Source: Rhodococcus sp. P1Y (GTDB lineage Bacteria > Actinomycetota > Actinomycetes > Mycobacteriales > Mycobacteriaceae). From it: a stretch of 64,000 nucleotides of DNA. Under the pieces are notes generated by a model that was not told the DNA's origin, did not search any database, and saw only the letters and a program-made list of their open reading frames with translations. Positions 1-64,000 of the stretch are shown here, one piece after another. Position numbers and translations under genes: made by a program. The stretch covers positions 5,166,001 to 5,230,000 of the forward strand of contig NZ_CP032762.1 of assembly GCF_003641205.1 (NCBI RefSeq), given 5' to 3'. Every line of letters begins with the position of its first letter. Positions within the stretch are counted from its first letter, which is position 1.

Positions 1-592
1 CGCTGTGCTGATTTCGGCGGCCATCGCTGTCCCGATCGGATTGCTCATCGGTCACCTGCGCCGAGGTGAGGCCTTGGTGGTCGGGTTGGTCAACGCACTT
101 CGATCACTGCCGACCCTGGGAATTTTGGTGTTCCTGGTGCTCGTCATCGGCCTCGGCCTGATGCCCCCGATCATCGCGCTGGTCCTCCTCGGCATTCCCC
201 CGCTGCTCGCCGGAACCTATTCGGGCATAGCGAATGTCGACGCCAATGTCGTCGACGCTGCCCGAGCGATGGGGATGACCGAGCTGCAGGTGCTGTTCCG
301 AGTCGAGATCCCGAATGCCCTGCCGCTCATAGTCGGAGGACTTCGCAACACGACCCTTCAGATCATCGCCACCGCGACCATCGCCGCCTACGTCAACCTC
401 GGCGGGCTCGGGCGCTACATCTTCGACGGCCTTGCTCTCTACGACTACGGCCGCGTGCTCGTCGGCGCGATCTTGGTCGCTGCGCTCACACTCGTCGTCG
501 ATTCACTTCTCGCTCTTGCGGTCTGGGCCTCGGTTCCGGGCACCGGACGACTGAGTCGAACATGGAAAGCGCCCCGGACCACCGCCAGGTAA
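1..592 (+). CDS. Osmoprotectant (glycine betaine/choline-type) ABC transporter permease, 5' partial
   Basis: Inner-membrane permease subunit of an importer for compatible solutes such as glycine betaine or choline (OpuB/ProW family). The reading frame is open through the left edge, so the N-terminus lies outside the window; 195 residues are visible from the first in-frame GTG at 5. The visible part has several hydrophobic segments and the permease EAA loop (DAARAMGMTELQVLFRVEIP, about residues 80-100), which contacts the ATPase. Family members are usually 210-240 residues, so little is missing. The partner ATPase and binding protein must lie to the left. The stop codon sits inside the terminator hairpin at 568-610. 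Substrate is inferred from family only. Confidence 0.85.
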   Translation, partial: AVLISAAIAVPIGLLIGHLRRGEALVVGLVNALRSLPTLGILVFLVLVIGLGLMPPIIALVLLGIPPLLAGTYSGIANVDANVVDAARAMGMTELQVLFRVEIPNALPLIVGGLRNTTLQIIATATIAAYVNLGGLGRYIFDGLALYDYGRVLVGAILVAALTLVVDSLLALAVWASVPGTGRLSRTWKAPRTTAR

Positions 593-610
593 GGCGGGTT
601 CCGGGGCGCT
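568..610. terminator. Bidirectional intrinsic terminator
   Basis: Perfect 11-bp inverted repeat (AGCGCCCCGGA / TCCGGGGCGCT) with an inner CCGCC/GGCGG pairing, followed on the plus strand by CGTTTTCCC. It overlaps the permease stop and lies 16 bases before the malic enzyme stop, between convergent genes. Confidence 0.8.
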
Positions 611-625
611 CGTTTTCCCTGTTTC

Positions 626-1822
626 CTACGCGACACCCTCGGCTCGCGCTGCTGCCGCGACTGCGTCCGCAACGGCTGGGGCGACGCGTGGGTCGAGCGG
701 GCTCGGCACAATTTTGTCCGCAGCCAGCTCGTCGCCGAGAACCGAGAGGATTGCCTCGGCAGCGGCGAGTTTCATGCCTTCGGTGATACGTCGCGCTCCG
801 GCGTCGAGCGCGCCTTTGAACACGCCGGGGAAGGCGAGCACATTGTTGATCTGATTCGGGAAGTCACTGCGTCCGGTCGCCACGATCGCGGCGTATTTGG
901 CAGCGGTGTGGGGGTGAATCTCCGGGTCGGGGTTCGACAGCGCGAAGACGATCGACTCGGGAGCCATCGACGCGATGTAGCTCTCGTCGATCTGCCCGGC
1001 CGAGACGCCGAGAAACACATCGGCGCCGAGCAAAGCGTCTCCGGCGCTGCCCGAGAGCGCACGCGGATTGGTACGAGCTGCCAGATCGACCTTGACGGAA
1101 TTGAGGTCGGCGCGATCGGCGGACACGATGCCCTTCGAGTCCAGGACCACCACATCCGAGATTCCCGCCGCGAGGAAGATGTTCGCGCACGCGACGCCTG
1201 CTGCTCCGGCGCCGGAGATCACGATCTTCAACTCGGCGATGCTGCGTCCCTGGAACTTCGCCGCGCCGTTCAGAGCCGCGAGGGCGACAATGGCCGTTCC
1301 GTGCTGGTCGTCGTGCATGACCGGGCAGTCGAGCGCATCGATGACGCGACGCTCGATCTCGAAGCAGCGGGGAGCGGAGATGTCCTCCAGATTGACGGCA
1401 CCGAAGCTGTGGCGAAGTCGCACGATGGTATCGACGATCTCGTCGACGTCGTTGGTGTCGAGAACGATCGGGATGGAATTGAGGTCGGCGAACTTCTTGA
1501 ACAGTGCTGCTTTGCCTTCCATCACGGGAAGAGAAGCGCGTGGGCCGATATCGCCGAGACCGAGCACCGCAGAACCGTCGGAGATAACGGCGACCAGGCG
1601 GTTCGTCCAGGTGTACTGCTTGGCCAAATCGGCATCCTGCGCGATTGCCCGGCTGACCTGCGCGACGCCCGGGGTGTAGGCGATGGACAGGTCACGCTGA
1701 GTCTCGAGCGGCGCCGCCAATTCGACGGTCAGTTTGCCTCCGACATGGCCGAGGAAAATTTCTTCGTCGGTGATGGCCGGCAGATCTACGGTGTTGCTTG
1801 TCGGTTCGGTCACAGTCGTCAC
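626..1822 (-). CDS. NAD(P)-dependent malic enzyme
   Basis: Cytoplasmic oxidative decarboxylation of malate to pyruvate, giving reduced nicotinamide cofactor for gluconeogenic or lipid metabolism. About 398 residues, matching the short bacterial class. The catalytic domain carries the AYTPGVAQV segment and a Lys-rich MEGKAALFKKF stretch; CPVMHDDQHGTA is the metal-binding signature. A Rossmann motif (ISGAGAAGVACANIF) follows and the ALSNPDPE region closes the site. The GTG at 1822 was chosen because upstream in-frame codons have no family similarity and a G-rich stretch sits just upstream. GTG 1813 is an alternative because TATAAC at 1824-1829 could be a -10 element. Cofactor preference cannot be read. 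Confidence 0.9.
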   Translation of the reverse strand: MTTVTEPTSNTVDLPAITDEEIFLGHVGGKLTVELAAPLETQRDLSIAYTPGVAQVSRAIAQDADLAKQYTWTNRLVAVISDGSAVLGLGDIGPRASLPVMEGKAALFKKFADLNSIPIVLDTNDVDEIVDTIVRLRHSFGAVNLEDISAPRCFEIERRVIDALDCPVMHDDQHGTAIVALAALNGAAKFQGRSIAELKIVISGAGAAGVACANIFLAAGISDVVVLDSKGIVSADRADLNSVKVDLAARTNPRALSGSAGDALLGADVFLGVSAGQIDESYIASMAPESIVFALSNPDPEIHPHTAAKYAAIVATGRSDFPNQINNVLAFPGVFKGALDAGARRITEGMKLAAAEAILSVLGDELAADKIVPSPLDPRVAPAVADAVAAAARAEGVA

Positions 1823-2001
1823 GTTATAGCCCCCAGGAAACAATTCGATGAAGATGTCTCCGTGCGCGCCCATCCGCGGCTGCAGAGAAATCGAAATGAT
1901 GACGTGAGGCGTGTGCGCCGTCGCGTTACGAGCTCGGCGCTGTGGCGCCTGAAGCTGCACTGGGATTCAGTCTGCCACCGGATCGGCGAACTTTGCAAAC
2001 A

Positions 2002-2262
2002 TCAGCTCCACCACTGCGTCCACAGGAGGATGCCTGCGACCAGGAGGACCAGGATCGATGCGAAGGCCGAGGCGGCTCGTCGACGGTGATCGGCGAAGTG
2101 CTGGATCACGATTGCGACGATTGCCGCGGCGATGTGTGCCGCGACCGATACCGCGCCCGGCCCTGGGAACCCTCGCTGGCTACCGAGGTACTGCGCTCCC
2201 CCGACGACGACTGCCAGAACGACGAGACCCGCGGTGACGGCCCCACTCAAACCTCGTAGCAA
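2002..2262 (-). CDS. Small integral membrane protein (86 aa), marC operon
   Basis: Hypothetical membrane protein with three predicted hydrophobic stretches (about residues 8-25, 38-56 and 66-83) joined by short charged loops; a HRRR cluster suggests a cytoplasmic loop. It starts at TTG 2262, three bases after the marC stop, and its Shine-Dalgarno (GGGAGG) lies inside the end of marC, which argues for translational coupling. No motif gives a function. Arrangement as last gene of a PHP-marC-membrane protein run suggests co-expression only. Confidence 0.7.
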   Translation of the reverse strand: MLRGLSGAVTAGLVVLAVVVGGAQYLGSQRGFPGPGAVSVAAHIAAAIVAIVIQHFADHRRRAASAFASILVLLVAGILLWTQWWS

Positions 2263-2265
2263 CCG

Positions 2266-2880
2266 TCAGCCTCCCGTGATGAATCCGCGGACGGAATCCG
2301 CGATGAGCTGGACCGCGATTGCGGCCAGCAGTAGACCGGCGATCCGGGCGAGCAGTGTGATGCCACCTTCGCCCAGGATGCGGATGAGAACAGTCGAGAA
2401 TCTGAGAACCAGAAAGAACACCAGGTGGATGGTCACGATGGCGAGTGCGACCGCGATGAGCGATCCGGGATGTCCGTCGGCTTGGCTGACGTAGACGATG
2501 ACGGCTGCGATCGCGCCAGGGCCCGCCATCAGTGGTGTACCGAGAGGCACGAGGGCGACGTTGACATCCTCCGCCTCGGATCCGCCGCCCGCGCCGCGAC
2601 CGGTGAGCAGCGACAGCGCGATGATGAGCAGGAGCAGTCCGCCTGCTCCCTGCAAGGCGGGGATCCCGATGTGCAAGTAGTTCAGGATCGCTTGCCCGCC
2701 GATGGCGAACACGGTGATGACCGTCAGTGACACCGCGGGTGCCTGCCAGGCGGCCTTGTTTCGCGCTTCTTTGCTCTTTCGTCCCACGAGCGAGAGGAAC
2801 ACCGGGATTGCGCCCGGCGGGTCCATGATCACGAAGAGCGTGATCAGCACCGTGAGGTAGAGCGTCGTATCGAAGCTCAC
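2266..2880 (-). CDS. MarC family integral membrane protein
   Basis: 204-residue inner-membrane protein of the MarC/UPF0056 family, typical length, with about six hydrophobic helices. The early segment VIMDPPGAIPVFLSL is the family signature. The family was once linked to multiple antibiotic resistance but that role is not supported; function remains unknown. It starts with GTG 2880 overlapping the stop of the PHP gene by four bases (GTGA), so the two are probably co-transcribed and coupled. Confidence 0.85.
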   Translation of the reverse strand: MSFDTTLYLTVLITLFVIMDPPGAIPVFLSLVGRKSKEARNKAAWQAPAVSLTVITVFAIGGQAILNYLHIGIPALQGAGGLLLLIIALSLLTGRGAGGGSEAEDVNVALVPLGTPLMAGPGAIAAVIVYVSQADGHPGSLIAVALAIVTIHLVFFLVLRFSTVLIRILGEGGITLLARIAGLLLAAIAVQLIADSVRGFITGG

Positions 2881-3719
2881 GGCACTCTCGATGCCGCAGC
2901 CAGAATTCGGTCGTACTGGTCCACCTCGGTGGTGTGTTCACCGAGCTCGAGGACCTTGTTCTTCCCGTGGTAGTCCGAGGATCCGGTGGCGATGAGGCCC
3001 AACTCGTCCGCTAGGTCACTCATGAACCGGGTGTCGTCGGCGTTGTGGTCGGCGTGAAAGACTTCGAGGCCGTCCAGTCCGAGAGTGGCAAGCTCCCTGA
3101 TCTGGGTGGGGTCGAGCAACCTCCCCCGGCTGCGAGCACGAGCATGTGCGACGACGCTGACTCCGCCGGCGGCCGCGATCATCTCGACCGCGAGTTCGAG
3201 GGGCGTGTCGATCTTGGCGACGTAGTAGGGGCTGTCGGTCGCCAGGTGGGAATCGAACGCCTCTTGCACACTCCCGACGATCCCTGCGTCGACGAGCGCT
3301 CGCGCCAGGTGCGGGCGACCGGCCGATTCGCCCGTGGCCGCAAGGATCTCGTCGGGCACGATCGCCGGATGGTCCGCGGCGAGCAACTCGGCCATCAGTC
3401 GGATCCGCTCAGCTCGTTCGCTTCGGAGCCGTTCGAGCTCACCGGCGAACACCTCGTTGTTCGGGTCGAACAGGTACGCAAGCAGGTGCACCGGTACGGG
3501 GTCGCCGTCTTCCCCACGCCCGACGCACGACATTTCCATACCCGGAACGACAACCAGACCGGACGGTGCGGCGCTGAGCGCCTCGTCCCAACCTGCGGTG
3601 GTGTCGTGATCGGTGATCGCGACGACGTCGAGCCCCCGATCTCTGGCCGCTCGGACGAGTTCCGATGGACTGTCGGTTCCGTCGGACACCGAGGAGTGGG
3701 TGTGGAGATCGATGAGCAC
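2877..3719 (-). CDS. PHP-domain phosphoesterase (TrpH/YciV-like)
   Basis: Predicted metal-dependent phosphoesterase of the PHP superfamily, 280 residues. Metal-ligand motifs are visible: DLHTHSSVSDG at residues 4-14, ITDHDT near 36-41, VVAHARAR near 189-196, and ITDH-like C-terminal ligands around GSSDYHG. Close relatives hydrolyse 3',5'-nucleoside bisphosphates or trim 5' ends of RNA; which activity applies here is inferred. GTG start at 3719 lies 33 bp from the divergent corA start, so a promoter pair must fit in that short gap. Confidence 0.85.
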   Translation of the reverse strand: MLIDLHTHSSVSDGTDSPSELVRAARDRGLDVVAITDHDTTAGWDEALSAAPSGLVVVPGMEMSCVGRGEDGDPVPVHLLAYLFDPNNEVFAGELERLRSERAERIRLMAELLAADHPAIVPDEILAATGESAGRPHLARALVDAGIVGSVQEAFDSHLATDSPYYVAKIDTPLELAVEMIAAAGGVSVVAHARARSRGRLLDPTQIRELATLGLDGLEVFHADHNADDTRFMSDLADELGLIATGSSDYHGKNKVLELGEHTTEVDQYDRILAAASRVP

Positions 3720-3752
3720 GAGAGCCAGTATCGCAGGCGTACGATTCGCCGC

Positions 3753-4850
3753 ATGCCGTCTCTACCGCCGAGGCCGTCGCTTCCGTCGCTTCATGCACTC
3801 CGACCGTCCGCTCGCGGCCAGGCCGCCGGGCCCAAAGTTCCGGTTCCCACGGCACGCGCCATCGTCGACTGCGCCGTCTATGTCGAGGGGGCTCGTCTGC
3901 CCGGCAGATACACGCATTCGGCTGCCATCGCGGAGGTACGCAAGCGCGGCGAGGGATTCGTCTGGCTCGGACTCCACGCGCCGGACGAGGGGCAGATGAA
4001 CGGTGTTGCCGAATGCTATGGCCTCCACGAACTCATGGTCGAAGATGCCGTGCACGCGCATCAGCGCCCGAAGCTCGAACGATACGACGACGTCGCGTTT
4101 CTCGTCCTGCGTACGGTCAGTTACGTCGAGCACGAATCGGTGACGACGGCCAACGAGATCGTCGAGAGCGGGGAAATCATGGTCTTCCTCGGCCGGGACT
4201 TCGTGATCACCGTCCGCCACGGTGAGCATTCGGGCCTGTCCGGAGTTCGCCTGGGACTCGAGGAGCACACCGAACGGCTTGCTCTCGGCCCGTCGGCAGT
4301 GTTGCATGCCGTCGCCGACCACGTTGTCGACGAGTATCTGGCGGTGACGAGTTCGATCGAGCGGGACGTCGACGCCATGGAGGAAGAAGTCTTCTCACCC
4401 AACCATCACGTGCCGATCGAAAACATCTACCTGCTCAAGCGCGAAGTCGTCGAGCTGCGCCGTTCGGTGTCCCCGCTGTCGACGCCGCTCAGTCAGTTGG
4501 TTTCCGGCGTCGACACACCGGTGCCGAAAGCGGTGAGGCGCTACCTGCGAGACGTGCAGGACCACCACACCCTCGTCGCCGAACGGGTGGCCGAGTTCGA
4601 CGAGGTTCTCAGCTCACTCGTCGACGCGGCGTTGGCGCGGGTGACAATGCAGCAGAACATGGACATGCGAAAGATTTCGGCGTGGGTAGCGATCGCTGCA
4701 GTCCCGACGATGGTGGCGGGCATCTACGGTATGAACTTCGACAACATCCCCGAATTGCACTGGAAATACGGGTACTACCTCATGCTCGCGGTGGTCGCAT
4801 CGTTCTGCGTCGGGCTGTTCGCGACTTTCAGGCGCAACAACTGGCTTTAG
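3753..4850 (+). CDS. corA: CorA family magnesium/cobalt transporter
   Basis: Pentameric inner-membrane channel for Mg2+ and Co2+. The 365-residue protein has the long soluble cytoplasmic domain, a helical stalk, then two C-terminal membrane helices. The selectivity signature GMN is present in IYGMNFDNIPEL at the end of the first helix. The ATG at 3753 gives the usual family length; the open frame extends upstream but is antisense to the PHP gene. In M. tuberculosis a corA gene also neighbours the lpqY-sugABC cluster, so the position fits conserved context. Confidence 0.92.
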   Translation: MPSLPPRPSLPSLHALRPSARGQAAGPKVPVPTARAIVDCAVYVEGARLPGRYTHSAAIAEVRKRGEGFVWLGLHAPDEGQMNGVAECYGLHELMVEDAVHAHQRPKLERYDDVAFLVLRTVSYVEHESVTTANEIVESGEIMVFLGRDFVITVRHGEHSGLSGVRLGLEEHTERLALGPSAVLHAVADHVVDEYLAVTSSIERDVDAMEEEVFSPNHHVPIENIYLLKREVVELRRSVSPLSTPLSQLVSGVDTPVPKAVRRYLRDVQDHHTLVAERVAEFDEVLSSLVDAALARVTMQQNMDMRKISAWVAIAAVPTMVAGIYGMNFDNIPELHWKYGYYLMLAVVASFCVGLFATFRRNNWL

Positions 4851-4865
4851 CGGACGAGCGCGGCT

Positions 4866-5474
4866 CTAGAGGTTCACGGCCGATCGGCCGGGGTCTCGCA
4901 CGTCGATTCCAGCCTCGGTCCACGCCTCACGTAGCGCGTCCGCGCCGCGAAGACGAACCCATGCCGCTTCGGTACCGGTGATGGGCACGACTTCGTAGAA
5001 CGTCACCGGATCGGCCGGTTCGGGCAGTTCGAGATCGGCGATATCGCTTGTCCCGAGCAGCACCGCGGTGAACGGGGCGCCTACCCACAGCGGCTCGCCG
5101 AGATCGAGCAGAGCGTCGCCGACGAACACAACTCCCTCGACGGCCGGGGAGGCTGCAAGAATCGCCAGCTTCTTGTGCACGCCGGACGCGGTTCCGGCGC
5201 CGCCGCGAAGCGTGAGCACGAGTTCCGCACGCGGTCCCCTGGACGGATCGGCAACCATGTCGCCTGGATCTGCCATGGGATGCCGCGAGCATCCCAGGCT
5301 CACGTATCGGACCAAGTCCTCGTCGCCCGCGGAGAATCTCAGCACGTCGAGCGCTTCGAGACCGAGGAACGTCACCGATGCCGAGGAGGGATTCTCGTCC
5401 CCGAGTTCAGCGACGAGATGCGCCCGCACTCGGGCAATTACATTGCCGATGCCACTCTCGCTCACGAAGTCCAT
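4866..5474 (-). CDS. Suppressor-of-fused (SUFU) domain protein
   Basis: 202-residue soluble protein with a bacterial SUFU-like domain. Supporting signs are VRYVSLGCSRHPM near the middle and a hydrophobic WVGAPFTAVLLG strand towards the C-terminus. Bacterial SUFU domains often act as immunity or binding modules, but here no toxin gene lies beside it, so no role is assigned. The start at ATG 5474 leaves 33 bp to the divergent phosphoesterase start. The open frame upstream of this ATG is antisense to that gene and was not used. Confidence 0.75.
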   Translation of the reverse strand: MDFVSESGIGNVIARVRAHLVAELGDENPSSASVTFLGLEALDVLRFSAGDEDLVRYVSLGCSRHPMADPGDMVADPSRGPRAELVLTLRGGAGTASGVHKKLAILAASPAVEGVVFVGDALLDLGEPLWVGAPFTAVLLGTSDIADLELPEPADPVTFYEVVPITGTEAAWVRLRGADALREAWTEAGIDVRDPGRSAVNL

Positions 5475-5507
5475 CCAACACCACGGCGGCCCGGTAGCGT
5501 CGTCCGC

Positions 5508-6224
5508 GTGGTCTCTGTTCTTGCCGTCTCCGACGAAACGATCGAAAGCCTGTGGAATCCGCAGGTCCGATCCTTGGGCGTCGACCTGATTCTGGGGGCG
5601 GGCGATCTGCCGTTCGACTATCTGGAATACCTCACCGATGTTCTCAATGCCCCGTGCGTGTTCGTTCCCGGCAACCACGACGCGGACCTGACCGGGTACT
5701 CCGCCGGCCGTGCCGGATGGATGCGAGCGGGACTGCCGAGTACGTGGCCTGGACCTGTCGGCGCGATCAATGCCGACCGCCGCATCGTGACTGCTGCGGG
5801 ACTTCGCATTGCGGGGCTCGGCGGATCGATCCGATACAACGGCGGGCCCAACCAGTGGACCCAACGCCAGCAGCGCCGTCGGGCGCGGTCATTGACCCGT
5901 ACTCAGGCGTGGGCCGAACGAGCGCGCGGGGATCGACGCGGGATCGACGTTCTGTTGACCCACAGTCCGCCGTTCGGGGTGGGCGACGGCACCGATCCAG
6001 CGCACGTCGGCTTCGAGTGCCTGGACGACGTGGTCAGGTCCCTGCAGCCGCAGATTCTGCTGCACGGCCACATCCATCCCCACGGACGGACTCCCGACGA
6101 TCTCGAGATGCACGGATCCGCCGTGGTCAATACCGTCGGATACACCCTTCTCGAGATCGAGCCCGGCCGAGGGCGACTGGATGCAGGGGCACCCACGATC
6201 CTGAGGCGACGCCATGGCACGTGA
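5508..6224 (+). CDS. Calcineurin-like metallophosphoesterase
   Basis: 238-residue predicted metallophosphoesterase. Ordered metal motifs are visible: AVSDET near residue 7, LGAGDLP, PGNHDAD, LTHSPP, and LLHGHIHPHGR near the C-terminus. The first motif has SDE where many members have SDxH, so the first metal site may be altered. GTG 5508 is the start giving the conserved N-terminal beta strand. The gene overlaps the next by 11 bases, indicating a two-gene operon. Substrate is unknown. Confidence 0.8.
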   Translation: MVSVLAVSDETIESLWNPQVRSLGVDLILGAGDLPFDYLEYLTDVLNAPCVFVPGNHDADLTGYSAGRAGWMRAGLPSTWPGPVGAINADRRIVTAAGLRIAGLGGSIRYNGGPNQWTQRQQRRRARSLTRTQAWAERARGDRRGIDVLLTHSPPFGVGDGTDPAHVGFECLDDVVRSLQPQILLHGHIHPHGRTPDDLEMHGSAVVNTVGYTLLEIEPGRGRLDAGAPTILRRRHGT

Positions 6225-7071
6225 CACCGGCTTCCCCGCGGCCGATGCGGAGAACGATTTCACCCGTCAGCGACGGCGCGCCGACATCGCGCGCCTCGTC
6301 GGTTGGCTGCGTCGCCAACCGGACGACGTCAACACGATCCTGCCGTTCGACGAGGTTGTCGCCGCGCTCGGCAAGGTCGGTGAACGACAACTGGGCATAC
6401 AGGTGATCCGCGTCGACTCGATCGTCGGAAGCGTCGATCGCACACGAGATTTCGACAGGTTCTTCAGGCCGACGTCGGCCCGGAGCCGTGAGCGTTGGCA
6501 GCGCCTCGCCGCAGCTCAACGACGCGGTGAATCGATGCCGCCGATTCAGGCCTATCGCATCGGGTCCATGCATTTCGTACTCGACGGCCACCATCGGGTG
6601 TCGATTGCATTTGCCATGCACCGCACGACCATCGACGCTCTCGTCACCGAAATCGTCACTCGTATCTCCCCTGAAGGGATCACTCGACGCGGCGATCTGC
6701 TGATCAAGGATCACCGACGAATCTTTCTGTCCCGGGTCCCACTCGTCGGGAAGGCTCGTGAAGCCGTGACCGTCACGGATCCGTTCGACTACGCCGAGCT
6801 CAGCGAAAGTGTCGAGGCCTGGGGGTTTCGGCTGATGCAGGAGCTGTCGGAATTCGTCGACCGTGCGACGGTTGCCCGGCGTTGGTTCGGCGAGGAATTC
6901 CTCCCCGTCGTTCGCATGGTCCGCGCGGCCGACATCCTCGAAGGCCAGACCGACGCCGAGGCGTACCTGTGGATGATCCGCGAGCGCTATCGCCTTGTCC
7001 GCGAACATATCTGGAACGACGAAATCGTCTCGGAGCTGAGAGAGCGGGCGCGAACTACCGGGCCTCGCTGA
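6214..7071 (+). CDS. ParB-like nuclease fold protein
   Basis: 285-residue soluble protein resembling the ParB/Srx fold. The core shows IQAYRIGSMHFVLDGHHRVSIAFA at about residues 110-130, where DGHHR matches the ParB-like (D/G)GHHR phosphotransfer motif. No helix-turn-helix or centromere-binding region is apparent, so chromosome partitioning is unlikely. An 11-base overlap with the upstream phosphoesterase gene suggests a joint role with it. Its 3' end overlaps the convergent AlkZ-like gene by 17 bases. Confidence 0.7.
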   Translation: MARDTGFPAADAENDFTRQRRRADIARLVGWLRRQPDDVNTILPFDEVVAALGKVGERQLGIQVIRVDSIVGSVDRTRDFDRFFRPTSARSRERWQRLAAAQRRGESMPPIQAYRIGSMHFVLDGHHRVSIAFAMHRTTIDALVTEIVTRISPEGITRRGDLLIKDHRRIFLSRVPLVGKAREAVTVTDPFDYAELSESVEAWGFRLMQELSEFVDRATVARRWFGEEFLPVVRMVRAADILEGQTDAEAYLWMIRERYRLVREHIWNDEIVSELRERARTTGPR

Positions 7072-8185
7072 ACGTCACCTCATGCTGATCGACATCGACA
7101 TCGGAAACGGCGAACCTCGACATCCGGCGCGCTTCTGCTGCGATCGAGGCCATGGCAGCTTTCGGTAGTCGCCGGTACGGCGTAACGGTGATCACCGACG
7201 ACGTCTTCGTCGTGGTCATCTTCAGCTGCCCCACAACCTGGCCACCGACGAGCACGACCGGCGGGAACACGCCGTTGACAGTAGAGAGCTTGGCTTTGGC
7301 CTCCGCACTCAGGATCCTCGACCGATCCGAATGCGCGAGGATCACATTGTCGAACGCAGCCACGATTCTCACCGGAATACGTGTATCCGGATCAGGCCGC
7401 GGCGCGTCGGGGAGATCGAACAGTTCCGCGCCCGATTCCGCGGTGAACGTCACCAGCCGAGGACGTATACGCTCCATCACCTCGGACAACTTCGTCAGAC
7501 CGGACCATGTCTGGGCGTCGGCGACCGAAGCCGGGCCGAACGCGGCGAGGTAGCGAAACAGCAGCCGCTCGAGAGACGGTGCTACGTCGAGGGCGACGCC
7601 TGCCCACTGCTCCAAAGGCACGAGTCGGACCTGGCCCGATTTTCCCCACACCGCTCGCGGCGGTGCCTGCACCACCGGGATCAGGTTTCTCACCGCATGC
7701 ACGAGCGAAGGTTGCGCGATTTCGGGAAACAGCGGCGACAGGTGGGCTCCCAACTCTGTGGTCGTACACGGACCGTCCGCCATCTTGCTGTTCGCAGCAC
7801 GGACGATGGCCGGCAAGTCAGCCCCGTCCAACGCATGCCTGTGCAACTGATTGGTCAACAGGTCACCGTCCATGATCGGCTGGACGAGCGGCCGGAGGAA
7901 GGCTGCGTCGCGGGCGCTGACCAGATGCACGGTCCCCCGCATCGCCACGATGCGCACCACTCGAGCAGTATCGATCAGCCCCGAGAGCTCCTCGGGTCGG
8001 AAGTTCGCGATGCGCGACCACAGCCCGAAGTACGGCGGGAACGGCGCCTGGGCCTGCATTCCGACGAGGTGCTCGATCATTTTTTCGGCAGGCATGTCGA
8101 CGCGTTCGAGCAGATGCTGCCGCGCCAGCGTGGCGACGCCCACAGCGCGGGTGGAGATAGGTGGTGAGTGTCCTGCCCCGCGCAT
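7055..8185 (-). CDS. Winged-helix DNA-binding protein of the AlkZ/YcaQ type
   Basis: About 376 residues, soluble. The sequence fits the HTH_42 family that includes AlkZ and YcaQ DNA glycosylases. A QAQ element is present in LVGMQAQAPFPPYFG near the N-terminus, followed by MRGTVHLVS, matching the family's catalytic region. These enzymes remove alkylated bases or unhook crosslinks; activity here is inferred. ATG 8185 has GGGAAGG upstream; TTG 8209 is an alternative. It is divergent from an MFS exporter across a 97-bp gap, as AlkZ-like genes often sit near self-resistance functions. Confidence 0.75.
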   Translation of the reverse strand: MRGAGHSPPISTRAVGVATLARQHLLERVDMPAEKMIEHLVGMQAQAPFPPYFGLWSRIANFRPEELSGLIDTARVVRIVAMRGTVHLVSARDAAFLRPLVQPIMDGDLLTNQLHRHALDGADLPAIVRAANSKMADGPCTTTELGAHLSPLFPEIAQPSLVHAVRNLIPVVQAPPRAVWGKSGQVRLVPLEQWAGVALDVAPSLERLLFRYLAAFGPASVADAQTWSGLTKLSEVMERIRPRLVTFTAESGAELFDLPDAPRPDPDTRIPVRIVAAFDNVILAHSDRSRILSAEAKAKLSTVNGVFPPVVLVGGQVVGQLKMTTTKTSSVITVTPYRRLPKAAMASIAAEARRMSRFAVSDVDVDQHEVTFSEAR

Positions 8186-8282
8186 TCTCGCCTTCCCAGG
8201 CCGCGCCAAACCTGATAGTTACTTAGATGCGCACATCAAATTGTTGTAGTTGCTTTGTAAAAATGTAACGAGGTTTTCCCGA
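8186..8282. promoter_or_regulatory. Divergent promoter region between AlkZ-like and MFS genes
   Basis: AT-richer than its surroundings. It holds two related decamers in direct orientation, TAGTTACTTA (8217-8226) and TAGTTGCTTT (8248-8257), and the short inverted repeat CAAATTGTTG between them. These could be regulator sites, but no regulator gene is adjacent. Confidence 0.35.
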
Positions 8283-9746
8283 ATGTCGACCCCTGCTCGC
8301 CTCGACGAGCTCAGGCCTGGCCGCCTGTTGCTTCCCGGCCTCTGCTTCGTGGTGATGACGCTGTCCGTCCTCCAGACGATGGTCATTCCCATCGTCGGAA
8401 CCATCGGCACCCAGCTCGCCGTCAGCACGACGGCCGCCGGGTGGGTGTTGACCGCCAACCTTCTCGCGGCCGTCGTCGCCACTCCCGTCATCGGACGGTT
8501 GGCCGACCTCCATGGCAAACGCCCGGTGCTCCTCACGGTGCTGATCGTCGTGCTCGTGGGATCGGTGATCGCGGCGGTGACGCATTCGCTGGCTCTGCTG
8601 CTCGTCGGACGGGTCATGCAGGGAGTGTCCTACGCACTGTTCCCGATCGCGCTCGCCCTTCTTCGCGACGAGATGCCGCCGAGGAAACTCGTGGGGGCGA
8701 TGGCAATCCTGTCCGGAACCCTCGGCGTGGGCGGAGGATTCGGACTCGTCCTCACCGGCCTGTTGACCGCTGACGGTGCCGACTACCACCGCGTGTTCTG
8801 GCTGACGGTTGCATTCGTGGCGATCGCAATCGTATTCGCGTGGTTCGGGGTGCCCTCCCGCCCACGGAACGGCTCGGGATCCGTCGACTGGTGGGGTGCC
8901 GCGCTGCTTGCCACCGCACTCGTTCTGTTGTTCCTGGCCCTGACGCAGGGGCGGTCGTGGGAATGGACATCGGCGGCGACGCTCGGATGCGCCATCGTCG
9001 GCGCGGTCGTGCTCGCACTGTGGTGGATCGTCGAGAACCGCATTTCGGCCCCACTCGTCGCACCGAGGATGCTCAACCACGGTCCCCTGTTGGCCACCAA
9101 CATCGCGACCGTGTTCGTCGGAGTCGGTATGTTCGTGAACTTCCTGGCGTGCTCGTATTTCGTGCAGACGCCGCGGGAGGTAGCCGGCTACGGATTCGGT
9201 GCGGACGTTCTGTCCGCCAGCGTCGTGTACCTGCTGCCGGGGGCTGCGCTCGGTGTGGTCGCCGCAACCCTCAGCGGCGGTCTCATCCGGCGATACGGCC
9301 CGCGCCCGATCCTGATCGCGGGCGGCGTCATCGGCATCGCGGGCTTCAGCTTCTTCGCGTTCTTCCACGCCACCTCGTGGCAGGTGATCGCCGCGTCGGC
9401 AGTAATCAACGTGTTCGTGTCCTTCGCGTTCGCGGCGATCCCCAACCTGCTGATGGCCGAAGTGTCGGCCGCCGACACCGGGGTGGCCAACAGCGTCAAC
9501 TCGATCGTCAGGACCGTCGGAACCTCCATCGCAAGCGCGCTACTGACGACCATGCTCGCCACGTACACGATCGCCGGAACCTCGGTGCCGCGGGAAGTGG
9601 TGTACACCGCTGCGTTCGTGGTCGGCGCTGTTGCGTGCACAATTGTGACGTTGTCCGCCTTCGCAATTCGGGTGCCCGGATCTCCGGACAGCACACTCAC
9701 AGCAAGTTCGGTGCGCGAGGGCGCGTCAATCCAGGCGAAACGCTGA
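8283..9746 (+). CDS. MFS transporter, DHA2-type drug exporter
   Basis: 487-residue inner-membrane exporter with about 14 hydrophobic helices, the length and helix count of the DHA2 (EmrB/QacA-like) proton-coupled drug antiporters. The loop 2-3 motif GRLADLHGKRPVLL and the motif C-like stretch GTLGVGGGFGLVL are visible. ATG 8283 was chosen because the upstream in-frame extension starts within the putative operator region. The 3' neighbour is an unrelated secreted-protein gene. Substrate unknown. Confidence 0.88.
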   Translation: MSTPARLDELRPGRLLLPGLCFVVMTLSVLQTMVIPIVGTIGTQLAVSTTAAGWVLTANLLAAVVATPVIGRLADLHGKRPVLLTVLIVVLVGSVIAAVTHSLALLLVGRVMQGVSYALFPIALALLRDEMPPRKLVGAMAILSGTLGVGGGFGLVLTGLLTADGADYHRVFWLTVAFVAIAIVFAWFGVPSRPRNGSGSVDWWGAALLATALVLLFLALTQGRSWEWTSAATLGCAIVGAVVLALWWIVENRISAPLVAPRMLNHGPLLATNIATVFVGVGMFVNFLACSYFVQTPREVAGYGFGADVLSASVVYLLPGAALGVVAATLSGGLIRRYGPRPILIAGGVIGIAGFSFFAFFHATSWQVIAASAVINVFVSFAFAAIPNLLMAEVSAADTGVANSVNSIVRTVGTSIASALLTTMLATYTIAGTSVPREVVYTAAFVVGAVACTIVTLSAFAIRVPGSPDSTLTASSVREGASIQAKR

Positions 9747-9876
9747 GAAACTGCAGGTAGAGCCGTGCTGGTAGAGGACTGCTGAGGTTCTGGGAGAGTG
9801 CGGTTTTCGCTTTCGCAGCTCTGAGTGCGTCCCTAGATTCGAGTCGTACGCCAGTTACTCGAAAGGGATTACCACA

Positions 9877-10155
9877 ATGAATGCTCGCACGATCTTGACC
9901 CGCACCGCAGTCACCGGCGCCTTGGTCGCAGTTCCGCTCGTCGCCGTCGTCGGAACCGCCTCGGCCGACCCGATCCACGACAACCAGGACCGACAGAATC
10001 AGGGGCAGCAGCAGAACCAGCCGCAGCTCGAGATCCCGCAGTTCCAGCTGCCCAATCTGTTCCAGCCGCAACCGGCACCGCTGCCGGCCCCGACTGCGGT
10101 GCCCACCTTCGCGCCGAACTTCTTTCAGGGCTTCTCCACCGGTTCCGCGGCCTAG
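9877..10155 (+). CDS. Small secreted Pro/Gln-rich protein
   Basis: 92-residue exported protein. A classical signal peptide occupies about residues 1-31 with an AxA cleavage site (GTASA before DP). The mature part is only about 60 residues, rich in Gln and Pro (GQQQNQPQ, repeated PQ and LPAP units), with no cysteine and no recognised domain. An AAGGG Shine-Dalgarno precedes the ATG by about nine bases. The gene ends 11 bases before a strong terminator. Function not recognised. Confidence 0.75.
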   Translation: MNARTILTRTAVTGALVAVPLVAVVGTASADPIHDNQDRQNQGQQQNQPQLEIPQFQLPNLFQPQPAPLPAPTAVPTFAPNFFQGFSTGSAA

Positions 10156-10165
10156 GCGCTACGCA

Positions 10166-10213
10166 CCAGTGGCGCGGTAAGGGCCCCTGTGGGGCACCTA
10201 ACCGCGCCACTGG
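10166..10213. terminator. Strong bidirectional terminator
   Basis: A 48-base near-perfect inverted repeat: CCAGTGGCGCGGT pairs with ACCGCGCCACTGG, with a second GGGCCCC/GGGGC stem inside. It lies between the secreted-protein gene (plus) and sugC (minus), which converge here. There is no long T tract on either side. Confidence 0.75.
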
Positions 10214-10225
10214 CGGCAAGCCGCC

Positions 10226-11392
10226 CTACAGCGTCAGATTGTCACCCGACGCCGCATCGAACACCGAAATCTTGCCCGGGTCGAACCACAGCTCGACCTC
10301 GCCGCCCTCGGCCGCTTTCGACTCTGCGGCCAGACGAGCGACAACCTGCGCACCGGTATCGCCCAGGCCCGCATCGGCAGCAAGCTCCTGCAGTTCTGCC
10401 GACTGAACCTTGCTGCCCTTGGATTCGAAGTAGACGTACTTGTCGCTACCCATCGATTCCATCACGTCGACCTTGGCGGTGAAGGTTGCGCCGCTGAGCT
10501 TCTGGTACGAGTCGATCAGACCCGCGTCTTCGAAGTGCTCGGGGCGGATACCCACCACGACGTCCCTGCCGGGGTTCTTGTTCTGGATCGCCGAGCGGCG
10601 CTCGGCCGGGAGTTCGAATGTACCCAGCTCGGTAGCGACACCGTCGCGGGTCAGCGTTCCCGGTACGAAGTTCATCGACGGAGAACCGATGAAGCCTGCC
10701 ACGAACAGGTTTCGCGGCTTGTCGTAGAGCTCCTGCGGCGAACCGATCTGCTGCACCAAACCGCCGCGCAGGACCACGACGCGATCACCGAGCGTCATCG
10801 CCTCGGTCTGATCGTGCGTGACGTACACCGTCGTGGTGCCGAGGCGCTTCTGCAACCGCGAGATCTCTGCCCGCGTCTGCACTCGCAGTTTGGCGTCCAG
10901 GTTGGACAGCGGCTCGTCCATCAGGAACGCCTTCGGCGTACGAACGATGGCTCGGCCCATGGCGACTCGCTGTCGCTGACCACCCGAGAGGTTCGCGGGT
11001 TTGCGGTCCAGGTGCTGGCTGAGGTCGAGAATCTTGGCAGCCTCTTCCACCTTCTCGTTGATCTCGTTCTTGCTGAGCTTCGCGAGGGTCAACGGGAACG
11101 CGATGTTCTGACGCACCGTCATGTGCGGATACAGCGCATAGGACTGGAACACCATGGCGATATCGCGGTCCTTGGGCGCGCGTTCGTTCACGCGTTCGCC
11201 CGCGATGCGCAGTTCGCCGGAGGAGATGTCCTCGAGCCCGGCGATCATGTTGAGCGTCGTGGACTTTCCGCAACCGGACGGACCGACCAGAATGATGAAC
11301 TCACCGTCGGCGATGGTGATGTCGACGTCGCTTACCGCGGCGGCACCGTCGGGGTAGAGCTTAGTGACTTTGTCGAGAACGATTTCGGCCAT
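10226..11392 (-). CDS. sugC: Trehalose ABC transporter ATP-binding protein SugC
   Basis: 388-residue MalK/UgpC-type ATPase that powers uptake through SugA-SugB. Walker A GPSGCGKST, signature LSGGQRQR, Walker B FLMDEPLSN and the H-loop VTHDQTEA are all present; the C-terminal 130 residues form the OB-type regulatory domain typical of carbohydrate importers. It is the last gene of lpqY-sugA-sugB-sugC, the same order as M. tuberculosis Rv1235-Rv1238. It starts 5 bases after the sugB stop and ends beside the 10166 terminator. Confidence 0.92.
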   Translation of the reverse strand: MAEIVLDKVTKLYPDGAAAVSDVDITIADGEFIILVGPSGCGKSTTLNMIAGLEDISSGELRIAGERVNERAPKDRDIAMVFQSYALYPHMTVRQNIAFPLTLAKLSKNEINEKVEEAAKILDLSQHLDRKPANLSGGQRQRVAMGRAIVRTPKAFLMDEPLSNLDAKLRVQTRAEISRLQKRLGTTTVYVTHDQTEAMTLGDRVVVLRGGLVQQIGSPQELYDKPRNLFVAGFIGSPSMNFVPGTLTRDGVATELGTFELPAERRSAIQNKNPGRDVVVGIRPEHFEDAGLIDSYQKLSGATFTAKVDVMESMGSDKYVYFESKGSKVQSAELQELAADAGLGDTGAQVVARLAAESKAAEGGEVELWFDPGKISVFDAASGDNLTL

Positions 11393-11397
11393 GACGG

Positions 11398-12231
11398 TTA
11401 TCCCTTCACTGCGCCGGACGTCAAGCCCGCCACGATACGTCGTTGGAAGAAGAGCACGAAGATGATGATCGGAATGGTGATGACCACAGCAGCTGCGGCG
11501 ATCGACCCGGTGGGCTCCTCGAATTGCGAGCTACCGGTGAACTGCGAGATCGCGGCGGGCACCGTGATCGACCGTTCCGTAGCCGTCAACGAGATGGCGA
11601 GGAGGAGGTCGTTCCACGCGAAGATGAACACCAGGATCGCGGCGGTCACGATGCCTGGAGCGGCAAGCGGCGCAATGACCTTGCGGAACGCTTGGGCCGG
11701 CGTCGCACCATCCATCTTGGCTGCCTTCTCCAGCTCCCACGGAATCTCACGGAAGAACGCCGACAGCGTGTAGATCGCCAACGGCAGTGCGAAGGTGATG
11801 TACGGGATGATCAGGCCGGGCCACGTGTCGAACAAGCCCAGCTTGCGCTCGATGTCGAACAGTGGTGTCACGAGGGAGATCTGCGGGAACATCGCGATGA
11901 GCAGTGCCGCTCCGACGAGCAACTTCTTGCCGGGGAAGTCCAGCCGTGCGACGGCGTAGGCCGCCATCGTGCCGATGACGACGGCGATGACCGTGGTGAT
12001 CAAGCCGATACCGATCGAGTTGATCAGTGCCGAGGTGAACTGGTTGGTCGAGAAGATGCCCTTGTAGTTCTCGAAGGTGAACGATTGCGGAATGAATCTG
12101 CCGTCGGCGATGGTGGCCGTCGATTTGAACGAGAGGCTGATGATCCAGGCCAGCGGAACCAGCGCGTACAGAAGTACGAGCGTGTTGATGACGGTCCAAC
12201 CGACCTTCTTGCGAGGCGTCACGGTCGTCAT
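11398..12231 (-). CDS. sugB: Trehalose ABC transporter permease SugB
   Basis: 277-residue inner-membrane permease (MalG type) with six predicted helices. The EAA loop reads [20 protein letters not shown] around residues 180-200. Its ATG shares one base with the TAA of sugA (TAATG), so translation is coupled. Substrate assignment rests on the operon and the strong LpqY resemblance of the binding protein. Confidence 0.9.
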
Positions 12232-13154
12232 TACTTACGGCCTCCGTCGTCCGAGCCCGGCGCCGAGGCACCGAACAGCTTGATGAACACGAACGCGATG
12301 ATGGCGACGCAGAAGAAGATCAGAACGCTGATCGCCGAGCCGAGTCCGAGATTGAATGCGCCGAACAGATTGTCGTAACCGAGGATCGACACCGAGCCGG
12401 TACCGTTGCTGCCCTTGGTCAACACGTAGATGTTGTCGAAGATGCGGAATGCGTCGAGGGTACGGAAGAGCACCGCGACGAGGATCGCAGGCTTCATCAG
12501 CGGAATCGTGATGCGTATCAACCTCGTCCACGCACCAGCCCCGTCGACCTGTGCCGCCTTCAGCAAATCGTCCGGCACGAGTGCGAGACCGGCGAGAAGC
12601 AGCAGCGCCATGAAGGGCGTCGTCTTCCACACTTCGGCGAGTACGACGATGGCGAGCGAGGGAATCTGCTCGGTCAGCGGCGCACTGCCGTCGGGAAGCA
12701 GGTTGGCGAGATATCCCGTGCCGGGTGTCCATGCGTAGTACCAGCTGTACGCCGCGGCGACGGTCACGATGCCGTACGGGATCAACACCACGGTGCGGAC
12801 GAGCCCACGTCCGAAGATGGTGCGGTGCATGATCAGTGCCACCACGAGACCGAGCACGAATTCGATGATGACCGAGATGATGGTGATGGCGGTCGTGACG
12901 CCGAAGGCCGTCCACCAGTACCCGTCGGAGAGAACCGTGACGTAGTTCGAGATGCCGACGAACTCACGGTCGTCCGGGAATGCCAGGTTGTACTTCTGCA
13001 GGCTGAGCCAGAAGGCATAGACGATGGGATAACCGGTGACGGCGAGCATCATGATCGCGGCGGGAGCGATCAGAAGCAGTCCGAGCCTTCGCTCGGCCTT
13101 CTTGCCGTCGGACACGTTCTTCAGGACTGCTTCTTTGTCCAGCGTTTCGCTCAT
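12231..13154 (-). CDS. sugA: Trehalose ABC transporter permease SugA
   Basis: 307-residue inner-membrane permease (MalF type), the same length as M. tuberculosis SugA as recalled. Six hydrophobic helices, with the EAA loop [20 protein letters not shown] near residues 205-225. ATG 13154 overlaps the lpqY stop (ATGA). The longer open frame upstream is antisense or inside lpqY and was rejected. Confidence 0.9.
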
Positions 13155-14536
13155 GGAATCAGCCCTTCGGAATTGACTGCCTTGGACACGAGATCGGCGA
13201 GCTTGTCCACGTCGGCCACCGGGTCGATGTTCTGCGGCGGGTTCAGCGCATCGGCGAGGAGAATCGAAATGCTCTGGTACGCCGGGGAGACCGGACGAAC
13301 CGCGGCGTTCTCGATGGAGTTGAGCACTCCCTCCCATGCGGGGTAGACGGCCTGGAACTCGGGATCGGCGTACAACGACGCGATGACCGGAGGCACGCCG
13401 CCGTTGACGGCGTTGTTGCGCTGGTTGTCCTCGTTCGTCAGGCACGCGACGGCTTCCCAGGCAAGGTCTTCGTGCTTGGTTGTCTTGGCGACGCCGATGT
13501 TGAACCCGCCGATCGTGACCTTCGCCGGAGTATCGGGGACGACCGCGGGATACGGCGCACTGCGGAACACCTCGGCGACTGCCGCATCTTGTTGATCCGC
13601 CGGGACATTCGTCAGATCGAGAAACGGAACGGCTCCTGCCGCGGCGTTCTCCTTGATCCCGGGAAGCACGAACGGGTAGTTCACCTGGAACGCGGAGTTG
13701 CCTGCCTCCATGCCGAGGCGTGCCGTCGCCTCGTCGGTCTGCGAGATCGACGGGTCGTGTCCGTCGGCAGTCGCGACACGCTTCATGATCTCGAGTGTCT
13801 TCTCGGTCGCAGCGCGATGAGCCGGAGTGTCGTTCAGCTCGACGGTGGTGCCGTCCTCACCGACGACCTGTCCCCCGGCGCTGACGAGAAGGCTGTTGAA
13901 CCACACCATCAAGCCTTCGTACTGCTTGGCCTGAACTCCGATGTAGGCGGGCTTTCCTTGGGCCGCGTTGGATTCGGCCGCGTCGATCAGCTCGTCCCAC
14001 GTCTGCGGTGGTTGGCCACCGGGCACCTCGTCGGGCCGATACCAGAGCAGCTGAGTGTTCGAGTTCAACGGAACCGCGTACAGCTGGTCCTGCCACTCCG
14101 CGGTCGCGAGGGGCCCTTCGAGTGTCGAGCCGTCCCTCAGCTTCGCCGACAGGTCCTCGGGGACGGGCAACGCCCATCCCGCCTCCGCGAACTCGGCCGT
14201 CCACACGACGTCGAGCGTCATCAAATCGAGCGAATCATCGTTTCCAGCAAGGCGACGCGCCAGCTGAAGTCGTTGATCGTTCGCGCTCTTGGGAAGAGTT
14301 CTCTGTTCCACCTTGTAGCGGCCACCCGACGCAGCCGAGCACGCTTCCGCGGCGGCGGCGTACTGTTCCGCGCCGTCAGCCGCTGTGTAGAAGCTCAGCA
14401 CCGGAGTGCTGCTGTCGGACGATCCGCAGGCAGCAAGTAGCGGGCTGGCAACCAAGGCCGCGGCAGCCAACACGCCTATTCTGGTTGCGCTTCTCGGCCT
14501 CGAACCACCATGCCCACGACTACGTTGTCTCGGCAT
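13151..14536 (-). CDS. lpqY: Trehalose-binding lipoprotein LpqY
   Basis: 461-residue extracytoplasmic solute-binding lipoprotein. The signal peptide ends in a lipobox (SPLLAAC) placing the acylated Cys at residue 37. The mature part resembles mycobacterial LpqY closely from memory, including LARRLAGND and LDVVWTAEFAEAGWALP. It captures trehalose released by mycolyl transfer at the outer membrane, so recycling is the likely role. First gene of the sugABC operon; about 140 bases lie upstream to the next gene, enough for the operon promoter. Confidence 0.92.
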   Translation of the reverse strand: MPRQRSRGHGGSRPRSATRIGVLAAAALVASPLLAACGSSDSSTPVLSFYTAADGAEQYAAAAEACSAASGGRYKVEQRTLPKSANDQRLQLARRLAGNDDSLDLMTLDVVWTAEFAEAGWALPVPEDLSAKLRDGSTLEGPLATAEWQDQLYAVPLNSNTQLLWYRPDEVPGGQPPQTWDELIDAAESNAAQGKPAYIGVQAKQYEGLMVWFNSLLVSAGGQVVGEDGTTVELNDTPAHRAATEKTLEIMKRVATADGHDPSISQTDEATARLGMEAGNSAFQVNYPFVLPGIKENAAAGAVPFLDLTNVPADQQDAAVAEVFRSAPYPAVVPDTPAKVTIGGFNIGVAKTTKHEDLAWEAVACLTNEDNQRNNAVNGGVPPVIASLYADPEFQAVYPAWEGVLNSIENAAVRPVSPAYQSISILLADALNPPQNIDPVADVDKLADLVSKAVNSEGLIP

Positions 14537-14675
14537 TCCGCCTCCGTATTCTCGATTACGTGTGCAAAGCTCCCTCGAGCAGACTGCCCTGCACGTAAAG
14601 AAACGTAACCGAACTACACGGGCGAAAAGCGAAATTGGGACAATTCCGTGATCTTGACGCGGCGATACTTCTGGG

Positions 14676-15167
14676 TCAGATCGACAGCTTCGCGAGCATG
14701 TCCCGCGCCTTCTCTGCGCTCTTGGGTTCGCACAACACGTCGTACCGTCCCGCGACCAACTGCATGCTCGACGCGAAGTCGCGCTGCCCCTTGGTTGCCG
14801 CGTACGGAATTGCCGCCGAGATCAGACCGAAAATGATGCCGCCGATGATGCCGATGATCAACGCTCCGAGGATGTTGCCATTGGTGAAGATGCCGAGAAC
14901 AAGGCCCAGGAACAGACCGAGCCATGCACCCGAAACTACGCCTCCACCAATTACTTTCGCCCAGGTCAACCGTCCGAGAACCCGCTCGACCTGCATGAGG
15001 TCGACACCGACGATGGTGACGTCCTGCACCGAGAACTCCTGATCGGAGAGGTAGTCGACTGCCTTCTGTGCCTCGGCGTAGGTCGGATAGGAACCGATCG
15101 GCCAACCGGATGGAGGCGTCGGGAGCCCCTGGCCTGGGCGACCGGGCTGCGAAAGAGGATTCGTCAT
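14676..15167 (-). CDS. General stress protein-like membrane protein
   Basis: 163 residues. The N-terminus resembles the general stress protein 17M domain (SYPTYAEAQKAVDYLSDQEF, then VTIVGVDL). A central Gly-rich hydrophobic region of about 50 residues follows and then a second soluble segment. A similar gene, Rv1234 from memory, precedes lpqY in M. tuberculosis, so the context is conserved. It is in the same direction as lpqY and could share its transcript, though the 140-base gap allows separate promoters. Biochemical function unknown. Confidence 0.78.
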   Translation of the reverse strand: MTNPLSQPGRPGQGLPTPPSGWPIGSYPTYAEAQKAVDYLSDQEFSVQDVTIVGVDLMQVERVLGRLTWAKVIGGGVVSGAWLGLFLGLVLGIFTNGNILGALIIGIIGGIIFGLISAAIPYAATKGQRDFASSMQLVAGRYDVLCEPKSAEKARDMLAKLSI

Positions 15168-15221
15168 TCCTCTATTGTGCCCCGTCTCCTACAACTCTCC
15201 TAGCGCGCTGTTGTTCGTCTT

Positions 15222-16181
15222 TCACAGGGGCGAATCCGGCGAGGTGCGAACCATGCCGGCGGCCCGTCCCTTACCCGAGACCACCAACGCCATCTTGCGC
15301 GACGCCTCGTCGATCATCTCGTCACCGAGCATCACGGCGCCGCGGCCACCGCCTGCATCCGACGTGTGAAATTCGTACGCCTCGAGAATGTCCTCGGCCT
15401 TGTCGAAGTCTGCCTGGCGCGGACTGAAGATCTCGTTGGCAGCGTCGATCTGGGTCGGGTGCAGAACCCATTTGCCGTCGAAGCCGAGCGCGGCTGTTCG
15501 CTGCGCTGCGCGCCGGAAAGCATCGACATCACGGATCTGCAGGTACGGTCCGTCGATTGCCTGCAACCCGTGAGTTCGAGCGGCGAGGAGAATGGTCATC
15601 AGTATGTGGTGGTAGGCGTCTCCGGTGTCGTACCCCTCGGGCTGCTCGCCGACCACGAGGGTGCGCATGTTCACGCTCGCCATCAGATCCGCCGGACCGA
15701 ACACCAGCGTCTGTACCCGTGGGCTTGCGGTTGCGATCTCGTCGATGTTGCGCAGACTCCGGGCGCTCTCGATCTGCGGTTCGATGCCGATGGCACCGAC
15801 GTCGAGACCGCTCGTCTTCTCCACCTGAGTCAACAACAGGTCGAGCGCCTGCACGTGAGCCGCCGTCTCGACCTTGGGGAGCAGGATCGCGTCGAGATTG
15901 GCACCCGCACCGGAGACCACGTCGATGACGTCACCGTAGGTCCAGGGCGTCGTCCAGTCGTTGACGCGCACCACCTTGAGTTGCGAACCCCACCCATCGG
16001 AATTGAGGGCTTCGACGATCGCACCGCGTGCCTCGACCTTGGCGATCGGCGCGACGGCATCCTCCAGATCCAGAAAGACTGCGTCCGCGGGCAGGCCCTT
16101 GGCTTTGCCGATCATCTTCGCGGAGCTGCCGGGTACTGCGAGTACGGATCGACGGGGACGGCCCTGCTGCACCGAACTCAT
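15222..16181 (-). CDS. CoA-ester lyase, CitE-like HpcH/HpaI aldolase family
   Basis: 319-residue TIM-barrel enzyme of the CitE-like family, which cleaves or forms malyl-, methylmalyl- or citramalyl-CoA type thioesters with Mg2+. Visible elements are the start SVLAVPGSSAKM, the DLEDAV metal segment, PKVET, IEPQIESARSL and FGPADLMAS. Alpha and gamma citrate lyase subunits are absent nearby, so it is not a citrate lyase complex subunit. ATG 16181 is the start that aligns with family N-termini. Precise substrate unknown. Confidence 0.85.
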   Translation of the reverse strand: MSSVQQGRPRRSVLAVPGSSAKMIGKAKGLPADAVFLDLEDAVAPIAKVEARGAIVEALNSDGWGSQLKVVRVNDWTTPWTYGDVIDVVSGAGANLDAILLPKVETAAHVQALDLLLTQVEKTSGLDVGAIGIEPQIESARSLRNIDEIATASPRVQTLVFGPADLMASVNMRTLVVGEQPEGYDTGDAYHHILMTILLAARTHGLQAIDGPYLQIRDVDAFRRAAQRTAALGFDGKWVLHPTQIDAANEIFSPRQADFDKAEDILEAYEFHTSDAGGGRGAVMLGDEMIDEASRKMALVVSGKGRAAGMVRTSPDSPL

Positions 16182-16242
16182 GGATGTCTGATTCTCCTCG
16201 TCGATTCTCGTCTTGACACCGGGACCGCTTAACCTTGCCATC

Positions 16243-17517
16243 ATGGCAGCTCTGAGTAAGGTATTCGCGGCCAGGCTCGCTGGTCTGGTCGTTCTCGGCC
16301 CCGACGGCGAATCCATCGGGCGCGTCCGCGATCTCGTGGTCTCGATGCGCGTCGGCCGCGCCCAACCCCGCGTCCTCGGTATCGTTGTCGAACTCGCCAC
16401 TCGCCGAAGAATTTTCGTGCCGATGCTGCGCGTGACGTCGATCGAACCGAACTCTGTCCAGCTCACCACAGGCAACGTCAGTCTCCGAAGATTCTCGCAG
16501 CGGGCGAACGAAATTCTGGTGTTCGCACAGATTCTCGACTCCAAGGTTCGCGTCGACGACCCAGAACTCGAGGAACTCCACGATTCGGATTCCATCGTGG
16601 TCGATCTCGGTATCGAACTGACCCGCACCAGGGACTGGCTCGTCGCCCGCGTCGCGGTTCGTCGTCAACGCGGCAGGCTTGCTCGCCGCGGCGCCATCCA
16701 CGTCGTCGACTGGCAACACGTGCAGGGGCTGACGCAGAACGAACTGTCCCTCCCCGGGCAAGGCGTCGCACAGTTGTTGATGCAGTTCGAGGATCTCCGT
16801 GCCGCAGACGTCGCCAACGCGATGCGCGAATTGCCCGTCAAGAGGCGCATGGAAGTGGCTCACGCACTCGACGACGAGCGGCTCGCCGATGTCGTGCAGG
16901 AGCTCCCCGACGACGATCAGGTCGAGATGATGCACTACCTCGGCGTCGACCGCGGAGCCGACGTGCTCGAGGCCATGGACCCCGACGACGCGGCCGACCT
17001 CCTCGGAGAGCTGCCCGAGACCGAGGCGGAATCGCTGCTCAGGTTGATGGACCCCGAGGATTCGGCGCCTGTCCGACGATTGCTCGAGCACTCCCCCGAC
17101 ACCGCGGGCGGTCTGATGACCCCCGAACCGGTGGTGCTCACGGCGTCGACCACGGTCGCCGAGGCCCTCGCCCGCGTCCGCAACCCGGACCTGACGCCTG
17201 CGCTGTCGTCGCTCGTGTTCGTCGTGCGACCTCCGACGGCTACCCCGACAGGCGCGTACCTCGGGTGTGTTCACCTTCAACAACTGTTACGAGAACCGCC
17301 GGCCAGTTTGATTGGCGGCGTTCTGGACAAGGCGCTGCCGCGACTGAGTCCCGAGGACAGCCTCACCGCTGTCACACGATATTTCGCGACGTACAACCTC
17401 GTCTGCGGGCCCGTCGTCGACGACGAGGATCACCTCGTCGGAGCCGTCACGGTCGACGACGTACTGGACCATCTTCTTCCCGAAGACTGGCGTGATCAGG
17501 AGGTGGCAGGACAGTGA
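16243..17517 (+). CDS. MgtE N-domain/CBS-pair protein without membrane domain
   Basis: 424 residues, soluble. An N-terminal PRC-barrel-like region (about 1-160) precedes the helical MgtE N domain (about 190-290; ELPVKRRMEVAHAL, QELPDDDQVEMMHYL, MDPDDAADLLGELPE repeats). A CBS pair follows (AGGLMTPEPVVL; VVDDEDHLVGAVTVDDVLDHLLPEDW). The five-helix Mg2+ channel of true MgtE is missing, so it is probably a sensor or regulator. It overlaps the DUF1003 gene by GTGA; the same pair occurs as Rv1232c-Rv1231c in M. tuberculosis (from memory). Confidence 0.85.
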   Translation: MAALSKVFAARLAGLVVLGPDGESIGRVRDLVVSMRVGRAQPRVLGIVVELATRRRIFVPMLRVTSIEPNSVQLTTGNVSLRRFSQRANEILVFAQILDSKVRVDDPELEELHDSDSIVVDLGIELTRTRDWLVARVAVRRQRGRLARRGAIHVVDWQHVQGLTQNELSLPGQGVAQLLMQFEDLRAADVANAMRELPVKRRMEVAHALDDERLADVVQELPDDDQVEMMHYLGVDRGADVLEAMDPDDAADLLGELPETEAESLLRLMDPEDSAPVRRLLEHSPDTAGGLMTPEPVVLTASTTVAEALARVRNPDLTPALSSLVFVVRPPTATPTGAYLGCVHLQQLLREPPASLIGGVLDKALPRLSPEDSLTAVTRYFATYNLVCGPVVDDEDHLVGAVTVDDVLDHLLPEDWRDQEVAGQ

Positions 17518-18080
17518 AGGACTCCGCACGGCAACGGATGGACACCCCACAGGGGTCACGTCTGTTCAACTTCCATCTCGACGTCGACCTCGGAAAATCG
17601 GGCGAACGCGCCGCACGTTTCCTGGGGACCGGCCGGTACCTGGCAATCCAGACGATCATCGTCATCGTCTGGATCTTCCTCAACGTCGCCGTCGTCGCAC
17701 TTCGGTGGGATCCGTACCCCTTCATTCTGCTCAACCTGGCGTTTTCGACGCAGGCCGCCTATGCGGCTCCGCTCATTCTGCTCGCGCAGAACCGCCAGGA
17801 CGACCGAGACCGTGTCTCGCTCGAGGAGGACAGGTCGAGGGCGCAGCAGACGAAGGCCGACACCGAGTTTCTCGCCCGCGAACTCGCGTCGCTTCGCATC
17901 GCCGTCGGCGAGGTCGCCACACGCGACTATCTGCGACGTGAACTCGATGAAATTCGAGAACTTCTGGAACAGGCGACTGGCCAGACGTCCTCGCCGTCGA
18001 AGAAATCGCGGAAGAAGTCGCGCCAGCCATCGATCGACGAGGCGGATGATTCCGAAGTGCAGAACGCCCCCAAACTGTAA
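17514..18080 (+). CDS. DUF1003 membrane protein
   Basis: 188-residue membrane protein with two adjacent hydrophobic helices (about residues 42-60 and 70-90). The family hallmark PYPFILLNLAFSTQAAYAAP is intact, followed by LILLAQNRQ. A charged C-terminal helix rich in Arg and Glu looks able to form a coiled coil and ends in a Lys/Ser-rich tail. It overlaps the MgtE-like gene (GTGA), so the two probably form a complex or share regulation. Function unknown. Confidence 0.85.
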   Translation: MKDSARQRMDTPQGSRLFNFHLDVDLGKSGERAARFLGTGRYLAIQTIIVIVWIFLNVAVVALRWDPYPFILLNLAFSTQAAYAAPLILLAQNRQDDRDRVSLEEDRSRAQQTKADTEFLARELASLRIAVGEVATRDYLRRELDEIRELLEQATGQTSSPSKKSRKKSRQPSIDEADDSEVQNAPKL

Positions 18081-18089
18081 CGTGTTCTC

Positions 18090-19091
18090 ATGCGGCCGAC
18101 GCGACGAGCTGGGATTCCCCTTCTCGCGTCGGCTGTTGTGCTGACCGGGGCCGCAGCCGCGCTCGCGTCCGCATCCGTACCCCCGAAAGCGCCCATCGTT
18201 GCGGCGCAGCAGGCGCCGCTGCCGCCATCGGCGTCCATACCCGGGTTGGCGACGCCGCCGACCCGGGCCTGGCCTGCGCTGAGCGCGCCGGTTCCCGCGG
18301 CGCCGGTGGTGTCCGAGCCGGTGCCGGTCCCATCCGCAGTCCCGAGGGCGACGATCCCGACGCCCGTGATCGGCGCCCTGGGCATTCCCGAGTCCGTACT
18401 CGACGCCTATCGTTCGGCCGAGGCGGCGTTGGCGTCGGACATGCCGTCGTGCGGGCTGGCCTGGAATCTGCTCGCCGGGATCGGCCGGATCGAGTCCGGG
18501 CATGCACGCGGCGGCCAGGTGGATGCCGACGGGACCACAGCCACGCCTGTTCTGGGCCCCGTCCTCGACGGCTCTCTCGCGGGCAATACTGTGATAGTCG
18601 ACACGGACGGCGGCGACCACGACGGCGACCGCGCCCACGACCGCGCCGTCGGACCGATGCAGTTCATTCCAGGGACGTGGGCCCGATACGCCGCCGACGG
18701 CAACGGCGACGGCGTATCCGATCCGAACAACGTGTACGACGCCACCCTCGCGGCTGGGCGGTATCTGTGCTCGGGTGGGCTGGATCTGACCAAGCCGGCC
18801 GACGAGGCCGCGGCGGTGTTTCGGTACAACAACTCGGCTGCGTACGTCGCCGACGTGCTCGCTTGGTCGGCCGCGTACCGAACGGGCGCCGAGTCCGTGA
18901 AGGACACCGGGGCTACTTCCGTACCCACGCCGACGACCGGTCCGGCGCAGCCGACCACGCCCGTACCGACCACACCCGTGCCGACTGCCGACCCGCCCGC
19001 CCCACCACCGATGCCTGCGATCGTCCTGCCGACTCTGCCACCCTTGCCGTGCCTGATTCTCTGCGCTCCCACACCCGCACCCGTCGGTTGA
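18090..19091 (+). CDS. Secreted lytic transglycosylase (MltB/SLT_2-like)
   Basis: 333-residue exported peptidoglycan-cleaving enzyme. An Arg-rich N-terminus and hydrophobic segment (about 1-28) form a signal peptide or anchor. The catalytic domain (about 95-270) holds GIGRIESGHARGG, with the catalytic Glu in IES, then AVGPMQFIPGTW, DGNGDGVSDPNNVYDA and VFRYNNSAAYV. The tail from about 275 is Pro/Thr-rich with repeated TTPVPTT units and is probably wall-spanning. It begins 9 bases after the DUF1003 stop. Confidence 0.88.
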   Translation: MRPTRRAGIPLLASAVVLTGAAAALASASVPPKAPIVAAQQAPLPPSASIPGLATPPTRAWPALSAPVPAAPVVSEPVPVPSAVPRATIPTPVIGALGIPESVLDAYRSAEAALASDMPSCGLAWNLLAGIGRIESGHARGGQVDADGTTATPVLGPVLDGSLAGNTVIVDTDGGDHDGDRAHDRAVGPMQFIPGTWARYAADGNGDGVSDPNNVYDATLAAGRYLCSGGLDLTKPADEAAAVFRYNNSAAYVADVLAWSAAYRTGAESVKDTGATSVPTPTTGPAQPTTPVPTTPVPTADPPAPPPMPAIVLPTLPPLPCLILCAPTPAPVG

Positions 19092-19168
19092 TAACGGCGA
19101 GGTAACGGAAGCATCTCGAATCAGGTACCCTCGACTCCGGTTTCAAAACAAGCTGGAGGTATCAAGGC

Positions 19169-20030
19169 GTGGGACGTCACAGAAAAGCATCGAATTCCAC
19201 TGTTCGCCGGAATTCGGTGATAGCTCTGACCGGACTGGTCCCTGCCGGACTCATCACCGCAGCCACGAGCGCAGGCGCGACCGAATACATCCCGTTCATG
19301 ACGACGAACTCCAGCGCACAACAGGCCAGCACGGTCGTCGAAACACCGGAACCCCTGCCCGCGGAGACCGAAGCACAACCGGTCGCCCAGGGAGAAGCAC
19401 CCGTCGCGCTCGCCGCGCCCCTGCTCCCCGGTTCCGGAGATCCCCGACCCCGAATTGCCGACGAACCTCGCCGCGAGCCCCATCGCAATACCGACCGTCA
19501 ACGTGTCCGCCTACAAGAACGCCGAGCGGATCCTCGCCGAGGTCCAACCCGCGTGCGGCATCAGCTGGACCGTCATCGCAGGAATCGGACGCGTCGAGTC
19601 GACGCATGCGAACAACGGCAAGGCCGACGATCTCGGCAAGCTTCTCGAACCCATCCTCGGCCCCCGCCTCGACGGCAGCCTTGCAGGCAACAACGTCATC
19701 GCCGACACCGACGGAGGGGCGCTCGACGGCGACCCGAACTTCGACCGCGCAGTCGGGCCGATGCAGTTCCTTCCCGAAACCTGGAACCGCTACAAGGCCG
19801 ACGGCAACGGCGACGGTATCTCCGATCCGCAGAACCTCTACGACGCAGCCCTCGCCACGGGTGACTACCTGTGCGACGGTGGCCTCAATCTTCGCGATCT
19901 CGGCCAGACCACCACGGCGATCCTGCGCTACAACAACTCGATGGCCTACGTCGCCAACGTCCTCGCCTGGTCCACCGGTTACGCCACCGGCATTGTCCCC
20001 ACTTCGGATCAGTTGCCGCGTATTCACTGA
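19169..20030 (+). pseudogene. Second lytic transglycosylase, frameshifted
   Basis: A paralogue of the preceding gene broken by a one-base frame change. GTG 19169, with GGAGG upstream, opens a frame starting MGRHRKAS with a signal-like hydrophobic segment. That frame is good to about LAAPLLP at 19429. The catalytic part then continues in another frame through 20030: GIGRVESTH, AVGPMQFLPETW, DGNGDGISDPQNLYDA, LRYNNSMAYV. Removing one C from the CCCC run at 19426-19429 restores a continuous 286-residue protein reading LLPVPEIPDPELP across the junction. This could be a real recent mutation or a homopolymer sequencing error. Confidence 0.85.
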
Positions 20031-20074
20031 GGGTCATTCCGCAGGCTCCACTCCCGGTTCACTAGCATGGACAC

Positions 20075-21211
20075 ATGTCAGTACTGACGGAATCCGACGT
20101 TCGAAGCGCACTCTCGAAGGTCATCGATCCGGAAATTCGCAAACCGATCACCGACCTGGGAATGGTCAAGGGCGTCACCATCGGCGACGGCGGCGCCGTC
20201 GACATCGGCATCTACCTCACAACTGCTGCATGCCCGCTGAAGACCGAGATCAGCGACCGCGTCACCAAGGCCGTGGCCGACGTTGCAGGCGTCGGAGCCA
20301 TCACCGTCGAGCTCGACGTCATGAACGACGAGCAGCGCACCGAGCTTCGCAAGTCCCTGCGCGGCGATTCTGCCGAACCCACCATCCCGTTCGCTCAACC
20401 CGGCTCGCTGACGCGTGTGTACGCGGTCGCGTCGGGCAAAGGCGGTGTCGGTAAGTCCTCGGTTACCGTGAACCTGGCGGCGTCGTTGGCCCGGCGTGGA
20501 CTCTCGGTGGGTGTGCTCGACGCCGACATCTACGGCCACTCGGTTCCGCGGATGCTCGGCAACGACGCAAAGCCGACCCAAGTCGAGAAGATGATCATGC
20601 CGCCTCAGGCGCACGGCGTGAAGTTCATTTCCATTGCACAGTTCACCTCCGGCAACACACCTGTCGTGTGGCGCGGTCCGATGCTTCACCGCGCACTTCA
20701 GCAGTTCCTCGCCGACGTGTTCTGGGGCGATCTGGATGTGCTCCTGCTCGACCTCCCACCCGGCACAGGCGACATTGCAATCTCGGTTGCTCAGTTGATT
20801 CCCGGCGCCGAAATCCTCGTCGTCACAACTCCGCAGCAGGCTGCCGCCGAGGTCGCCGAACGTGCAGGCGCGATCGCACTGCAAACGCGTCAACGCATCG
20901 CAGGCGTCGTGGAGAACATGTCGTGGCTCGAACTTCCCGACGGCAGCCGGATGGATATCTTCGGATCCGGTGGCGGACAGGATGTTTCGGACCGTCTCAC
21001 CAAGGCCGTCGGCGCCCCAGTTCCACTGCTGGGCCAAATCCCGCTGGACACCGCTGTTCGAGAAGGCGGCGACGCAGGTACGCCGATCGTCCTCGGCCAC
21101 CCGGAGACACCGGCCGCGCAAGCATTGGAACAGGTGGCCCAGAAACTCGCGGTACGAGAGCGCGGTCTGGTCGGTATGTCGCTGAACATCGACACGACCC
21201 GAAAGGGCTAG
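20075..21211 (+). CDS. mrp: Mrp/NBP35-type iron-sulfur carrier ATPase
   Basis: 378-residue cytoplasmic P-loop ATPase that carries or transfers Fe-S clusters (ApbC/Mrp). The N-terminal MIP18/DUF59 domain (about 1-95) contains IDPEIRKPITDLGMV. The deviant Walker A is VASGKGGVGKSSVTVN, followed by LDADIYGHSVPRML and DLPPGTGD. ATG 20075 gives the family length. It is the Rv1229c counterpart by position next to the transglycosylases. The CxxC seen in some Mrp proteins is not evident. Confidence 0.93.
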   Translation: MSVLTESDVRSALSKVIDPEIRKPITDLGMVKGVTIGDGGAVDIGIYLTTAACPLKTEISDRVTKAVADVAGVGAITVELDVMNDEQRTELRKSLRGDSAEPTIPFAQPGSLTRVYAVASGKGGVGKSSVTVNLAASLARRGLSVGVLDADIYGHSVPRMLGNDAKPTQVEKMIMPPQAHGVKFISIAQFTSGNTPVVWRGPMLHRALQQFLADVFWGDLDVLLLDLPPGTGDIAISVAQLIPGAEILVVTTPQQAAAEVAERAGAIALQTRQRIAGVVENMSWLELPDGSRMDIFGSGGGQDVSDRLTKAVGAPVPLLGQIPLDTAVREGGDAGTPIVLGHPETPAAQALEQVAQKLAVRERGLVGMSLNIDTTRKG

Positions 21212-21248
21212 TACCACCCGATTACAGACCTGTCGAGGGTTCCCGTCT

Positions 21249-21254
21249 TATGAT
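21249..21254 (+). promoter_or_regulatory. Putative -10 element (TATGAT) for the glnHP-glnQ operon
   Basis: TATGAT lies 38 bases before ATG 21292, in the 80-base gap after mrp. No good -35 at the usual distance is seen. Confidence 0.4.
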
Positions 21255-21291
21255 TTGCCAAGAATCATTCCCTCGATAGAGAGTGGCCTGC

Positions 21292-22749
21292 ATGAAGACG
21301 CCGCATCGGAGCAGGCCGGTATTCGTACCGATACTGCTCGCACTGTTCGTGACACTGCTGGGCTCGCTGCTCGGCCCTGGCCTCGCGTCAGCGCAACCAG
21401 ACCCCTCGGTTCAGAATTACCGTATTGCAACGGATACCACGTTCGCGCCCTTCGAATTTCAGGACGAGAGCGGGAACCTCGTCGGAATCGATATGGATCT
21501 CCTCGCTGCTATTGCAGCCGATCAAAATTTCGACTACACCGTCGAGCAAGTCGGTTTCGACACCGCCCTTCAGGGCGTCACGAGCGGACAGTTCAACGGC
21601 ATGATCGCCGGAATGTCGATCACGGAACCACGGAAAGCCACCTTCGATTTCTCGGACCCCTACTTCGAATCCAATGTTCAGATGGGGATCTTGGAGGACA
21701 ACGAAGACATCAAGGGCTACGAGGATCTACGCGGCAAGACCGTCGCCGTCAAGACAGGCACCCAGGGCGCTGAATTCGCCGCCTCGATCGCGGACCAATA
21801 CGGTTTCACGGTACGACCTTTCGACGAGTCGGCAACGATGTACGAGGAAGTCAAAACACGCAATTCGGTAGCTGCATTCGAGGACTATCCGGTCCTGCAG
21901 TACGGCATCAACCAGGGCAACGGATTCAAAATCGTCACGGACAAGGAATCCGGCGCCAACTACGGGTTCGCAGTTGCGAAGGGCAGCAACGCTCAACTTC
22001 TCGAGCAATTCAATGCCGGACTCGAGAACATCCGAGCCAGTGGCGAATACGACAGGATCGTCGACACGTACATCGGCGCGGAAGCGACCACCTCGGACAC
22101 CTCGATTCCCGGACTCATCGCCAGCAGCTGGCAGCTGCTGCTGAAGGGCCTGTGGCTGACGATCGTTCTGACGGTCATCTCCATCGCTATTGCTCTGGTA
22201 CTCGGCGCGATCTTCGGCCTGTTCCGGGTCTCGACCAACATCGTGCTCCGCGGAATCGGAACCACGTATGTCGACATCTTCCGTGGGACACCGCTTCTGG
22301 TGCAGGCTTTCTTCATCTATTTCGGCGTCCCCGCTGCGCTCGGCTTCCAGATGTCCGCCTTCACGGCAGGCATCATCACGCTCTCGCTGAACGCGGGCGC
22401 GTACATGGCAGAGATCGTCCGCGGCGGTATCCTCGCCGTCGACAAGGGCCAAATGGAAGCATCACGAAGCCTCGGTATCAGCTATCTCAAATCGATGCGA
22501 CGCGTCGTCATGCCGCAAGCGATCCGCACGATGATCCCGTCCTACATCAACCAGTTCGTCATCACGCTGAAGGACACGTCGCTGCTGTCGGTCATCGGCC
22601 TCGCCGAACTGACTCAGACCGGACGTCTGATCATCGCCCGCAACTTCGAATCGTTCAACATGTGGCTGATCATCGGCGTCATGTACTTCATCATCATCAT
22701 GGCTCTCACCAAGCTGTCGAACCGGCTCGAGAAGAGGATCAACAAGTGA
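21292..22749 (+). CDS. Amino-acid (glutamine-type) ABC transporter, fused binding protein-permease
   Basis: 485-residue fusion. A signal peptide ending near ASAQP (about residue 35) precedes a polar amino-acid binding domain (about 40-265: [38 protein letters not shown]). A His/Gln permease domain follows (about 280-480: [14 protein letters not shown], and the EAA loop [23 protein letters not shown]). Substrate is probably glutamine or another polar amino acid, inferred from family. ATG 21292 was preferred over GTG 21283. The stop overlaps glnQ by GTGA. Confidence 0.9.
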
Positions 22750-23477
22750 GCACCAAGATTTCGATCAAGGCGCTGGAGAAGGCGTTCGGCGACAACACCG
22801 TCCTCAAGGGCATCGACGCCGAGATCACCAACGGCGAGGTCGTCTGTGTCATCGGGCCTTCGGGATCCGGCAAGAGCACATTCCTGCGATGCCTCAACAA
22901 GCTGGAAGAGATCACCGCAGGACACGTCGTCGTCGACGGCATCGATCTCACCGACAAGAGCGTCAATTTGGACAAGGTGCGGCAGAACATCGGCATGGTG
23001 TTCCAGCACTTCAACCTCTTCCCGCACATGACGGCGCTCGAGAACGTCATGCTCGCGCCCGTCGAGACGAAGAAGATGTCGAAGTCTCAGGCGAAGGAAG
23101 CGGCGTTGAAGCTGCTCGAGCAGGTGGGGCTGTCCGAGCGGGCGAACTACAAGCCCGCCAACCTCTCCGGCGGACAGAAGCAGCGCGTCGCGATCGCTCG
23201 CGCTCTCGCGATGAGCCCGTCGATCATGCTGTTCGACGAAGCCACGTCGGCGCTCGACCCCGAAATGGTCGGCGAAGTCCTTCAGGTGCTGCGCGATCTG
23301 GCCACGGGTGGAATGACGATGGTCGTCGTGACACATGAAATGGGCTTCGCCCGCGAAGTAGCAGACCGCGTCATCTTCATGGCCGAAGGCGTGATCGTCG
23401 AGGAAGGAACACCGGACCAGCTGTTCGGCAACCCGCAGAACCCTCGCACCCAGGACTTCCTGAACAAGGTGCTGTAG
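22746..23477 (+). CDS. glnQ: Amino-acid ABC transporter ATP-binding protein (GlnQ-type)
   Basis: 243-residue ATPase for the upstream fused transporter. Walker [11 protein letters not shown]-loop [16 protein letters not shown], signature [15 protein letters not shown], Walker [15 protein letters not shown] and H-loop VVTHEMGFA are intact. GTG 22746 overlaps the upstream stop. The gene ends 11 bases before the large inverted repeat at 23489. Confidence 0.93.
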
Positions 23478-23488
23478 GTTTCGCCGAC

Positions 23489-23555
23489 CCCGTATCGCTT
23501 GAATGGACCGTGCACACTATCTGACCGTATGAATGGACCATTCAAGCGATACGGG
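23489..23555. repeat. 18-bp perfect inverted repeat between convergent genes
   Basis: CCCGTATCGCTTGAATGG (23489-23506) is exactly the reverse complement of 23538-23555, around a 31-base loop. The loop edge repeats GAATGGACC (23501-23509 and 23531-23539), and GAATGGACCATTC (23531-23543) is itself palindromic. It fills the gap between the glnQ and tatB stops and may serve as a bidirectional terminator; there is no T tract. Its shape also fits a dispersed palindromic repeat. Confidence 0.8.
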
Positions 23556-23563
23556 AGCCGAAC

Positions 23564-24037
23564 CTACGTGGCGTCGGAATCGATGGGCGGATTCTGGCCC
23601 GACGGAAGACTCGTGTTCGACGCCGTCCCGCTCGGTGATGCCTTGTCCAGTGACGGCTTGTCCAGTGACGGCTTGTTCAGTGAGGACTTGTTCAGGGACG
23701 GTGTGTTCGGGGTGCCGTTCGAGCTACCTCCCGGCCCCTTCGTGTCGAAGTTGCCGGTGAAGATGGAATCGTCCCCGTCGAGGAGATGCTTGGTGATGAC
23801 GGCGCGCGGGGTCATTCCGCGCAGCTGATTGAGATCCGACAGTGGTTTGCGGAAGTCCTCGAAGTCGGTGCCGAGTTCGTCCTTGAGTTGCTGGCTCGCG
23901 CCGTTGGCGTAGTCCTTGACCTGACGAATGGATTTGGTGACCCAGGAGATTGCGCCGGGAAGCCGGTCAGGCCCGAGGATAACGAGTGCGGCTACCAGGA
24001 GAATCATGAACTCTCCCCAGCCGATGTTGGCGAACAC
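23564..24037 (-). CDS. tatB: Sec-independent translocase protein TatB
   Basis: 157-residue twin-arginine translocation receptor. One N-terminal membrane helix opens with [20 protein letters not shown] and continues into the amphipathic helix starting [12 protein letters not shown]. The C-terminal half is low-complexity, with four five-residue units ([20 protein letters not shown]) encoded by a tandem 15-bp DNA repeat near 23636-23700. GTG 24037 is the start that places the conserved FANIGW at the N-terminus; 10 bases separate it from the htrA stop. The htrA-tatB neighbourhood matches Rv1223-Rv1224. Confidence 0.92.
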
Positions 24038-24047
24038 GTCGGCCAGT

Positions 24048-25505
24048 CTAGTCCGAAATCGGAGTGACGGTGACGTCGACGAGTCGGCCCGAACGAACCA
24101 GCTGAACCGGCGTCGACTGGCCAATCTCGCTGGCCTGCACGGCAACGACGAGTTCGTCTGCGCTTGTAACTGCGCGGTCACCGACCTTGGTGATGACGTC
24201 ACCTTCGACGATGCCTGCCTGCTGTGCCGGGCCGCCGGATCGAACGTTCGCGACTTCGGCCCCCGAGGTGGCGTCGTTGATCACCGAGCGAGCGTTGACG
24301 CCGATGTCCGGGTGCTTCATTTCACCGGTAGCGATGAGCGACTGTGCAACCTTGGTTACATCGTCGATGGGGATGGCGAAGCCGAGGCCGACCGACCCAC
24401 CGCTCTCGCTACGGATCGCCGAATTGATGCCGATGACGCGCCCTTCCGCGTCGATCAGCGGCCCCCCGGAGTTGCCAGGGTTTATTGCTGCGTCGGTCTG
24501 TACCGCGTCGATGACGGCATCCGTGTCGGTGCCCTCGCCGGACAGCCTGACCGGTCGGTCGAGCGCGCTGACGATTCCGCGAGTCACCGTTTTGCTCAAG
24601 CCGAGCGGTGAACCGACCGCAACGACGTCCTCGCCGACCTGAACGTCGGCGGAGTTGCCGAGTTCGGCGACCGTGAGGTTGCCGACATCGGCCTTGAGCA
24701 CCGCGAGGTCGGTCTTGACGTCTCGGCCGACGATGTCGGCGGGGACCTTGGTGCCGTCCGAGAAGGTCACCTGCAGCGTTGCGCGGTCCGGGTTGGTGGC
24801 TGCCATGGAGATGACGTGATTGTTGGTGACGATGTAGCCCTCGCCCGCGATGACCACTCCCGATCCGGTGCCTGCGTTGTCTCCGAGCGTCACCTGGATG
24901 GACACCACGGACGGCAGCACCGCATCGGCGACCTTTGCGACCTGGCCTTGCGGGAGATCCTCGCCCGTCGACTGGGCCAGGTTCACTTTTTGGCTGGTCA
25001 ACGCGCCGGTGACCTCAGCTGTTTCCCTGCCGATCAAGCCTCCGACAAGGCCGATGGCGAGCGCGAGAACACCGAGTACGACGAGTGACTTCGGAGCTAC
25101 GCGCTCACCGAACAGGACCTCGCGGACGCCGAGCTTGGGGCCGACCGGCTTCTCGGGAGGGACGGGCGTTTCGGCGGCCGCTGCGCCGAGCCGGACAAGG
25201 GAGGTGGGGTCGCGCCACGGGTCTTCCGGTTCCGCTTCGGGGGCGGGGGGACCGGTGGGCGCATCCGGATCGCGCTGGAGGGATTCCTCGGCGTCGTCCG
25301 GCCGTCCGAACGCCTCTGCGAGGACTGGATCAGGGGAGCGCGAGGTGATCTTCGGGGACGGAACGGAACGACCGGCCGGCGGAGTGAACGAGCCCTCGAC
25401 GTCGCTCGGCCGTCCGAAAGCAGCGGCAGACGCAGGGTCGACCGCGGGCCGATACAGCGGCCGAGGAGGCAGTCGTGGTGCATCTGGGTCAGTAGTGGTG
25501 CTCAC
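24048..25505 (-). CDS. htrA: HtrA-type membrane-anchored serine protease
   Basis: 485-residue envelope protease. A long Pro-rich cytoplasmic N-terminus (about 1-140) carries two similar motifs, [12 protein letters not shown] and [12 protein letters not shown]. One membrane helix ([18 protein letters not shown]) follows, then a trypsin-like domain with His in VTNNHVIS, Asp in VKTDLAVL and Ser in NPGNSGGPL, and a C-terminal PDZ domain ([18 protein letters not shown]). GTG 25505 was chosen over upstream codons. Downstream of sigE-rseA, so it is probably part of the envelope-stress regulon. Confidence 0.93.
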
Positions 25506-25565
25506 GCGTTCCCGGTACCCCTCGCTTACGTCGGTCACAGCGGCCAAGGTTACACAGCGCCGCAA

Positions 25566-25901
25566 TCACCTGCGTCGTCTGCGAAGGCTTGCAACCGATG
25601 TCACGATGACTCGACGCCTTCGTTCGACGTCGCCTTTTGCCTCCGCAGGCTCGCACATGGGGATCTGGTTGAGAAGTCCGAGAAGAGAATGCGGCATCGA
25701 GACCTCGCCGGAATCCTTCAATGCGCTGCGGGCCTGTTGCTGGGCATCGACTTCGGCGGCACACTCGGGGCACTCGGCGATGTGCCGGGCCGCGCGCAGG
25801 TAGGCCGCCATCCGCAGTTCACCGTCAGCGAAGGCCGCTACGGCCTCGCTGGCCAGATGCTCGGTGGAGTTGAACCGCCGTGGCTTGTCAGCCTGCGTCA
25901 T
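25566..25901 (-). CDS. rseA: Anti-sigma factor RseA-like, zinc-binding
   Basis: 111-residue cytoplasmic anti-sigma factor with the ZAS motif H-x3-C-x2-C (HIAECPEC), which binds zinc and clamps ECF sigma factors. The ATG at 25901 has a consensus AGGAGGG eight bases upstream. A GTG at 25928 overlapping the sigE stop is less likely. No membrane helix. The C-terminus is Arg-rich. Immediately downstream of sigE, its presumed partner. Confidence 0.9.
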   Translation of the reverse strand: MTQADKPRRFNSTEHLASEAVAAFADGELRMAAYLRAARHIAECPECAAEVDAQQQARSALKDSGEVSMPHSLLGLLNQIPMCEPAEAKGDVERRRRVIVTSVASLRRRRR

Positions 25902-25917
25902 CCAACCCTCCTGATGG

Positions 25918-26616
25918 CTAGTGGGCACTTGCGTGAGAAGAGTCGACCTTCCCGTTCACTCGAAGGTACTCCCGTAGTGCCGCGCGTCCCCGATGGATCC
26001 GGCTACGAACCGTTCCCAGCTTGACTCCCAGTGTTGCACCGATCTCCTCGTACGACAGTCCTTCGATGTCACACAGCACGATTGCCGCACGGAATTCGGG
26101 TGCCAGCGAGTCGAGCGCCGACTGTAGGTCAGGATCGAGTCGGGCGTCGTGGTAGATCTGCTCGGGGTTGGGTGTCTCGGACGGAACGCGGTCGTAGTCC
26201 TCCGGAAGGGCTTCCATTCGGATGCGATTGCGGCGACGAACCATGTCGAGGAACAGGTTGGTGGTGATGCGATGCAGCCAGCCTTCGAAGGTGCCTGGCT
26301 GGTAGTTCGACAGTGAGCGGAAGACACGAATGAATGTGTCCTGCGTGAGATCCTCGGCGTCCTGTGCGTTGCCGGACAGGCGGTAGGCGAGACGGTAGAC
26401 ACGGTCGCCGTGCTCACGGACCAATTCGTCCCAGGACGGCATCGTCGTGGCTTCGCCGGTAGCGTCGAACACGGCCGTACCGCTGAGGTCCTCGACCGAA
26501 CCCTCGGACTCTGCCCCGGGTAAAACCGAGGTGTCGCGATCTTCGTTGATCTTGTAGATGGCTGGATCCTCCTGCTCAGGAACACGTACCGGTGCGGCTC
26601 CCGTTGCCGTGTACAA
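25918..26616 (-). CDS. sigE: ECF RNA polymerase sigma factor SigE
   Basis: Extracytoplasmic-function sigma factor controlling envelope and heat/oxidative stress genes. Region 2 is seen in [12 protein letters not shown] and [16 protein letters not shown], with region 2.4 [20 protein letters not shown]. Region 4 holds [20 protein letters not shown] and the helix-turn-helix ending [11 protein letters not shown]. It closely matches M. tuberculosis SigE from memory, including [11 protein letters not shown]. Start TTG 26616 gives 232 residues but is uncertain: a possible promoter overlaps it and GTG 26472 is an alternative that would lose conserved residues. Confidence 0.92.
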
Positions 26617-26640
26617 CCCCCGGCACCGTCGAGTTGTTCC
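26615..26640 (-). promoter_or_regulatory. sigE: Candidate ECF-type promoter upstream of sigE
   Basis: On the minus strand GGAAC (26640-26636) is followed after 18 bases by GTT (26617-26615), close to the ECF consensus GGAAC-N16/17-cGTT. It would allow autoregulation, but it overlaps the TTG start at 26616, so either the start or the promoter is wrong. Confidence 0.35.
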
Positions 26641-26782
26641 TGTTCGTGTTGCTTGTCGATCAAGCGATCACAAGTAGCCTCTCCCACCCGCGTGTGGCAC
26701 AGATATGAATTAGCTGAGGCGCTGCTGAGAAAATCTCCGCGCAATCATCCGAGTCACTCCGCAGGCTGCGCTCGGGCCACGC

Positions 26783-26788
26783 TAACCT
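26783..26788 (+). promoter_or_regulatory. Putative -10 (TAACCT) of a leaderless O-methyltransferase transcript
   Basis: TAACCT fits TANNNT and ends six bases before GTG 26795. That spacing would put the transcript start at the start codon, and no Shine-Dalgarno is visible. Confidence 0.4.
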
Positions 26789-26794
26789 CGCCTT

Positions 26795-27427
26795 GTGTCG
26801 ACAAACGCCGAGAAGTTGCTCGCCTACGCCGAGGATTCCGCTCAGGAGGACGAGGTACTGGTCTCGGCCAGGGAACGCGCCGAGGAACTGGGCGCGTCTC
26901 CCGTTCCCGCTTCGGTCGGCGCAATCCTGAGCATCTTCACCCAGATGCTCGGCGCCAAAACCGTCGTCGAAATCGGAACCGGTGCAGGCATCAGCGGACT
27001 CTGGCTACTCGACGGCATGCGCGACGACGGCGTCCTGACCACGATCGACACCGAACCTGAGCACCAGCGCGCAGCCAAAGACGCCTTCCGCGCCGGAGGC
27101 ATCCCCCCGTCGCGCACGCGCCTGATCAACGGCTGGGCCCTCGACGTGCTGCCGCGGCTCGCCGACGACACCTACGACCTCGTGTTCATCGATGCCAGCC
27201 CGGTCGACCACTTGCATTTCGTGCAGGAAAGCGTTCGCCTGCTGCGTCCCGGCGGCGTGCTCGTTCTACACAACGCCCTGCTGAACGGGCGTGTGCCCGA
27301 CTCGACCCAACGGGACGCGACGACCGTCGCCGTGCGATCCGCAGCCCGCGCCATCGCCGAGGACGACCGTCTGACAACGGTCCTTCTCCCCCTCGGCGAT
27401 GGGCTGATCTGCGCTTCGCGCAGCTGA
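26795..27427 (+). CDS. SAM-dependent O-methyltransferase
   Basis: 210-residue class I methyltransferase of the O-methyltransferase 3 (catechol/caffeoyl-type) family. SAM motif I reads [16 protein letters not shown] (about 55-70), motif [15 protein letters not shown], and the metal-binding segment [11 protein letters not shown]. It is divergent from sigE, the same arrangement as Rv1220c/Rv1221. Acceptor substrate unknown. Confidence 0.9.
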
Positions 27428-27437
27428 GTCGGGCCAG

Positions 27438-28655
27438 CTAGATCCAGACGCCCTTACCGACCGACACGACGCCGCCCGCGGAGACGTTGAAGCGTTCCTT
27501 GTCGCGTTCGAGGTCGACGCCGACGATCTCGCCGGGCCCGACCACGACGTTCTTGTCGAGAATCGCCCGACGCACGACGGCACCCTTGCCGATCTTGACG
27601 CCCGGCATCAGAACGCTGCCCTCTACGGTCGCGCCGTCGTCGATCATGACGTTGGAGGACAGGACCGAGTTGCGAACCGTTGCGGCGGACAGGATGCACC
27701 CGGCGCCGACGACGGATTCCTGCGCGAGACCGCCCTGGACGAACTTGGCAGGAGGGAGGTTCTCGGCCGCGCCACGGATGGGCCAGCGGCGGTTGTAGAG
27801 GTTGAAAATCGGGTGTACGGACACCAGATCCATGTGTGCGTCGTAGAACGCGTCGATGGTGCCGACGTCTCGCCAGTAGCCACGATCGCGTTCGGTCGCT
27901 CCGGGAACGACGTTGTCGTTGAAGTCGTACACCGACGCGACACCGGCTTCTACGAGCGCGGGAATGATGTCGCCGCCCATGTCGTGATCGGAGTCGGAAT
28001 TCTCCGAGTCCGCCTTGATCGCGTCGATCAGGACCTTCGTCGTGAATACGTAGTTGCCCATCGAGGCGTAGGTGACATTGGGGTCGTCGGGAGTGCCCGG
28101 CGGTTGCGCGGGCTTCTCCAGGAACTGCGTGATCTTGCCGTTCTCGTCGCTGTCGATGCACCCGAACGCGAACGCTTCGCTTCGTGGCACCCGGATACCT
28201 GCCACGGTGACGCCTGCGCCGGAATCGATGTGCTGCTGCACCATCTGTTCCGGATCCATGCGATAGACGTGGTCCGCACCGAACACCACGATGTACTCGG
28301 GGTCTTCGTCGTAGACGAGGTTGAGTGATTGGAAGATGGCGTCGGCGCTGCCGGTGTACCAGCGTGGACCGAGTCGCTGCTGAGCCGGCACAGGAGTGAT
28401 GTACTCCCCCGCGAACCCGGACAGCCGCCAGGTCTGCGAAATATGACGGTCGAGCGAATGCGACTTGTACTGGGTCAACACGCACAGCCGGAGGTAACCG
28501 GCGTTGACGAGATTGCTCAGTACGAAGTCGATCAGTCGATATGCGCCGCCGAATGGGACGGCTGGCTTTGCTCTGTCCGCGGTCATCGGGTAAAGCCGCT
28601 TACCCTCACCGCCGGCAAGCACGATCCCTAGTACGTGCGGTTGTGTCCTCACCAT
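27438..28655 (-). CDS. glgC: Glucose-1-phosphate adenylyltransferase
   Basis: Makes ADP-glucose for alpha-glucan synthesis; 405 residues, typical. The nucleotide-binding start [25 protein letters not shown] is complete, followed by [11 protein letters not shown] and the glucose-1-P site EKPAQPPG. A left-handed beta-helix C-terminus (repeats such as [16 protein letters not shown]) ends in [12 protein letters not shown] 28655 faces glgM across a 64-base gap, so both share a control region. It converges with the methyltransferase gene 10 bases away. Confidence 0.95.
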
Positions 28656-28719
28656 GCCAACCTATCCGCACCGGATGAACCTTGCTAGCAGTACACGCGT
28701 TTCGCCGAAGGAATGTAGG

Positions 28720-29904
28720 TTGACAGTTGTGCGCGTGGCAATGATGACTAGGGAATATCCACCTGAGGTGTACGGCGGAGCAGGTGTGCACGTCACCGAG
28801 CTTGCGGCGCAGTTGAAAGTGCTGTGCGAGGTCGACATCCACTGCATGGGAGCACCGCGCGAGAACGCGCAGGTGCACGAGCCCGATCCCGCACTCCTCG
28901 GCGCCAACGCGGCTCTCACGACCTTGTCCGCCGAATTGCGCATGGCCAATGCAGCTGCAGGCGCAGACGTCGTCCACTCGCACACCTGGTACACCGGGCT
29001 CGCCGGTCACCTGGCCGCCGAGCTGTTCGACGTCCCGCACATCCTGACGGCTCACTCGCTGGAGCCACGCAGGCCGTGGAAGGCCGAACAGTTGGGCGGC
29101 GGTTACCGCATATCGTCGTGGTCCGAGAAGAACGCGATCGAGTATGCGGATGCGGTCATTGCGGTCAGCGAGGGTATGGCCAAAGATGTTCTCGACGCCT
29201 ATCCCCGACTGGATCCGACGCGAGTTCACGTGGTACGCAACGGGATCGACACCGAAAACTGGCATGCGGGGCCGGCGGCCGACCCCACCGATTCGGCGCT
29301 GCAGGCAATCGGGGTCGATCCGAACCGGCCTATCGTCGCCTTCGTCGGACGCATCACCCGGCAGAAGGGCGTCGGACATCTGATTGCCGCGGCGCACCGA
29401 TTCGACCCGGCGATCCAGCTGGTCCTGTGCGCAGGCGCGCCGGATACTCCGGAGATCGCTGCCGAAACCGAGCGCGCGGTCGAGGAATTGCAGCGCAGCC
29501 GCACCGGCGTGTACTGGGTACGTGAGATGCTGCCGACCGAGAAGATTCGCGAAATTCTTTCCGCTGCACAGGTATTCGTCTGTCCTTCGGTGTACGAACC
29601 GTTGGGGATCGTCAATCTGGAGGCGATGGCAGCCGAAACAGCAGTCGTTGCTTCCGATGTCGGCGGCATACCCGAGGTCGTCGACAACGGCGTCACCGGG
29701 CGGCTCGTGCATTACAACTCGTACGAACCGCAGGCATTCGAGGAAGCGTTGGCGAAGACGGTCAACGAGGTCGCACTCGACCCCGAGACGGCGGCCACGA
29801 TGGGTCGGGCAGGGCGTGCGAGGGCCGTCGCCGAATTCTCCTGGGCAGCCATTGCTCAGCAGACTCTCGACGTCTACGAAGCCGCGCTCGCCAGACGCGC
29901 ATAG
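28720..29904 (+). CDS. glgM: Alpha-maltose-1-phosphate synthase (GlgA/GlgM type GT4)
   Basis: 394-residue GT-B glycosyltransferase resembling Rv1212c. It uses ADP-glucose, here from the divergent glgC, and glucose-1-phosphate to make maltose-1-phosphate for the GlgE pathway. The N-terminus shows MMTREYPPEVYGGAGVHV with the acceptor loop; VGRITRQKGV and the C-terminal PSVYEPLGIVNLEAMA with the donor E-x7-E are visible. TTG 28720 has AAGGA seven bases upstream; GTG 28729 is possible. The trehalose importer at 10-14 kb feeds the same pathway. Confidence 0.9.
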   Translation: MTVVRVAMMTREYPPEVYGGAGVHVTELAAQLKVLCEVDIHCMGAPRENAQVHEPDPALLGANAALTTLSAELRMANAAAGADVVHSHTWYTGLAGHLAAELFDVPHILTAHSLEPRRPWKAEQLGGGYRISSWSEKNAIEYADAVIAVSEGMAKDVLDAYPRLDPTRVHVVRNGIDTENWHAGPAADPTDSALQAIGVDPNRPIVAFVGRITRQKGVGHLIAAAHRFDPAIQLVLCAGAPDTPEIAAETERAVEELQRSRTGVYWVREMLPTEKIREILSAAQVFVCPSVYEPLGIVNLEAMAAETAVVASDVGGIPEVVDNGVTGRLVHYNSYEPQAFEEALAKTVNEVALDPETAATMGRAGRARAVAEFSWAAIAQQTLDVYEAALARRA

Positions 29905-30710
29905 ACCCCGACCACGACCGATGCCGTCACGGTCGTCGTCGCCGGTAGGGCTGCGATCGACGCCTGGCGTGAGGCGTCGGTCGTGTGACGCGCAGACGGC
30001 CCCATCGCGACCAGGCTGGCCACATCCGCATGGCTCAGTTCCATCGCGAACTCGACGACGTCTCGGGAGGCGAGTTCGAACTTGCCCGCGAGAGAGTCAC
30101 CGAGCCTGCGCGCTTTCTCGTCATCGACGCCGATGAGTCCGAGGGCGCCGATCAATTCCTGCTGATGACGCGCAGTCGGCGTCACGACGATCAGTACACC
30201 GCCCGGCTCGATCACCCGCTGCAACTCCGTTGCGTTGCGTGGGGAGAACACGCACAGGGCCGCGCCCAGCGCACCTGACCGAACTGGCAGACCGTTCCAG
30301 ATGTCGGCAACGATCGAGCCGAGACCAGGATGTGCCCGGGCAGCACGACGGGCAGCAGCCTTGGAAACGTCCACGCCGATACCGCGGCCGCCGGTCTGCT
30401 CGAGGACCGCGGCCGAGTAATAGCCACTCCCGACCCCGACCTCCAGGACCACCTCACGCCGACCGACAGCATCGACGACGGCATCGCGGATCGGTGTGAA
30501 GTGTCCACCGCCGAGAAACATCTCGCGCGCCGCGATCATCTCGGCCGAGTCGCCGAGAATCCCGCCCGCGTTCCCGGGCAGGAGACTCACGTACCCCTGC
30601 CTCGCGACGTCGAACGAGTGTCCGCGGTCGCACAGGATCGTTCGGTCCTCCATATCTAGATCGGCCGAACAATGCGGGCAGATCAGCAGGTCCATGACGT
30701 CAGCAAGCAC
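29874..30710 (-). CDS. RlmA-type 23S rRNA guanine methyltransferase
   Basis: 278-residue SAM methyltransferase with an N-terminal zinc finger (ICPHC, then ILCDRGHSFD), as in RlmA(I)/RlmA(II), which methylate 23S rRNA G745 or G748. SAM motif I reads VLEVGVGSGYYSAAVL; CVFSPRNATELQRV matches the family. RlmA(II) members can give tylosin-type macrolide tolerance, but which guanine is modified cannot be decided. GTG 30710 has GGAGG nearby. It overlaps the glgM end by 31 bases (convergent). Confidence 0.85.
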   Translation of the reverse strand: MLADVMDLLICPHCSADLDMEDRTILCDRGHSFDVARQGYVSLLPGNAGGILGDSAEMIAAREMFLGGGHFTPIRDAVVDAVGRREVVLEVGVGSGYYSAAVLEQTGGRGIGVDVSKAAARRAARAHPGLGSIVADIWNGLPVRSGALGAALCVFSPRNATELQRVIEPGGVLIVVTPTARHQQELIGALGLIGVDDEKARRLGDSLAGKFELASRDVVEFAMELSHADVASLVAMGPSARHTTDASRQASIAALPATTTVTASVVVGVYARLASAAS

Positions 30711-30743
30711 GAGCCGACACCTCCGACGACCGCCGCATTACTA

Positions 30744-30774
30744 AGCCCCGCCTGCCGGAAGGGCAAGCGGGGCT
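30744..30774 (-). terminator. Terminator downstream of the DUF3117 gene
   Basis: AGCCCCGC pairs with GCGGGGCT, with TGCC/GGCA nested inside. On the minus strand it is followed by TTAGTAAT. It separates the DUF3117 gene from the methyltransferase gene. Confidence 0.65.
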
Positions 30775-30796
30775 AGGCACAGAAGAACACGGGCAG

Positions 30797-30964
30797 TTAA
30801 CCGGTGACGCCCTTCAACTCTTCACCGAGTGCAGCTGCCTCGTCAGGGGTAAGTTCGACGACCAGGCGTCCACCACCTTCCAGTGGCACCCTCATCACGA
30901 TCCCTCGTCCCTCTTTGGTTGCTTCGAGGGGACCGTCCCCGGTCCGGGGCTTCATCGCCGCCAT
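30797..30964 (-). CDS. DUF3117 microprotein (55 aa)
   Basis: 55-residue conserved actinobacterial protein, reading MAAMKPRTGDGPLEATKEGR at its N-terminus and ending in a Glu/Ala-rich helix. ATG 30964 has a strong GGAGG upstream. It matches Rv1211 by position next to tag and glgM. The long open frame running upstream through it is a shadow of the tag gene. Function unknown. Confidence 0.88.
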   Translation of the reverse strand: MAAMKPRTGDGPLEATKEGRGIVMRVPLEGGGRLVVELTPDEAAALGEELKGVTG

Positions 30965-31062
30965 CCTCTGCTCCCTCCAGATCTGCGCCACTCGAGCTCT
31001 GCGCGTCGGCCAAAAAAGATGTTCTCGCCGTGAGCGGCGAGGTTCTTGAGTCCTATTCTTCC

Positions 31063-31662
31063 CTATGGAGGGCCATACCGGGAACCGGAGTCGGTATTCG
31101 GCGTCGTCACGAGGCAGCCGGACAGGTGATCGTTCACCATTCCGGTGGCCTGCATCAACGCATAGGCCGTGGTCGGCCCGAAGAACCGCAGCCCGCGGCG
31201 CTTCAGTTCTTTGGCCATGGCCTTGGATTCCTCGGTCACCGCCGGTACATCCGATACGGAAACGAGACGTTGCGGTCGCGGAGTCGGAGCAAAAGACCAG
31301 AGCACGGCGTCTAGATCCATCTCGGACACGATGCGGGCATTGCCGATAGCGGCCTCGATCTTGGCTCGATTCCGCACGATGGACGCGTCGGCCATCAGAC
31401 GCTCCACATCGGCGGGTCCGAACGCCGCGACTTTCTCCGGATCGAAGCCCGCGAACGCACGTCGAAAATTGTCCCGCTTGCGCAGAATCGTGATCCACGA
31501 CAGACCTGATTGGAAAGCCTCGAGGCACAACCGCTCGTACAGCGCGTCCCGGCCGTGAAGCTCGCGGCCCCATTCCGTGTCGTGGTACTCGCGGTAGAGA
31601 TCGTCCTCGGTCGCTCCCCAGGGGCACCGCAGCTTCCCGTCGGGACCCGGCAGCACGGTCAT
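31063..31662 (-). CDS. tag: DNA-3-methyladenine glycosylase I
   Basis: 199-residue base-excision repair enzyme removing 3-methyladenine. Family features: RCPWGATEDDLYREYHDTEWG with the zinc-ligand Cys, SGLSWITILRKRDNFRRAF, FFGPTTAYALMQATGMVNDH with the second zinc His, and a C-terminal Cys. It overlaps the DivIVA-like gene by four bases (31659-31662). Rv1210 counterpart by position. Confidence 0.93.
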   Translation of the reverse strand: MTVLPGPDGKLRCPWGATEDDLYREYHDTEWGRELHGRDALYERLCLEAFQSGLSWITILRKRDNFRRAFAGFDPEKVAAFGPADVERLMADASIVRNRAKIEAAIGNARIVSEMDLDAVLWSFAPTPRPQRLVSVSDVPAVTEESKAMAKELKRRGLRFFGPTTAYALMQATGMVNDHLSGCLVTTPNTDSGSRYGPP

Positions 31663-31952
31663 TCTTCTTCCGGCCCTGATTCTTCCAGGCGCGATCTCAG
31701 CAGGTCGATCTCGGCACCCAACCGGTCCAGTGCCCAATCGACTTCGCTCGGCTTGTAACCCCGCAGGGTCTGCTGGAACTTCAGGTCTCGGACGTCGTCA
31801 CCGGTCACGCCCTCGGCGGGAAGGACCGTCGCCGTCGTGCCTTCGGGAAGAGGTTCGAGTTCCTCACCGCGACCGAAAACGGCACTTGCGACGAAGAAGA
31901 GCAGGGCTGCGACGACGGCAATGATGACGACGTACAGCAGGAGCGTCAGCAT
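31659..31952 (-). CDS. Membrane-anchored DivIVA-domain protein (97 aa)
   Basis: One N-terminal membrane helix (about 3-26) is followed by a short linker. A DivIVA-like motif follows (DLKFQQTLRGYKPSEVDWAL), and then a coiled-coil helix (DRLGAEIDLLRSRLEE). DivIVA motifs recruit proteins to curved membrane or wall-synthesis sites. It is coupled to tag by a 4-base overlap and follows gpgS by 29 bases. Rv1209 counterpart. Specific role not established. Confidence 0.82.
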   Translation of the reverse strand: MLTLLLYVVIIAVVAALLFFVASAVFGRGEELEPLPEGTTATVLPAEGVTGDDVRDLKFQQTLRGYKPSEVDWALDRLGAEIDLLRSRLEESGPEEE

Positions 31953-31981
31953 TGCTGGATCTTCTCACGCAGCCCTGCCCG

Positions 31982-32914
31982 TCACACGTGCAAGGTGTTG
32001 ATGGCCGGTCGATCCGCCAGTGATACCTCGGTGGAGAACGGCACGAACGAGTCGCCGTCGACCCGGAACTGCATCAGGCCTGCCCCCGAATCGACCATCC
32101 CGCACCGGTTCAGCATCGTCCCGACGATCTGACGACTCATTGCGCCGAGCTCGACGAGCGGACGATTTCGGTGCTTCCGGACGCCCAGATTGACCTGACC
32201 GATAGCGCCGAGACCGAGCCTGTCGTAGGTGTCGAGAAGAAGCCCGATCTCGACGCCGTACCCGGGCGCGAAGGGCACCGCGGACAGCAACTCTCGGGTT
32301 CCTGCGTATTCGCCTCCGAGAGGCTGAATTACACCGGTCAGCTCAGGACGCAGCGCGGCGAGAAGGGGTCGGGCGACGAGTTCGGTCACGCGTCCTCCCC
32401 CGTTTGCGTCCTCGGTCCCGCTGGTGCGCAGCGGACGCCGGTAGTAGCCCTTGACGAGGTGGATCCCGTCGCCCATCAGCAGTGGGCCGAGAAGCTTCGG
32501 CACGAACGCCGGGTCCGGGTTGATCAAGTCGGAGTCGACGAAGGCGATGAGATCACCGGTCGACGCGGCAACCGAACGCCACAGGACTTCGCCCTTTCCC
32601 TTGACCGGATCGAGCCCGGGGATGGCTTCTTCGCGGCTGATGACGCGTGCCCCCGCGGCGATCGCGCGCTCGGCGGTGGCGTCGGTGGACCCGGAGTCGA
32701 GCACGATCAGCTCGTCGACGAGCCCGCCCAGCAACGGGTGGATTGTGTCCACGACCGCCGCGACGGTCTCCTCCTCGTTGAGCGCAGGGAGTACGACAGA
32801 TACGGTGCGGCCTGCCTTGGCCGCCTCCAACTCGGCGAGGGACCACGACGGGGTGTCCCAGCCGTTGGTGTCCGCCCACGATTTCATCACGGTCGTTCGG
32901 TCGGCAAGTGTCAT
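31982..32914 (-). CDS. gpgS: Glucosyl-3-phosphoglycerate synthase
   Basis: 310-residue GT-A/GT81 enzyme that joins glucose from a nucleotide sugar to 3-phosphoglycerate, the first step of glucosylglycerate and methylglucose lipopolysaccharide synthesis. VSVVLPALNEEETVAAVV is the nucleotide-binding start, FVDSDLINP holds the metal DxD, and KGYYRRPL and PLGGEYAGTRELL match the family. ATG 32914 overlaps the folP2 stop (ATGA). Rv1208 counterpart, about the same length. Confidence 0.93.
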   Translation of the reverse strand: MTLADRTTVMKSWADTNGWDTPSWSLAELEAAKAGRTVSVVLPALNEEETVAAVVDTIHPLLGGLVDELIVLDSGSTDATAERAIAAGARVISREEAIPGLDPVKGKGEVLWRSVAASTGDLIAFVDSDLINPDPAFVPKLLGPLLMGDGIHLVKGYYRRPLRTSGTEDANGGGRVTELVARPLLAALRPELTGVIQPLGGEYAGTRELLSAVPFAPGYGVEIGLLLDTYDRLGLGAIGQVNLGVRKHRNRPLVELGAMSRQIVGTMLNRCGMVDSGAGLMQFRVDGDSFVPFSTEVSLADRPAINTLHV

Positions 32915-33771
32915 GCGAGGCCCCTCACTGTCCGAACCGGAACCCTCGTCCCCTGTATCGCCGCAACCATGTCGACGACTCTTCTTGTCGACGCAACCTC
33001 GTGCACCCGGAACATTCGGGCTCCGCCTGCTGCGGCCAATGCTGTCGCTGCCAATGTTCCCTCCAACCGGTCGGCGAGTTCTACCCCTAGAGTCTCGCCT
33101 ATAAAATCCTTGTTGCTCAGCGCCATGAGCACTGGCCATCCGGTGTTTACAAGAACGTCCACGCGACGCAACAACTCGAGCCCGTGATAGGTGTTTTTCC
33201 CGAAATCATGGGTCGGATCTATCAGAATCGAGTCCCTGGCGACTCCGGCTGCAACAGCTTTTTCGGCCGATGTCGTCACCTCGGCGACGACATCGGCGAC
33301 GACATCGGTGTATCGAACCCGATGCGGTCGGGTACGCGGCGTAGCGCCGCCGGTGTGCGAGCAGACGATCCCGACGCCTTCCTCGGCCGCGACAGCCACG
33401 AGGTCTGGGTCCGCTCCCGCCCAGGTGTCGTTGATCAAATCCGCGCCGGCACCGCATGCGAGCCGAGCGACCTCGCTGCGCCAGGTGTCGACACTGATCA
33501 GCAGGTCCGGGTATGCGCTCCTGATCGCCTCGACGAACGGAACGACGCGGCGGGTTTCCTCGGCGGCGTCGACCAGAACCCCCGGCCCTGCTTTGACGCC
33601 GCCGATGTCGACCATGTCGGCACCCTCTGCGACAGCCCGATGCACCGACGCCATAGCCGCTTCGTCGGTGAAGTTGGCGCCCTTGTCGTAGAACGAGTCG
33701 GGGGTGCGGTTGACGATCGCCATGACGAGTGCGCGATCGTCTGCCACCGGCTTGCCGCAGAGAGTGCTCAT
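32911..33771 (-). CDS. folP2: Dihydropteroate synthase paralogue FolP2
   Basis: 286-residue TIM-barrel protein of the DHPS family. MAIVNRTPDSFYDKG, ISVDTW and LIDPTHDFGKN match family strands. However, the pterin/pABA loop that in active DHPS reads GGESTRPG is here DIGGVKAGPG, so the Thr-Arg of the active loop is gone. The M. tuberculosis paralogue Rv1207 was reported not to act as DHPS. Coupling to gpgS suggests a role linked to glucosylglycerate or lipopolysaccharide synthesis; that is inference. Confidence 0.85.
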   Translation of the reverse strand: MSTLCGKPVADDRALVMAIVNRTPDSFYDKGANFTDEAAMASVHRAVAEGADMVDIGGVKAGPGVLVDAAEETRRVVPFVEAIRSAYPDLLISVDTWRSEVARLACGAGADLINDTWAGADPDLVAVAAEEGVGIVCSHTGGATPRTRPHRVRYTDVVADVVAEVTTSAEKAVAAGVARDSILIDPTHDFGKNTYHGLELLRRVDVLVNTGWPVLMALSNKDFIGETLGVELADRLEGTLAATALAAAGGARMFRVHEVASTRRVVDMVAAIQGTRVPVRTVRGLA

Positions 33772-33792
33772 GAATCCAATATTGGCACGGGC

Positions 33793-35568
33793 CTAGCCCT
33801 TGGGCGCCTTACCAGCGGCGACCTCGTCGACGTACCCGTCGTAGGCCTTGTCGTATCCGCCGGACTTGCCACGCAGCACGTACAGCTCGCTGTCGCCGTC
33901 TTCTTCGTAGCCGAGTTTGCGGAGCGCAACCTTCTGGCTCTTGAACGTCGAAGTCTGCTCCAGGCTGTCGACGACGCGGACGAACAGCGGGACCGCGTAG
34001 GTCGGAAGCTTGTCGTAGAGATGTTCGGCGACAGCTTTTCCGTCGAAGGATTCACCCTCGCGCAACGTCACGGCCGCCATGCCCGCCTTGCCGTCGGTTC
34101 CGTCGATGTCGACGCCGTAGACCACGGCACCGTCGACGGCCGGATGCCCACCGAGCGCGCCCTCGACCTGCGTCGTCGCGACGTTTTCGCCCTTCCAGCG
34201 GAATGTGTCACCGAGGCGGTCGACGAAAGCGACGTGCATCCAGCCCTGTTTGCGGACGAGGTCGCCGGTGTCGAACCACGCGTCACCGTCCTTGAATCCA
34301 TCGCGAACGAGCTTCTTCTCGGTTGCCTCGTCGTCCGAGTAACCGTCGAACGGCGCGCGATCGGTCACCTTGGACAGCAGAAGCCCGACATCACCCGCCC
34401 CCACCTTGCGGAGCTTGCCGTTGCTGCCGCGTTTGGCCTTGCCGCTCTCTTCGTCGTACTCGACGACGGCATACGGCAGCGGGCAGATTCCTGCAGTCTT
34501 CTTCATGTTCAACGCGTTGACGAAGGCGATGTTGCACTCGCTCGCACCGTAGAACTCGGCGACGCGTTCGATCCCGAAACGCTCGGTGAACTCCTCCCAA
34601 ATCTCCGGGCGGAGGCCGTTGCCGACGATGAGCTTGATCGTGTTGTTCCGGTCGGTGTCCTTCTTGGGCTGTGTCAGCAGGTACCGGCACAGTTCGCCGA
34701 TGTAGGTGAACGCAGTCGCCTTGTTGACCTCGACGTCCTGCCAGAAGTTGCTGACCGAGAACTGCGCGCCGATCGCCATCGTCGCGCCGCCCGCAAGCAC
34801 CGAGGACAGCGTCACCGTCAGTGCGTTGTTGTGGTAGAGCGGCAAGCAGCAATAGATGACGTCGTTGCTGCGAAGGCGAACACCCATGTTGCCCAACCCG
34901 GACATCGACTTCAGCCACCGGAAGTGGCTCATCAGGCTGGCCTTGGGCATACCCGTGGTGCCCGAGGTGAAAATGTAGAAAGCTTTTTCCTTGGCCTGGA
35001 TCTCCGTGGTCACGGACGGGTTAGCGGTGTCCGCCTTCTGCGCCGCTTCGGCAAGTTCCTTCAGCGGCAGTACGACGCCTGCCTGGGGTGCCTTCTCGAG
35101 CGAGTCGAGTGCCTCCTGCGCGTTCTCGTCGAGGACCAGAACCTTCGCGTCGAGGATGCCGAGACTGTGCTCGAGGACATCCCCCCGCTGGTTGTAGTTG
35201 AGCATTCCTGCAGTCGCACCCAGCTTGACCGCGGCCAGTGCAGCGAACAATGCCTCAGGACGGTTCTTGCTCAAGACGGCGACAACGTCCCCGCGCTTCA
35301 CACCGCGATCGACGAAGACGTTCGCGAACTGATTGACCAGGGCGTTCGCGTCGGCATAGGAGGTGGATTCGCCGTCGAATCGCACGAACGGTCGGTTGCC
35401 GTTCTTGGCTGCGGCGTCCTGGAACACCTTGCCGATAGACGCCTTGTCGTTCGGCTTGCGCGTGAAGCCCGCGAGACCTTTGAGCAGACTCGGCACCTCC
35501 GTCACCATTTTCGGCAACGCGACCGCAAGATCGGTTACTCCAATTTTCTGACGGGCATCGACAGCCAT
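33793..35568 (-). CDS. fadD6: Long-chain acyl-CoA synthetase FadD6
   Basis: 591-residue adenylate-forming ligase that activates fatty acids to CoA esters, possibly coupled to uptake (FATP-like). The AMP motif is FYIFTSGTTGMPKASL; YGASECN and the FDTGDLVRKQGW segment are present, with the C-terminal lysine region TSTFKSQKVALRK. Rv1206 counterpart. A perfect palindrome 30 bases upstream (35598-35618) probably controls it. Confidence 0.93.
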   Translation of the reverse strand: MAVDARQKIGVTDLAVALPKMVTEVPSLLKGLAGFTRKPNDKASIGKVFQDAAAKNGNRPFVRFDGESTSYADANALVNQFANVFVDRGVKRGDVVAVLSKNRPEALFAALAAVKLGATAGMLNYNQRGDVLEHSLGILDAKVLVLDENAQEALDSLEKAPQAGVVLPLKELAEAAQKADTANPSVTTEIQAKEKAFYIFTSGTTGMPKASLMSHFRWLKSMSGLGNMGVRLRSNDVIYCCLPLYHNNALTVTLSSVLAGGATMAIGAQFSVSNFWQDVEVNKATAFTYIGELCRYLLTQPKKDTDRNNTIKLIVGNGLRPEIWEEFTERFGIERVAEFYGASECNIAFVNALNMKKTAGICPLPYAVVEYDEESGKAKRGSNGKLRKVGAGDVGLLLSKVTDRAPFDGYSDDEATEKKLVRDGFKDGDAWFDTGDLVRKQGWMHVAFVDRLGDTFRWKGENVATTQVEGALGGHPAVDGAVVYGVDIDGTDGKAGMAAVTLREGESFDGKAVAEHLYDKLPTYAVPLFVRVVDSLEQTSTFKSQKVALRKLGYEEDGDSELYVLRGKSGGYDKAYDGYVDEVAAGKAPKG

Positions 35569-35597
35569 GAACTCCCCTTATGTGCGATGTGAGATTT

Positions 35598-35618
35598 GTT
35601 ACCCTACTCCAGGGTAAC
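35598..35618. promoter_or_regulatory. Palindromic operator upstream of fadD6
   Basis: GTTACCC and GGGTAAC form a perfect 7+7 inverted repeat around a 7-base spacer, centred 40 bases before the fadD6 start. Size and symmetry fit a TetR/FadR-type regulator site. No regulator gene is adjacent. Confidence 0.65.
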
Positions 35619-35629
35619 CTTTCGCTCAC

Positions 35630-36196
35630 TCACGGCGAACATGCATCGAGCGCTGACTCCACGGTCACGGTTCTGACCAGGGCATCCAAGGCACGCTGTT
35701 GAACGAATCCGGTCGACGACAGTCCGTCGATCCACTGAAAAAGGCCGTCGAAGTGGCCCGGAGGATCGAGCAGAACCATCGGCTTGCTGTGCATTCCCAG
35801 ATACCCCGCCGTCCAGGTTTCGAACAGCTCCTCCAAGGTGCCGATTCCGCCGGGAAGCGTGATGAATGCGTCGGCTCGGTCCTCCATGACCTTCTTCCGC
35901 TCACGCATGGTGTCGGTGACGATCAGTTCGTCCGCGTCGACATCGGCGACCTCCCGGTGCACGAGCGCCTTGGGGATGACGCCGACAGTGAAGGCTCCGG
36001 CAGCGCGGGCCGATTCTGCTACGGCACCCATCATCGAGACGTTGCCACCGCCCGAGACCAGACCCCAGCCGCGCCGACCGATCTCGGTACCCAGCTCGCG
36101 CGCGAGTTCGATGAACGATGCGTCGACCGGACCGGATGCGCAGTAGACGCACACATTCCACGTCGATTGTCGCGGACTCGTCGCTTGTTGATTCAC
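35630..36196 (-). CDS. LOG family protein (cytokinin-activating type)
   Basis: 188-residue LOG (TIGR00730) protein. The catalytic motif PGGIGTLEELFE is intact, with VYCASGP and GLVSGGGNVSMMG forming the nucleotide pocket. Active members hydrolyse nucleoside 5'-monophosphates to free base and ribose-5-P, releasing cytokinins from their nucleotides. GTG 36196 overlaps the upstream LOG gene stop. Rv1205 counterpart. Confidence 0.88.
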   Translation of the reverse strand: MNQQATSPRQSTWNVCVYCASGPVDASFIELARELGTEIGRRGWGLVSGGGNVSMMGAVAESARAAGAFTVGVIPKALVHREVADVDADELIVTDTMRERKKVMEDRADAFITLPGGIGTLEELFETWTAGYLGMHSKPMVLLDPPGHFDGLFQWIDGLSSTGFVQQRALDALVRTVTVESALDACSP

Positions 36197-36936
36197 AGTG
36201 TCTCCCCCGTCGTGTTCAGCACGATCTGCACTGCCTCGTCGACGCTGTCGGTGCAGTGGATGAGCTCGAGATCTTTTCGCGACACCTTGCCCTGTGCCAC
36301 CAGAGTGTTCTTGATCCAGTCGATCAAGCCCGACCAGAACTCGGTGCCCAGCAGGATGATCGGGAATCGAGTGACTTTTTCGGTCTGCACCAGAGTGAGC
36401 GCCTCGAACAGCTCGTCCAAGGTACCGAACCCGCCCGGCAGACAGACGAACGCCTGAGAGTACTTGACGAACATCGTCTTTCGGACGAAGAAGTAACGGA
36501 AGTTGACCCCGAGATCGACCCACTCGTTGAGCCCCTGCTCGAAGGGGAGCTCGATTCCGAGACCGATGGAGTACCCGTCCGCGTCGCAGGCTCCCCGGTT
36601 CGCACCTTCCATCGCTCCGGGTCCTCCGCCGGTGATGACCGCGAATCCTGCTTCGGCCAGGGACTTTCCGAGCTCGCGGGCTTGCGCGTACTCCGGGTGA
36701 TCCACGGGTGTTCGTGCCGACCCGAAAACCGTCACGGCTTTGGGGACTTCGGCGAGGGCGCCGAACCCCTCGACGAACTCGCTCTGAATCCGCAGCACTC
36801 GCCAGGTATCGGTGTGGATCCAATTGCCGGGTCCCCGTTGGTCGAGCAACCGCTGATCCGAGGTGGAGGATTCCGAATTCCGTCCACGCCGAAGCACTAC
36901 CGGCCCTTTGTGCCTGATCGCCTTCTCGTCGTCCAT
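36193..36936 (-). CDS. Second LOG family protein
   Basis: 247-residue LOG-type protein with an extra ~60-residue N-terminal segment. VFGSARTPVDHPEY, ITGGGPGAMEGANRGA and PGGFGTLDELFEAL are present; the longer LOG subgroup often acts as a PpnN-like nucleosidase. It overlaps the shorter LOG gene (GTGA) and begins 9 bases after dapE, so all three are likely co-transcribed. Division of labour between the two LOGs is unknown. Confidence 0.87.
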   Translation of the reverse strand: MDDEKAIRHKGPVVLRRGRNSESSTSDQRLLDQRGPGNWIHTDTWRVLRIQSEFVEGFGALAEVPKAVTVFGSARTPVDHPEYAQARELGKSLAEAGFAVITGGGPGAMEGANRGACDADGYSIGLGIELPFEQGLNEWVDLGVNFRYFFVRKTMFVKYSQAFVCLPGGFGTLDELFEALTLVQTEKVTRFPIILLGTEFWSGLIDWIKNTLVAQGKVSRKDLELIHCTDSVDEAVQIVLNTTGETL

Positions 36937-36945
36937 GCGGACAGG

Positions 36946-38040
36946 CTACGGGTTGGAAAGATAGGCTCGCAGGACGCGGGTGACGTCGGTGATCTGCTGG
37001 ACCGGGACGCGCTCGTCCCTCTTGTGCGCGAGGTTCGGATCTCCGGGGCCGTAGTTGACCGCGGGGATCCCCAGGGCCGAGAACCGCGAGACGTCGGTCC
37101 AGCCGTACTTGGCTCGGAACTGCCCACCCGCGGCCTCGATGAGCGCAGCGGCAGCGGGAGCAGCGAGACCGGGCAATGCACCGGGGGAAGCATCGGTAAC
37201 CTCGAAACCGAGATCCAAGCCGTCGACCACTTCACGAACATGCTCGATTGCCTGCTCGACGCTTCGGTCCGGCGCGAACCTGAAATTCACGTCGAGTTCG
37301 GCCACGTCGGGGACGACGTTTCCTGCGACGCCACCGGAAATGCGGACCGCCTGCAGACCCTCACGATAGACACACCCGTCGATGTCCACCTGGCGAGCCT
37401 CGTACGACGCGAGCCGATTCAGGACGGCACCGAACTTGTGGATCGCGTTGTCTCCCAACCATGATCGCGCACTGTGGGCACGGGTTCCGCTGGCCGACAA
37501 CCGCACTCGAAGTGTGCCCTGGCAACCGGCTTCGATGAAACCGCCCGAGGGTTCACCCAGAATCGCGACGTCGGCCTGCAGCCACTCGGGCAGCTCACGT
37601 TCGATTCGGCCGAGGCCGTTCTTCGTGGCCTCGATCTCCTCGCAGTCGTAGAAGACGAGCGTGAGGTCGTGCACCGCGTCGGTGACAGTGGCCGCCAAGT
37701 GCAGGAAGACTGCGTCGCCCGACTTCATGTCCACCGTGCCGCACCCGTGGATGACGTCGCCGTCCGCATGGTCTCTCTCGCGGCGACTCGGCACATTGTC
37801 GGCGATCGGCACGGTGTCGAGGTGTCCTGCCAGCATCACACGGCTAGGCAGTCCGCGATCGGTTCGCGCCAGAACAGCGTTGCCGTTGCGGACGATCTCG
37901 AATCCGGTGGTCTGACTGCGGAGAGCGGCCTCCACTGCGTCGGCGACGACGCTCTCGTCCTGCGAGACGCTGGGGATGTCCACCAGCGCCGCAGTCAGGT
38001 CGATCGGATCGGCATGCAGGTCCAACTCGGGAAAACTCAC
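36946..38040 (-). CDS. dapE: Succinyl-diaminopimelate desuccinylase
   Basis: 364-residue M20 metallopeptidase-family enzyme making LL-diaminopimelate for lysine and peptidoglycan. Di-zinc motifs are complete: [39 protein letters not shown] and a late His in PNLAHKRDE. It follows the propeller gene by 9 bases and precedes the LOG pair. dapD lies 1 kb away, divergent, and dapC at 56 kb. Confidence 0.93.
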
Positions 38041-38049
38041 TCGGTCAGA

Positions 38050-38970
38050 CTAAGCGGCACCACCGGGAATCTCGTATACCGCGCCGTCGAACCCCGCGCG
38101 GAACAGTCGACCTTCGGAAAACCCCTGGCTACCGCGTCCGTAAATGACAACACTCGACGTTGGAATGCCGCTGCCGAGGATGCAGTAACTACCAGGTGCA
38201 TCGATGCGCACGATCTGTCCGCGTGTGTTGAACGGCACGACGGGACGGCCGTTCCTGTCGAGCGTGAGCCCGTCCGGCGCGCTGAGCGAATCCAGCCCGT
38301 TCAGGTCGAGGATGCTTTCGGGAGCGGACGGGTTCGCGATCGGGATTCTGCTCACCCCGGAGTTCACGAACGTCCGGGAGACGTACAGGTACTGCCCAGC
38401 CTCGTCGAGCACGGCGCCGTTGGCGCTGGGGAACCTGGCCCACGCGGGATTCACTGTGCCGTCGGGCCTGATCTGCCCGATCAGGCTTCCGAAATCGTTT
38501 GTGGCGTACACGGTTCCGTCATCGGCCACCGCGAGCCCGTTGGCAGCACTCAGACCGGTGGCGAATGTACTGGTCTCGAGCGTGTCGACGTTCAACCGAA
38601 CGATGCCTGCAGCCTTCACGATGTCCCCGACGAGAACGAGGGGGTTGGCGCCGTAGCCGACCAGCAGGGTGCCGTCGGGCATCCAAGCGAGAGCGCCCCC
38701 ACCCCCGGACACCTTCGCGATCTCGTAGGCGGGCGATCCCGGTGCGTCGATGCGGTAGACACGACCGCTGAGAATATCCGTCGTGTAGAGCCTGCCGGAG
38801 CTGTCGACGGCCGCGCCCTCCAAGGCTGTGCCGCCGATCTGCGCCACTTTCACCGGCGCGGCTGAAGCACCTGCGCACACCGGCGCGGCAGATGCTTCGG
38901 GCGCACCGAACACGGCTGTTCCAGTAATCAAGAGTGCTGCCGCAAGGACGGCAGATCGAATTCGTTTCAT
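38050..38970 (-). CDS. Secreted SMP-30/beta-propeller-like protein
   Basis: 306-residue exported protein. Signal peptide about residues 1-28 (cleavage near ASA). The mature region has repeated beta-propeller strands: AVDSSGRLYTTD, WMPDGTLLVGYG, VADDGTVYATND, LTLDRNGRPVVPFN. No lactonase metal ligands can be assigned with confidence. It lies between dapD (divergent, 49 bp away) and dapE and may be cotranscribed with dapE. Function not recognised. Confidence 0.78.
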   Translation of the reverse strand: MKRIRSAVLAAALLITGTAVFGAPEASAAPVCAGASAAPVKVAQIGGTALEGAAVDSSGRLYTTDILSGRVYRIDAPGSPAYEIAKVSGGGGALAWMPDGTLLVGYGANPLVLVGDIVKAAGIVRLNVDTLETSTFATGLSAANGLAVADDGTVYATNDFGSLIGQIRPDGTVNPAWARFPSANGAVLDEAGQYLYVSRTFVNSGVSRIPIANPSAPESILDLNGLDSLSAPDGLTLDRNGRPVVPFNTRGQIVRIDAPGSYCILGSGIPTSSVVIYGRGSQGFSEGRLFRAGFDGAVYEIPGGAA

Positions 38971-39019
38971 ATGGCTCCCCCTCCACCCATGCCATGTCTA
39001 CACCGTATTCTCGACACCT

Positions 39020-39973
39020 GTGAGCGCACAGGGAGCATCTGCAATCGGTCTGGCCAACATCACTACCGCTGGAGTCGTACTCGACACCTGGTACCCGAGC
39101 CCCGAGCTCGGCGAATACGCCGAGACCGGCACCACCCGACTCGAGGGCTCGGACATCCCTTCCGAGCTGGCCGAACTTGTCGGACCCGACACCGCCCGCG
39201 GCGTCGACGTCGTAGCCGTGCGCACCACGATCGCATCCATCGACGACGCCCCGATCGACGCGCACGACGTCTACTTGCGCCTGCACCTGCTCTCGCATCG
39301 GCTCGTCCAGCCACACGGGCTCAGCCTCGACGGTCAGTTCGGTTTCCTCGCCAACGTGGTCTGGACCAACTTCGGTCCCGCCGCGGTCGAAGGCTTCGAA
39401 ACCGTTCGAGCACGCCTGCGTGCCCGCGGCCACGTCACCGTGTATTCGGTCGACAAGTTTCCGAGGCTCGTCGACTACGTCGTCCCCTCCGGCGTCCGTA
39501 TCGCCGACGCCGACCGTGTGCGTCTCGGTGCGCACCTCGCCAGCGGCACCACCGTCATGCACGAGGGGTTCGTCAACTTCAACGCGGGCACTCTCGGCAA
39601 CTCGATGGTCGAAGGTCGCATCTCGGCCGGCGTGCTCGTCGGCGACGGCTCGGACGTCGGTGGCGGCGCCTCGATCATGGGCACTTTGTCCGGCGGCGGC
39701 AAGAACGTCATTTCTCTCGGCAAGAGTTGCCTCCTCGGCGCCAATTCCGGACTCGGCATCTCGCTCGGTGACGACTGCGTCGTCGAGGCAGGCCTCTACA
39801 TCACTGCAGGTACCAAGGTCACTGGGCCCGACGGAACGGTCGTCAAAGCAGCGACGCTCAGCGGTAAGAACAACCTGCTGTTCCGTCGTAACTCGGTGTC
39901 CGGCGCCGTCGAGGTAGTGCCGTGGAAGGGCACGGGCGTCGAACTGAACGCGGCCCTGCACGCCAACGACTGA
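39020..39973 (+). CDS. dapD: Tetrahydrodipicolinate N-succinyltransferase
   Basis: 317-residue acyltransferase of the actinobacterial DapD type, the length of the M. tuberculosis enzyme. It succinylates tetrahydrodipicolinate in DAP/lysine synthesis. The C-terminal half is a left-handed beta helix (GTTVMHEGFVNFNAGTLGNS, GGGASIMGTLSGGG, LLGANSGLGISLGDDCVVEAG). GTG 39020 fits the family N-terminus; the upstream open frame is antisense to the propeller gene. Confidence 0.93.
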   Translation: MSAQGASAIGLANITTAGVVLDTWYPSPELGEYAETGTTRLEGSDIPSELAELVGPDTARGVDVVAVRTTIASIDDAPIDAHDVYLRLHLLSHRLVQPHGLSLDGQFGFLANVVWTNFGPAAVEGFETVRARLRARGHVTVYSVDKFPRLVDYVVPSGVRIADADRVRLGAHLASGTTVMHEGFVNFNAGTLGNSMVEGRISAGVLVGDGSDVGGGASIMGTLSGGGKNVISLGKSCLLGANSGLGISLGDDCVVEAGLYITAGTKVTGPDGTVVKAATLSGKNNLLFRRNSVSGAVEVVPWKGTGVELNAALHAND

Positions 39974-40081
39974 CCCGAGTCGGGTATTATTCCCCAGCGC
40001 TTCCACCAGGAAGATTCCCGCAGCTTGACTCCTCGGCGCGGACGACTGCATTGAACCGTGATCAGTTCGGCGAGGGCGAAA

Positions 40082-40795
40082 ATGAGCGCGACGTTGGTAC
40101 TTGGAGCATGCGGTGGGGCCGGCACGACGACGGCAACGGCCGTTCTCGCAAATCTGTGGGCCCTTGATGGGGAGACCGCGGTGGCTGTGGATGCGACGGT
40201 CGGTGGCGGCGACTTGGTCGACCGAGCAGCCGATCACACCGTGTCCGCGTCGACGATCGAGACGGGGTTGGACGACGCTGCGATGTCGGCGTCGAGTTCG
40301 GGCGCCAGGGTGCTCGGTCGCTCCTGGCTCGATGCCGCCGAGCCGGACTTCGAGCGACTCGATTGGTACCTCGGTCATCGGGCCGACGTCTCGCTCTACG
40401 ATTTCGGCCATCGCGGTTTCGGTCGCTACGGCGCGCATCCCGTCGTCTCCGACCCGTCGGCGACGATTGTGCTCACCGTTCCCGCGCGGCCCGATGCATT
40501 CGGCCGCGCGAAGACTGCTCTGCAGACCATCTCATTGATCATCGGCGAACGGGCAGCGCGCCGCACCTCTGTCGTCGTCACGCACCAGCTACCAGGTGCA
40601 CCGGTGATCGACATCGCCGAGATGCGTCGCAAACTGGCCGGCCGAGCTCGCGCCGTCGACGAGATCCCGTACGACCCTCACCTCGGGACTGGCCTGGCGA
40701 TCACCGCGTCCGAGCTGGCACCGGATACCACCCGCGCGTACGAGCGAGTGCGAGCTCGGTGCGGTTCCGAGGCTTCGGGCACACTGTCGGCGTGA
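40082..40795 (+). CDS. MinD/ParA-like ATPase with altered P-loop
   Basis: 237-residue protein of the MinD/ParA fold. The P-loop reads GACGGAGTTTATA (residues 8-20), where the usual KGGxGKTT has lost both lysines. AVAVDATVGGGDLVDRA, LYDFGHRG and IVLTVPARPDAF match the following strands. Similar lysine-less loops occur in septum-site (Ssd-like) proteins of actinobacteria. ATG 40082 is the start with homology; a longer frame begins at 40058. It overlaps the P450 gene by GTGA, so the genes are coupled. Role unknown. Confidence 0.75.
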   Translation: MSATLVLGACGGAGTTTATAVLANLWALDGETAVAVDATVGGGDLVDRAADHTVSASTIETGLDDAAMSASSSGARVLGRSWLDAAEPDFERLDWYLGHRADVSLYDFGHRGFGRYGAHPVVSDPSATIVLTVPARPDAFGRAKTALQTISLIIGERAARRTSVVVTHQLPGAPVIDIAEMRRKLAGRARAVDEIPYDPHLGTGLAITASELAPDTTRAYERVRARCGSEASGTLSA

Positions 40796-42141
40796 CGATA
40801 CCGACTCCTCGTTTCCGCTTGCCCGTCCTCGGCGACGTCCTGAGCATCGACGCGGACAAACCGACTCAGCGCGAGCTGCGGATGGCCGCCGAACTCGGAC
40901 CGATCTTCGAACGGAAGATCCTGAAGCACCGGCTCGTCGTCGTCAGCGGTGCAGACCTCGTGGCCGAGTTGAACGACGAAACGCGGTTCGCGAAGTTTCT
41001 GGCGTTACCGCACCGAAAGCTTCGCGCGCTCGGTGGTGACGGCCTGTTCACAGCGTTCAACTCCGAACCGAACTGGGGAGCAGCACACCGCATCCTGATG
41101 CCCGGCTTCAGCCGGGACGCCATGCGTACGTACCACCGGGTGATGACCGAGGTCGCCGCCGAACTCGTCGAGCACTGGGGCCGTCGGCCGAACACGTCGA
41201 TCGACGTCACTGCAGACCTGAACAAGTTGACGCTCGAGAACATGGCACGAGCAGGCTTCGGATACAGCTTCGATGCGTTCGTTTCCAAGGATGACGAGTT
41301 CGTGGCCGCAATCGTGCGCATTCTCGGATTCGTCAACCGTACGTCCAACGATCTGCCGTTCATGCGGGTGTTCCGCCGCGGCGAGAGCGCGCGCAACGAA
41401 CGCGACATCGCGTACGTGCACGGAGTTGTCGACGACGTGATCGAGCGCCGGTTGCACAATCCGGACACCCGCCACGACGATCTGCTCGACCTGATGCTGC
41501 ACACCCCGGATCCGGAGACCGGCGAGACACTCGACCGAATCAACATTCGCCATCAGGTACTCACCTTCCTCGTAGCGGGCAACGAGACAACGGCGGGCAC
41601 GCTCGCATTTGCGCTGTACTTTCTCGCGACGCACCCGGATGTGGCCGCGAAAGTCCGAGCCGAGGTCGACTCGGCTGTGGATCCAATCTCGTTCGAAGGC
41701 GTCTCGAAGCTGCGCTACACCCGAAGCGTCGTGGACGAGACGCTGAGGCTGTGGCCGTCGGCGCCCGGCTACTTCAGAAAAGCGCGTGAAGACACCTCCA
41801 TCGGCGACGGCCAGTACTCGATGAAGGCAGGAGAATGGGCGTTTGTTCTCACTCTCGGTGTCCACCGCGATCCGGTCTGGGGTCCCGACCCGGAACGATT
41901 CGATCCCGATCGATTCTCTTCCGAACGCGCCAAATCCCGGCCCGCACAGGCATATCGTCCGTTCGGCACCGGGATGAGAGGGTGCATCGGACGTCAATTC
42001 GCGCTGCACGAGTCCGTCCTGACCCTCGCTGAGCTGACACGCGCGTTCGAGTTCGAACTCGAGGATGGGTACGAGCTGGATGTGCAGGAATCACTCACAC
42101 TCAAACCACAGAACATGCGCATGACAGTGCGTTCGAGGTGA
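40792..42141 (+). CDS. Cytochrome P450, CYP102 (BM3 haem domain)-like
   Basis: 449-residue monooxygenase. I-helix motif AGNETTAG, K-helix ETLR, and the haem loop PFGTGMRGCIGRQFALHE with the axial Cys near residue 398. The end of the protein (ELDVQESLTLKP) strongly resembles the P450 BM3 haem domain, which hydroxylates fatty acids. Unlike BM3 it stops right after this region, with no fused reductase, so it needs separate redox partners. GTG 40792 overlaps the upstream gene; the stop overlaps the next gene by GTGA. Confidence 0.9.
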   Translation: MTIPTPRFRLPVLGDVLSIDADKPTQRELRMAAELGPIFERKILKHRLVVVSGADLVAELNDETRFAKFLALPHRKLRALGGDGLFTAFNSEPNWGAAHRILMPGFSRDAMRTYHRVMTEVAAELVEHWGRRPNTSIDVTADLNKLTLENMARAGFGYSFDAFVSKDDEFVAAIVRILGFVNRTSNDLPFMRVFRRGESARNERDIAYVHGVVDDVIERRLHNPDTRHDDLLDLMLHTPDPETGETLDRINIRHQVLTFLVAGNETTAGTLAFALYFLATHPDVAAKVRAEVDSAVDPISFEGVSKLRYTRSVVDETLRLWPSAPGYFRKAREDTSIGDGQYSMKAGEWAFVLTLGVHRDPVWGPDPERFDPDRFSSERAKSRPAQAYRPFGTGMRGCIGRQFALHESVLTLAELTRAFEFELEDGYELDVQESLTLKPQNMRMTVRSR

Positions 42142-43151
42142 CTCCTCCGAGCGCCGAATGGACGCTGATCGAAACACTCATGCCGGGCGAGATGAACGTG
42201 GTCGCAAAGGGTGGCCATCCGCGCAGTCTGCGCGAATCCCTGTCCCTGCAACGCTTGTCGCCCGACCCAAGGATCGCGGTCGAGCCCTTTCTCGTCCGTG
42301 CCCTCACTGCCGGTCGGCGATACGAAGAGCAGACCGAAATTCGCAGTCGCGCCGGCTCGACGACGTTCCGACTTCTGGCCGAGCCGGTGATGGGTCCCAC
42401 CGGCGCCGTGCACGCGCTTCAGCTGTGGATTGCCCCGACCGACCGTGATGTGAGTCCGCCCCGACGTGCATCAGGGGTGAGTTGGCTACTCCACAAGGGT
42501 GTCATCGCACAAACCCTCGAAGCGTCGATGATGTCCGGCGTCGAACCCACCGATCACGTTCCCGAGCGAACTCCCGCCGAGTACTACGCCAAATCCATCC
42601 GGTTCGACGACACGGAAGGTCTGTTCGCGCTGTGCTTGGCGCCGTCGGAGGGCGACAGTTGGGAAGGTTCCTTCTCGGTCTTGCACGCCGACGGTCGAGT
42701 AATGCGGTGGCATTGCCACGCGCGCGCATGCCTCGAACCGGAAGAGGTCGGCGTCCGGGTTCTGTGGCACGACGTCACCGACACAGTCGCACCGGACCGA
42801 CCGATTCTCGACGTACTGGCGCGTCGGCGGGGAATGGACGCACGCGGAATCTTCGCTGCGCTTCTCGTTCCGAGGCAGGGCTACCTCGCGATGTGGCTCA
42901 GTGATACGCCTGCACCGTGGGTGCGGTGGCGCGATGTCTCCTCCGGGGACGATGTGTTCCATCCCGACGATCTCGCCGTCATTTCGGACTCGCACAGACG
43001 CTTGCTCGAGGGCGGTGACCACGAGGAAGTCACCGTCAGGACACGGGGGTCAGAGGGCACCGAGGAGTGGGTAGCGACGCGCATGCGCATCTCGACCTAC
43101 CCCGGTGACCTGGGTGAACACCTCGCGGTAGTCGACATGTATCGGGACTAA
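42138..43151 (+). CDS. PAS-like sensor protein without output domain
   Basis: 337-residue soluble protein. Two or three PAS-like repeats can be seen: [20 protein letters not shown] ending LWHDVTDTV (about 180-225), and [20 protein letters not shown] followed by [11 protein letters not shown] (about 275-325). The N-terminal 110 residues may be a third related domain. No kinase, GGDEF or DNA-binding domain follows. GTG 42138 overlaps the P450 stop, so it is co-translated with the ATPase and P450. May sense a ligand or product of the P450; that is inference. Confidence 0.7.
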
Positions 43152-43585
43152 CCGATCGACCTCAAAGATTCGAGGGTGCGCACCACTGCACGAGCCGCCT
43201 CGACACCCTTCTTCTCGAGATGATTGGAGAAGAACTCGCTGTGGTCGGAGTGTTCGTGGAAGTGATGCGGAGTCAGCACTACCGAGAAGACCGGAACGTC
43301 GGTGTCCAACTGAACACGCATGAGACCGTCGATGACGGCGGTCTCGACGAACTCGTGACGGTAGATCCCGCCGTCCACGACGAGAGCGGCCGCAACGATC
43401 GCGGCGTACTTGCCTGTTCGCGCCAAGCGCTGCGCATGCAGAGGGATCTCGAACGCCCCCGGCACTTCGAACGTTTCGACTTCGCCGCCGAATTCGGCTA
43501 CGAATCCTTGCCGTGCACGGTCGACCAGATCTTTGTGCCAGGTGGCTTGAACGAACGCTACTGTTCCGGGCATGTCGTTGGTCAT
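43148..43585 (-). CDS. 6,7-dimethyl-8-ribityllumazine synthase, type II (RibH2-like)
   Basis: 145-residue lumazine synthase family protein catalysing the penultimate step of riboflavin synthesis. [18 protein letters not shown] at the start and [15 protein letters not shown] with the substrate pocket resemble the decameric type II (Brucella RibH2) enzymes. The catalytic His region HHFHEH is present. No other rib gene is nearby, so this may be a stress- or light-linked duplicate. It converges with the PAS gene (4-base overlap). Confidence 0.87.
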
Positions 43586-43595
43586 TCCTTCGATG

Positions 43596-44018
43596 TTAGT
43601 GGGCGAGTAGGTCGAGAGTCTGCTCGTCGGGTTTTCCGGAGAAGTATTTGTCGAGGACCTTGCCGAATACCTCGGTACCAGGGGCGGCTTCGGCGAACAA
43701 CGTGATCGACGAATGGAGTTTCAGATCGTCGGGGTACCCGAAGATCTCGCCGGCGCTTTTGCCTTCCACCTTTGCCACCAACTTCGCGGCCTGCAGCAGC
43801 CGAGGCCCGAGGATCTCGTGTTCGAGGTACAGCGTGGCTTCGGTGATATCTGCAATTGCGAAATGCTGCGCCGTTGCACTGAGCCCGAGTCCCGCCAGTT
43901 GCGGAAAGACGAACCACATCCAATGTGTCCGCTTCTTCCCTGCCTTCAGCTCGGCGCGGACGGCGTCCCAAACACGGTCCTGCGCATCGACGAACCGCTG
44001 CAGGTCGTACTCGTTCAT
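43596..44018 (-). CDS. DUF1810 family protein
   Basis: 140-residue soluble protein of the DUF1810 (calpastatin-like) family. The hallmark [14 protein letters not shown] is present, followed by the Ala-rich segment [18 protein letters not shown] and the C-terminal [20 protein letters not shown] 44018 overlaps the stop of the CoA-binding gene (ATGA). Function unknown. Confidence 0.85.
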
Positions 44019-44503
44019 ACCGCTCTCGCTCTGCGCGAATCGATGACTCCTGTGTCGAATCCCGCCAGATGCAGGCCGCCGTGGAACCGCGCGTGTTCGA
44101 TTTTGAGGCATCGGTCCATGACGACGTTCAGTGCCGCAGCTTCGGCGTCGGCTGCGACCTGCTCGTGCCACAAACCCAACTGCAGCCAGATTGTCTTGGC
44201 ACCGACGTCGATCGTCTCCTGGAGTACCGAGGGAAGATCGTCGTACTTACGGAACACATCGACCAGGTCCGGGACCTTCGGTAGGTCCGCAAGCGTCGGA
44301 TAAACCGGGGTTCCCTCGATGTCCGCGACGGTGGGATTGACGAGAAATATCTCGTAGTCGCTCGTGGAGGCCAGATACTTGTTCACGAAATAGCTTGCAC
44401 GAGAGGGATTTTTGGAGGCCCCCACGATCGCCACCGTCTTGGTCTCACGCAGAATCCGCTGCCGCTGCTGCGCCGACGGGCCCTGCCATATGCGTTCGGT
44501 CAT
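44015..44503 (-). CDS. CoA-binding domain protein (YccU-like)
   Basis: 162-residue protein with a Rossmann-type CoA-binding domain: VAIVGASKNPSRASYFV, FLVNPTVADIEG, VDVFRKYDDLPSVL and TIWLQLGLWHEQV. Stand-alone proteins of this type bind CoA and may be regulatory. It overlaps both metY upstream and the DUF1810 gene downstream by four bases, so the three are coupled. Confidence 0.87.
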   Translation of the reverse strand: MTERIWQGPSAQQRQRILRETKTVAIVGASKNPSRASYFVNKYLASTSDYEIFLVNPTVADIEGTPVYPTLADLPKVPDLVDVFRKYDDLPSVLQETIDVGAKTIWLQLGLWHEQVAADAEAAALNVVMDRCLKIEHARFHGGLHLAGFDTGVIDSRRARAV

Positions 44504-45798
44504 TCCCGCTCCCGTCCAGTAGCCAGTGTCAGCGCTTGGTCCAGGTCCCAGAGTATGTCCGAGGTGTCCTCGAGTCCGACGCTGATTCGAACAAGTTCGG
44601 GTCCGACCCCCGCGCCCCGCAACTGCTCGTCGGTGAGTTGACGGTGGGTGGTGCTGCCAGGATGGATGACAAGGGTGCGGACGTCCCCGATGTTGGCGAC
44701 ATGGCTGGCAACCTGGACGCTCTCGACGAATTTCTGACCGGCCTCGCGTCCGCCGGCGAGCCCGAAGGCAAACACCGCGCCCGGACCGGCCGGGAGGTAG
44801 CGCTTGGCTCGTTCGTGATGCTCGTGCGTCGGCAGACCGGCCCACTTCACGTACTCGACGCGAGGGTCGTCGTCGAGCCATGTGGCAACGCGATGTGCAT
44901 TCTCGACGTGCGCGTCCATACGCTGCGGCAACGTTTCGACACCTTGAATCAAGGTGAAAGCAGACTGAGCGGGCAACGATCCACCGATATCGCGGAGTTG
45001 CTCGCTGCGGAGCTTCGTCAGAAATCCGTACTCGCCGAAGTTTCCCCACCACGACAACCCGCCGTACGACGCAACAGGTTCTGTCATCTGGGGGAATCGG
45101 CCACTACCCCAGTCGAATCGGCCGGCCTCGACCACGAGCCCTCCCAGTGTCGAACCGTGCCCACCGAGGAACTTCGTCGCCGAATGCACCACGATGTCCG
45201 CCCCGAATTCGATCGGTCGGCACAGCCACGGCGTCGCCATGGTGGCGTCGACTACCAGTGGAATGCCGTTTTCGTGCGCGACCGCCGCGAGACCTTCGAG
45301 ATCCGCAATCTCTCCCGAGGGGTTCCCGATGACCTCGACGTAGATCAGCTTGGTTCGATCGGTCACGGCGGCGGCGTAGCCGCTCGGATCGGTGCCGTTC
45401 ACGAAGGTGGTCTCGACACCGAACCTTCTGAGCGTCACGTCGAGTTGGGTAACCGTTCCTCCGTACAGGCCGGCTGCTGCGACGATGTGGTCACCGCTGC
45501 CGGCGAGCGCCGCGAACACAGCGAACTCCGCAGCGAGCCCGCTGGCGAACGCCACTGCACCGATGCCGCCCTCGAGGCTTGCAACGCGCTCCTCGAGGGC
45601 GGCAACAGTGGGATTGGCGATGCGGCTGTAGACATTTCCGTACTTCTGCAGAGCGAAGAGATCCCCCGCGTCGGCCGAGTTCTCGAACACATAGCCAGCC
45701 GTTTGATAGATCGGCACCGCGCGCGAACCGGTCGCCGGGTCCGGTCGAGCGCCTGCATGAATCGCACGCGTACGCAGACCGAAGGTTCTCTCGCTCAT
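44500..45798 (-). CDS. metY: O-acetylhomoserine sulfhydrylase family PLP enzyme
   Basis: 432-residue Cys/Met metabolism PLP enzyme, probably O-acetyl-L-homoserine sulfhydrylase making homocysteine from sulfide. Typical elements: RAIHAGARPDPATGSRAVPI, NVYSRIANPTVAALEERVA, and the PLP lysine in VHSATKFLGGHG; HPGSTTH near the C-terminus. ATG start just 4 bases after the osmC stop; it overlaps the next gene by four bases. Confidence 0.9.
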   Translation of the reverse strand: MSERTFGLRTRAIHAGARPDPATGSRAVPIYQTAGYVFENSADAGDLFALQKYGNVYSRIANPTVAALEERVASLEGGIGAVAFASGLAAEFAVFAALAGSGDHIVAAAGLYGGTVTQLDVTLRRFGVETTFVNGTDPSGYAAAVTDRTKLIYVEVIGNPSGEIADLEGLAAVAHENGIPLVVDATMATPWLCRPIEFGADIVVHSATKFLGGHGSTLGGLVVEAGRFDWGSGRFPQMTEPVASYGGLSWWGNFGEYGFLTKLRSEQLRDIGGSLPAQSAFTLIQGVETLPQRMDAHVENAHRVATWLDDDPRVEYVKWAGLPTHEHHERAKRYLPAGPGAVFAFGLAGGREAGQKFVESVQVASHVANIGDVRTLVIHPGSTTHRQLTDEQLRGAGVGPELVRISVGLEDTSDILWDLDQALTLATGRERE

Positions 45799-45802
45799 CG
45801 GA

Positions 45803-46315
45803 TCAGGCCGTTTCGAGTGTCGTATGGACCGGCGTCGGGTTGCGTGTCAGATCCAGTACAGGGCAGTGCGCGTCGACAGCTTCCTGCAGTTCTTCGTAGC
45901 GCTCGCGAGTTTCCGGACCGGTGACATTGACGACCACCCGCACTTCACCGAACCCGGCGCGGACATCGTCGTCGAACCCGAAGAAGCCGCGGACGTCGAG
46001 GTCGCCTTCGGCTCGGGCGGTGATGTCGTCGACGACAATTCCGAGCTTGTCGGCCCAGACCCGGTAGGTGACCACCTGGCAGGACAACAGCGACGCCAGG
46101 TAGTACTCGACGGGATTGGCTGCCGCGTTCTCGCCCCCGAGTGCAGGCGGCTCGTCGACCTCGACGCTGAACTTACCGAGCGCGATCGTGCTTGCGACCG
46201 CGTCGTGGGCGACGGCAGATCCTTTGAAGACAACGAGCGCATTCTTTGGATCGGCGTCAACGGCTTCTTTGGTCGCCGACGTGACCGAGCCCAGGTGAGA
46301 CAGAGCTGTGGACAT
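45803..46315 (-). CDS. OsmC/Ohr family protein
   Basis: 170-residue thiol peroxidase-fold protein. GGENAAANPVEYYLASLLSCQVVTY contains the first conserved Cys, and DAHCPVLDL the second, so the redox pair is intact. Such proteins reduce organic hydroperoxides. ATG 46315 has AAGGGG about 8 bases upstream. It heads the osmC-metY-CoA-binding-DUF1810 run, so oxidative or sulfur stress may control it. Confidence 0.88.
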   Translation of the reverse strand: MSTALSHLGSVTSATKEAVDADPKNALVVFKGSAVAHDAVASTIALGKFSVEVDEPPALGGENAAANPVEYYLASLLSCQVVTYRVWADKLGIVVDDITARAEGDLDVRGFFGFDDDVRAGFGEVRVVVNVTGPETRERYEELQEAVDAHCPVLDLTRNPTPVHTTLETA

Positions 46316-46477
46316 GGATGTCCCCTTCGTGATGTGTTGTGGTGAACCTGACCGGATTGGTTGGATCAGGACCGGCGACAACCGGTCGTACACACGAGGG
46401 CGAAATCGATGGTGCGGCGACGGACCAACATCGTGGAGGTCACATGGGTCGCGGTCACGAGTGCGAGAGTATCAGCC

Positions 46478-47563
46478 TTATTCGGGGCCCCTCGGATCCA
46501 CCGGCATCGCCAAGGTCGTGAGATCTCCGTCGTCCGCGGACCTGACCACCACCGGCGCCGTCGGACCGCTGATGTCGATCATCACGTCCGGCCCGACAGC
46601 CGATGCGACCGCCGGGTACAGAGTCGTCATGGCGAAGGTGATCACGACATCCGGGCCCGTGACCGTTGTCGGGATGTCGGCGAACTCGGAGGAGTCCGGC
46701 TCGGACAACCGAATACGACCGTGTCCGGTCGCGACGGCCCATCGCTCGAACCGACCGTCTTCCATAACCCGCTGCAGTGACCGCTTGGACACGACGACTC
46801 GCGTCACCGCCACGGGCAACGAATCCAGCATGCTTCGATAGTCGGGAAACTCCTCGTTCAGCCTTCGGCAGTGCCGGCCTCCCGGACCGAAGACGATGCC
46901 CGAGTCGTCGAGATTCACGGCGACGACGTGTTCCCGGCGAACGTCCGGCATCGCGGCGCGCAGATCGTCACCGTCGATCACAGCATTCCATGGCGTCGAA
47001 TCCGAATGTGCCACAACGACAGTGCGGGTGGACAGCCTGTACCTGTCGGTCGCAGTCACAGTCAAGACGTCGCCTCGTGCCTCCACATGGACACCGCTGA
47101 GAACTGGAAATTCGGGGTGATGCGCTGTTGCGGTGAGGATTTGGTCGACTGCGTCCGCGAAGATCGGTCCGCTCACTGAGATCACGATGCACTTCCTGTC
47201 CATGTAGTCGTTCGGGTAGTTGCTGTCTGGGTGAAGGGTTGCTCGAATTTCGGCGGCGGAGCGACGGGCTCGGTTCGCAATGCCGTCCAGATGCGCGACA
47301 TGCCGGTCGATGTGTGTGGCATCGCCGGCGAGAACGAGCGCGATCTGCTCGAGTGGCATGTCCATATGGCGTAAACGGCGAACCGTCGTCGCCTGGTCGA
47401 TCTGATCGGGTGCGTAATAACGGTAACCGGTCGATCCGTCTATCCGGGCAGGTACCAGCAGTGCCGCGTCCGCATAGAAGCGGAGCGCTCCAGGGGTCAG
47501 TCCGGTCGCACGAGCAAACGCGCCGATGGTCATGAGTTCTGGTGTGGTCACGAGATTCATCAT
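46478..47563 (-). CDS. MerR regulator fused to a DNA polymerase III beta-clamp-like region
   Basis: About 361 residues. Residues ~11-80 form a MerR helix-turn-helix: MTIGAFARATGLTPGALRFY, then RIDGSTGYRYY and LRHMDMPLEQIALVL. After a linker the C-terminal ~230 residues resemble sliding clamp (DnaN) domains, with VTATDRYRLSTRTVVV, GRHCRRLNEEFPDYRSML and RVVVSKRSLQRVM. Start is uncertain among 47563, 47560, 47551 and 47533. Clamp fusions to MerR domains are known in actinobacteria from annotation, but I know no function. It may bind DNA as a regulator with a ligand-binding clamp fold. Confidence 0.75.
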   Translation of the reverse strand: MMNLVTTPELMTIGAFARATGLTPGALRFYADAALLVPARIDGSTGYRYYAPDQIDQATTVRRLRHMDMPLEQIALVLAGDATHIDRHVAHLDGIANRARRSAAEIRATLHPDSNYPNDYMDRKCIVISVSGPIFADAVDQILTATAHHPEFPVLSGVHVEARGDVLTVTATDRYRLSTRTVVVAHSDSTPWNAVIDGDDLRAAMPDVRREHVVAVNLDDSGIVFGPGGRHCRRLNEEFPDYRSMLDSLPVAVTRVVVSKRSLQRVMEDGRFERWAVATGHGRIRLSEPDSSEFADIPTTVTGPDVVITFAMTTLYPAVASAVGPDVMIDISGPTAPVVVRSADDGDLTTLAMPVDPRGPE

Positions 47564-47597
47564 GGAGTCTCGGGTGGCTCGAAGGTCAAGTGAGTGC

Positions 47598-49777
47598 TCA
47601 AAGTTCGGGCGGGCTGAAGTAATGGTTGCCGAGTGGGTCGGTGGTGTGGATGACATCGTCGTGCATGACTTCGGTGGTCCATTGTTTGCTGGTTTTGAGG
47701 TTGTGGTGTGTGCGGCAGTAGGGGGCGAGGTTGGTGGTGATGGTCCAGCCTCCTTGCTCGGGGTTTCGGTGGTCGAATTCGACGATGTGGTCGAGGTCGC
47801 AGCGGCTGGAGGGGACGTTGCACCCGGGGTGTCGGCAGGTGGGGTGTTGGGCGCGTACCCAGAGTGCGAGGGCTGCGCTGGGGGTGTAGGTGAGCGCTCC
47901 CGGCGGTGGGGTGTGGTGTCCGCCATGCCCGTCCGGGTGTTCGGCGTGACTGTGGAAGGGGTCGTCGGCGACGACTTTTCGGTAGTGCTCGGCCAGGATG
48001 CCCGGACTCCGACGTGGCGGACTCGGGTGCTGTGGGGTGCCGGGGTGCAGTGGGTTGGGTGTGGGAAGGGTGCCTGCGGGTAGGTGTGCGGTGCGTCCGA
48101 GAACGATGTCTGCTGTGGCATTGACGTCGTCGGGTCCGACCATGGCCGCCACGTCGTCCGGGTCGTGGGTCATACCGGTGTCGTGTTCAGCAACGTCTGT
48201 GTCTTTGTCTATGGCACTGCCAGTGCCGATTGTGGTGGTGGGTGTGGGGTTCGGGGTGGGCTGAGGGTGGAGCGGCGTCGGTCGTCTGTGCACTGTTCAG
48301 GGGTGGGGGTGCTCATGCGGTTCGGGAGTCCGCTGGCGTGGTGGTCGTGCTCGGTTGCGGCTCGGTTCAGCAGGTCGGTGAGGGTTTCTCGGGTTTCGGT
48401 GGGCGGGTTGTGAGACGTGGTCGGTTGTGGGCGTGGCGGTTCGCCGCATGCGCAGGTGCAGTGCGGTACATGCTCGACGGATGTGTCGGATGGGGGCGGG
48501 TCGTAGTCGGCGAAGTCAGTGAGGGTGTCGAGGTATTTTCGGCTGGCGGTGAAGATGATCTGCCAGGTGGCGTCGGTGGCGAGTTCCCGGATGTGGTCGG
48601 GGTCGAGGGGTCCATAGCCATGGAGGTAGGCAGATCGGTTGTGCAGTCCGAGGACTGTTTCGAGGTCGGCGGTGATGTGAATCAACGGTGTTGCCGGCTT
48701 GTTGGTGGCGCCGCGGGAACAGGGGATGGCATCGGGAACGATCGGCAGGGGCCGTCCGCATTCGCAGCGACCCGCGGGCGGCGGAACCGCCGAGACACCA
48801 CCGGATCGACACCCACCAGGCCCGGAATCGTAGGGAGCTCGGGCGCCCGAGCCGTCGTCGTCGGGTTCTGCGACGTCGGGTTCGTCTTCGTCGCCGAACT
48901 TTACGGTTCCTGAACCACCACCACCGCTGTCACCGCCGTCACTGCTCGGGTCGGTGCCCGAGTCAGTGTTGGTGTCGGTGCCCGACTCGGTGTCGGTGTC
49001 GTCGTCGGGCTCGTCGAGGCAGCGGGGGTAGCCGCAGAGGCAACTGAGGTGTCCGCCGCGGGCGAGGGCGGTGAAGGCGTCGGACCTGCGGGTGTCGAGG
49101 GTTCGGGGGTCGAGGCCGCAGATGCGGTCGCATTCGGCGTCGACGAGGGCTGTGAGTTCGGCGGCGTCGATGGCGCAGAGGACGGCGGACATGCGGGCCA
49201 TTCCGCGGGGCAGCTTGGTCAGTCGCACTTTTTTGGTGGTGGAGGCAGCGCGTTTGCGGGCGTGGGTGACCCAGGCGGGGTCGTGTTCGGTGATGAGGCG
49301 GTCGATTTCGCGTCCTAGGCGGATCAGGGTGAAGTGTGCGGTAGCGGCGATGATGTCCGGTTCGATGGCGGCGAGGACCTCTCGTGGTACGCCGTGGGTG
49401 TGGTCTCGGATGGTGCGTAGGACATCGAGGGTGACGGCGCCGTCGATGAACAGCTCTTTGTAGGCGGGATGCGATGCCCACCACACGTTGAGGGCGCTCT
49501 CCAGTGTGCCCGCGGTGGTGGTCGTCGCGGCCGCGAGCTGGTTGATCGCCGAGGTGTGGGCGACGCGGTCGGGATCGAGGGTGCGCGGAACAGAATCGTT
49601 GTCGAAGCCGCGGATGCGGGAGTCGTAGAACTGTTCGGCGGACGCAAGGAAGGCTGCGTGGGCTGCGTTGAGGACGCGGTAGGCGGACGTGGTGGCGTCG
49701 AGGAGCATGTCGTCGTCAGGGATGTCGCTAGGAAAGCCGCTCCTGGCCGGCGGTGGTGTGTCGGTGTCGATACTCAA
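47598..49777 (-). pseudogene. DUF222/HNH endonuclease (13E12 repeat family), frameshifted
   Basis: TTG 49777, with GGAGG upstream, opens a frame holding the DUF222 domain (about residues 30-230) and an acidic, Gly/Asp-rich linker. That frame ends at 48209. The expected C-terminal HNH nuclease lies in another frame (down to 47598): CRHPGCNVPSSRCDLDHIVEFDH, then GGWTITTNLAPYCRTHHNLK. Total length 2180 bases is one short of a whole codon number, so a single-base deletion (or two-base insertion) lies in the C-rich overlap 48209-48293. Repaired, it would be about 726 residues. The family includes the M. tuberculosis 13E12 repeat proteins. Confidence 0.83.
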
Positions 49778-49802
49778 GTCGCCTCCTCGAATCCGCCTCG
49801 GT

Positions 49803-49838
49803 GTCGAACGTATGTGGCGCTCCTGAGGTTTGTGTGGG
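49803..49838. repeat. Left terminal inverted repeat of the ISL3-type element
   Basis: Begins GTCGAACGTATGTGG and ends TTTGTGTGGG. It matches the reverse complement of 51184-51219 at 29 of 36 positions. Confidence 0.8.
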
Positions 49839-49978
49839 CGTCATTTCTGCTGTTCAGGGTGGGTTGTGTTGTTGGACGCAGTGTTCGGCGAGTTGCCGGT
49901 GAGATGAGGGACGCGCACGTGTTGGGCCTCTAGATTTCGGGGTTCCTACACCGACCTCAATCCGGAGGACCGCTACAC

Positions 49979-51198
49979 GTGCGCGTCAGTACTGCATTTA
50001 ACCGTCTGCTTCAGATTCCCGGTGCATCGGTGTCGGATGTGTCGATCACAGACTCTTTGGTCGAGGTCACGCTCAGGCTTACCGCGCGCCGTGTGAAGTG
50101 CCCGTGTGGCTATTCGAGCACCGCGGCTTACGATCGCGAACCTCGTCGCTGGCGGCATCTCGATTTCGGCCGGCACAAGGTGTGGCTGGTCTACTCGATC
50201 CGACGGATCGAGTGCCCGACCTGCGGTGTTCGTACCGAGGACATCCCGTGGGCGCGGCCACGAGCGCGGCATTCACGAGACTTCGAAGACACCGTGTTGT
50301 GGCTGGTCACTCGCACCGACAGGACCTCGGTATCGACGTTGATGCGCTGCGCGTGGCGAACGGTGACCTCCATCGTCACACGCGCGGTCGATGCGTTGAT
50401 CGACTCGCGTCGCCTCGATCGGCTCTATCGGATCGGTGTCGACGAAATCTGTTATCGGCATCCGCACAAGTACCTCACGATCGTGGGTGATCACGACACC
50501 GGCAAGGTCATCTATATCTCCGAGGGCCGCGGTCGGGACTCGTTTTCGGAGTTCTTCGAACAACAGTCCGCGCAGGAGCGAGGGAGGTGCAGGTGGTGTC
50601 GATGGACGGGTCGCCGGCGTTCCGTGCGGCCGCCGAACATCACGTCCCGCAGGCTCGTCAGTGCATGGATCCCTTTCATGTCATGCAATGGGTCAATCGA
50701 GCGTTGGACCGGGTGTTCTCCGATGCCGCGTCGATTCGTCGCACGCTGACCATGCAGGCACCGGAGTGGCGCAAGGCTCGAACAGCGTTGCGGCTCGGTA
50801 AGAATCGGCTCACCAAGACCCATAAGTCGCTATTGCGGACGGTGACTGCAGCTGACACCGAAGTCGGGACGGCGTGGCGTCTGAAGGAACAGTTCCGGGA
50901 TCTCTACCGGAAAGTCGCGCCGTCGAACGCTGCACGGTATTTGAGGCGTTGGATCGAAGAAGCGAAGTCCTGCGGCATCAGTGCGTTCGTTCAACTCGCC
51001 CGGATGATCGACAAGAAGTCCGAGGCGATCTGCGCAGCAATCGAATTGGGTGTCTCCAACGCTCTCATCGAGGGAATCAACTCCAAGATCAGACTGATCA
51101 ACGCCCGCGGCTACGGCCACCACTCTGCCGCATCGCTGAAAGCAATGATCTACCTCAACCTCGGCGGAATCGAGGTCAAACTACCCACACAAAGGTAA
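49979..51198 (+). pseudogene. ISL3-family transposase, frameshifted
   Basis: The N-terminal half (from GTG 49979) has the zinc-ribbon typical of ISL3 transposases (VKCPCGY, IECPTCGVRTEDIPWARPRARHS) and the first catalytic Asp in GVDEICYRHPHKYLTIVGD. Around 50570-50590 the frame changes by -1. The second half (from 50587) carries VVSMDGSPAFRAA with the second Asp, DPFHVMQWVNRALD, and a late helical region ending NALIEGINSKIRLINARGYGHH with the Glu. Total 1220 bases is one base short of 407 codons, so one base is lost; no slippery heptamer is seen. Confidence 0.85.
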
Positions 51199-51219
51199 GG
51201 AGGGGCACGTATGTTCGAC
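51184..51219. repeat. Right terminal inverted repeat of the ISL3-type element
   Basis: On the minus strand it reads GTCGAACATACGTGC and ends TTTGTGTGGG. It overlaps the last codons of the transposase. Confidence 0.8.
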
Positions 51220-51406
51220 TTGCTCGAATGTATCGCATCCCACCGACATTGTCACCAAAACTGAACAGGGGCAAAGCAATTGGTCCACAGCCGAACCCCG
51301 TCCTGAGATCCGAACCCCCTCTGACACCGGTCGTGACAAGAGAACTGGTAAAGCAAGTGGTCACCACCCGGCGAGCACGTCCTCACTCGTCCTCACCATC
51401 TGCCGG

Positions 51407-51412
51407 TACATT
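51407..51412 (+). promoter_or_regulatory. Putative -10 (TACATT) before the CHAP gene
   Basis: TACATT fits TANNNT and lies just before GTG 51416/ATG 51419, spacing that suits a leaderless mRNA starting at the ATG. The rest of 51220-51406 shows no gene or clear repeat. Confidence 0.35.
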
Positions 51413-51415
51413 CGG

Positions 51416-52021
51416 GTGATGACTGTCGACTCCCCCACCAAGCCGCGCCGACGTGTCGGCCGATGGATTGCGGGGATAACAGCGGTGGTTGTCGTGGTCG
51501 CCGGCGGCGTTCTGTGGTTGGCCCCGAGCCGGTACCTACCCTGGGATACGACGGCTTTTCCGGAAATCGATACGTCCAGCCTGACACCCGAGCAGGTCAC
51601 CGTCGTCGGACTGCTCGAAAAGGAACACCAGCAGCAACGTCCGGGCACCTTCTACTCCGAAGGTGTCGACGAAGCGTGGTGCGCCAACTTCGTCAGCTGG
51701 ATCATGAGGGAAGCCGGACAGCCTCTGAGTAATCCGAACTCGGGCAGTTGGCGGATCCCCGGCGTCTACACGCTCACCGAGTACTACCAAGAGCAGGGCC
51801 GATTCGAATCGACGGGCTACTCACCGGTGGTCGGGGACGTGGTTCTCTACGACAACAGCAGCTGGGTCGGCCAGCACACCAACATCGTGGTTGCCGTCGA
51901 CGGTGACACAGCAACCACTGTGGGCGGCAACGAGCAGGGCAAGATTCGGGTCCACACCGTGGATGTGCAATCCGACTCTGCGATAGTCGGATTCGGAAAG
52001 TTCCTCTACACCCGCCCTTAG
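51416..52021 (+). CDS. Membrane-anchored CHAP-domain peptidoglycan hydrolase
   Basis: 201 residues (200 from ATG 51419). An Arg-rich start and one hydrophobic helix (about 17-37) anchor or export it. The CHAP amidase/peptidase domain has catalytic Cys in EAWCANFVSWIM (about residue 89) and His in GQHTNIVVAVDG, with the following VGGNEQGKI segment. Such enzymes cut peptidoglycan stem peptides or amide bonds. It converges with fadD36 with a 4-base overlap. Confidence 0.85.
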   Translation: MMTVDSPTKPRRRVGRWIAGITAVVVVVAGGVLWLAPSRYLPWDTTAFPEIDTSSLTPEQVTVVGLLEKEHQQQRPGTFYSEGVDEAWCANFVSWIMREAGQPLSNPNSGSWRIPGVYTLTEYYQEQGRFESTGYSPVVGDVVLYDNSSWVGQHTNIVVAVDGDTATTVGGNEQGKIRVHTVDVQSDSAIVGFGKFLYTRP

Positions 52022-53418
52022 CCGAGAAGTTTCTTCTGCACCTTCCCCATGGCATTACGGGGAAGCGCGTCCACGACGCGAACTTCTCGCGGCCGCTTGT
52101 GAATCGACAGTTCGGACGCCACCAGATCGATCAATACCTGCGGTTCGATCTCGTGTCCGACGACGAAGGCAACGATCCGCTGACCGAGATCCCCATCGGG
52201 CAACCCGACGACGGCTACCTCGTCGACGCTCGAATGACCCAACATCACGGTTTCGATCTCGCCTGCGCCGACTCGATAACCACCGGTCTTGATCAGGTCG
52301 GTCGAGGCGCGCCCGACGATACGGTGGAACCCATCGGGCTCGATGACGGCAACGTCACCGGTGTCGAACCAGCCATCCTCGGTGTAGGACTTCGCCGTCG
52401 CCTCCGGGTTGTTCAGGTATCCGTCGAACAGCATCGGCCCGCGAACCTGCAACGCGCCGATGGCCTCTCCGTCGTGCGGCAGGATCTCTCCCGCCTCCCC
52501 CCTCAACCGGGTTTCGACGCCTGCCACGGGGACTCCCACCGACCCGGGCCGTCGCTCACCGTCGAACCTCGTCGAGAGCGTGATCAAGGTTTCGCTCATC
52601 CCGTAGCGTTCGACGGGAGCGTGACCGGTGAGGGCGTGCAACTTCTCGAACACCGGAACGGGTAACGGCGCACTTCCCGACACGAGCAGCCGTGCACCGG
52701 CCAGTGCCCTCGCCGAATCCTCGTCGGCGGCAATGCGCGACCATACCGTAGGAACGCCGAAGTACAGCGACCCACGAGCAGCGGCGTACAGCTCGGGCGT
52801 CGGCTTGCCCGTGTGGATCACCGGAGATCCCACACGCAGCGGACCGAGCAACCCGAGAATGAGTCCGTGCACGTGGAACAGCGGAAGACCGTGCACGAGT
52901 GTGTCTTTCCAGGTCCACTGCCACGCCTGGGCGAGAGCGTCGATACCTGCTGCGATCGCCTCACGCGAGAGCAGAACGCCCTTGGGTGGACCGGTGGTGC
53001 CCGAGGTGTACAGAACGAACGCGATCGACGACGGATGCGGGTCCGGATAGCTGTGCCACGACCGCGCGTGCTGCCGCACAGGAAGCACCTGCAATCCGGC
53101 CGTGTCGTCGGGAGCCTCGCCGAGCCACGCTTGCGCACCCGAGTCACGCAGGATGTGCTCACGCTCGGCGGAACCTGCGTCAGGGGGAACCGGAACCACT
53201 GTCACGCCGGCAATCAGACAACCGACGACGGCAAGCACCGTCTTGACCGACGGCGTTGCCAGAACGGCCAACCGCTCGGCCCGGGAAATACGCTCGGCGA
53301 CCGAGGTCGCGGCACCGAGGATGTCCCCGCGCGACAGCGAAACGCCGTCGATGGTGACAGCGTCGGGGATATCGTCTCCGCGCGCGACGGCGAGTGGGTT
53401 CAATGAACGAAGCAGCAC
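52018..53418 (-). CDS. fadD36: Acyl-CoA (malonyl-CoA type) synthetase FadD36
   Basis: 466-residue adenylate-forming ligase closely resembling M. tuberculosis FadD36 (Rv1193) from memory, including AVTIDGVSLSR, HARSWHSYP and ARLLVSGSAPLPVPVF. AMP motif VLYTSGTTGPPKGV and the terminal LPRNAMGKVQKK lysine are present. Relatives (MatB-like) activate malonate or methylmalonate. GTG 53418 gives the FadD36 N-terminus; ATG 53433 is the longer option. It is divergent from the acidic-protein gene. Confidence 0.9.
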   Translation of the reverse strand: MLLRSLNPLAVARGDDIPDAVTIDGVSLSRGDILGAATSVAERISRAERLAVLATPSVKTVLAVVGCLIAGVTVVPVPPDAGSAEREHILRDSGAQAWLGEAPDDTAGLQVLPVRQHARSWHSYPDPHPSSIAFVLYTSGTTGPPKGVLLSREAIAAGIDALAQAWQWTWKDTLVHGLPLFHVHGLILGLLGPLRVGSPVIHTGKPTPELYAAARGSLYFGVPTVWSRIAADEDSARALAGARLLVSGSAPLPVPVFEKLHALTGHAPVERYGMSETLITLSTRFDGERRPGSVGVPVAGVETRLRGEAGEILPHDGEAIGALQVRGPMLFDGYLNNPEATAKSYTEDGWFDTGDVAVIEPDGFHRIVGRASTDLIKTGGYRVGAGEIETVMLGHSSVDEVAVVGLPDGDLGQRIVAFVVGHEIEPQVLIDLVASELSIHKRPREVRVVDALPRNAMGKVQKKLLG

Positions 53419-53435
53419 ATGGCTACCGTACATAC

Positions 53436-53834
53436 ATGGATGCCGACGGAATCGACACCGGCGACTACGCCGAATACATGACGGTGCCCGCCGGAGACCT
53501 GCAACCTGGGGTCTACCTGATCGGGACCGACGCCGAGCAGGACGCCGACACCGAGGAAGAACTCGACGACGACCTGGAGAACGAGGACGACCTCGAGGTC
53601 GAACACGTCACGGACGGCGCGCCGAGGCTCGTCTATTCCGTTCAATCGGACGACTTCTGGACGCGCGTCGAGCTCGCCGACCTACGCGCGACGCAAATCT
53701 ACGAGGAGGCACACGCCCGAAACCCGTCGACCAACGCCGAGCCGAAGAGGTTCACCACGGTCGAAGCCTTCGGCAGCAACGAGCTGGTCTACATCCTCCG
53801 TATCAGGCGGGGCGGCTGGGGTGACGACGAGTAG
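53436..53834 (+). CDS. Acidic protein of unknown function (132 aa)
   Basis: 132-residue soluble protein with a very acidic central stretch (TDAEQDADTEEELDDDLENE). The C-terminal half has an alternating hydrophobic/charged pattern (LVYSVQSDDFWTRVELADL, ELVYILRIRRGGWGDDE). No signal peptide. ATG 53436 avoids overlap with divergent fadD36; ATG 53403 is possible. Its end overlaps the convergent merR gene by 32 bases. Family not recognised. Confidence 0.65.
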   Translation: MDADGIDTGDYAEYMTVPAGDLQPGVYLIGTDAEQDADTEEELDDDLENEDDLEVEHVTDGAPRLVYSVQSDDFWTRVELADLRATQIYEEAHARNPSTNAEPKRFTTVEAFGSNELVYILRIRRGGWGDDE

Positions 53835-54195
53835 CGTCGAGCACCGTCGTCAGTTCCTCCGCGTACGCAAGCTTCTTCCGAAGGTTCTCGCACGCGGCCT
53901 GGGCTTTGGAGTGGCATGCATCGACGAACGCTGCCGCGTCGTCGACACCGTCACCGCCCGCCGCGATGGTGTCGAGCGAGGTCAACAACGTGCTCATCTC
54001 GTCGAGGGTGAATTCGAGCGGCTTCATTCGACGAATCACGATCAGCCGTTCGACGTCGGCTTCGGTATAGAGCCGAAAGCCTCCGGCGCTTCGCTCGGAC
54101 GGCGGCACGAGACCGACCTCGTCGTAATGCCGCAGGGTGCGAATCGACAGTCCGGTGCGCTCGGCAACCTCGCCGATCTGCATGTGAGCAGCCAT
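53803..54195 (-). CDS. MerR family transcriptional regulator
   Basis: 130-residue regulator. The N-terminal winged helix-turn-helix reads MQIGEVAERTGLSIRTLRHYDEVGL, then FRLYTEADVERLIVIRRMK, followed by the dimerisation helix and a short effector end with one Cys pair (ACHSKAQAACENL). It follows sulP by 3 bases, so it is in an operon with it and is the probable binder of the palindrome at 55677-55702. ATG 54183 is an alternative start. Confidence 0.88.
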   Translation of the reverse strand: MAAHMQIGEVAERTGLSIRTLRHYDEVGLVPPSERSAGGFRLYTEADVERLIVIRRMKPLEFTLDEMSTLLTSLDTIAAGGDGVDDAAAFVDACHSKAQAACENLRKKLAYAEELTTVLDATRRHPSRPA

Positions 54196-54198
54196 CTC

Positions 54199-55668
54199 TC
54201 AGCTCTCCCCACCCAGCCGTCCGGTCAACCGTGAATGCCGTTCCTTGCTCGCACCGGCCAATCCGACGATCGAGACGGTCTTGCCGTATTTGGCGTACTT
54301 CGTCGTCACGGCATCGAGGGTAGCAACGGTCGAGGCATCCCAGACGTGCGCATCGGACAAGTCGATCACGACGTTCAGCGGATCTGTCGCATAGTCGAAT
54401 TGGTGGATCAGGTCGTTGCTCGACGCAAAGAACAACTCACCACGGACTCCGTAGACACGGGTGTGCTCATCGGGGTGCGCAATGTCCACGACCTCGGTGA
54501 CGTGAGCGACTCGTCTGGCGAACAGGATCATCGCGATGACGACTCCGACGATGACACCGTAGGCAAGGTTGTCCGTCGCCACAGTCACCGCTACTGTCGC
54601 GACCATGACCGCGGTTTCACTGAGAGGCATGCGGCGCAACGTTTTCGGCGCGATGGAGTGCCAATCGAACGTCGCGAAACACACCATGATCATGACTGCA
54701 CCGAGAACCGACATCGGGATCCGTGCGACGACATCCCCGAACACCACTACGAGCACGAGCAGGAAGACGCCGGCGAGAAACGTCGAAATCCTCGTGCGCG
54801 CACCGGATATCTTCACGTTGATCATCGTCTGTCCGATCAAGGCGCAGCCGCCCATCCCGCCGAACGCTCCAGTGACGATGTTCGCGATACCGAGTCCAGC
54901 GCCTTCTCGAGCCTTGTTCGACGGCGTATCGGTGACGTCGTCGACGAGCTTGGCCGTCAGCAGGGATTCGAGCAGTCCGACGAGCGCCATGGCAAAAGCG
55001 AAGGGCGCGATGATCTTCAGCGTCTCGAGGTTCAGCGGAAGATCGGGCATGAACAGTGAGGGCAACGACGACGGCAGATCTCCTTCGTCACCGACGTTGG
55101 GAACCTGGACACCGAACACGATGGTCAGAGACGTCAGGGCCGCAACCGCGACGAGCGGCGCGGGGATTGCCGTCGTCAGGCGCGGAAGAACCACCATGAC
55201 CCCGATCGCCGCAGCTGCGATGGGAAAAACGAGCCACGACACGTCGACGAAGTACCTGATTTGCGCAATGAAAATGAGAATCGCAAGTGCGTTGACGAAC
55301 CCGACCATGACGCTGCGCGGAATGAACCGCATCAACGCCGCGGCCCCGACTGCCGTCAACACGATCTGCATCAACCCGCCGAGAAGCACGGTGGCGACCA
55401 GGTAGTCGAGGCCGTATTGCGGCACGATCGGGGCAATGACGAGCGCAACGGACCCGGTAGCCGCAGAGATCATCGCGGTGCGGCCGCCGACAATCGCGAT
55501 CGTCACGGCCATGGTGAACGCCGAGAACAGGCCGACGCTCGGATCGACCCCTGCGATGATCGAGAACGAAATCGCCTCGGGTATCAGCGCCAAGGCGACG
55601 ACGAGACCGGCGAGTACCTCGGTCTTCAAGATTCTGGGTGATCGGAGAGCAGTCAGGACGTCGGACAC
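54199..55668 (-). CDS. SulP family anion transporter with STAS domain
   Basis: 489-residue membrane transporter. Ten to twelve hydrophobic helices begin with AGLVVALALIPEAISFSIIAG; the family signature region is NIVTGAFGGMGGCALIGQTMINVKISG. The C-terminal STAS domain (about 395-489) contains DLSDAHVWDASTVATLDAV. SulP carriers move sulfate, bicarbonate or other anions; the substrate is unknown. Start GTG 55668 lies 8 bases from the palindrome, fitting a leaderless mRNA under tight MerR control. Confidence 0.9.
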   Translation of the reverse strand: MSDVLTALRSPRILKTEVLAGLVVALALIPEAISFSIIAGVDPSVGLFSAFTMAVTIAIVGGRTAMISAATGSVALVIAPIVPQYGLDYLVATVLLGGLMQIVLTAVGAAALMRFIPRSVMVGFVNALAILIFIAQIRYFVDVSWLVFPIAAAAIGVMVVLPRLTTAIPAPLVAVAALTSLTIVFGVQVPNVGDEGDLPSSLPSLFMPDLPLNLETLKIIAPFAFAMALVGLLESLLTAKLVDDVTDTPSNKAREGAGLGIANIVTGAFGGMGGCALIGQTMINVKISGARTRISTFLAGVFLLVLVVVFGDVVARIPMSVLGAVMIMVCFATFDWHSIAPKTLRRMPLSETAVMVATVAVTVATDNLAYGVIVGVVIAMILFARRVAHVTEVVDIAHPDEHTRVYGVRGELFFASSNDLIHQFDYATDPLNVVIDLSDAHVWDASTVATLDAVTTKYAKYGKTVSIVGLAGASKERHSRLTGRLGGES

Positions 55669-55676
55669 GATCGACC

Positions 55677-55702
55677 ACTCTACCCTTACGTGAGGGTAGA
55701 GT
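55677..55702. promoter_or_regulatory. 26-bp palindromic operator of the sulP-merR operon
   Basis: ACTCTACCCT and AGGGTAGAGT are perfect 10-bp arms around TACGTG. On the minus strand TAGAGT at its edge fits a -10 element eight bases before GTG 55668. The form and size fit a MerR-family operator that lies within the promoter. Confidence 0.7.
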
Positions 55703-55710
55703 GCGACGCG

Positions 55711-56814
55711 CTACGCGGTCAGTCGCTCTGCGGCCGCGTGGATTCTCTCATCGGTTGCCGTCAATGCGATCCTGACGTGCTCGGACCCGCTCGGTCCGTA
55801 GAACTCCCCCGGCGCCACGAGGATGCCTCGCTCGGCGAACCAGTCGACGGTGTCACGGCACGGCTCGCCTCTGGTCGCCCAGAGGTACAGACCGGCCTGC
55901 GAGTGATCGACTGTGAAGCCCGCCTTCTCGACGGCAGCTTTGAGTTCGGTGCGCCGAGCCCGGTATCGCTCTCGTTGAAGGTTCTCGTGCTCGTCGTCGT
56001 TCAGCGCAACGGTCATCGCAGCTTGGACGGGCAGCGGCACGATCATTCCGGCGTGCTTGCGGACTTCGAGGAGATCCCGGACCAGCACCGGATCGCCGGT
56101 AACGAACCCCGCTCGGTAGCTCGCCAGGTTCGACGTCTTGGACAGTGAGTGCACCGCCAGCAAGTTCGTGTGATCACCGTCGGACACGCGAGGGTCGAGA
56201 ATCGAGACGGACTCGTCCTCCCATGTCAGACCCAGGTAGCACTCGTCGGACACCACGACGGCATCGCGTTCGCGGGCCCAGGCGACCACCTTCCGCAGGT
56301 GATCGACGGGAAGGACCTTGCCGGTCGGGTTGGACGGGGAATTCACGAAGACCAGCGACGCGTTCTCAGGTCCGAGTCGGTTGAGCCCATCGGCCCTGAT
56401 GACGCGCGCGCCCGCGAGCAGCGCGCCGACCTCGTACGTCGGGTATGCGAGCTCGGGGATGACGACGAGGTCGCCCTGCCCGAGTCCGAGGAGTGTCGGC
56501 AGCCACGCGATCATCTCTTTGGTGCCGATGGCAGGCAGAACATCACCCGCGTCGATGCCGGTGACCCCGTACCGACGAGCGAGCGCATTCACGGCCGCCG
56601 TTCGTAGATCTTGGGTCCCGATCGTCGTCGGGTAGCCCGGCTGATCCGAGACCGCGTTCAGCGCATCACGAATGATCTGATCGACGGGGTCCACCGGCGT
56701 TCCGACGGACAGGTTCACGATCCCGTCCGGGTGCGAGGACGCCTTCTCCTTGGGTGCGGTGAGCGAGTCCCACGGGAAGTCGGGCAGACCGGCTGCGACC
56801 GATATTCGAGCCAA
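55711..56814 (-). CDS. dapC: N-succinyldiaminopimelate aminotransferase
   Basis: 367-residue class I PLP aminotransferase making N-succinyl-LL-DAP from its keto precursor. The PLP lysine lies in AVHSLSKTSNLASYRAG; VNSPSNPTGKVL and VVSDECYLGLTWE are typical of the actinobacterial DapC subgroup. Completes dapD and dapE of this window. The start lies 2 bases after the fdxC stop, so both are in one operon, as Rv1177-Rv1178. Confidence 0.92.
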   Translation of the reverse strand: MARISVAAGLPDFPWDSLTAPKEKASSHPDGIVNLSVGTPVDPVDQIIRDALNAVSDQPGYPTTIGTQDLRTAAVNALARRYGVTGIDAGDVLPAIGTKEMIAWLPTLLGLGQGDLVVIPELAYPTYEVGALLAGARVIRADGLNRLGPENASLVFVNSPSNPTGKVLPVDHLRKVVAWARERDAVVVSDECYLGLTWEDESVSILDPRVSDGDHTNLLAVHSLSKTSNLASYRAGFVTGDPVLVRDLLEVRKHAGMIVPLPVQAAMTVALNDDEHENLQRERYRARRTELKAAVEKAGFTVDHSQAGLYLWATRGEPCRDTVDWFAERGILVAPGEFYGPSGSEHVRIALTATDERIHAAAERLTA

Positions 56815-56816
56815 GG

Positions 56817-57140
56817 TCAGTTCTCACCCATGGGAGGCAGCGCCTTGATGAACGGAGGGTCGTAGTCGGTCTTGCCGAGCTTGGCAGCACCGCCGGGCGA
56901 CCCGAGGTCGTCGAAGAAGTCGACGTTGGCACTGACGTAACCGCTCCACTGCTCGGGAACGTCGTCTTCGTAGAAAATGGCTTCGACGGGGCATACCGGC
57001 TCGCACGCACCGCAATCGACGCACTCATCCGGGTGGATGTACAGCATTCGGTTACCCTCGTAGATGCAGTCCACCGGGCATTCTTCGATGCACGCCTTGT
57101 CGAGCACATCGACACACGGTTCCGCAATCGAGTAGGTCAC
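56817..57140 (-). CDS. fdxC: 7Fe ferredoxin FdxC
   Basis: 107-residue electron carrier, the length of M. tuberculosis FdxC as recalled. Cysteine motifs: CVDVLDKACIEECPVDC and CVDCGACEPVCPVEAI, forming [3Fe-4S] and [4Fe-4S] clusters. GTG 57140 has a GGAGGGAG Shine-Dalgarno. First gene of the fdxC-dapC operon; could serve P450 enzymes such as the one at 40.8 kb, though that is inference. Confidence 0.94.
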   Translation of the reverse strand: MTYSIAEPCVDVLDKACIEECPVDCIYEGNRMLYIHPDECVDCGACEPVCPVEAIFYEDDVPEQWSGYVSANVDFFDDLGSPGGAAKLGKTDYDPPFIKALPPMGEN

Positions 57141-57250
57141 TGCTGCTCTCCCTCCCTCTCCGATAGTGGACACCGAAAGCCTCCGGCCTCTGGTGCCCTG
57201 AGCATCCTAGTATTGCGTCGAAGAATTCCGACAATCAGCGCAGGGTGTCC

Positions 57251-58018
57251 TCACTTGCGCAGAGCGGCGGGTGAATCCGACTCCTCGAAGCCTACGTGGA
57301 TCTGCGTGCTCTTGTGTTTCGCTACCCATTGGCGACCCTCTTTCGCCGCCCGCGACAGCGCTCCGCGCTCACCGATATAGCTCGCGACTCCGCCGACTAC
57401 GGGAATGGCCGACAGCACTCTGAAAATGCCCCGGCTGTGCGGACGCTTGGCCAGCTCGCTCGACACGTCTCTGAGCACGGTCGCAACGTCCCACATCGCA
57501 TGGAGAAGCGCGAACGGTCCACGATCGCGGCGCGTTTCGGGCTTCTCGACGGCTTTCGGCTCGGAGAGATCGATATCACGTTCACACAGCACAGACGCCA
57601 GCAGTCGAACGTGCGAGGCACGGTCGGTGACTCCACGCTCCCGCGCTACCGCGACCAGCACCATCGACTGATTCGCGAACCCGAGAAGATCCTGCAGCGG
57701 CAGCCTGTTGACCAACACTCCGAACACCCCGGGAAACGCGACGGCGACGGTGTTCAGCGCGCCGATCCGCGCAACCCACCATTCGGATCGCGCGTCGGCG
57801 TCGAGCTTCTGCCACGCTTCGGTCCCGGGGAAGTCGGTGGCGTTCAGTGCGGACGCCAGCGTGTCCAGGACCTTGTCCAAGACGGTGTCGTTCTCGGTGG
57901 GTCGGCGGAAGGTCCGGCCCTTCAAGCCCACCGGATCGCGCTTGGCGAGGATGTCGAGTACCGGGTCGATGATGGCGACTGCTCGTTCGAGGGCAGCCGC
58001 AACGGTGCGATCGTCCAT
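57251..58018 (-). CDS. Conserved hypothetical protein (255 aa)
   Basis: 255-residue mostly helical protein, no signal peptide. The middle has a hydrophobic run (VAVAFPGVFGVLVNRLPLQDLLGFANQSMVLVAV) broken into two shorter segments in the fold sense, and the C-terminal third has FRVLSAIPVVGGVASYIGERG, a Gly-rich membrane-active type stretch. ATG 58018 lies three bases before the fbiC stop region, so it is probably co-transcribed with fbiC. I cannot name the family. Confidence 0.65.
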   Translation of the reverse strand: MDDRTVAAALERAVAIIDPVLDILAKRDPVGLKGRTFRRPTENDTVLDKVLDTLASALNATDFPGTEAWQKLDADARSEWWVARIGALNTVAVAFPGVFGVLVNRLPLQDLLGFANQSMVLVAVARERGVTDRASHVRLLASVLCERDIDLSEPKAVEKPETRRDRGPFALLHAMWDVATVLRDVSSELAKRPHSRGIFRVLSAIPVVGGVASYIGERGALSRAAKEGRQWVAKHKSTQIHVGFEESDSPAALRK

Positions 58019-58020
58019 GA

Positions 58021-60732
58021 TCAGACAAGTCCTACCGACTGGAGCGGAGCCTGCGCAGCTGCCGAGGAGCCGTCCCGATCGATCAGACCGTAGGTCGTGG
58101 TCCGCTCGCGGGCAGGACGTCCGATGCCGTTCGCGATCTCGTGCAGTTCGGCGACGGTCTTCTCCGATCCGTTCTGACTACCTGCCATCCGTGAAATGGT
58201 CTCTTCCATCAATGTTCCCCCGAGGTCGTTGGCACCACCGTTGAGCATGACCTGAGTACCCGTGGTCCCCAACTTCACCCATGAGGTCTGAATCGAGTCG
58301 ATGCGTCCGTGCAACATGATGCGCGCCAGAGCGTGCACCGCGCGGTTGTCGCGATTCGTCGGACCTGGTCGGGATGCGCCCGCCAAGTACAGCGGTGAGC
58401 TCTGATGGACGAACGGCAACGGGACGAACTCGGTGAATCCACCGGTCTTGTCCTGGATCTTCTTCAGCACGTTCATGTGCCCGACCCAATGCGACGGGTT
58501 GTCGACGTGCCCGTACATCATCGTCGAACTCGACCGCAGCCCCACTTCGTGTGCCGTGGTGACCACCTCGATCCATTCGGCGGCAGGCAACTTGCCCTTG
58601 GTCAGCACCCACCGGACCTCGTCGTCGAGGATCTCCGCCGCCGTGCCGGGAATGGTGTCCAACCCTGCTTCGCGGAGCTCGGTGAGCCAATCCCTGATCG
58701 ACTGCCCTCCCCGCGATGCGCCGTTGACGATCTCCATCGGTGAGAACGCGTGCACGTGCATGGACGGGACCCGAGCCTTCACCGCGCGCACCAGATCCGC
58801 GTACCCGGTGACGGGCAGTTCGGGGTCGATCCCTCCCTGCATGCACACCTCGGACGCGCCCGCGACGTGTGCTTCCCACGCACGATCGGCAACCTCGGCC
58901 GTCGAGAGTGTGAACGCGTCGGCGTCGCCCTTGCGTTGAGCGAACGCACAGAATCGGCATCCGGTGTAGCAGATGTTGGTGAAGTTGATATTGCGGTTGA
59001 CCACGTAGGTGACGGTGTCGCCGTTGACCTGCTTACGCAGATCGTCGGCCAACGCTGCCACAGCGTCCATTCCCGGGCCCTCGGCAGTGGCCAACGCAAG
59101 ATACTGCTCGTCGGACAGACCAGCCGGGTCCTTCTCGGCAGCGTGCAGAGCGGAGACCAGGTCCCGGTCCACGCGCTCGAGCCCGGCGAGGTCACGAACC
59201 TGCTCACGAATCGATTCCCAGTCACCGAACGCATTCGCCAAGTCGCTGCGGGTCTCGGTGTTGCGGCCCTGGGTGTCGATCTCGGTGTTCAGATCGACAC
59301 GTCCGGACGACTCCCACTCCTCGTCGGGTTCCTGCCACGGCAAGCCCGTCGGCTTCACGCCTGCGCGAGCCATTCCTGTCTCGGGGTCGGACAGCGCTCT
59401 GACGTGCGCCGAAATCCGCGGATCGATCCATGGCGCTCCCGCGAGAACGTACTGCGGTTGCGCCGCCGAACGCTCCACCAGCGTGTACCCCGCCGCCGCG
59501 CTGAGCTCGGCAAGACTGTCCAGGTTCGGCCACGGACGTTCGGGGTTGACGTGGTCCGGGGTCAGCGGCGACACGCCACCCCAATCGTCGACGCCCGCGC
59601 CGAGCAGCGCTGCAGTTTCCTCGGCTTCGACGAGATTCGGGGGGGCCTGAATTCGCATCGACGGGCCGAGCAGGATGCGCGTCACCGCGATCGTGGCGAG
59701 GAACTCTTCCATGCCCGCGTTCGGTGCCGACCGCATCGCTGTGTCGCTTTTCGCGAGGAAGTTCTGCACGATGATTTCCTGCACGTGACCGAAGGCCTTG
59801 TGCACCTTACGTATCGCCATGATCGACTCGGCGCGGTCGCGGATGGTCTCACCGATTCCGACGAGAATGCCCGTCGTGAACGGGATGTTGAGCCGGCCCG
59901 CGTCGGTCAGCGTTCGGAGGCGGACCTCGGGATCCTTGTCCGGGCTGCCGTAGTGCGCCTGACCTTTTTCTTCGAACAGTCGCCTCGACGTCGTCTCGAG
60001 CATCATGCCCATCGACGGTGCGACCGGCTTGAGTCGCGACAGTTCCTGCCAGGACATGACGCCGGGATTGAGGTGCGGCAGCAATCCGGTCTCTTCGAGA
60101 ACCTTGATCGCCATCGCGCGCACGTAGTCGAGCGTCGAGTCGTAGCCGCGCGAGTCGAGCCACTCCTTCGCCTCCGGCCACCGGTCCTCGGGGCGGTCAC
60201 CGAGAGTGAACAACGCTTCTTTGCAACCGAGTTCGGCGCCCTGACGCGCAACCTCGATGATCTCGTCCGGGTCCATGAACAAGCCATGGCCCCCAGAATC
60301 GCGACCAGCTTTCAACTTCCCCGGCACTGTGACGAACGTGCAGTAGTGGCACTTGTCGCGGCACAACCTCGTGATCGGGATGAACACTTTGCGCGAATAA
60401 CTGACTGTCTTCGGCCGCCCCGCCTCGAGCAAACCGGCGTCGCGCACCCGGGACGCCGACGCCATCAGGTCCACCAGGTCTTCGCCTCTCGCATGAAGCA
60501 GCACGGTGGCTTCGTCGACGTTCAGACTGACACCGTCGCGGGCACGTCGCAGGACACGACGCATGGCAGACGGAGCCGGTGCTTTCTCTGGTGGAACAGA
60601 AGTAACGGATGCGGGATCAGGCAACAGAGTCACCAGTCGATCATGCTCCTCCAACACTTCCTCGTGCCACCGGGAGGGTCGTAGGGCGACGCCACGTGCG
60701 CGTCGGTACAAGCCGTTAGGGTCTGTAACCAT
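58021..60732 (-). CDS. fbiC: 7,8-didemethyl-8-hydroxy-5-deazariboflavin synthase FbiC
   Basis: Bifunctional two-module radical SAM enzyme making the deazaflavin core (FO) of coenzyme F420 from tyrosine and a flavin precursor. The CofG-like module has CRDKCHYC and the CofH-like module CYTGCRFC, each a CxxxCxxC cluster site. Conserved blocks include [32 protein letters not shown] and [11 protein letters not shown]. The 903-residue length exceeds the ~856 of M. tuberculosis. ATG 60732 lacks a Shine-Dalgarno and overlaps the divergent PH gene start; GTG 60633 is a plausible shorter start (870 aa). Confidence 0.93.
60717..60722 (+). promoter_or_regulatory. Putative -10 (TAGGGT) for a leaderless PH-domain gene
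   Basis: TAGGGT ends eight bases before ATG 60731, spacing suited to transcription starting at the ATG. It would lie inside fbiC if that gene starts at 60732. Confidence 0.35.
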
Positions 60733-61219
60733 GATCACGATGACCGATCCAGCGTGGCGTCCGAGTCCCCGAGCGAAGCAACTGTGGGCCATCAATGCAG
60801 CGCTGATCTGGCTGCCACTGTTCATCGCGCAGATCGTGTGGGCAGTGATCGTCGACGAGTGGACGACGTGGCCGCACGTGGCGGTGTTCGCAGTGTCCGT
60901 GGTTCTCGCGGCGCTGGACATCGTGGTGACTCCGATATGGCGATATCGGGTCCATCGCTGGGAGATCACCGACGCCGCGGTGTACACCCGCACCGGATGG
61001 TTCAACCAGGAACGACGCATCGCGCCGATCAGCCGGGTGCAGACGGTCGACACCGAACGTGGTCCGATCGACCGCCTGCTCGGACTTTCCACTGTGACGG
61101 TTACCACCGCATCATCCGCTGGCGCGGTCAAGATCACTGCACTGGACAAGGACGTCGCCGACAAAACCGTCGCGCAGCTCACCGACATCGCCGGGCGTAC
61201 CTTGGGCGACGCAACATGA
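60731..61219 (+). CDS. bPH2 (YdbS-like) membrane protein
   Basis: 162-residue membrane protein with two hydrophobic helices (about 22-42 and 49-70) then a bacterial PH-2 domain ([61 protein letters not shown]). It pairs with the following bPH2 protein like YdbS-YdbT of Bacillus. ATG 60731 shares CATG with the fbiC ATG on the other strand; ATG 60740 is possible. It overlaps the next gene by ATGA. Confidence 0.86.
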
Positions 61220-62709
61220 CCGAACCCCAACTTCTCGCCGAGGAAGAACAACAACCTTGGCTGCGGCTCGACAAGCGGATGCTTCTCGTGCACCCCGTCA
61301 ACGAAGCGGTGAAGGTTCTGCCGATTCTGCTGGTGTCGTTCATCGTCGGAAGTCAGAGCGGCAACCACGTGTGGGGCTTGATCATCGTTGCGGTGGTCGT
61401 CGTGTTCGCAATCCTGCGTTGGTTCACCACCAGCTACCGCATCGGTCCGGTCCACGTGCAACTTCGAACAGGAGTGTTTCAAAAGAAGCTTCTGTCCGTG
61501 CCGCGAAGCCGCATCCGTTCCGTGGACATCGAAGCCGGCGTCCTGCACCGCGTACTCGGGCTGTCGATCCTCCGGATCGGAACCGGTCAGCAGGCAGACA
61601 AGGGCGAGAAGTTCGAACTGAACGCACTGGACGCAAAGGTGGTACCAGCCCTCCGCGAGGAGCTCCTCGAGCGTGTCACGAGACAGCCCGACACCGTCGA
61701 TGCCCTGCCCGTCGTCGAAAACGAAATTGCGCATTGGCAGGTGTCGTGGGTGCGCTTCGCCCCGTTCTCGTTCACCGGTGTCGTCACCATCGCCGCTGCG
61801 GTCGGCGTTCTGTTCCAGTACGGACTCGGGACACGGATCACCGAATCCTCGGTCGTGTCCAACAGCATCGACTCCGCGGAGCGATTCGGTATCGCCCTCG
61901 TGATCGTCGTCGGTCTCGTGATTCTGCTGATCGTTGCCAGCGTGTTCGCCTGCGTCCGCTACCTCATCGCCTACGGCAACCTCACTGTCACCGACGACGG
62001 AACGCGGCTTCATGTCGCGCACGGACTCCTCAGGACCCGCTCGACCACGCTCGACCGCAAACGTCTCAGGGGCACCTCCCTGTCCGAGCCACTGCTCCTA
62101 CGAATCGCCAAGGGAGCCAAACTCACCGCCATCATGACGGGCGTCAGTGCGGAGAAGAAGGAGTCCTCGCTCCTGCTCCCTCAGGCGCCTGCGACCGAAG
62201 CTCGACGCATGATGACCGTCGTCCTCGGCGACGCAGGATTGCGCGCCGACGCTCGGAAGCCTCTGCTGTCGCACGGACCTGTAGCGAGGCGCCGGAGATT
62301 TACGCGAGCGGTGGTTCCCGTTCTCGTCGTCGCCGCTGGAGTCGGCGTTGCCGAAGCCCTCGGCGTTCCGGTCCCGCGCCTTGCCTGGGTTGCCATCGGT
62401 GTCCTTCTGGTCGGTGCTGTCTTCGTCGCGTGGGATCGCTATCGCGGCCTGGGCCACGCAGTCCTACCGGGATGGCTCATCACCCAGCACGGCTCACTCG
62501 ATCGCACCCGGCACAGCCTCGAAGCAGCAGGCATCATCGGATGGACGGTCCGCCAGACGTTCTTCCAGCGACGAGCCGGAGTTGCGACGATCGTCGCGGC
62601 GACACCTGCGGGCGTCGGCCACTACGAGGTTCTCGACGTACCGATCGAACAGGCGTGGGCCCTCGTCGAGGCGGTCACTCCGGGAGCCGGCGACAAGTGG
62701 GCCCAGTAG
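61216..62709 (+). CDS. bPH2 (YdbT-like) multi-PH membrane protein
   Basis: 497 residues with six hydrophobic helices in three pairs and three bPH2-like units. The first reads [19 protein letters not shown] and [21 protein letters not shown]; a middle one is [21 protein letters not shown] with [12 protein letters not shown]; the third is [20 protein letters not shown]. Pairs of these proteins are thought to act in envelope homeostasis. It is coupled to the smaller bPH2 gene (ATGA), and its end overlaps the glycosylase start by 13 bases. Confidence 0.87.
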
Positions 62710-63410
62710 AGCGCGTCGACCAACTCGATCACGCCGTGTCGCAGTGCCGCGCGTGCCGACGCTTGGTCAATTGGCGCGAAAAGGTCGCCACCGAGAAGCG
62801 GGCCGCGTTTCGCGACCAAACCTATTGGGGTAGAGCGGTTCCCGGATTCGGCCCGGCAGACGCACGCGTACTGATAGTCGGGCTGGCTCCGGCAGCCCAC
62901 GGTGCGAACCGCACCGGACGCATGTTCACCGGAGACCGCAGCGGCGACTACCTCTACGCGGCGCTGCACGCAGTCGGACTTGCCAACCAGCCCACGTCGA
63001 CGCACATCGACGACGGCTTGACGCTTCGAGGCGTCCGGATCACCGCGCCGGTGCACTGCGCACCGCCGGACAACAAGCCCACCGTCACCGAACGCGACCG
63101 CTGCCGGAAATGGCTCGACATCGAGCTTCGACTGCTGAAACCGACATTGAGATCGATCGTCGTACTCGGCGGTTTCGGTTGGCAGTCATTGCTGCCGACG
63201 CTGGAGAACAACGGTTGGGACATACCGCGGCCCAGGCCGAAGTTCGGACACGGCGTCGAAGTCGATCTGGGCGAAATACGGCTGTTCGGCAGTTATCACG
63301 TCAGCCAACGAAACACCTCTACCGGGACGCTGACCCCGTCGATGATCGAGGATGTGCTCCGGGCAGCGGGGTCGCATGCGGGGTTGTCAGTGTCTTCAGC
63401 CGCCAACTGA
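62697..63410 (+). CDS. Family 5 uracil-DNA glycosylase
   Basis: 237-residue thermophile-type (UdgB) glycosylase removing uracil and deaminated bases. Motif A is GLAPAAHGANRTGRMFTGDRSG, motif B HVSQRNTSTG with the His. Fe-S cysteines are visible: CRACRR near the N-terminus and CAPPDN in the middle. GTG 62697 starts within the PH gene. Its last 92 bases overlap a convergent membrane-protein gene. Confidence 0.9.
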   Translation: MGPVERVDQLDHAVSQCRACRRLVNWREKVATEKRAAFRDQTYWGRAVPGFGPADARVLIVGLAPAAHGANRTGRMFTGDRSGDYLYAALHAVGLANQPTSTHIDDGLTLRGVRITAPVHCAPPDNKPTVTERDRCRKWLDIELRLLKPTLRSIVVLGGFGWQSLLPTLENNGWDIPRPRPKFGHGVEVDLGEIRLFGSYHVSQRNTSTGTLTPSMIEDVLRAAGSHAGLSVSSAAN

Positions 63411-63768
63411 ACAACAGAATCCCGGGAGGGACCAAGCCCCCGAGAAGCAGGAAAGCCGTTCGCCAGTCGGCAAGCAACAGCACGTCGCCGCCGGGGCCGC
63501 CGAACATGCAGACCAGAATCGCAACGAAAAATGCGATCAACGGAGATGCAATCGCCACCGACTGCTCGGCGACCTTGCGCGAGGCGAACAGCAGCGTGAC
63601 ATTGGCTACGCCTGCCAGCAACGCACTCACGGGGAACGGGATCGGCCCGAGATACGCAGGTAGGAAGAAGACAGCCAAGATGCCACACAGAAAGCCGTCG
63701 AAAATCAGTACTGCGAGAGTTGCCCTCGACACGAGGACGACAGCATTGGATGCGGCCTTCGAGATCAT
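63319..63768 (-). CDS. Four-helix membrane protein of unknown function
   Basis: 149 residues with four predicted membrane helices (about 10-33, 41-62, 70-90 and 100-122). The tail is polar and Pro/Ser/Thr-rich. ATG 63768 opens the frame. It overlaps the convergent glycosylase gene by 92 bases at its 3' end. No motif identifies a family. Confidence 0.6.
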   Translation of the reverse strand: MISKAASNAVVLVSRATLAVLIFDGFLCGILAVFFLPAYLGPIPFPVSALLAGVANVTLLFASRKVAEQSVAIASPLIAFFVAILVCMFGGPGGDVLLLADWRTAFLLLGGLVPPGILLFSWRLKTLTTPHATPLPGAHPRSSTGSASR

Positions 63769-63796
63769 GCACCCAATACTGACGTATCCAGCGAGA

Positions 63797-63955
63797 TCAG
63801 GAGACCGGCGGGTATCCCAAAGCGGTCAACAGGTTGCTCAAAGCAGACGCGATGTCGGTCAAACCGTTCTGGTAGAGAATCTCCTGGCGCGGAAAGTCCG
63901 GCCTCAACGAATTCACGAACGCAGCAATGGCGTCCTGGACGATCCAGTTGTACAT
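63797..63955 (-). CDS. Small peptide of unknown function (52 aa)
   Basis: 52 residues, starting MYNWIVQDAIAAFVNSLRPD and ending TALGYPPVS. It is mildly amphipathic with several Ala/Leu-rich helical turns and no cysteine. Start ATG 63955; the nearest upstream sequence is the GTGGGGCAC stretch rather than a clear Shine-Dalgarno. It lies 28 bases upstream of the four-helix gene, same direction. Support is only that the frame is intact and in a gap without another gene. Confidence 0.45.
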   Translation of the reverse strand: MYNWIVQDAIAAFVNSLRPDFPRQEILYQNGLTDIASALSNLLTALGYPPVS

Positions 63956-64000
63956 ATGTGTGCCCCACCCCTACAGCTAGCCGACTAGTGATCGGCTTCA

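Follow-up and report, generated by a model that had tools for sequence, protein, structure and literature searches.

In the gamma-butyrolactone-type systems of Streptomyces, oxidoreductase genes lie next to the gene for a ligand receptor, and this receptor is a TetR-type DNA binder. The Rv3651-like proteins form a family with a solved structure (PDB 4q6u, which we take to be Rv3651) and, to our knowledge, with no known ligand or partner; nor do we know of a P450 neighbor of Rv3651. Among open-licence PMC papers we found none on the function of Rv3651 by title, and no report of a P450 paired with an Rv3651-like protein. PMC6794481 cites a report in which a cutinase promoted the transfer of a Rhodococcus plasmid. 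According to PMC13343842, the accessory components of Streptomyces conservons include, in some cases, a P450 (CvnE) or a GAF protein (CvnF); both are proposed to serve as sensory inputs, and CvnF carries a single GAF domain. The original prediction for our locus had drawn on these conservons for comparison, and as an analogy this is apt.

Here we describe three adjacent genes of the soil bacterium Rhodococcus sp. P1Y, coding for a MinD-like protein, a CYP102-type P450 and an Rv3651-like sensor (the trio), in a stretch of 64,000 nt that was analyzed as a whole (the window). The trio itself is narrow in range, and it is the P450-sensor pair that is conserved as a unit.

Results

The trio lies between dapD and a ribH-type gene, which is convergent to the sensor gene and shares 4 nt with its end (Table 1). 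The original prediction had the three genes overlapping by GTGA. Open reading frames and DNA confirm this at both joins, and the overlaps are kept at every legible junction in relatives. At the P450/sensor junction the first base is A, G or T, each of which gives the sensor frame a potential start codon; the count for this junction leaves out one genome with a contig break (G018) and one with a P450 remnant (G034). Because seven other same-strand neighbors in the window share such an overlap according to the gene calls, 4 nt in common are ordinary by themselves, and we rejected them as a special sign. Selection on all three genes is purifying (dN/dS 0.07-0.30 in four pairwise comparisons), the ratios being rough at a dS of about 0.8-1.6, near or above 1. 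Judged from their sequence, the three genes probably form one operon, and the compact operon-like grouping first proposed for them is supported. A consensus scan of the leader found no sigma-70-type promoter (0 hits versus 0.3 expected). Nine genes of the window were scanned for families; the flanking ones are dapE, SGL, dapD, ribH, DUF1810 and OAHS, with no T4SS, relaxase, coupling protein, XRE or sigma gene among them.

Table 1. Features of the trio locus, in window coordinates
Feature	Position	Strand	Remarks
dapD	39020..39973	+	Left border of accessory insertion; TIGR03535
Leader between dapD and trio	39974..40081	+	From alignment; conserved in 8 loci keeping the MinD-like gene
Inverted repeat inside leader	40000-40013		Spotted by eye in alignment
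TTGACT inside leader	40025-40030		
MinD-like gene	40082..40795	+	237 aa; first gene of trio
Degenerate Walker A, residues 10-17 of MinD-like protein	40109..40132	+	CGGAGTTT
GTGA start/stop overlap, MinD-like/P450	40792..40795	+	GTGA in 8/8 loci with both genes
CYP102-type P450 gene	40792..42141	+	GTG start; 449 aa
Heme-ligating cysteine codon, C398 in FGTGMRGCIG	41983..41985	+	Aligned with BM3 heme-binding motif
GTGA start/stop overlap, P450/sensor	42138..42141	+	NTGA in 8/8 legible loci
Rv3651-like sensor gene	42138..43151	+	GTG start; 337 aa
ribH-type lumazine synthase	43148..43585	-	Right border; NF009084

Of 37 genomes in the genus, 7 have the full trio, each time in the order MinD-P450-sensor and with dapD and ribH as its neighbors. 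Three genomes retain only parts of it at this site, having lost the sensor (G004), the MinD-like gene (G031) or the MinD-like gene together with most of the P450 (G034). The site is empty in 6 of the 20 others read, with dapD followed directly by ribH. A search for the three genes as neighbors thus had a mixed outcome, in that the full trio is rare (7/37) and the P450-sensor pair widespread.

The third protein had been described as PAS-like with no output domain. PAS_3 indeed scores over its cut-off (38.6 versus 25.6 bits), and a Pfam scan found no output domain and no DNA-binding domain. The description is nonetheless incomplete, as the protein is assigned by its sequence to the Rv3651-like family, of GAF/PAS type. 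It passes the N-terminal model Rv3651-like_N (PF18007, 45.8 bits versus a cut-off of 25) and matches PDB 4q6u over profile positions 3-313 of 333 (E 3.9e-25). The models for the middle domain (PF18621, 14.4 bits) and for Rv3651-like_C (PF21043, 23.1 bits) remain below their cut-offs of 31.1; in a plasmid relative (L099), the sensor exceeds the cut-off for PF21043 with 34.9 bits. A structure model of the trio sensor, built from 32 of 39 sequences (the window plus 38 found), reached a pLDDT of 84.5 and a pTM of 0.79.

The P450 (PF00067, 274.4 bits) finds its best solved match in CYP102L1 (422 bits, E 1.9e-125; BM3 about 336 bits). The alignment with CYP102L1 opens at residue 3 of the P450, and the GTG start thus fits the family. 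The protein ends without a fused reductase, confirming that it is a BM3-like P450 lacking this part. It keeps the heme cysteine, the ExxR and I-helix AGxET motifs, and a phenylalanine aligned with what is presumably F87 of BM3. The positions of BM3 Arg-47 and Tyr-51, which we take to be the carboxylate anchors of that enzyme, are occupied by histidine and valine, and they are not kept in CYP102L1 either. A fatty-acid substrate, as initially suggested, is therefore not implied and finds no support in the alignment. Free-standing P450s are the rule in the genus: 61 of the 63 P450 matches listed from its 37 genomes occupy open frames no longer than 859 codons, and only two among these matches have frames long enough for a fused reductase (1093 and 1142 codons, in G010 and G001). 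We hence do not regard the missing reductase as remarkable. With a dN/dS of 0.07-0.09, the P450 is under strong constraint.

The canonical MinD/ParA Walker A pattern is KGGxGK[T/S]. In the MinD-like protein, both lysines, that of the signature and that of the P-loop, are missing at the level of DNA and alignment. They are also missing in the T4SS-operon homologues shown there, and the two true ParA/MinD-type rows in the alignment show KGGVGK[ST]T. No Pfam family was found at E 0.1, and the best NCBIfam model reached 16.9 bits versus a cut-off of 157.85. Of the former label, MinD-like ATPase, the first part has weak support from sequence kinship with MinD/ParA proteins, and the term ATPase is unsupported because both lysines are absent. 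In a tree without rows of 150 aa or less and without the G036 gene, the protein groups with T4SS-operon homologues of Rhodococcus at moderate support (80/89). Its matches comprise 14 plasmid records at 30-46% identity, only 4 of which are also among the 60 listed sensor records, and chromosomes that have neither T4SS nor P450 also harbor relatives (L186-L189, L199, L200, L204, L207). A MinD-like gene is found within the stretch of 5 of the 23 P450-sensor pairs away from the dapD site, and of the 10 genomes that keep any part of the trio at dapD-ribH, 2 lack it. Its link to plasmids is thus thinner than that of the P450-sensor pair, and the proposal of an essential ATPase or localizer is not supported.

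We compared the trio with plasmid-borne sensor genes. A P450 is located just upstream of the sensor in 49 of the 60 listed plasmid records (of 62), from Rhodococcus, Nocardia and Gordonia, several of the 49 being near-copies. A CYP102-like P450 precedes the sensor by 66-125 nt in the same direction in 40 of them, 7 more are paired by annotation, and 2 (NZ_CP108042 and NZ_CP108384) were counted from the corresponding contigs with the pair (L094, L201). In single further records the P450 is broken by an IS3 element, an MBL gene is present, or an SDR gene lies downstream, and 4 of the 60 have no co-directional enzyme gene beside the sensor; the neighbor tally leaves out NZ_CP108044, NZ_CP015221, NZ_CP046321 and CP094666. 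Plasmid matches to the P450 were taken from the best 60 of 100 records. For a number of the host plasmids, the source given is polluted soil or waste.

After 14 duplicate loci had been dropped before trees, distance test and neighbor counts, 29 distinct P450-sensor pairs remain besides the window. Distances between P450s and between sensors correlate with r = 0.91 over 16 divergent pairs, the window included (0 of 2000 permutations; host kinship uncorrected), a correlation of limited weight because any two neighboring co-inherited genes would show one. In trees without P450 rows under 350 aa and without sensor rows of up to 180 aa, paired proteins cluster on both the P450 and the sensor side; the deep forks of the P450 tree are without resolution. 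Coupling of the two genes by 4 nt also occurs outside the genus, at L191 and on Gordonia pCP86. These findings together indicate that P450 and sensor are a recurrent, co-inherited pair. In the plasmids read, the gene order is P450-sensor-...-MinD and in the trio MinD-P450-sensor, and we thus rejected a simple deletion leading from plasmid to trio.

The sensor family is not confined to P450 partners. An SDR gene lies beside the sensor in NZ_CP130955 and downstream of it in Tsukamurella, and other Rv3651-like sensors have an MBL-fold hydrolase, or an amidohydrolase and a P450, beside them. In Nocardia chromosomes (L178-L184), a sensor without P450 is found next to a VirB4-like operon, and the genome of the window has a second sensor copy (L096) with no P450 beside it.

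The connection of the pair to plasmids and T4SS genes was not part of the original prediction and is added here. A cutinase-like gene lies within 10 kb in 15 of the 23 pairs away from the dapD site, 2 more have an XRE gene only, and 6 have neither. The T4SS genes at L099 include VirD4-type (PF12696, PF02534), SCO6880, cutinase and DUF6668 products over their cut-offs, with a VirB4-like ATPase just at the PF19044 cut-off. At L099 and L103, the T4SS operon encodes a MinD-like homologue and stands beside the P450-sensor cassette. In two genomes of one other genus, the pair is positioned directly upstream of sigM, where an adjoining anti-sigma-like gene scores under its cut-off (42.6 versus 100).

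Discussion

Our preferred reading, to which we give a little less than an even chance, is that the P450 and the Rv3651-like protein constitute a two-gene signaling cassette that oxidizes and senses a small molecule, and that the trio is a chromosomal form of it with a relative of a conjugation-operon protein. The genetics are firm; the ligand, the output and the role of the MinD-like protein would be as follows. The P450 would oxidize a small hydrophobic molecule that the cell either produces itself or imports. The sensor, with its ligand-binding-type folds and no output domain, would bind the substrate or product of the P450 and relay its state by touching another protein, and we infer that it may act in this way on a neighboring regulator. 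On conjugative-type plasmids, the likely partner would be the adjacent XRE-type regulator, such that transfer would be switched on or off by the molecule, and in one other genus the partner would likely be SigM. For the dapD-ribH site, we would see the partner in the MinD-like product encoded with the pair, a P-loop protein without the lysines, whose closest relatives outside this site are found in T4SS operons; the role of the trio in the chromosome may be related but not conjugative. The pairing may represent an unrecognized chemical-signal switch.

It is possible, if rather unlikely, that the genes form a metabolic cassette instead, in which the P450 serves to clear or recycle a hydrophobic compound (a lipid, an envelope component or a xenobiotic) and the sensor has no signaling output, its only task being to stabilize or gate the P450 or its electron supply. 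A sensor in which no output domain was found, a constrained P450 with its heme, I-helix and ExxR motifs in place, and the polluted origin of some host plasmids fit this explanation. However, the sensor family also occurs beside SDR or MBL genes or with no enzyme, and beside XRE, sigM and T4SS genes; a P450 helper would leave these enzyme and regulatory neighbors unexplained. We consider it improbable that an integrated plasmid or ICE left the trio behind as a relic, retained by chance and coding for products that share no function. Its parts do match plasmid genes, the dapD-ribH site is cleanly empty in six genomes, and parts have been lost singly in three. Yet selection is purifying at a dS of about 0.8-1.6, the start/stop overlaps and the leader are conserved, and, as its gene order is unlike that of the plasmids read, the trio is not a simple remnant.

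The weak kinship of the MinD-like protein to MinD/ParA and the constant gene order in the seven full-trio genomes would agree with an active ATPase that positions a P450-sensor complex at the pole or envelope. We find this very improbable, as the signature and P-loop lysines are absent from both the trio protein and its T4SS-operon relatives but kept in the two ParA/MinD-type rows, and as 2 of the 10 occupied sites and most pairs elsewhere lack the gene. We expect even less that P450 and sensor are a conservon-type input, with a P450 and a GAF-like protein feeding a histidine-kinase/roadblock/G-protein system as proposed for CvnE and CvnF. The annotation of the plasmid stretches, in which many products are given only as 'hypothetical', names no CvnA-D-type product, and none was found among the nine window genes scanned; with no such core genes in the operon-like group, membership of the trio in a conservon was rejected. 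CvnF is moreover described with a single GAF domain in PMC13343842, whereas our sensor matches the solved Rv3651-family chain over profile positions 3-313.

The two-gene signaling cassette can be extended to a wider scheme, a speculative and rather doubtful one, in which DNA transfer in Mycobacteriales is under a new kind of chemical control. An oxidized lipid-like signal would be made or destroyed by one of several interchangeable enzymes (CYP102-type P450, SDR or MBL-fold hydrolase), an Rv3651-like sensor without output domain would read it, and an XRE repressor would open or shut the cutinase/T4SS operon. In addition, the cassette would occupy three or more sites in chromosomes (dapD-ribH, together with the lysine-less MinD-like protein, a site adjoining sigM, and others), which perhaps captured it and where it would control envelope functions. 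Because many plasmids of Rhodococcus, Nocardia and Gordonia have the same cassette close to a conjugation operon, the idea that a small molecule controls plasmid transfer in mycolic-acid bacteria is directly testable. If transfer control is indeed its role, this would be the first function for the orphan Rv3651 family. The frequent P450 partner in the next gene also narrows the search for ligands of this family to what the P450 binds.

Compared with known systems, the trio sensor resembles other Rv3651-like proteins in passing the N-terminal cut-off, in its match to the solved chain and in having no output domain found; it differs in that its middle and C-terminal models stay under their cut-offs and that it sits in an operon-like group with a P450. 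The P450 shares the heme cysteine, ExxR and AGxET with CYP102 enzymes and is closest to CYP102L1 (PDB 6n6q), but unlike BM3 it has no fused reductase and has histidine and valine at the Arg-47 and Tyr-51 positions. In contrast to the conservons, P450 and sensor are paired here with no CvnA-D core in the window, the sensor is Rv3651-like, and the neighbors are XRE/T4SS genes, sigM or a MinD-like gene. An oxidoreductase gene adjoining a ligand receptor recalls the gamma-butyrolactone-type pairs of signal synthase and receptor, in which the receptor is, however, TetR-type, whereas no DNA-binding domain was found in the trio sensor. On pREC1, a P450, FabG and a MinD-like gene are present, with no Rv3651-like protein recognized. 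The trio is without the transfer genes of the T4SS/cutinase operons of Nocardiaceae plasmids and has a different gene order, but some of these operons likewise carry MinD-like homologues beside the P450-sensor cassette.

The three genes and their products

The original prediction described overlapping genes for a MinD-like ATPase, a BM3-like P450 and a PAS-like protein, and in our reading of the sequence both the genes and their overlaps are real. The MinD/ParA-like protein (237 aa) matched no Pfam family at E 0.1, and its P-loop, CGGAGTTT, lacks both the signature lysine and the P-loop lysine. The P450 (449 aa) is closest among solved chains to CYP102L1 (6n6q, 422 bits; BM3, ~336 bits). Alignment indicates that its heme cysteine, ExxR and I-helix motifs are retained, with H and V at the BM3 positions that we take to be R47 and Y51. 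The third protein does pass PAS_3, and it passes the Rv3651-like N-terminal Pfam model as well (45.8 bits, cut-off 25). A profile of 32 sensor sequences matched PDB 4q6u with E 3.9e-25, the match spanning profile positions 3-313 of 333, and an AlphaFold2 model reached pLDDT 84.5 and pTM 0.79. Its relatives are annotated as 'GAF domain-containing protein', 'DUF5593 domain-containing protein' or hypothetical.

Features of the trio locus and of related loci
Feature	Sequence	Coordinates	Strand	Remarks
Leader upstream of trio	window	39974-40081		108 nt; contains inverted repeat; aligned and kept in 8 loci with the MinD-like gene
MinD-like gene	window	40082-40795	+	
CYP102-type P450 gene	window	40792-42141	+	
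Rv3651-like sensor gene	window	42138-43151	+	
MerR-type domain gene	window	46478-47563	-	by eye, DNA-binding domain joined to a part resembling DNA polymerase sliding clamp
Gene absent from window	L079 (G010)	12852-14072		by eye, IS110-type transposase
P450/sensor overlap	Gordonia pCP86	12913-12916		4 nt
Pair directly upstream of sigM	L190 (genus g8 chromosome)	6259-10436		one of two such g8 genomes; their sigM genes score 250.8 and 245.4 bits, cut-off 190
Pair directly upstream of sigM	L191 (genus g8 chromosome)	6819-9898		the other g8 genome; scores as given for L190
XRE/DUF6545-type cassette	L125	4106-9127		XRE, three small proteins, DUF6545 (MAB_1171c family) protein, CYP102-like P450
XRE/DUF6545-type cassette	L209	3332-8039		as L125; parts in L208, L211
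P450 near insol/aeH1/MinD-like group	L205 (mycobacterial-type genome)	3130-8347		~3 kb or less apart
P450 near insol/aeH1/MinD-like group	L206 (mycobacterial-type genome)	3198-8167		~3 kb or less apart
Cutinase/T4SS operon	L099			cutinase, MinD-like, DUF6668, SCO6880, VirB4-like ATPase (barely reaches Pfam cut-off), M23 endopeptidase (by annotation), VirD4; otherwise profile families

The trio at the dapD site

The trio is flanked by dapD on one side and, on the other, by a lumazine synthase gene that points toward it. Named carriers of the trio include Rhodococcus/Rhodococcoides yunnanensis, kyotonense, several Rhodococcus sp. and Rhodococcus sovatensis. Partial sites hold the MinD-like gene and P450 (G004), the P450 and sensor (G031), or the sensor plus an 89-codon P450 remnant (G034). 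Among the dapD loci read, 30 across the 37 genomes of the genus, 10 carry the trio or parts of it, and 14 show neither trio parts nor the lumazine synthase gene within the 0.3-1.5 kb of sequence there. The lumazine synthase gene directly follows dapD in the other 6, which favors the proposal that the trio lies in an accessory stretch. In G010, gene order beside the trio, conserved apart from this, is broken by a gene that the window lacks (L079).

The trio genes are constrained, and the MinD-like gene evolves fastest: dN/dS in four pairwise comparisons is 0.19-0.30 for this gene, 0.07-0.09 for the P450 and 0.11-0.18 for the sensor, with dapD and lumazine synthase at 0.06-0.10 in the same comparison. 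Start/stop overlaps are retained at 8/8 readable junctions of each of the two kinds. The inverted repeat in the leader could be an operator or an RNA hairpin; both arms differ from the window in G036 with pairing intact (CTTCC/GGAAG versus CTCCC/GGGAG), and one arm only is changed in some other loci. The two loci that have lost the MinD-like gene carry a different leader.

The P450-sensor pair is the conserved unit

A neighborhood search had been proposed for the trio, which is found complete in only 7 of 37 genomes of the genus (G000, G006, G007, G010, G026, G036 and G018, the last counted across a contig break); it is the pair of P450 and sensor that recurs. The sensor matched 62 plasmid records by tblastn, several of them near-copies (51 Rhodococcus, 6 Gordonia, 4 Nocardia, 1 Tsukamurella). 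In 40 of the 60 listed, a co-oriented CYP102-like P450 gene precedes the sensor gene by 66-125 nt, and the count rises to 49 of 60 once annotation and length-matched contigs are added. The two genes overlap in pCP86, and likewise by 4 nt in L191. Among the 401 genomes (31 genera) of the family, the sensor profile had matches with E 1e-25 or lower in 82 genomes from 10 genera and the MinD-like profile in 105 genomes from 11 genera. We observed a P450 adjoining the MinD-like protein at the dapD site only.

We compared 29 pairs besides the window, with duplicate loci removed. The label 'paired' requires 4 changes on either tree, against 17.4 (P450) and 16.5 (sensor) in shuffles. Copies from the dapD site form a single clade on both trees (100/100), nested within paired sensors on the sensor tree (96/88 and 99/96). 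Distances between P450s track those between their sensors (r 0.91 over 16 pairs, 0/2000 permutations, host kinship not corrected for), which shows that the two genes are inherited as a unit. We hold the recurrence of the pair to be firm, with little room for doubt.

A CYP102-like P450 is also present away from the dapD site in 37/37 genomes of the genus, and none of the ten such loci read contains the sensor gene. Seven form their own clade together with two mycobacterial-type rows and adjoin genes resembling, by eye, TetR and DUF2277 genes; the other three (L208, L209, L211) belong to the XRE/DUF6545-type cassette, which has no Rv3651-like sensor and has cutinase-type genes nearby. In L205 and L206 the P450 is CYP102-like, and the insol/aeH1/MinD-like group near it is kin to the T4SS operon of pREC1; neither stretch yielded a T4SS gene call.

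Neighbors of the pair

In L099, an XRE-type regulator lies near the pair, with a cutinase/T4SS operon beyond it. Among 23 pairs away from the dapD site, several in short stretches and overlapping the plasmid listing, a cutinase-like gene lies within 10 kb in 15 and an XRE gene only in 2. According to work cited in PMC6794481, a cutinase promotes transfer of a Rhodococcus plasmid. A MinD-like gene of the trio's family occurs in five of these stretches (L099, L100, L103, L201, L202). The trio's MinD-like protein clusters with Rhodococcus T4SS-operon homologues with moderate support (80/89), and these lack both lysines too. On some plasmids, relatives of all three trio genes lie close together, in another order. 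Further MinD-like relatives reside in T4SS-like operons of Nocardia (g22) chromosomes, or in chromosomes with no T4SS or P450 nearby. In L178-L184, from g22 chromosomes, an Rv3651-like gene adjoins a VirB4-like operon with no P450, and a MinD-like/cutinase/SCO6880 operon is found at another position of that chromosome. The P450-sensor cassette is widespread and has a plasmid/conjugation link, and the trio represents its narrow, chromosomal version.

Other enzymes also accompany the sensor: an SDR in NZ_CP130955, where it occupies the plasmid position, flanked by XRE/cutinase and by the partition side; an SDR downstream in the Tsukamurella record, in a stretch with no XRE or cutinase; and an MBL-fold hydrolase in pGKT1. 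An amidohydrolase gene lies upstream of the P450 in pGBRO01. The position of the pair beside sigM in genus g8 suggests control of, or by, SigM; on the pair's other side in L190 are a weakly anti-sigma-like gene (42.6 bits, cut-off 100) and then thioredoxin reductase.

DISCUSSION

The trio had been interpreted as a possible signaling or oxidation unit; this is supported in part, since the recurrent P450-sensor pair speaks for it, but the dapD site can do without the MinD-like gene. An enzyme and an output-less sensor beside varied regulators would have the appearance of a small-molecule input module. Of the readings considered, a signaling mechanism fits best, though tentatively, and we would put it slightly short of even. 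Against it stand the rarity of the MinD-like gene beside the pair elsewhere (its tblastn matches only 14 plasmid records, 4 of them among the 60 listed for the sensor), the 6 of 23 pairs with neither a cutinase-like nor an XRE gene in the stretch, and sensors that lack a P450 in g22 chromosomes, the window genome's second copy and four plasmid records. Moreover, the trio locus itself has no XRE-type, sigma-factor or T4SS gene among its neighbors, and residues that would indicate free fatty acids are not conserved in its P450.

Our searches of the open PMC library turned up no paper on P450-Rv3651-like pairing. According to PMC13343842, some conservons include an accessory protein, either a P450 or a GAF protein, with a proposed role in sensory input. 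The trio differs from these systems in that P450 and sensor occur together as a pair and the conservon core is absent.
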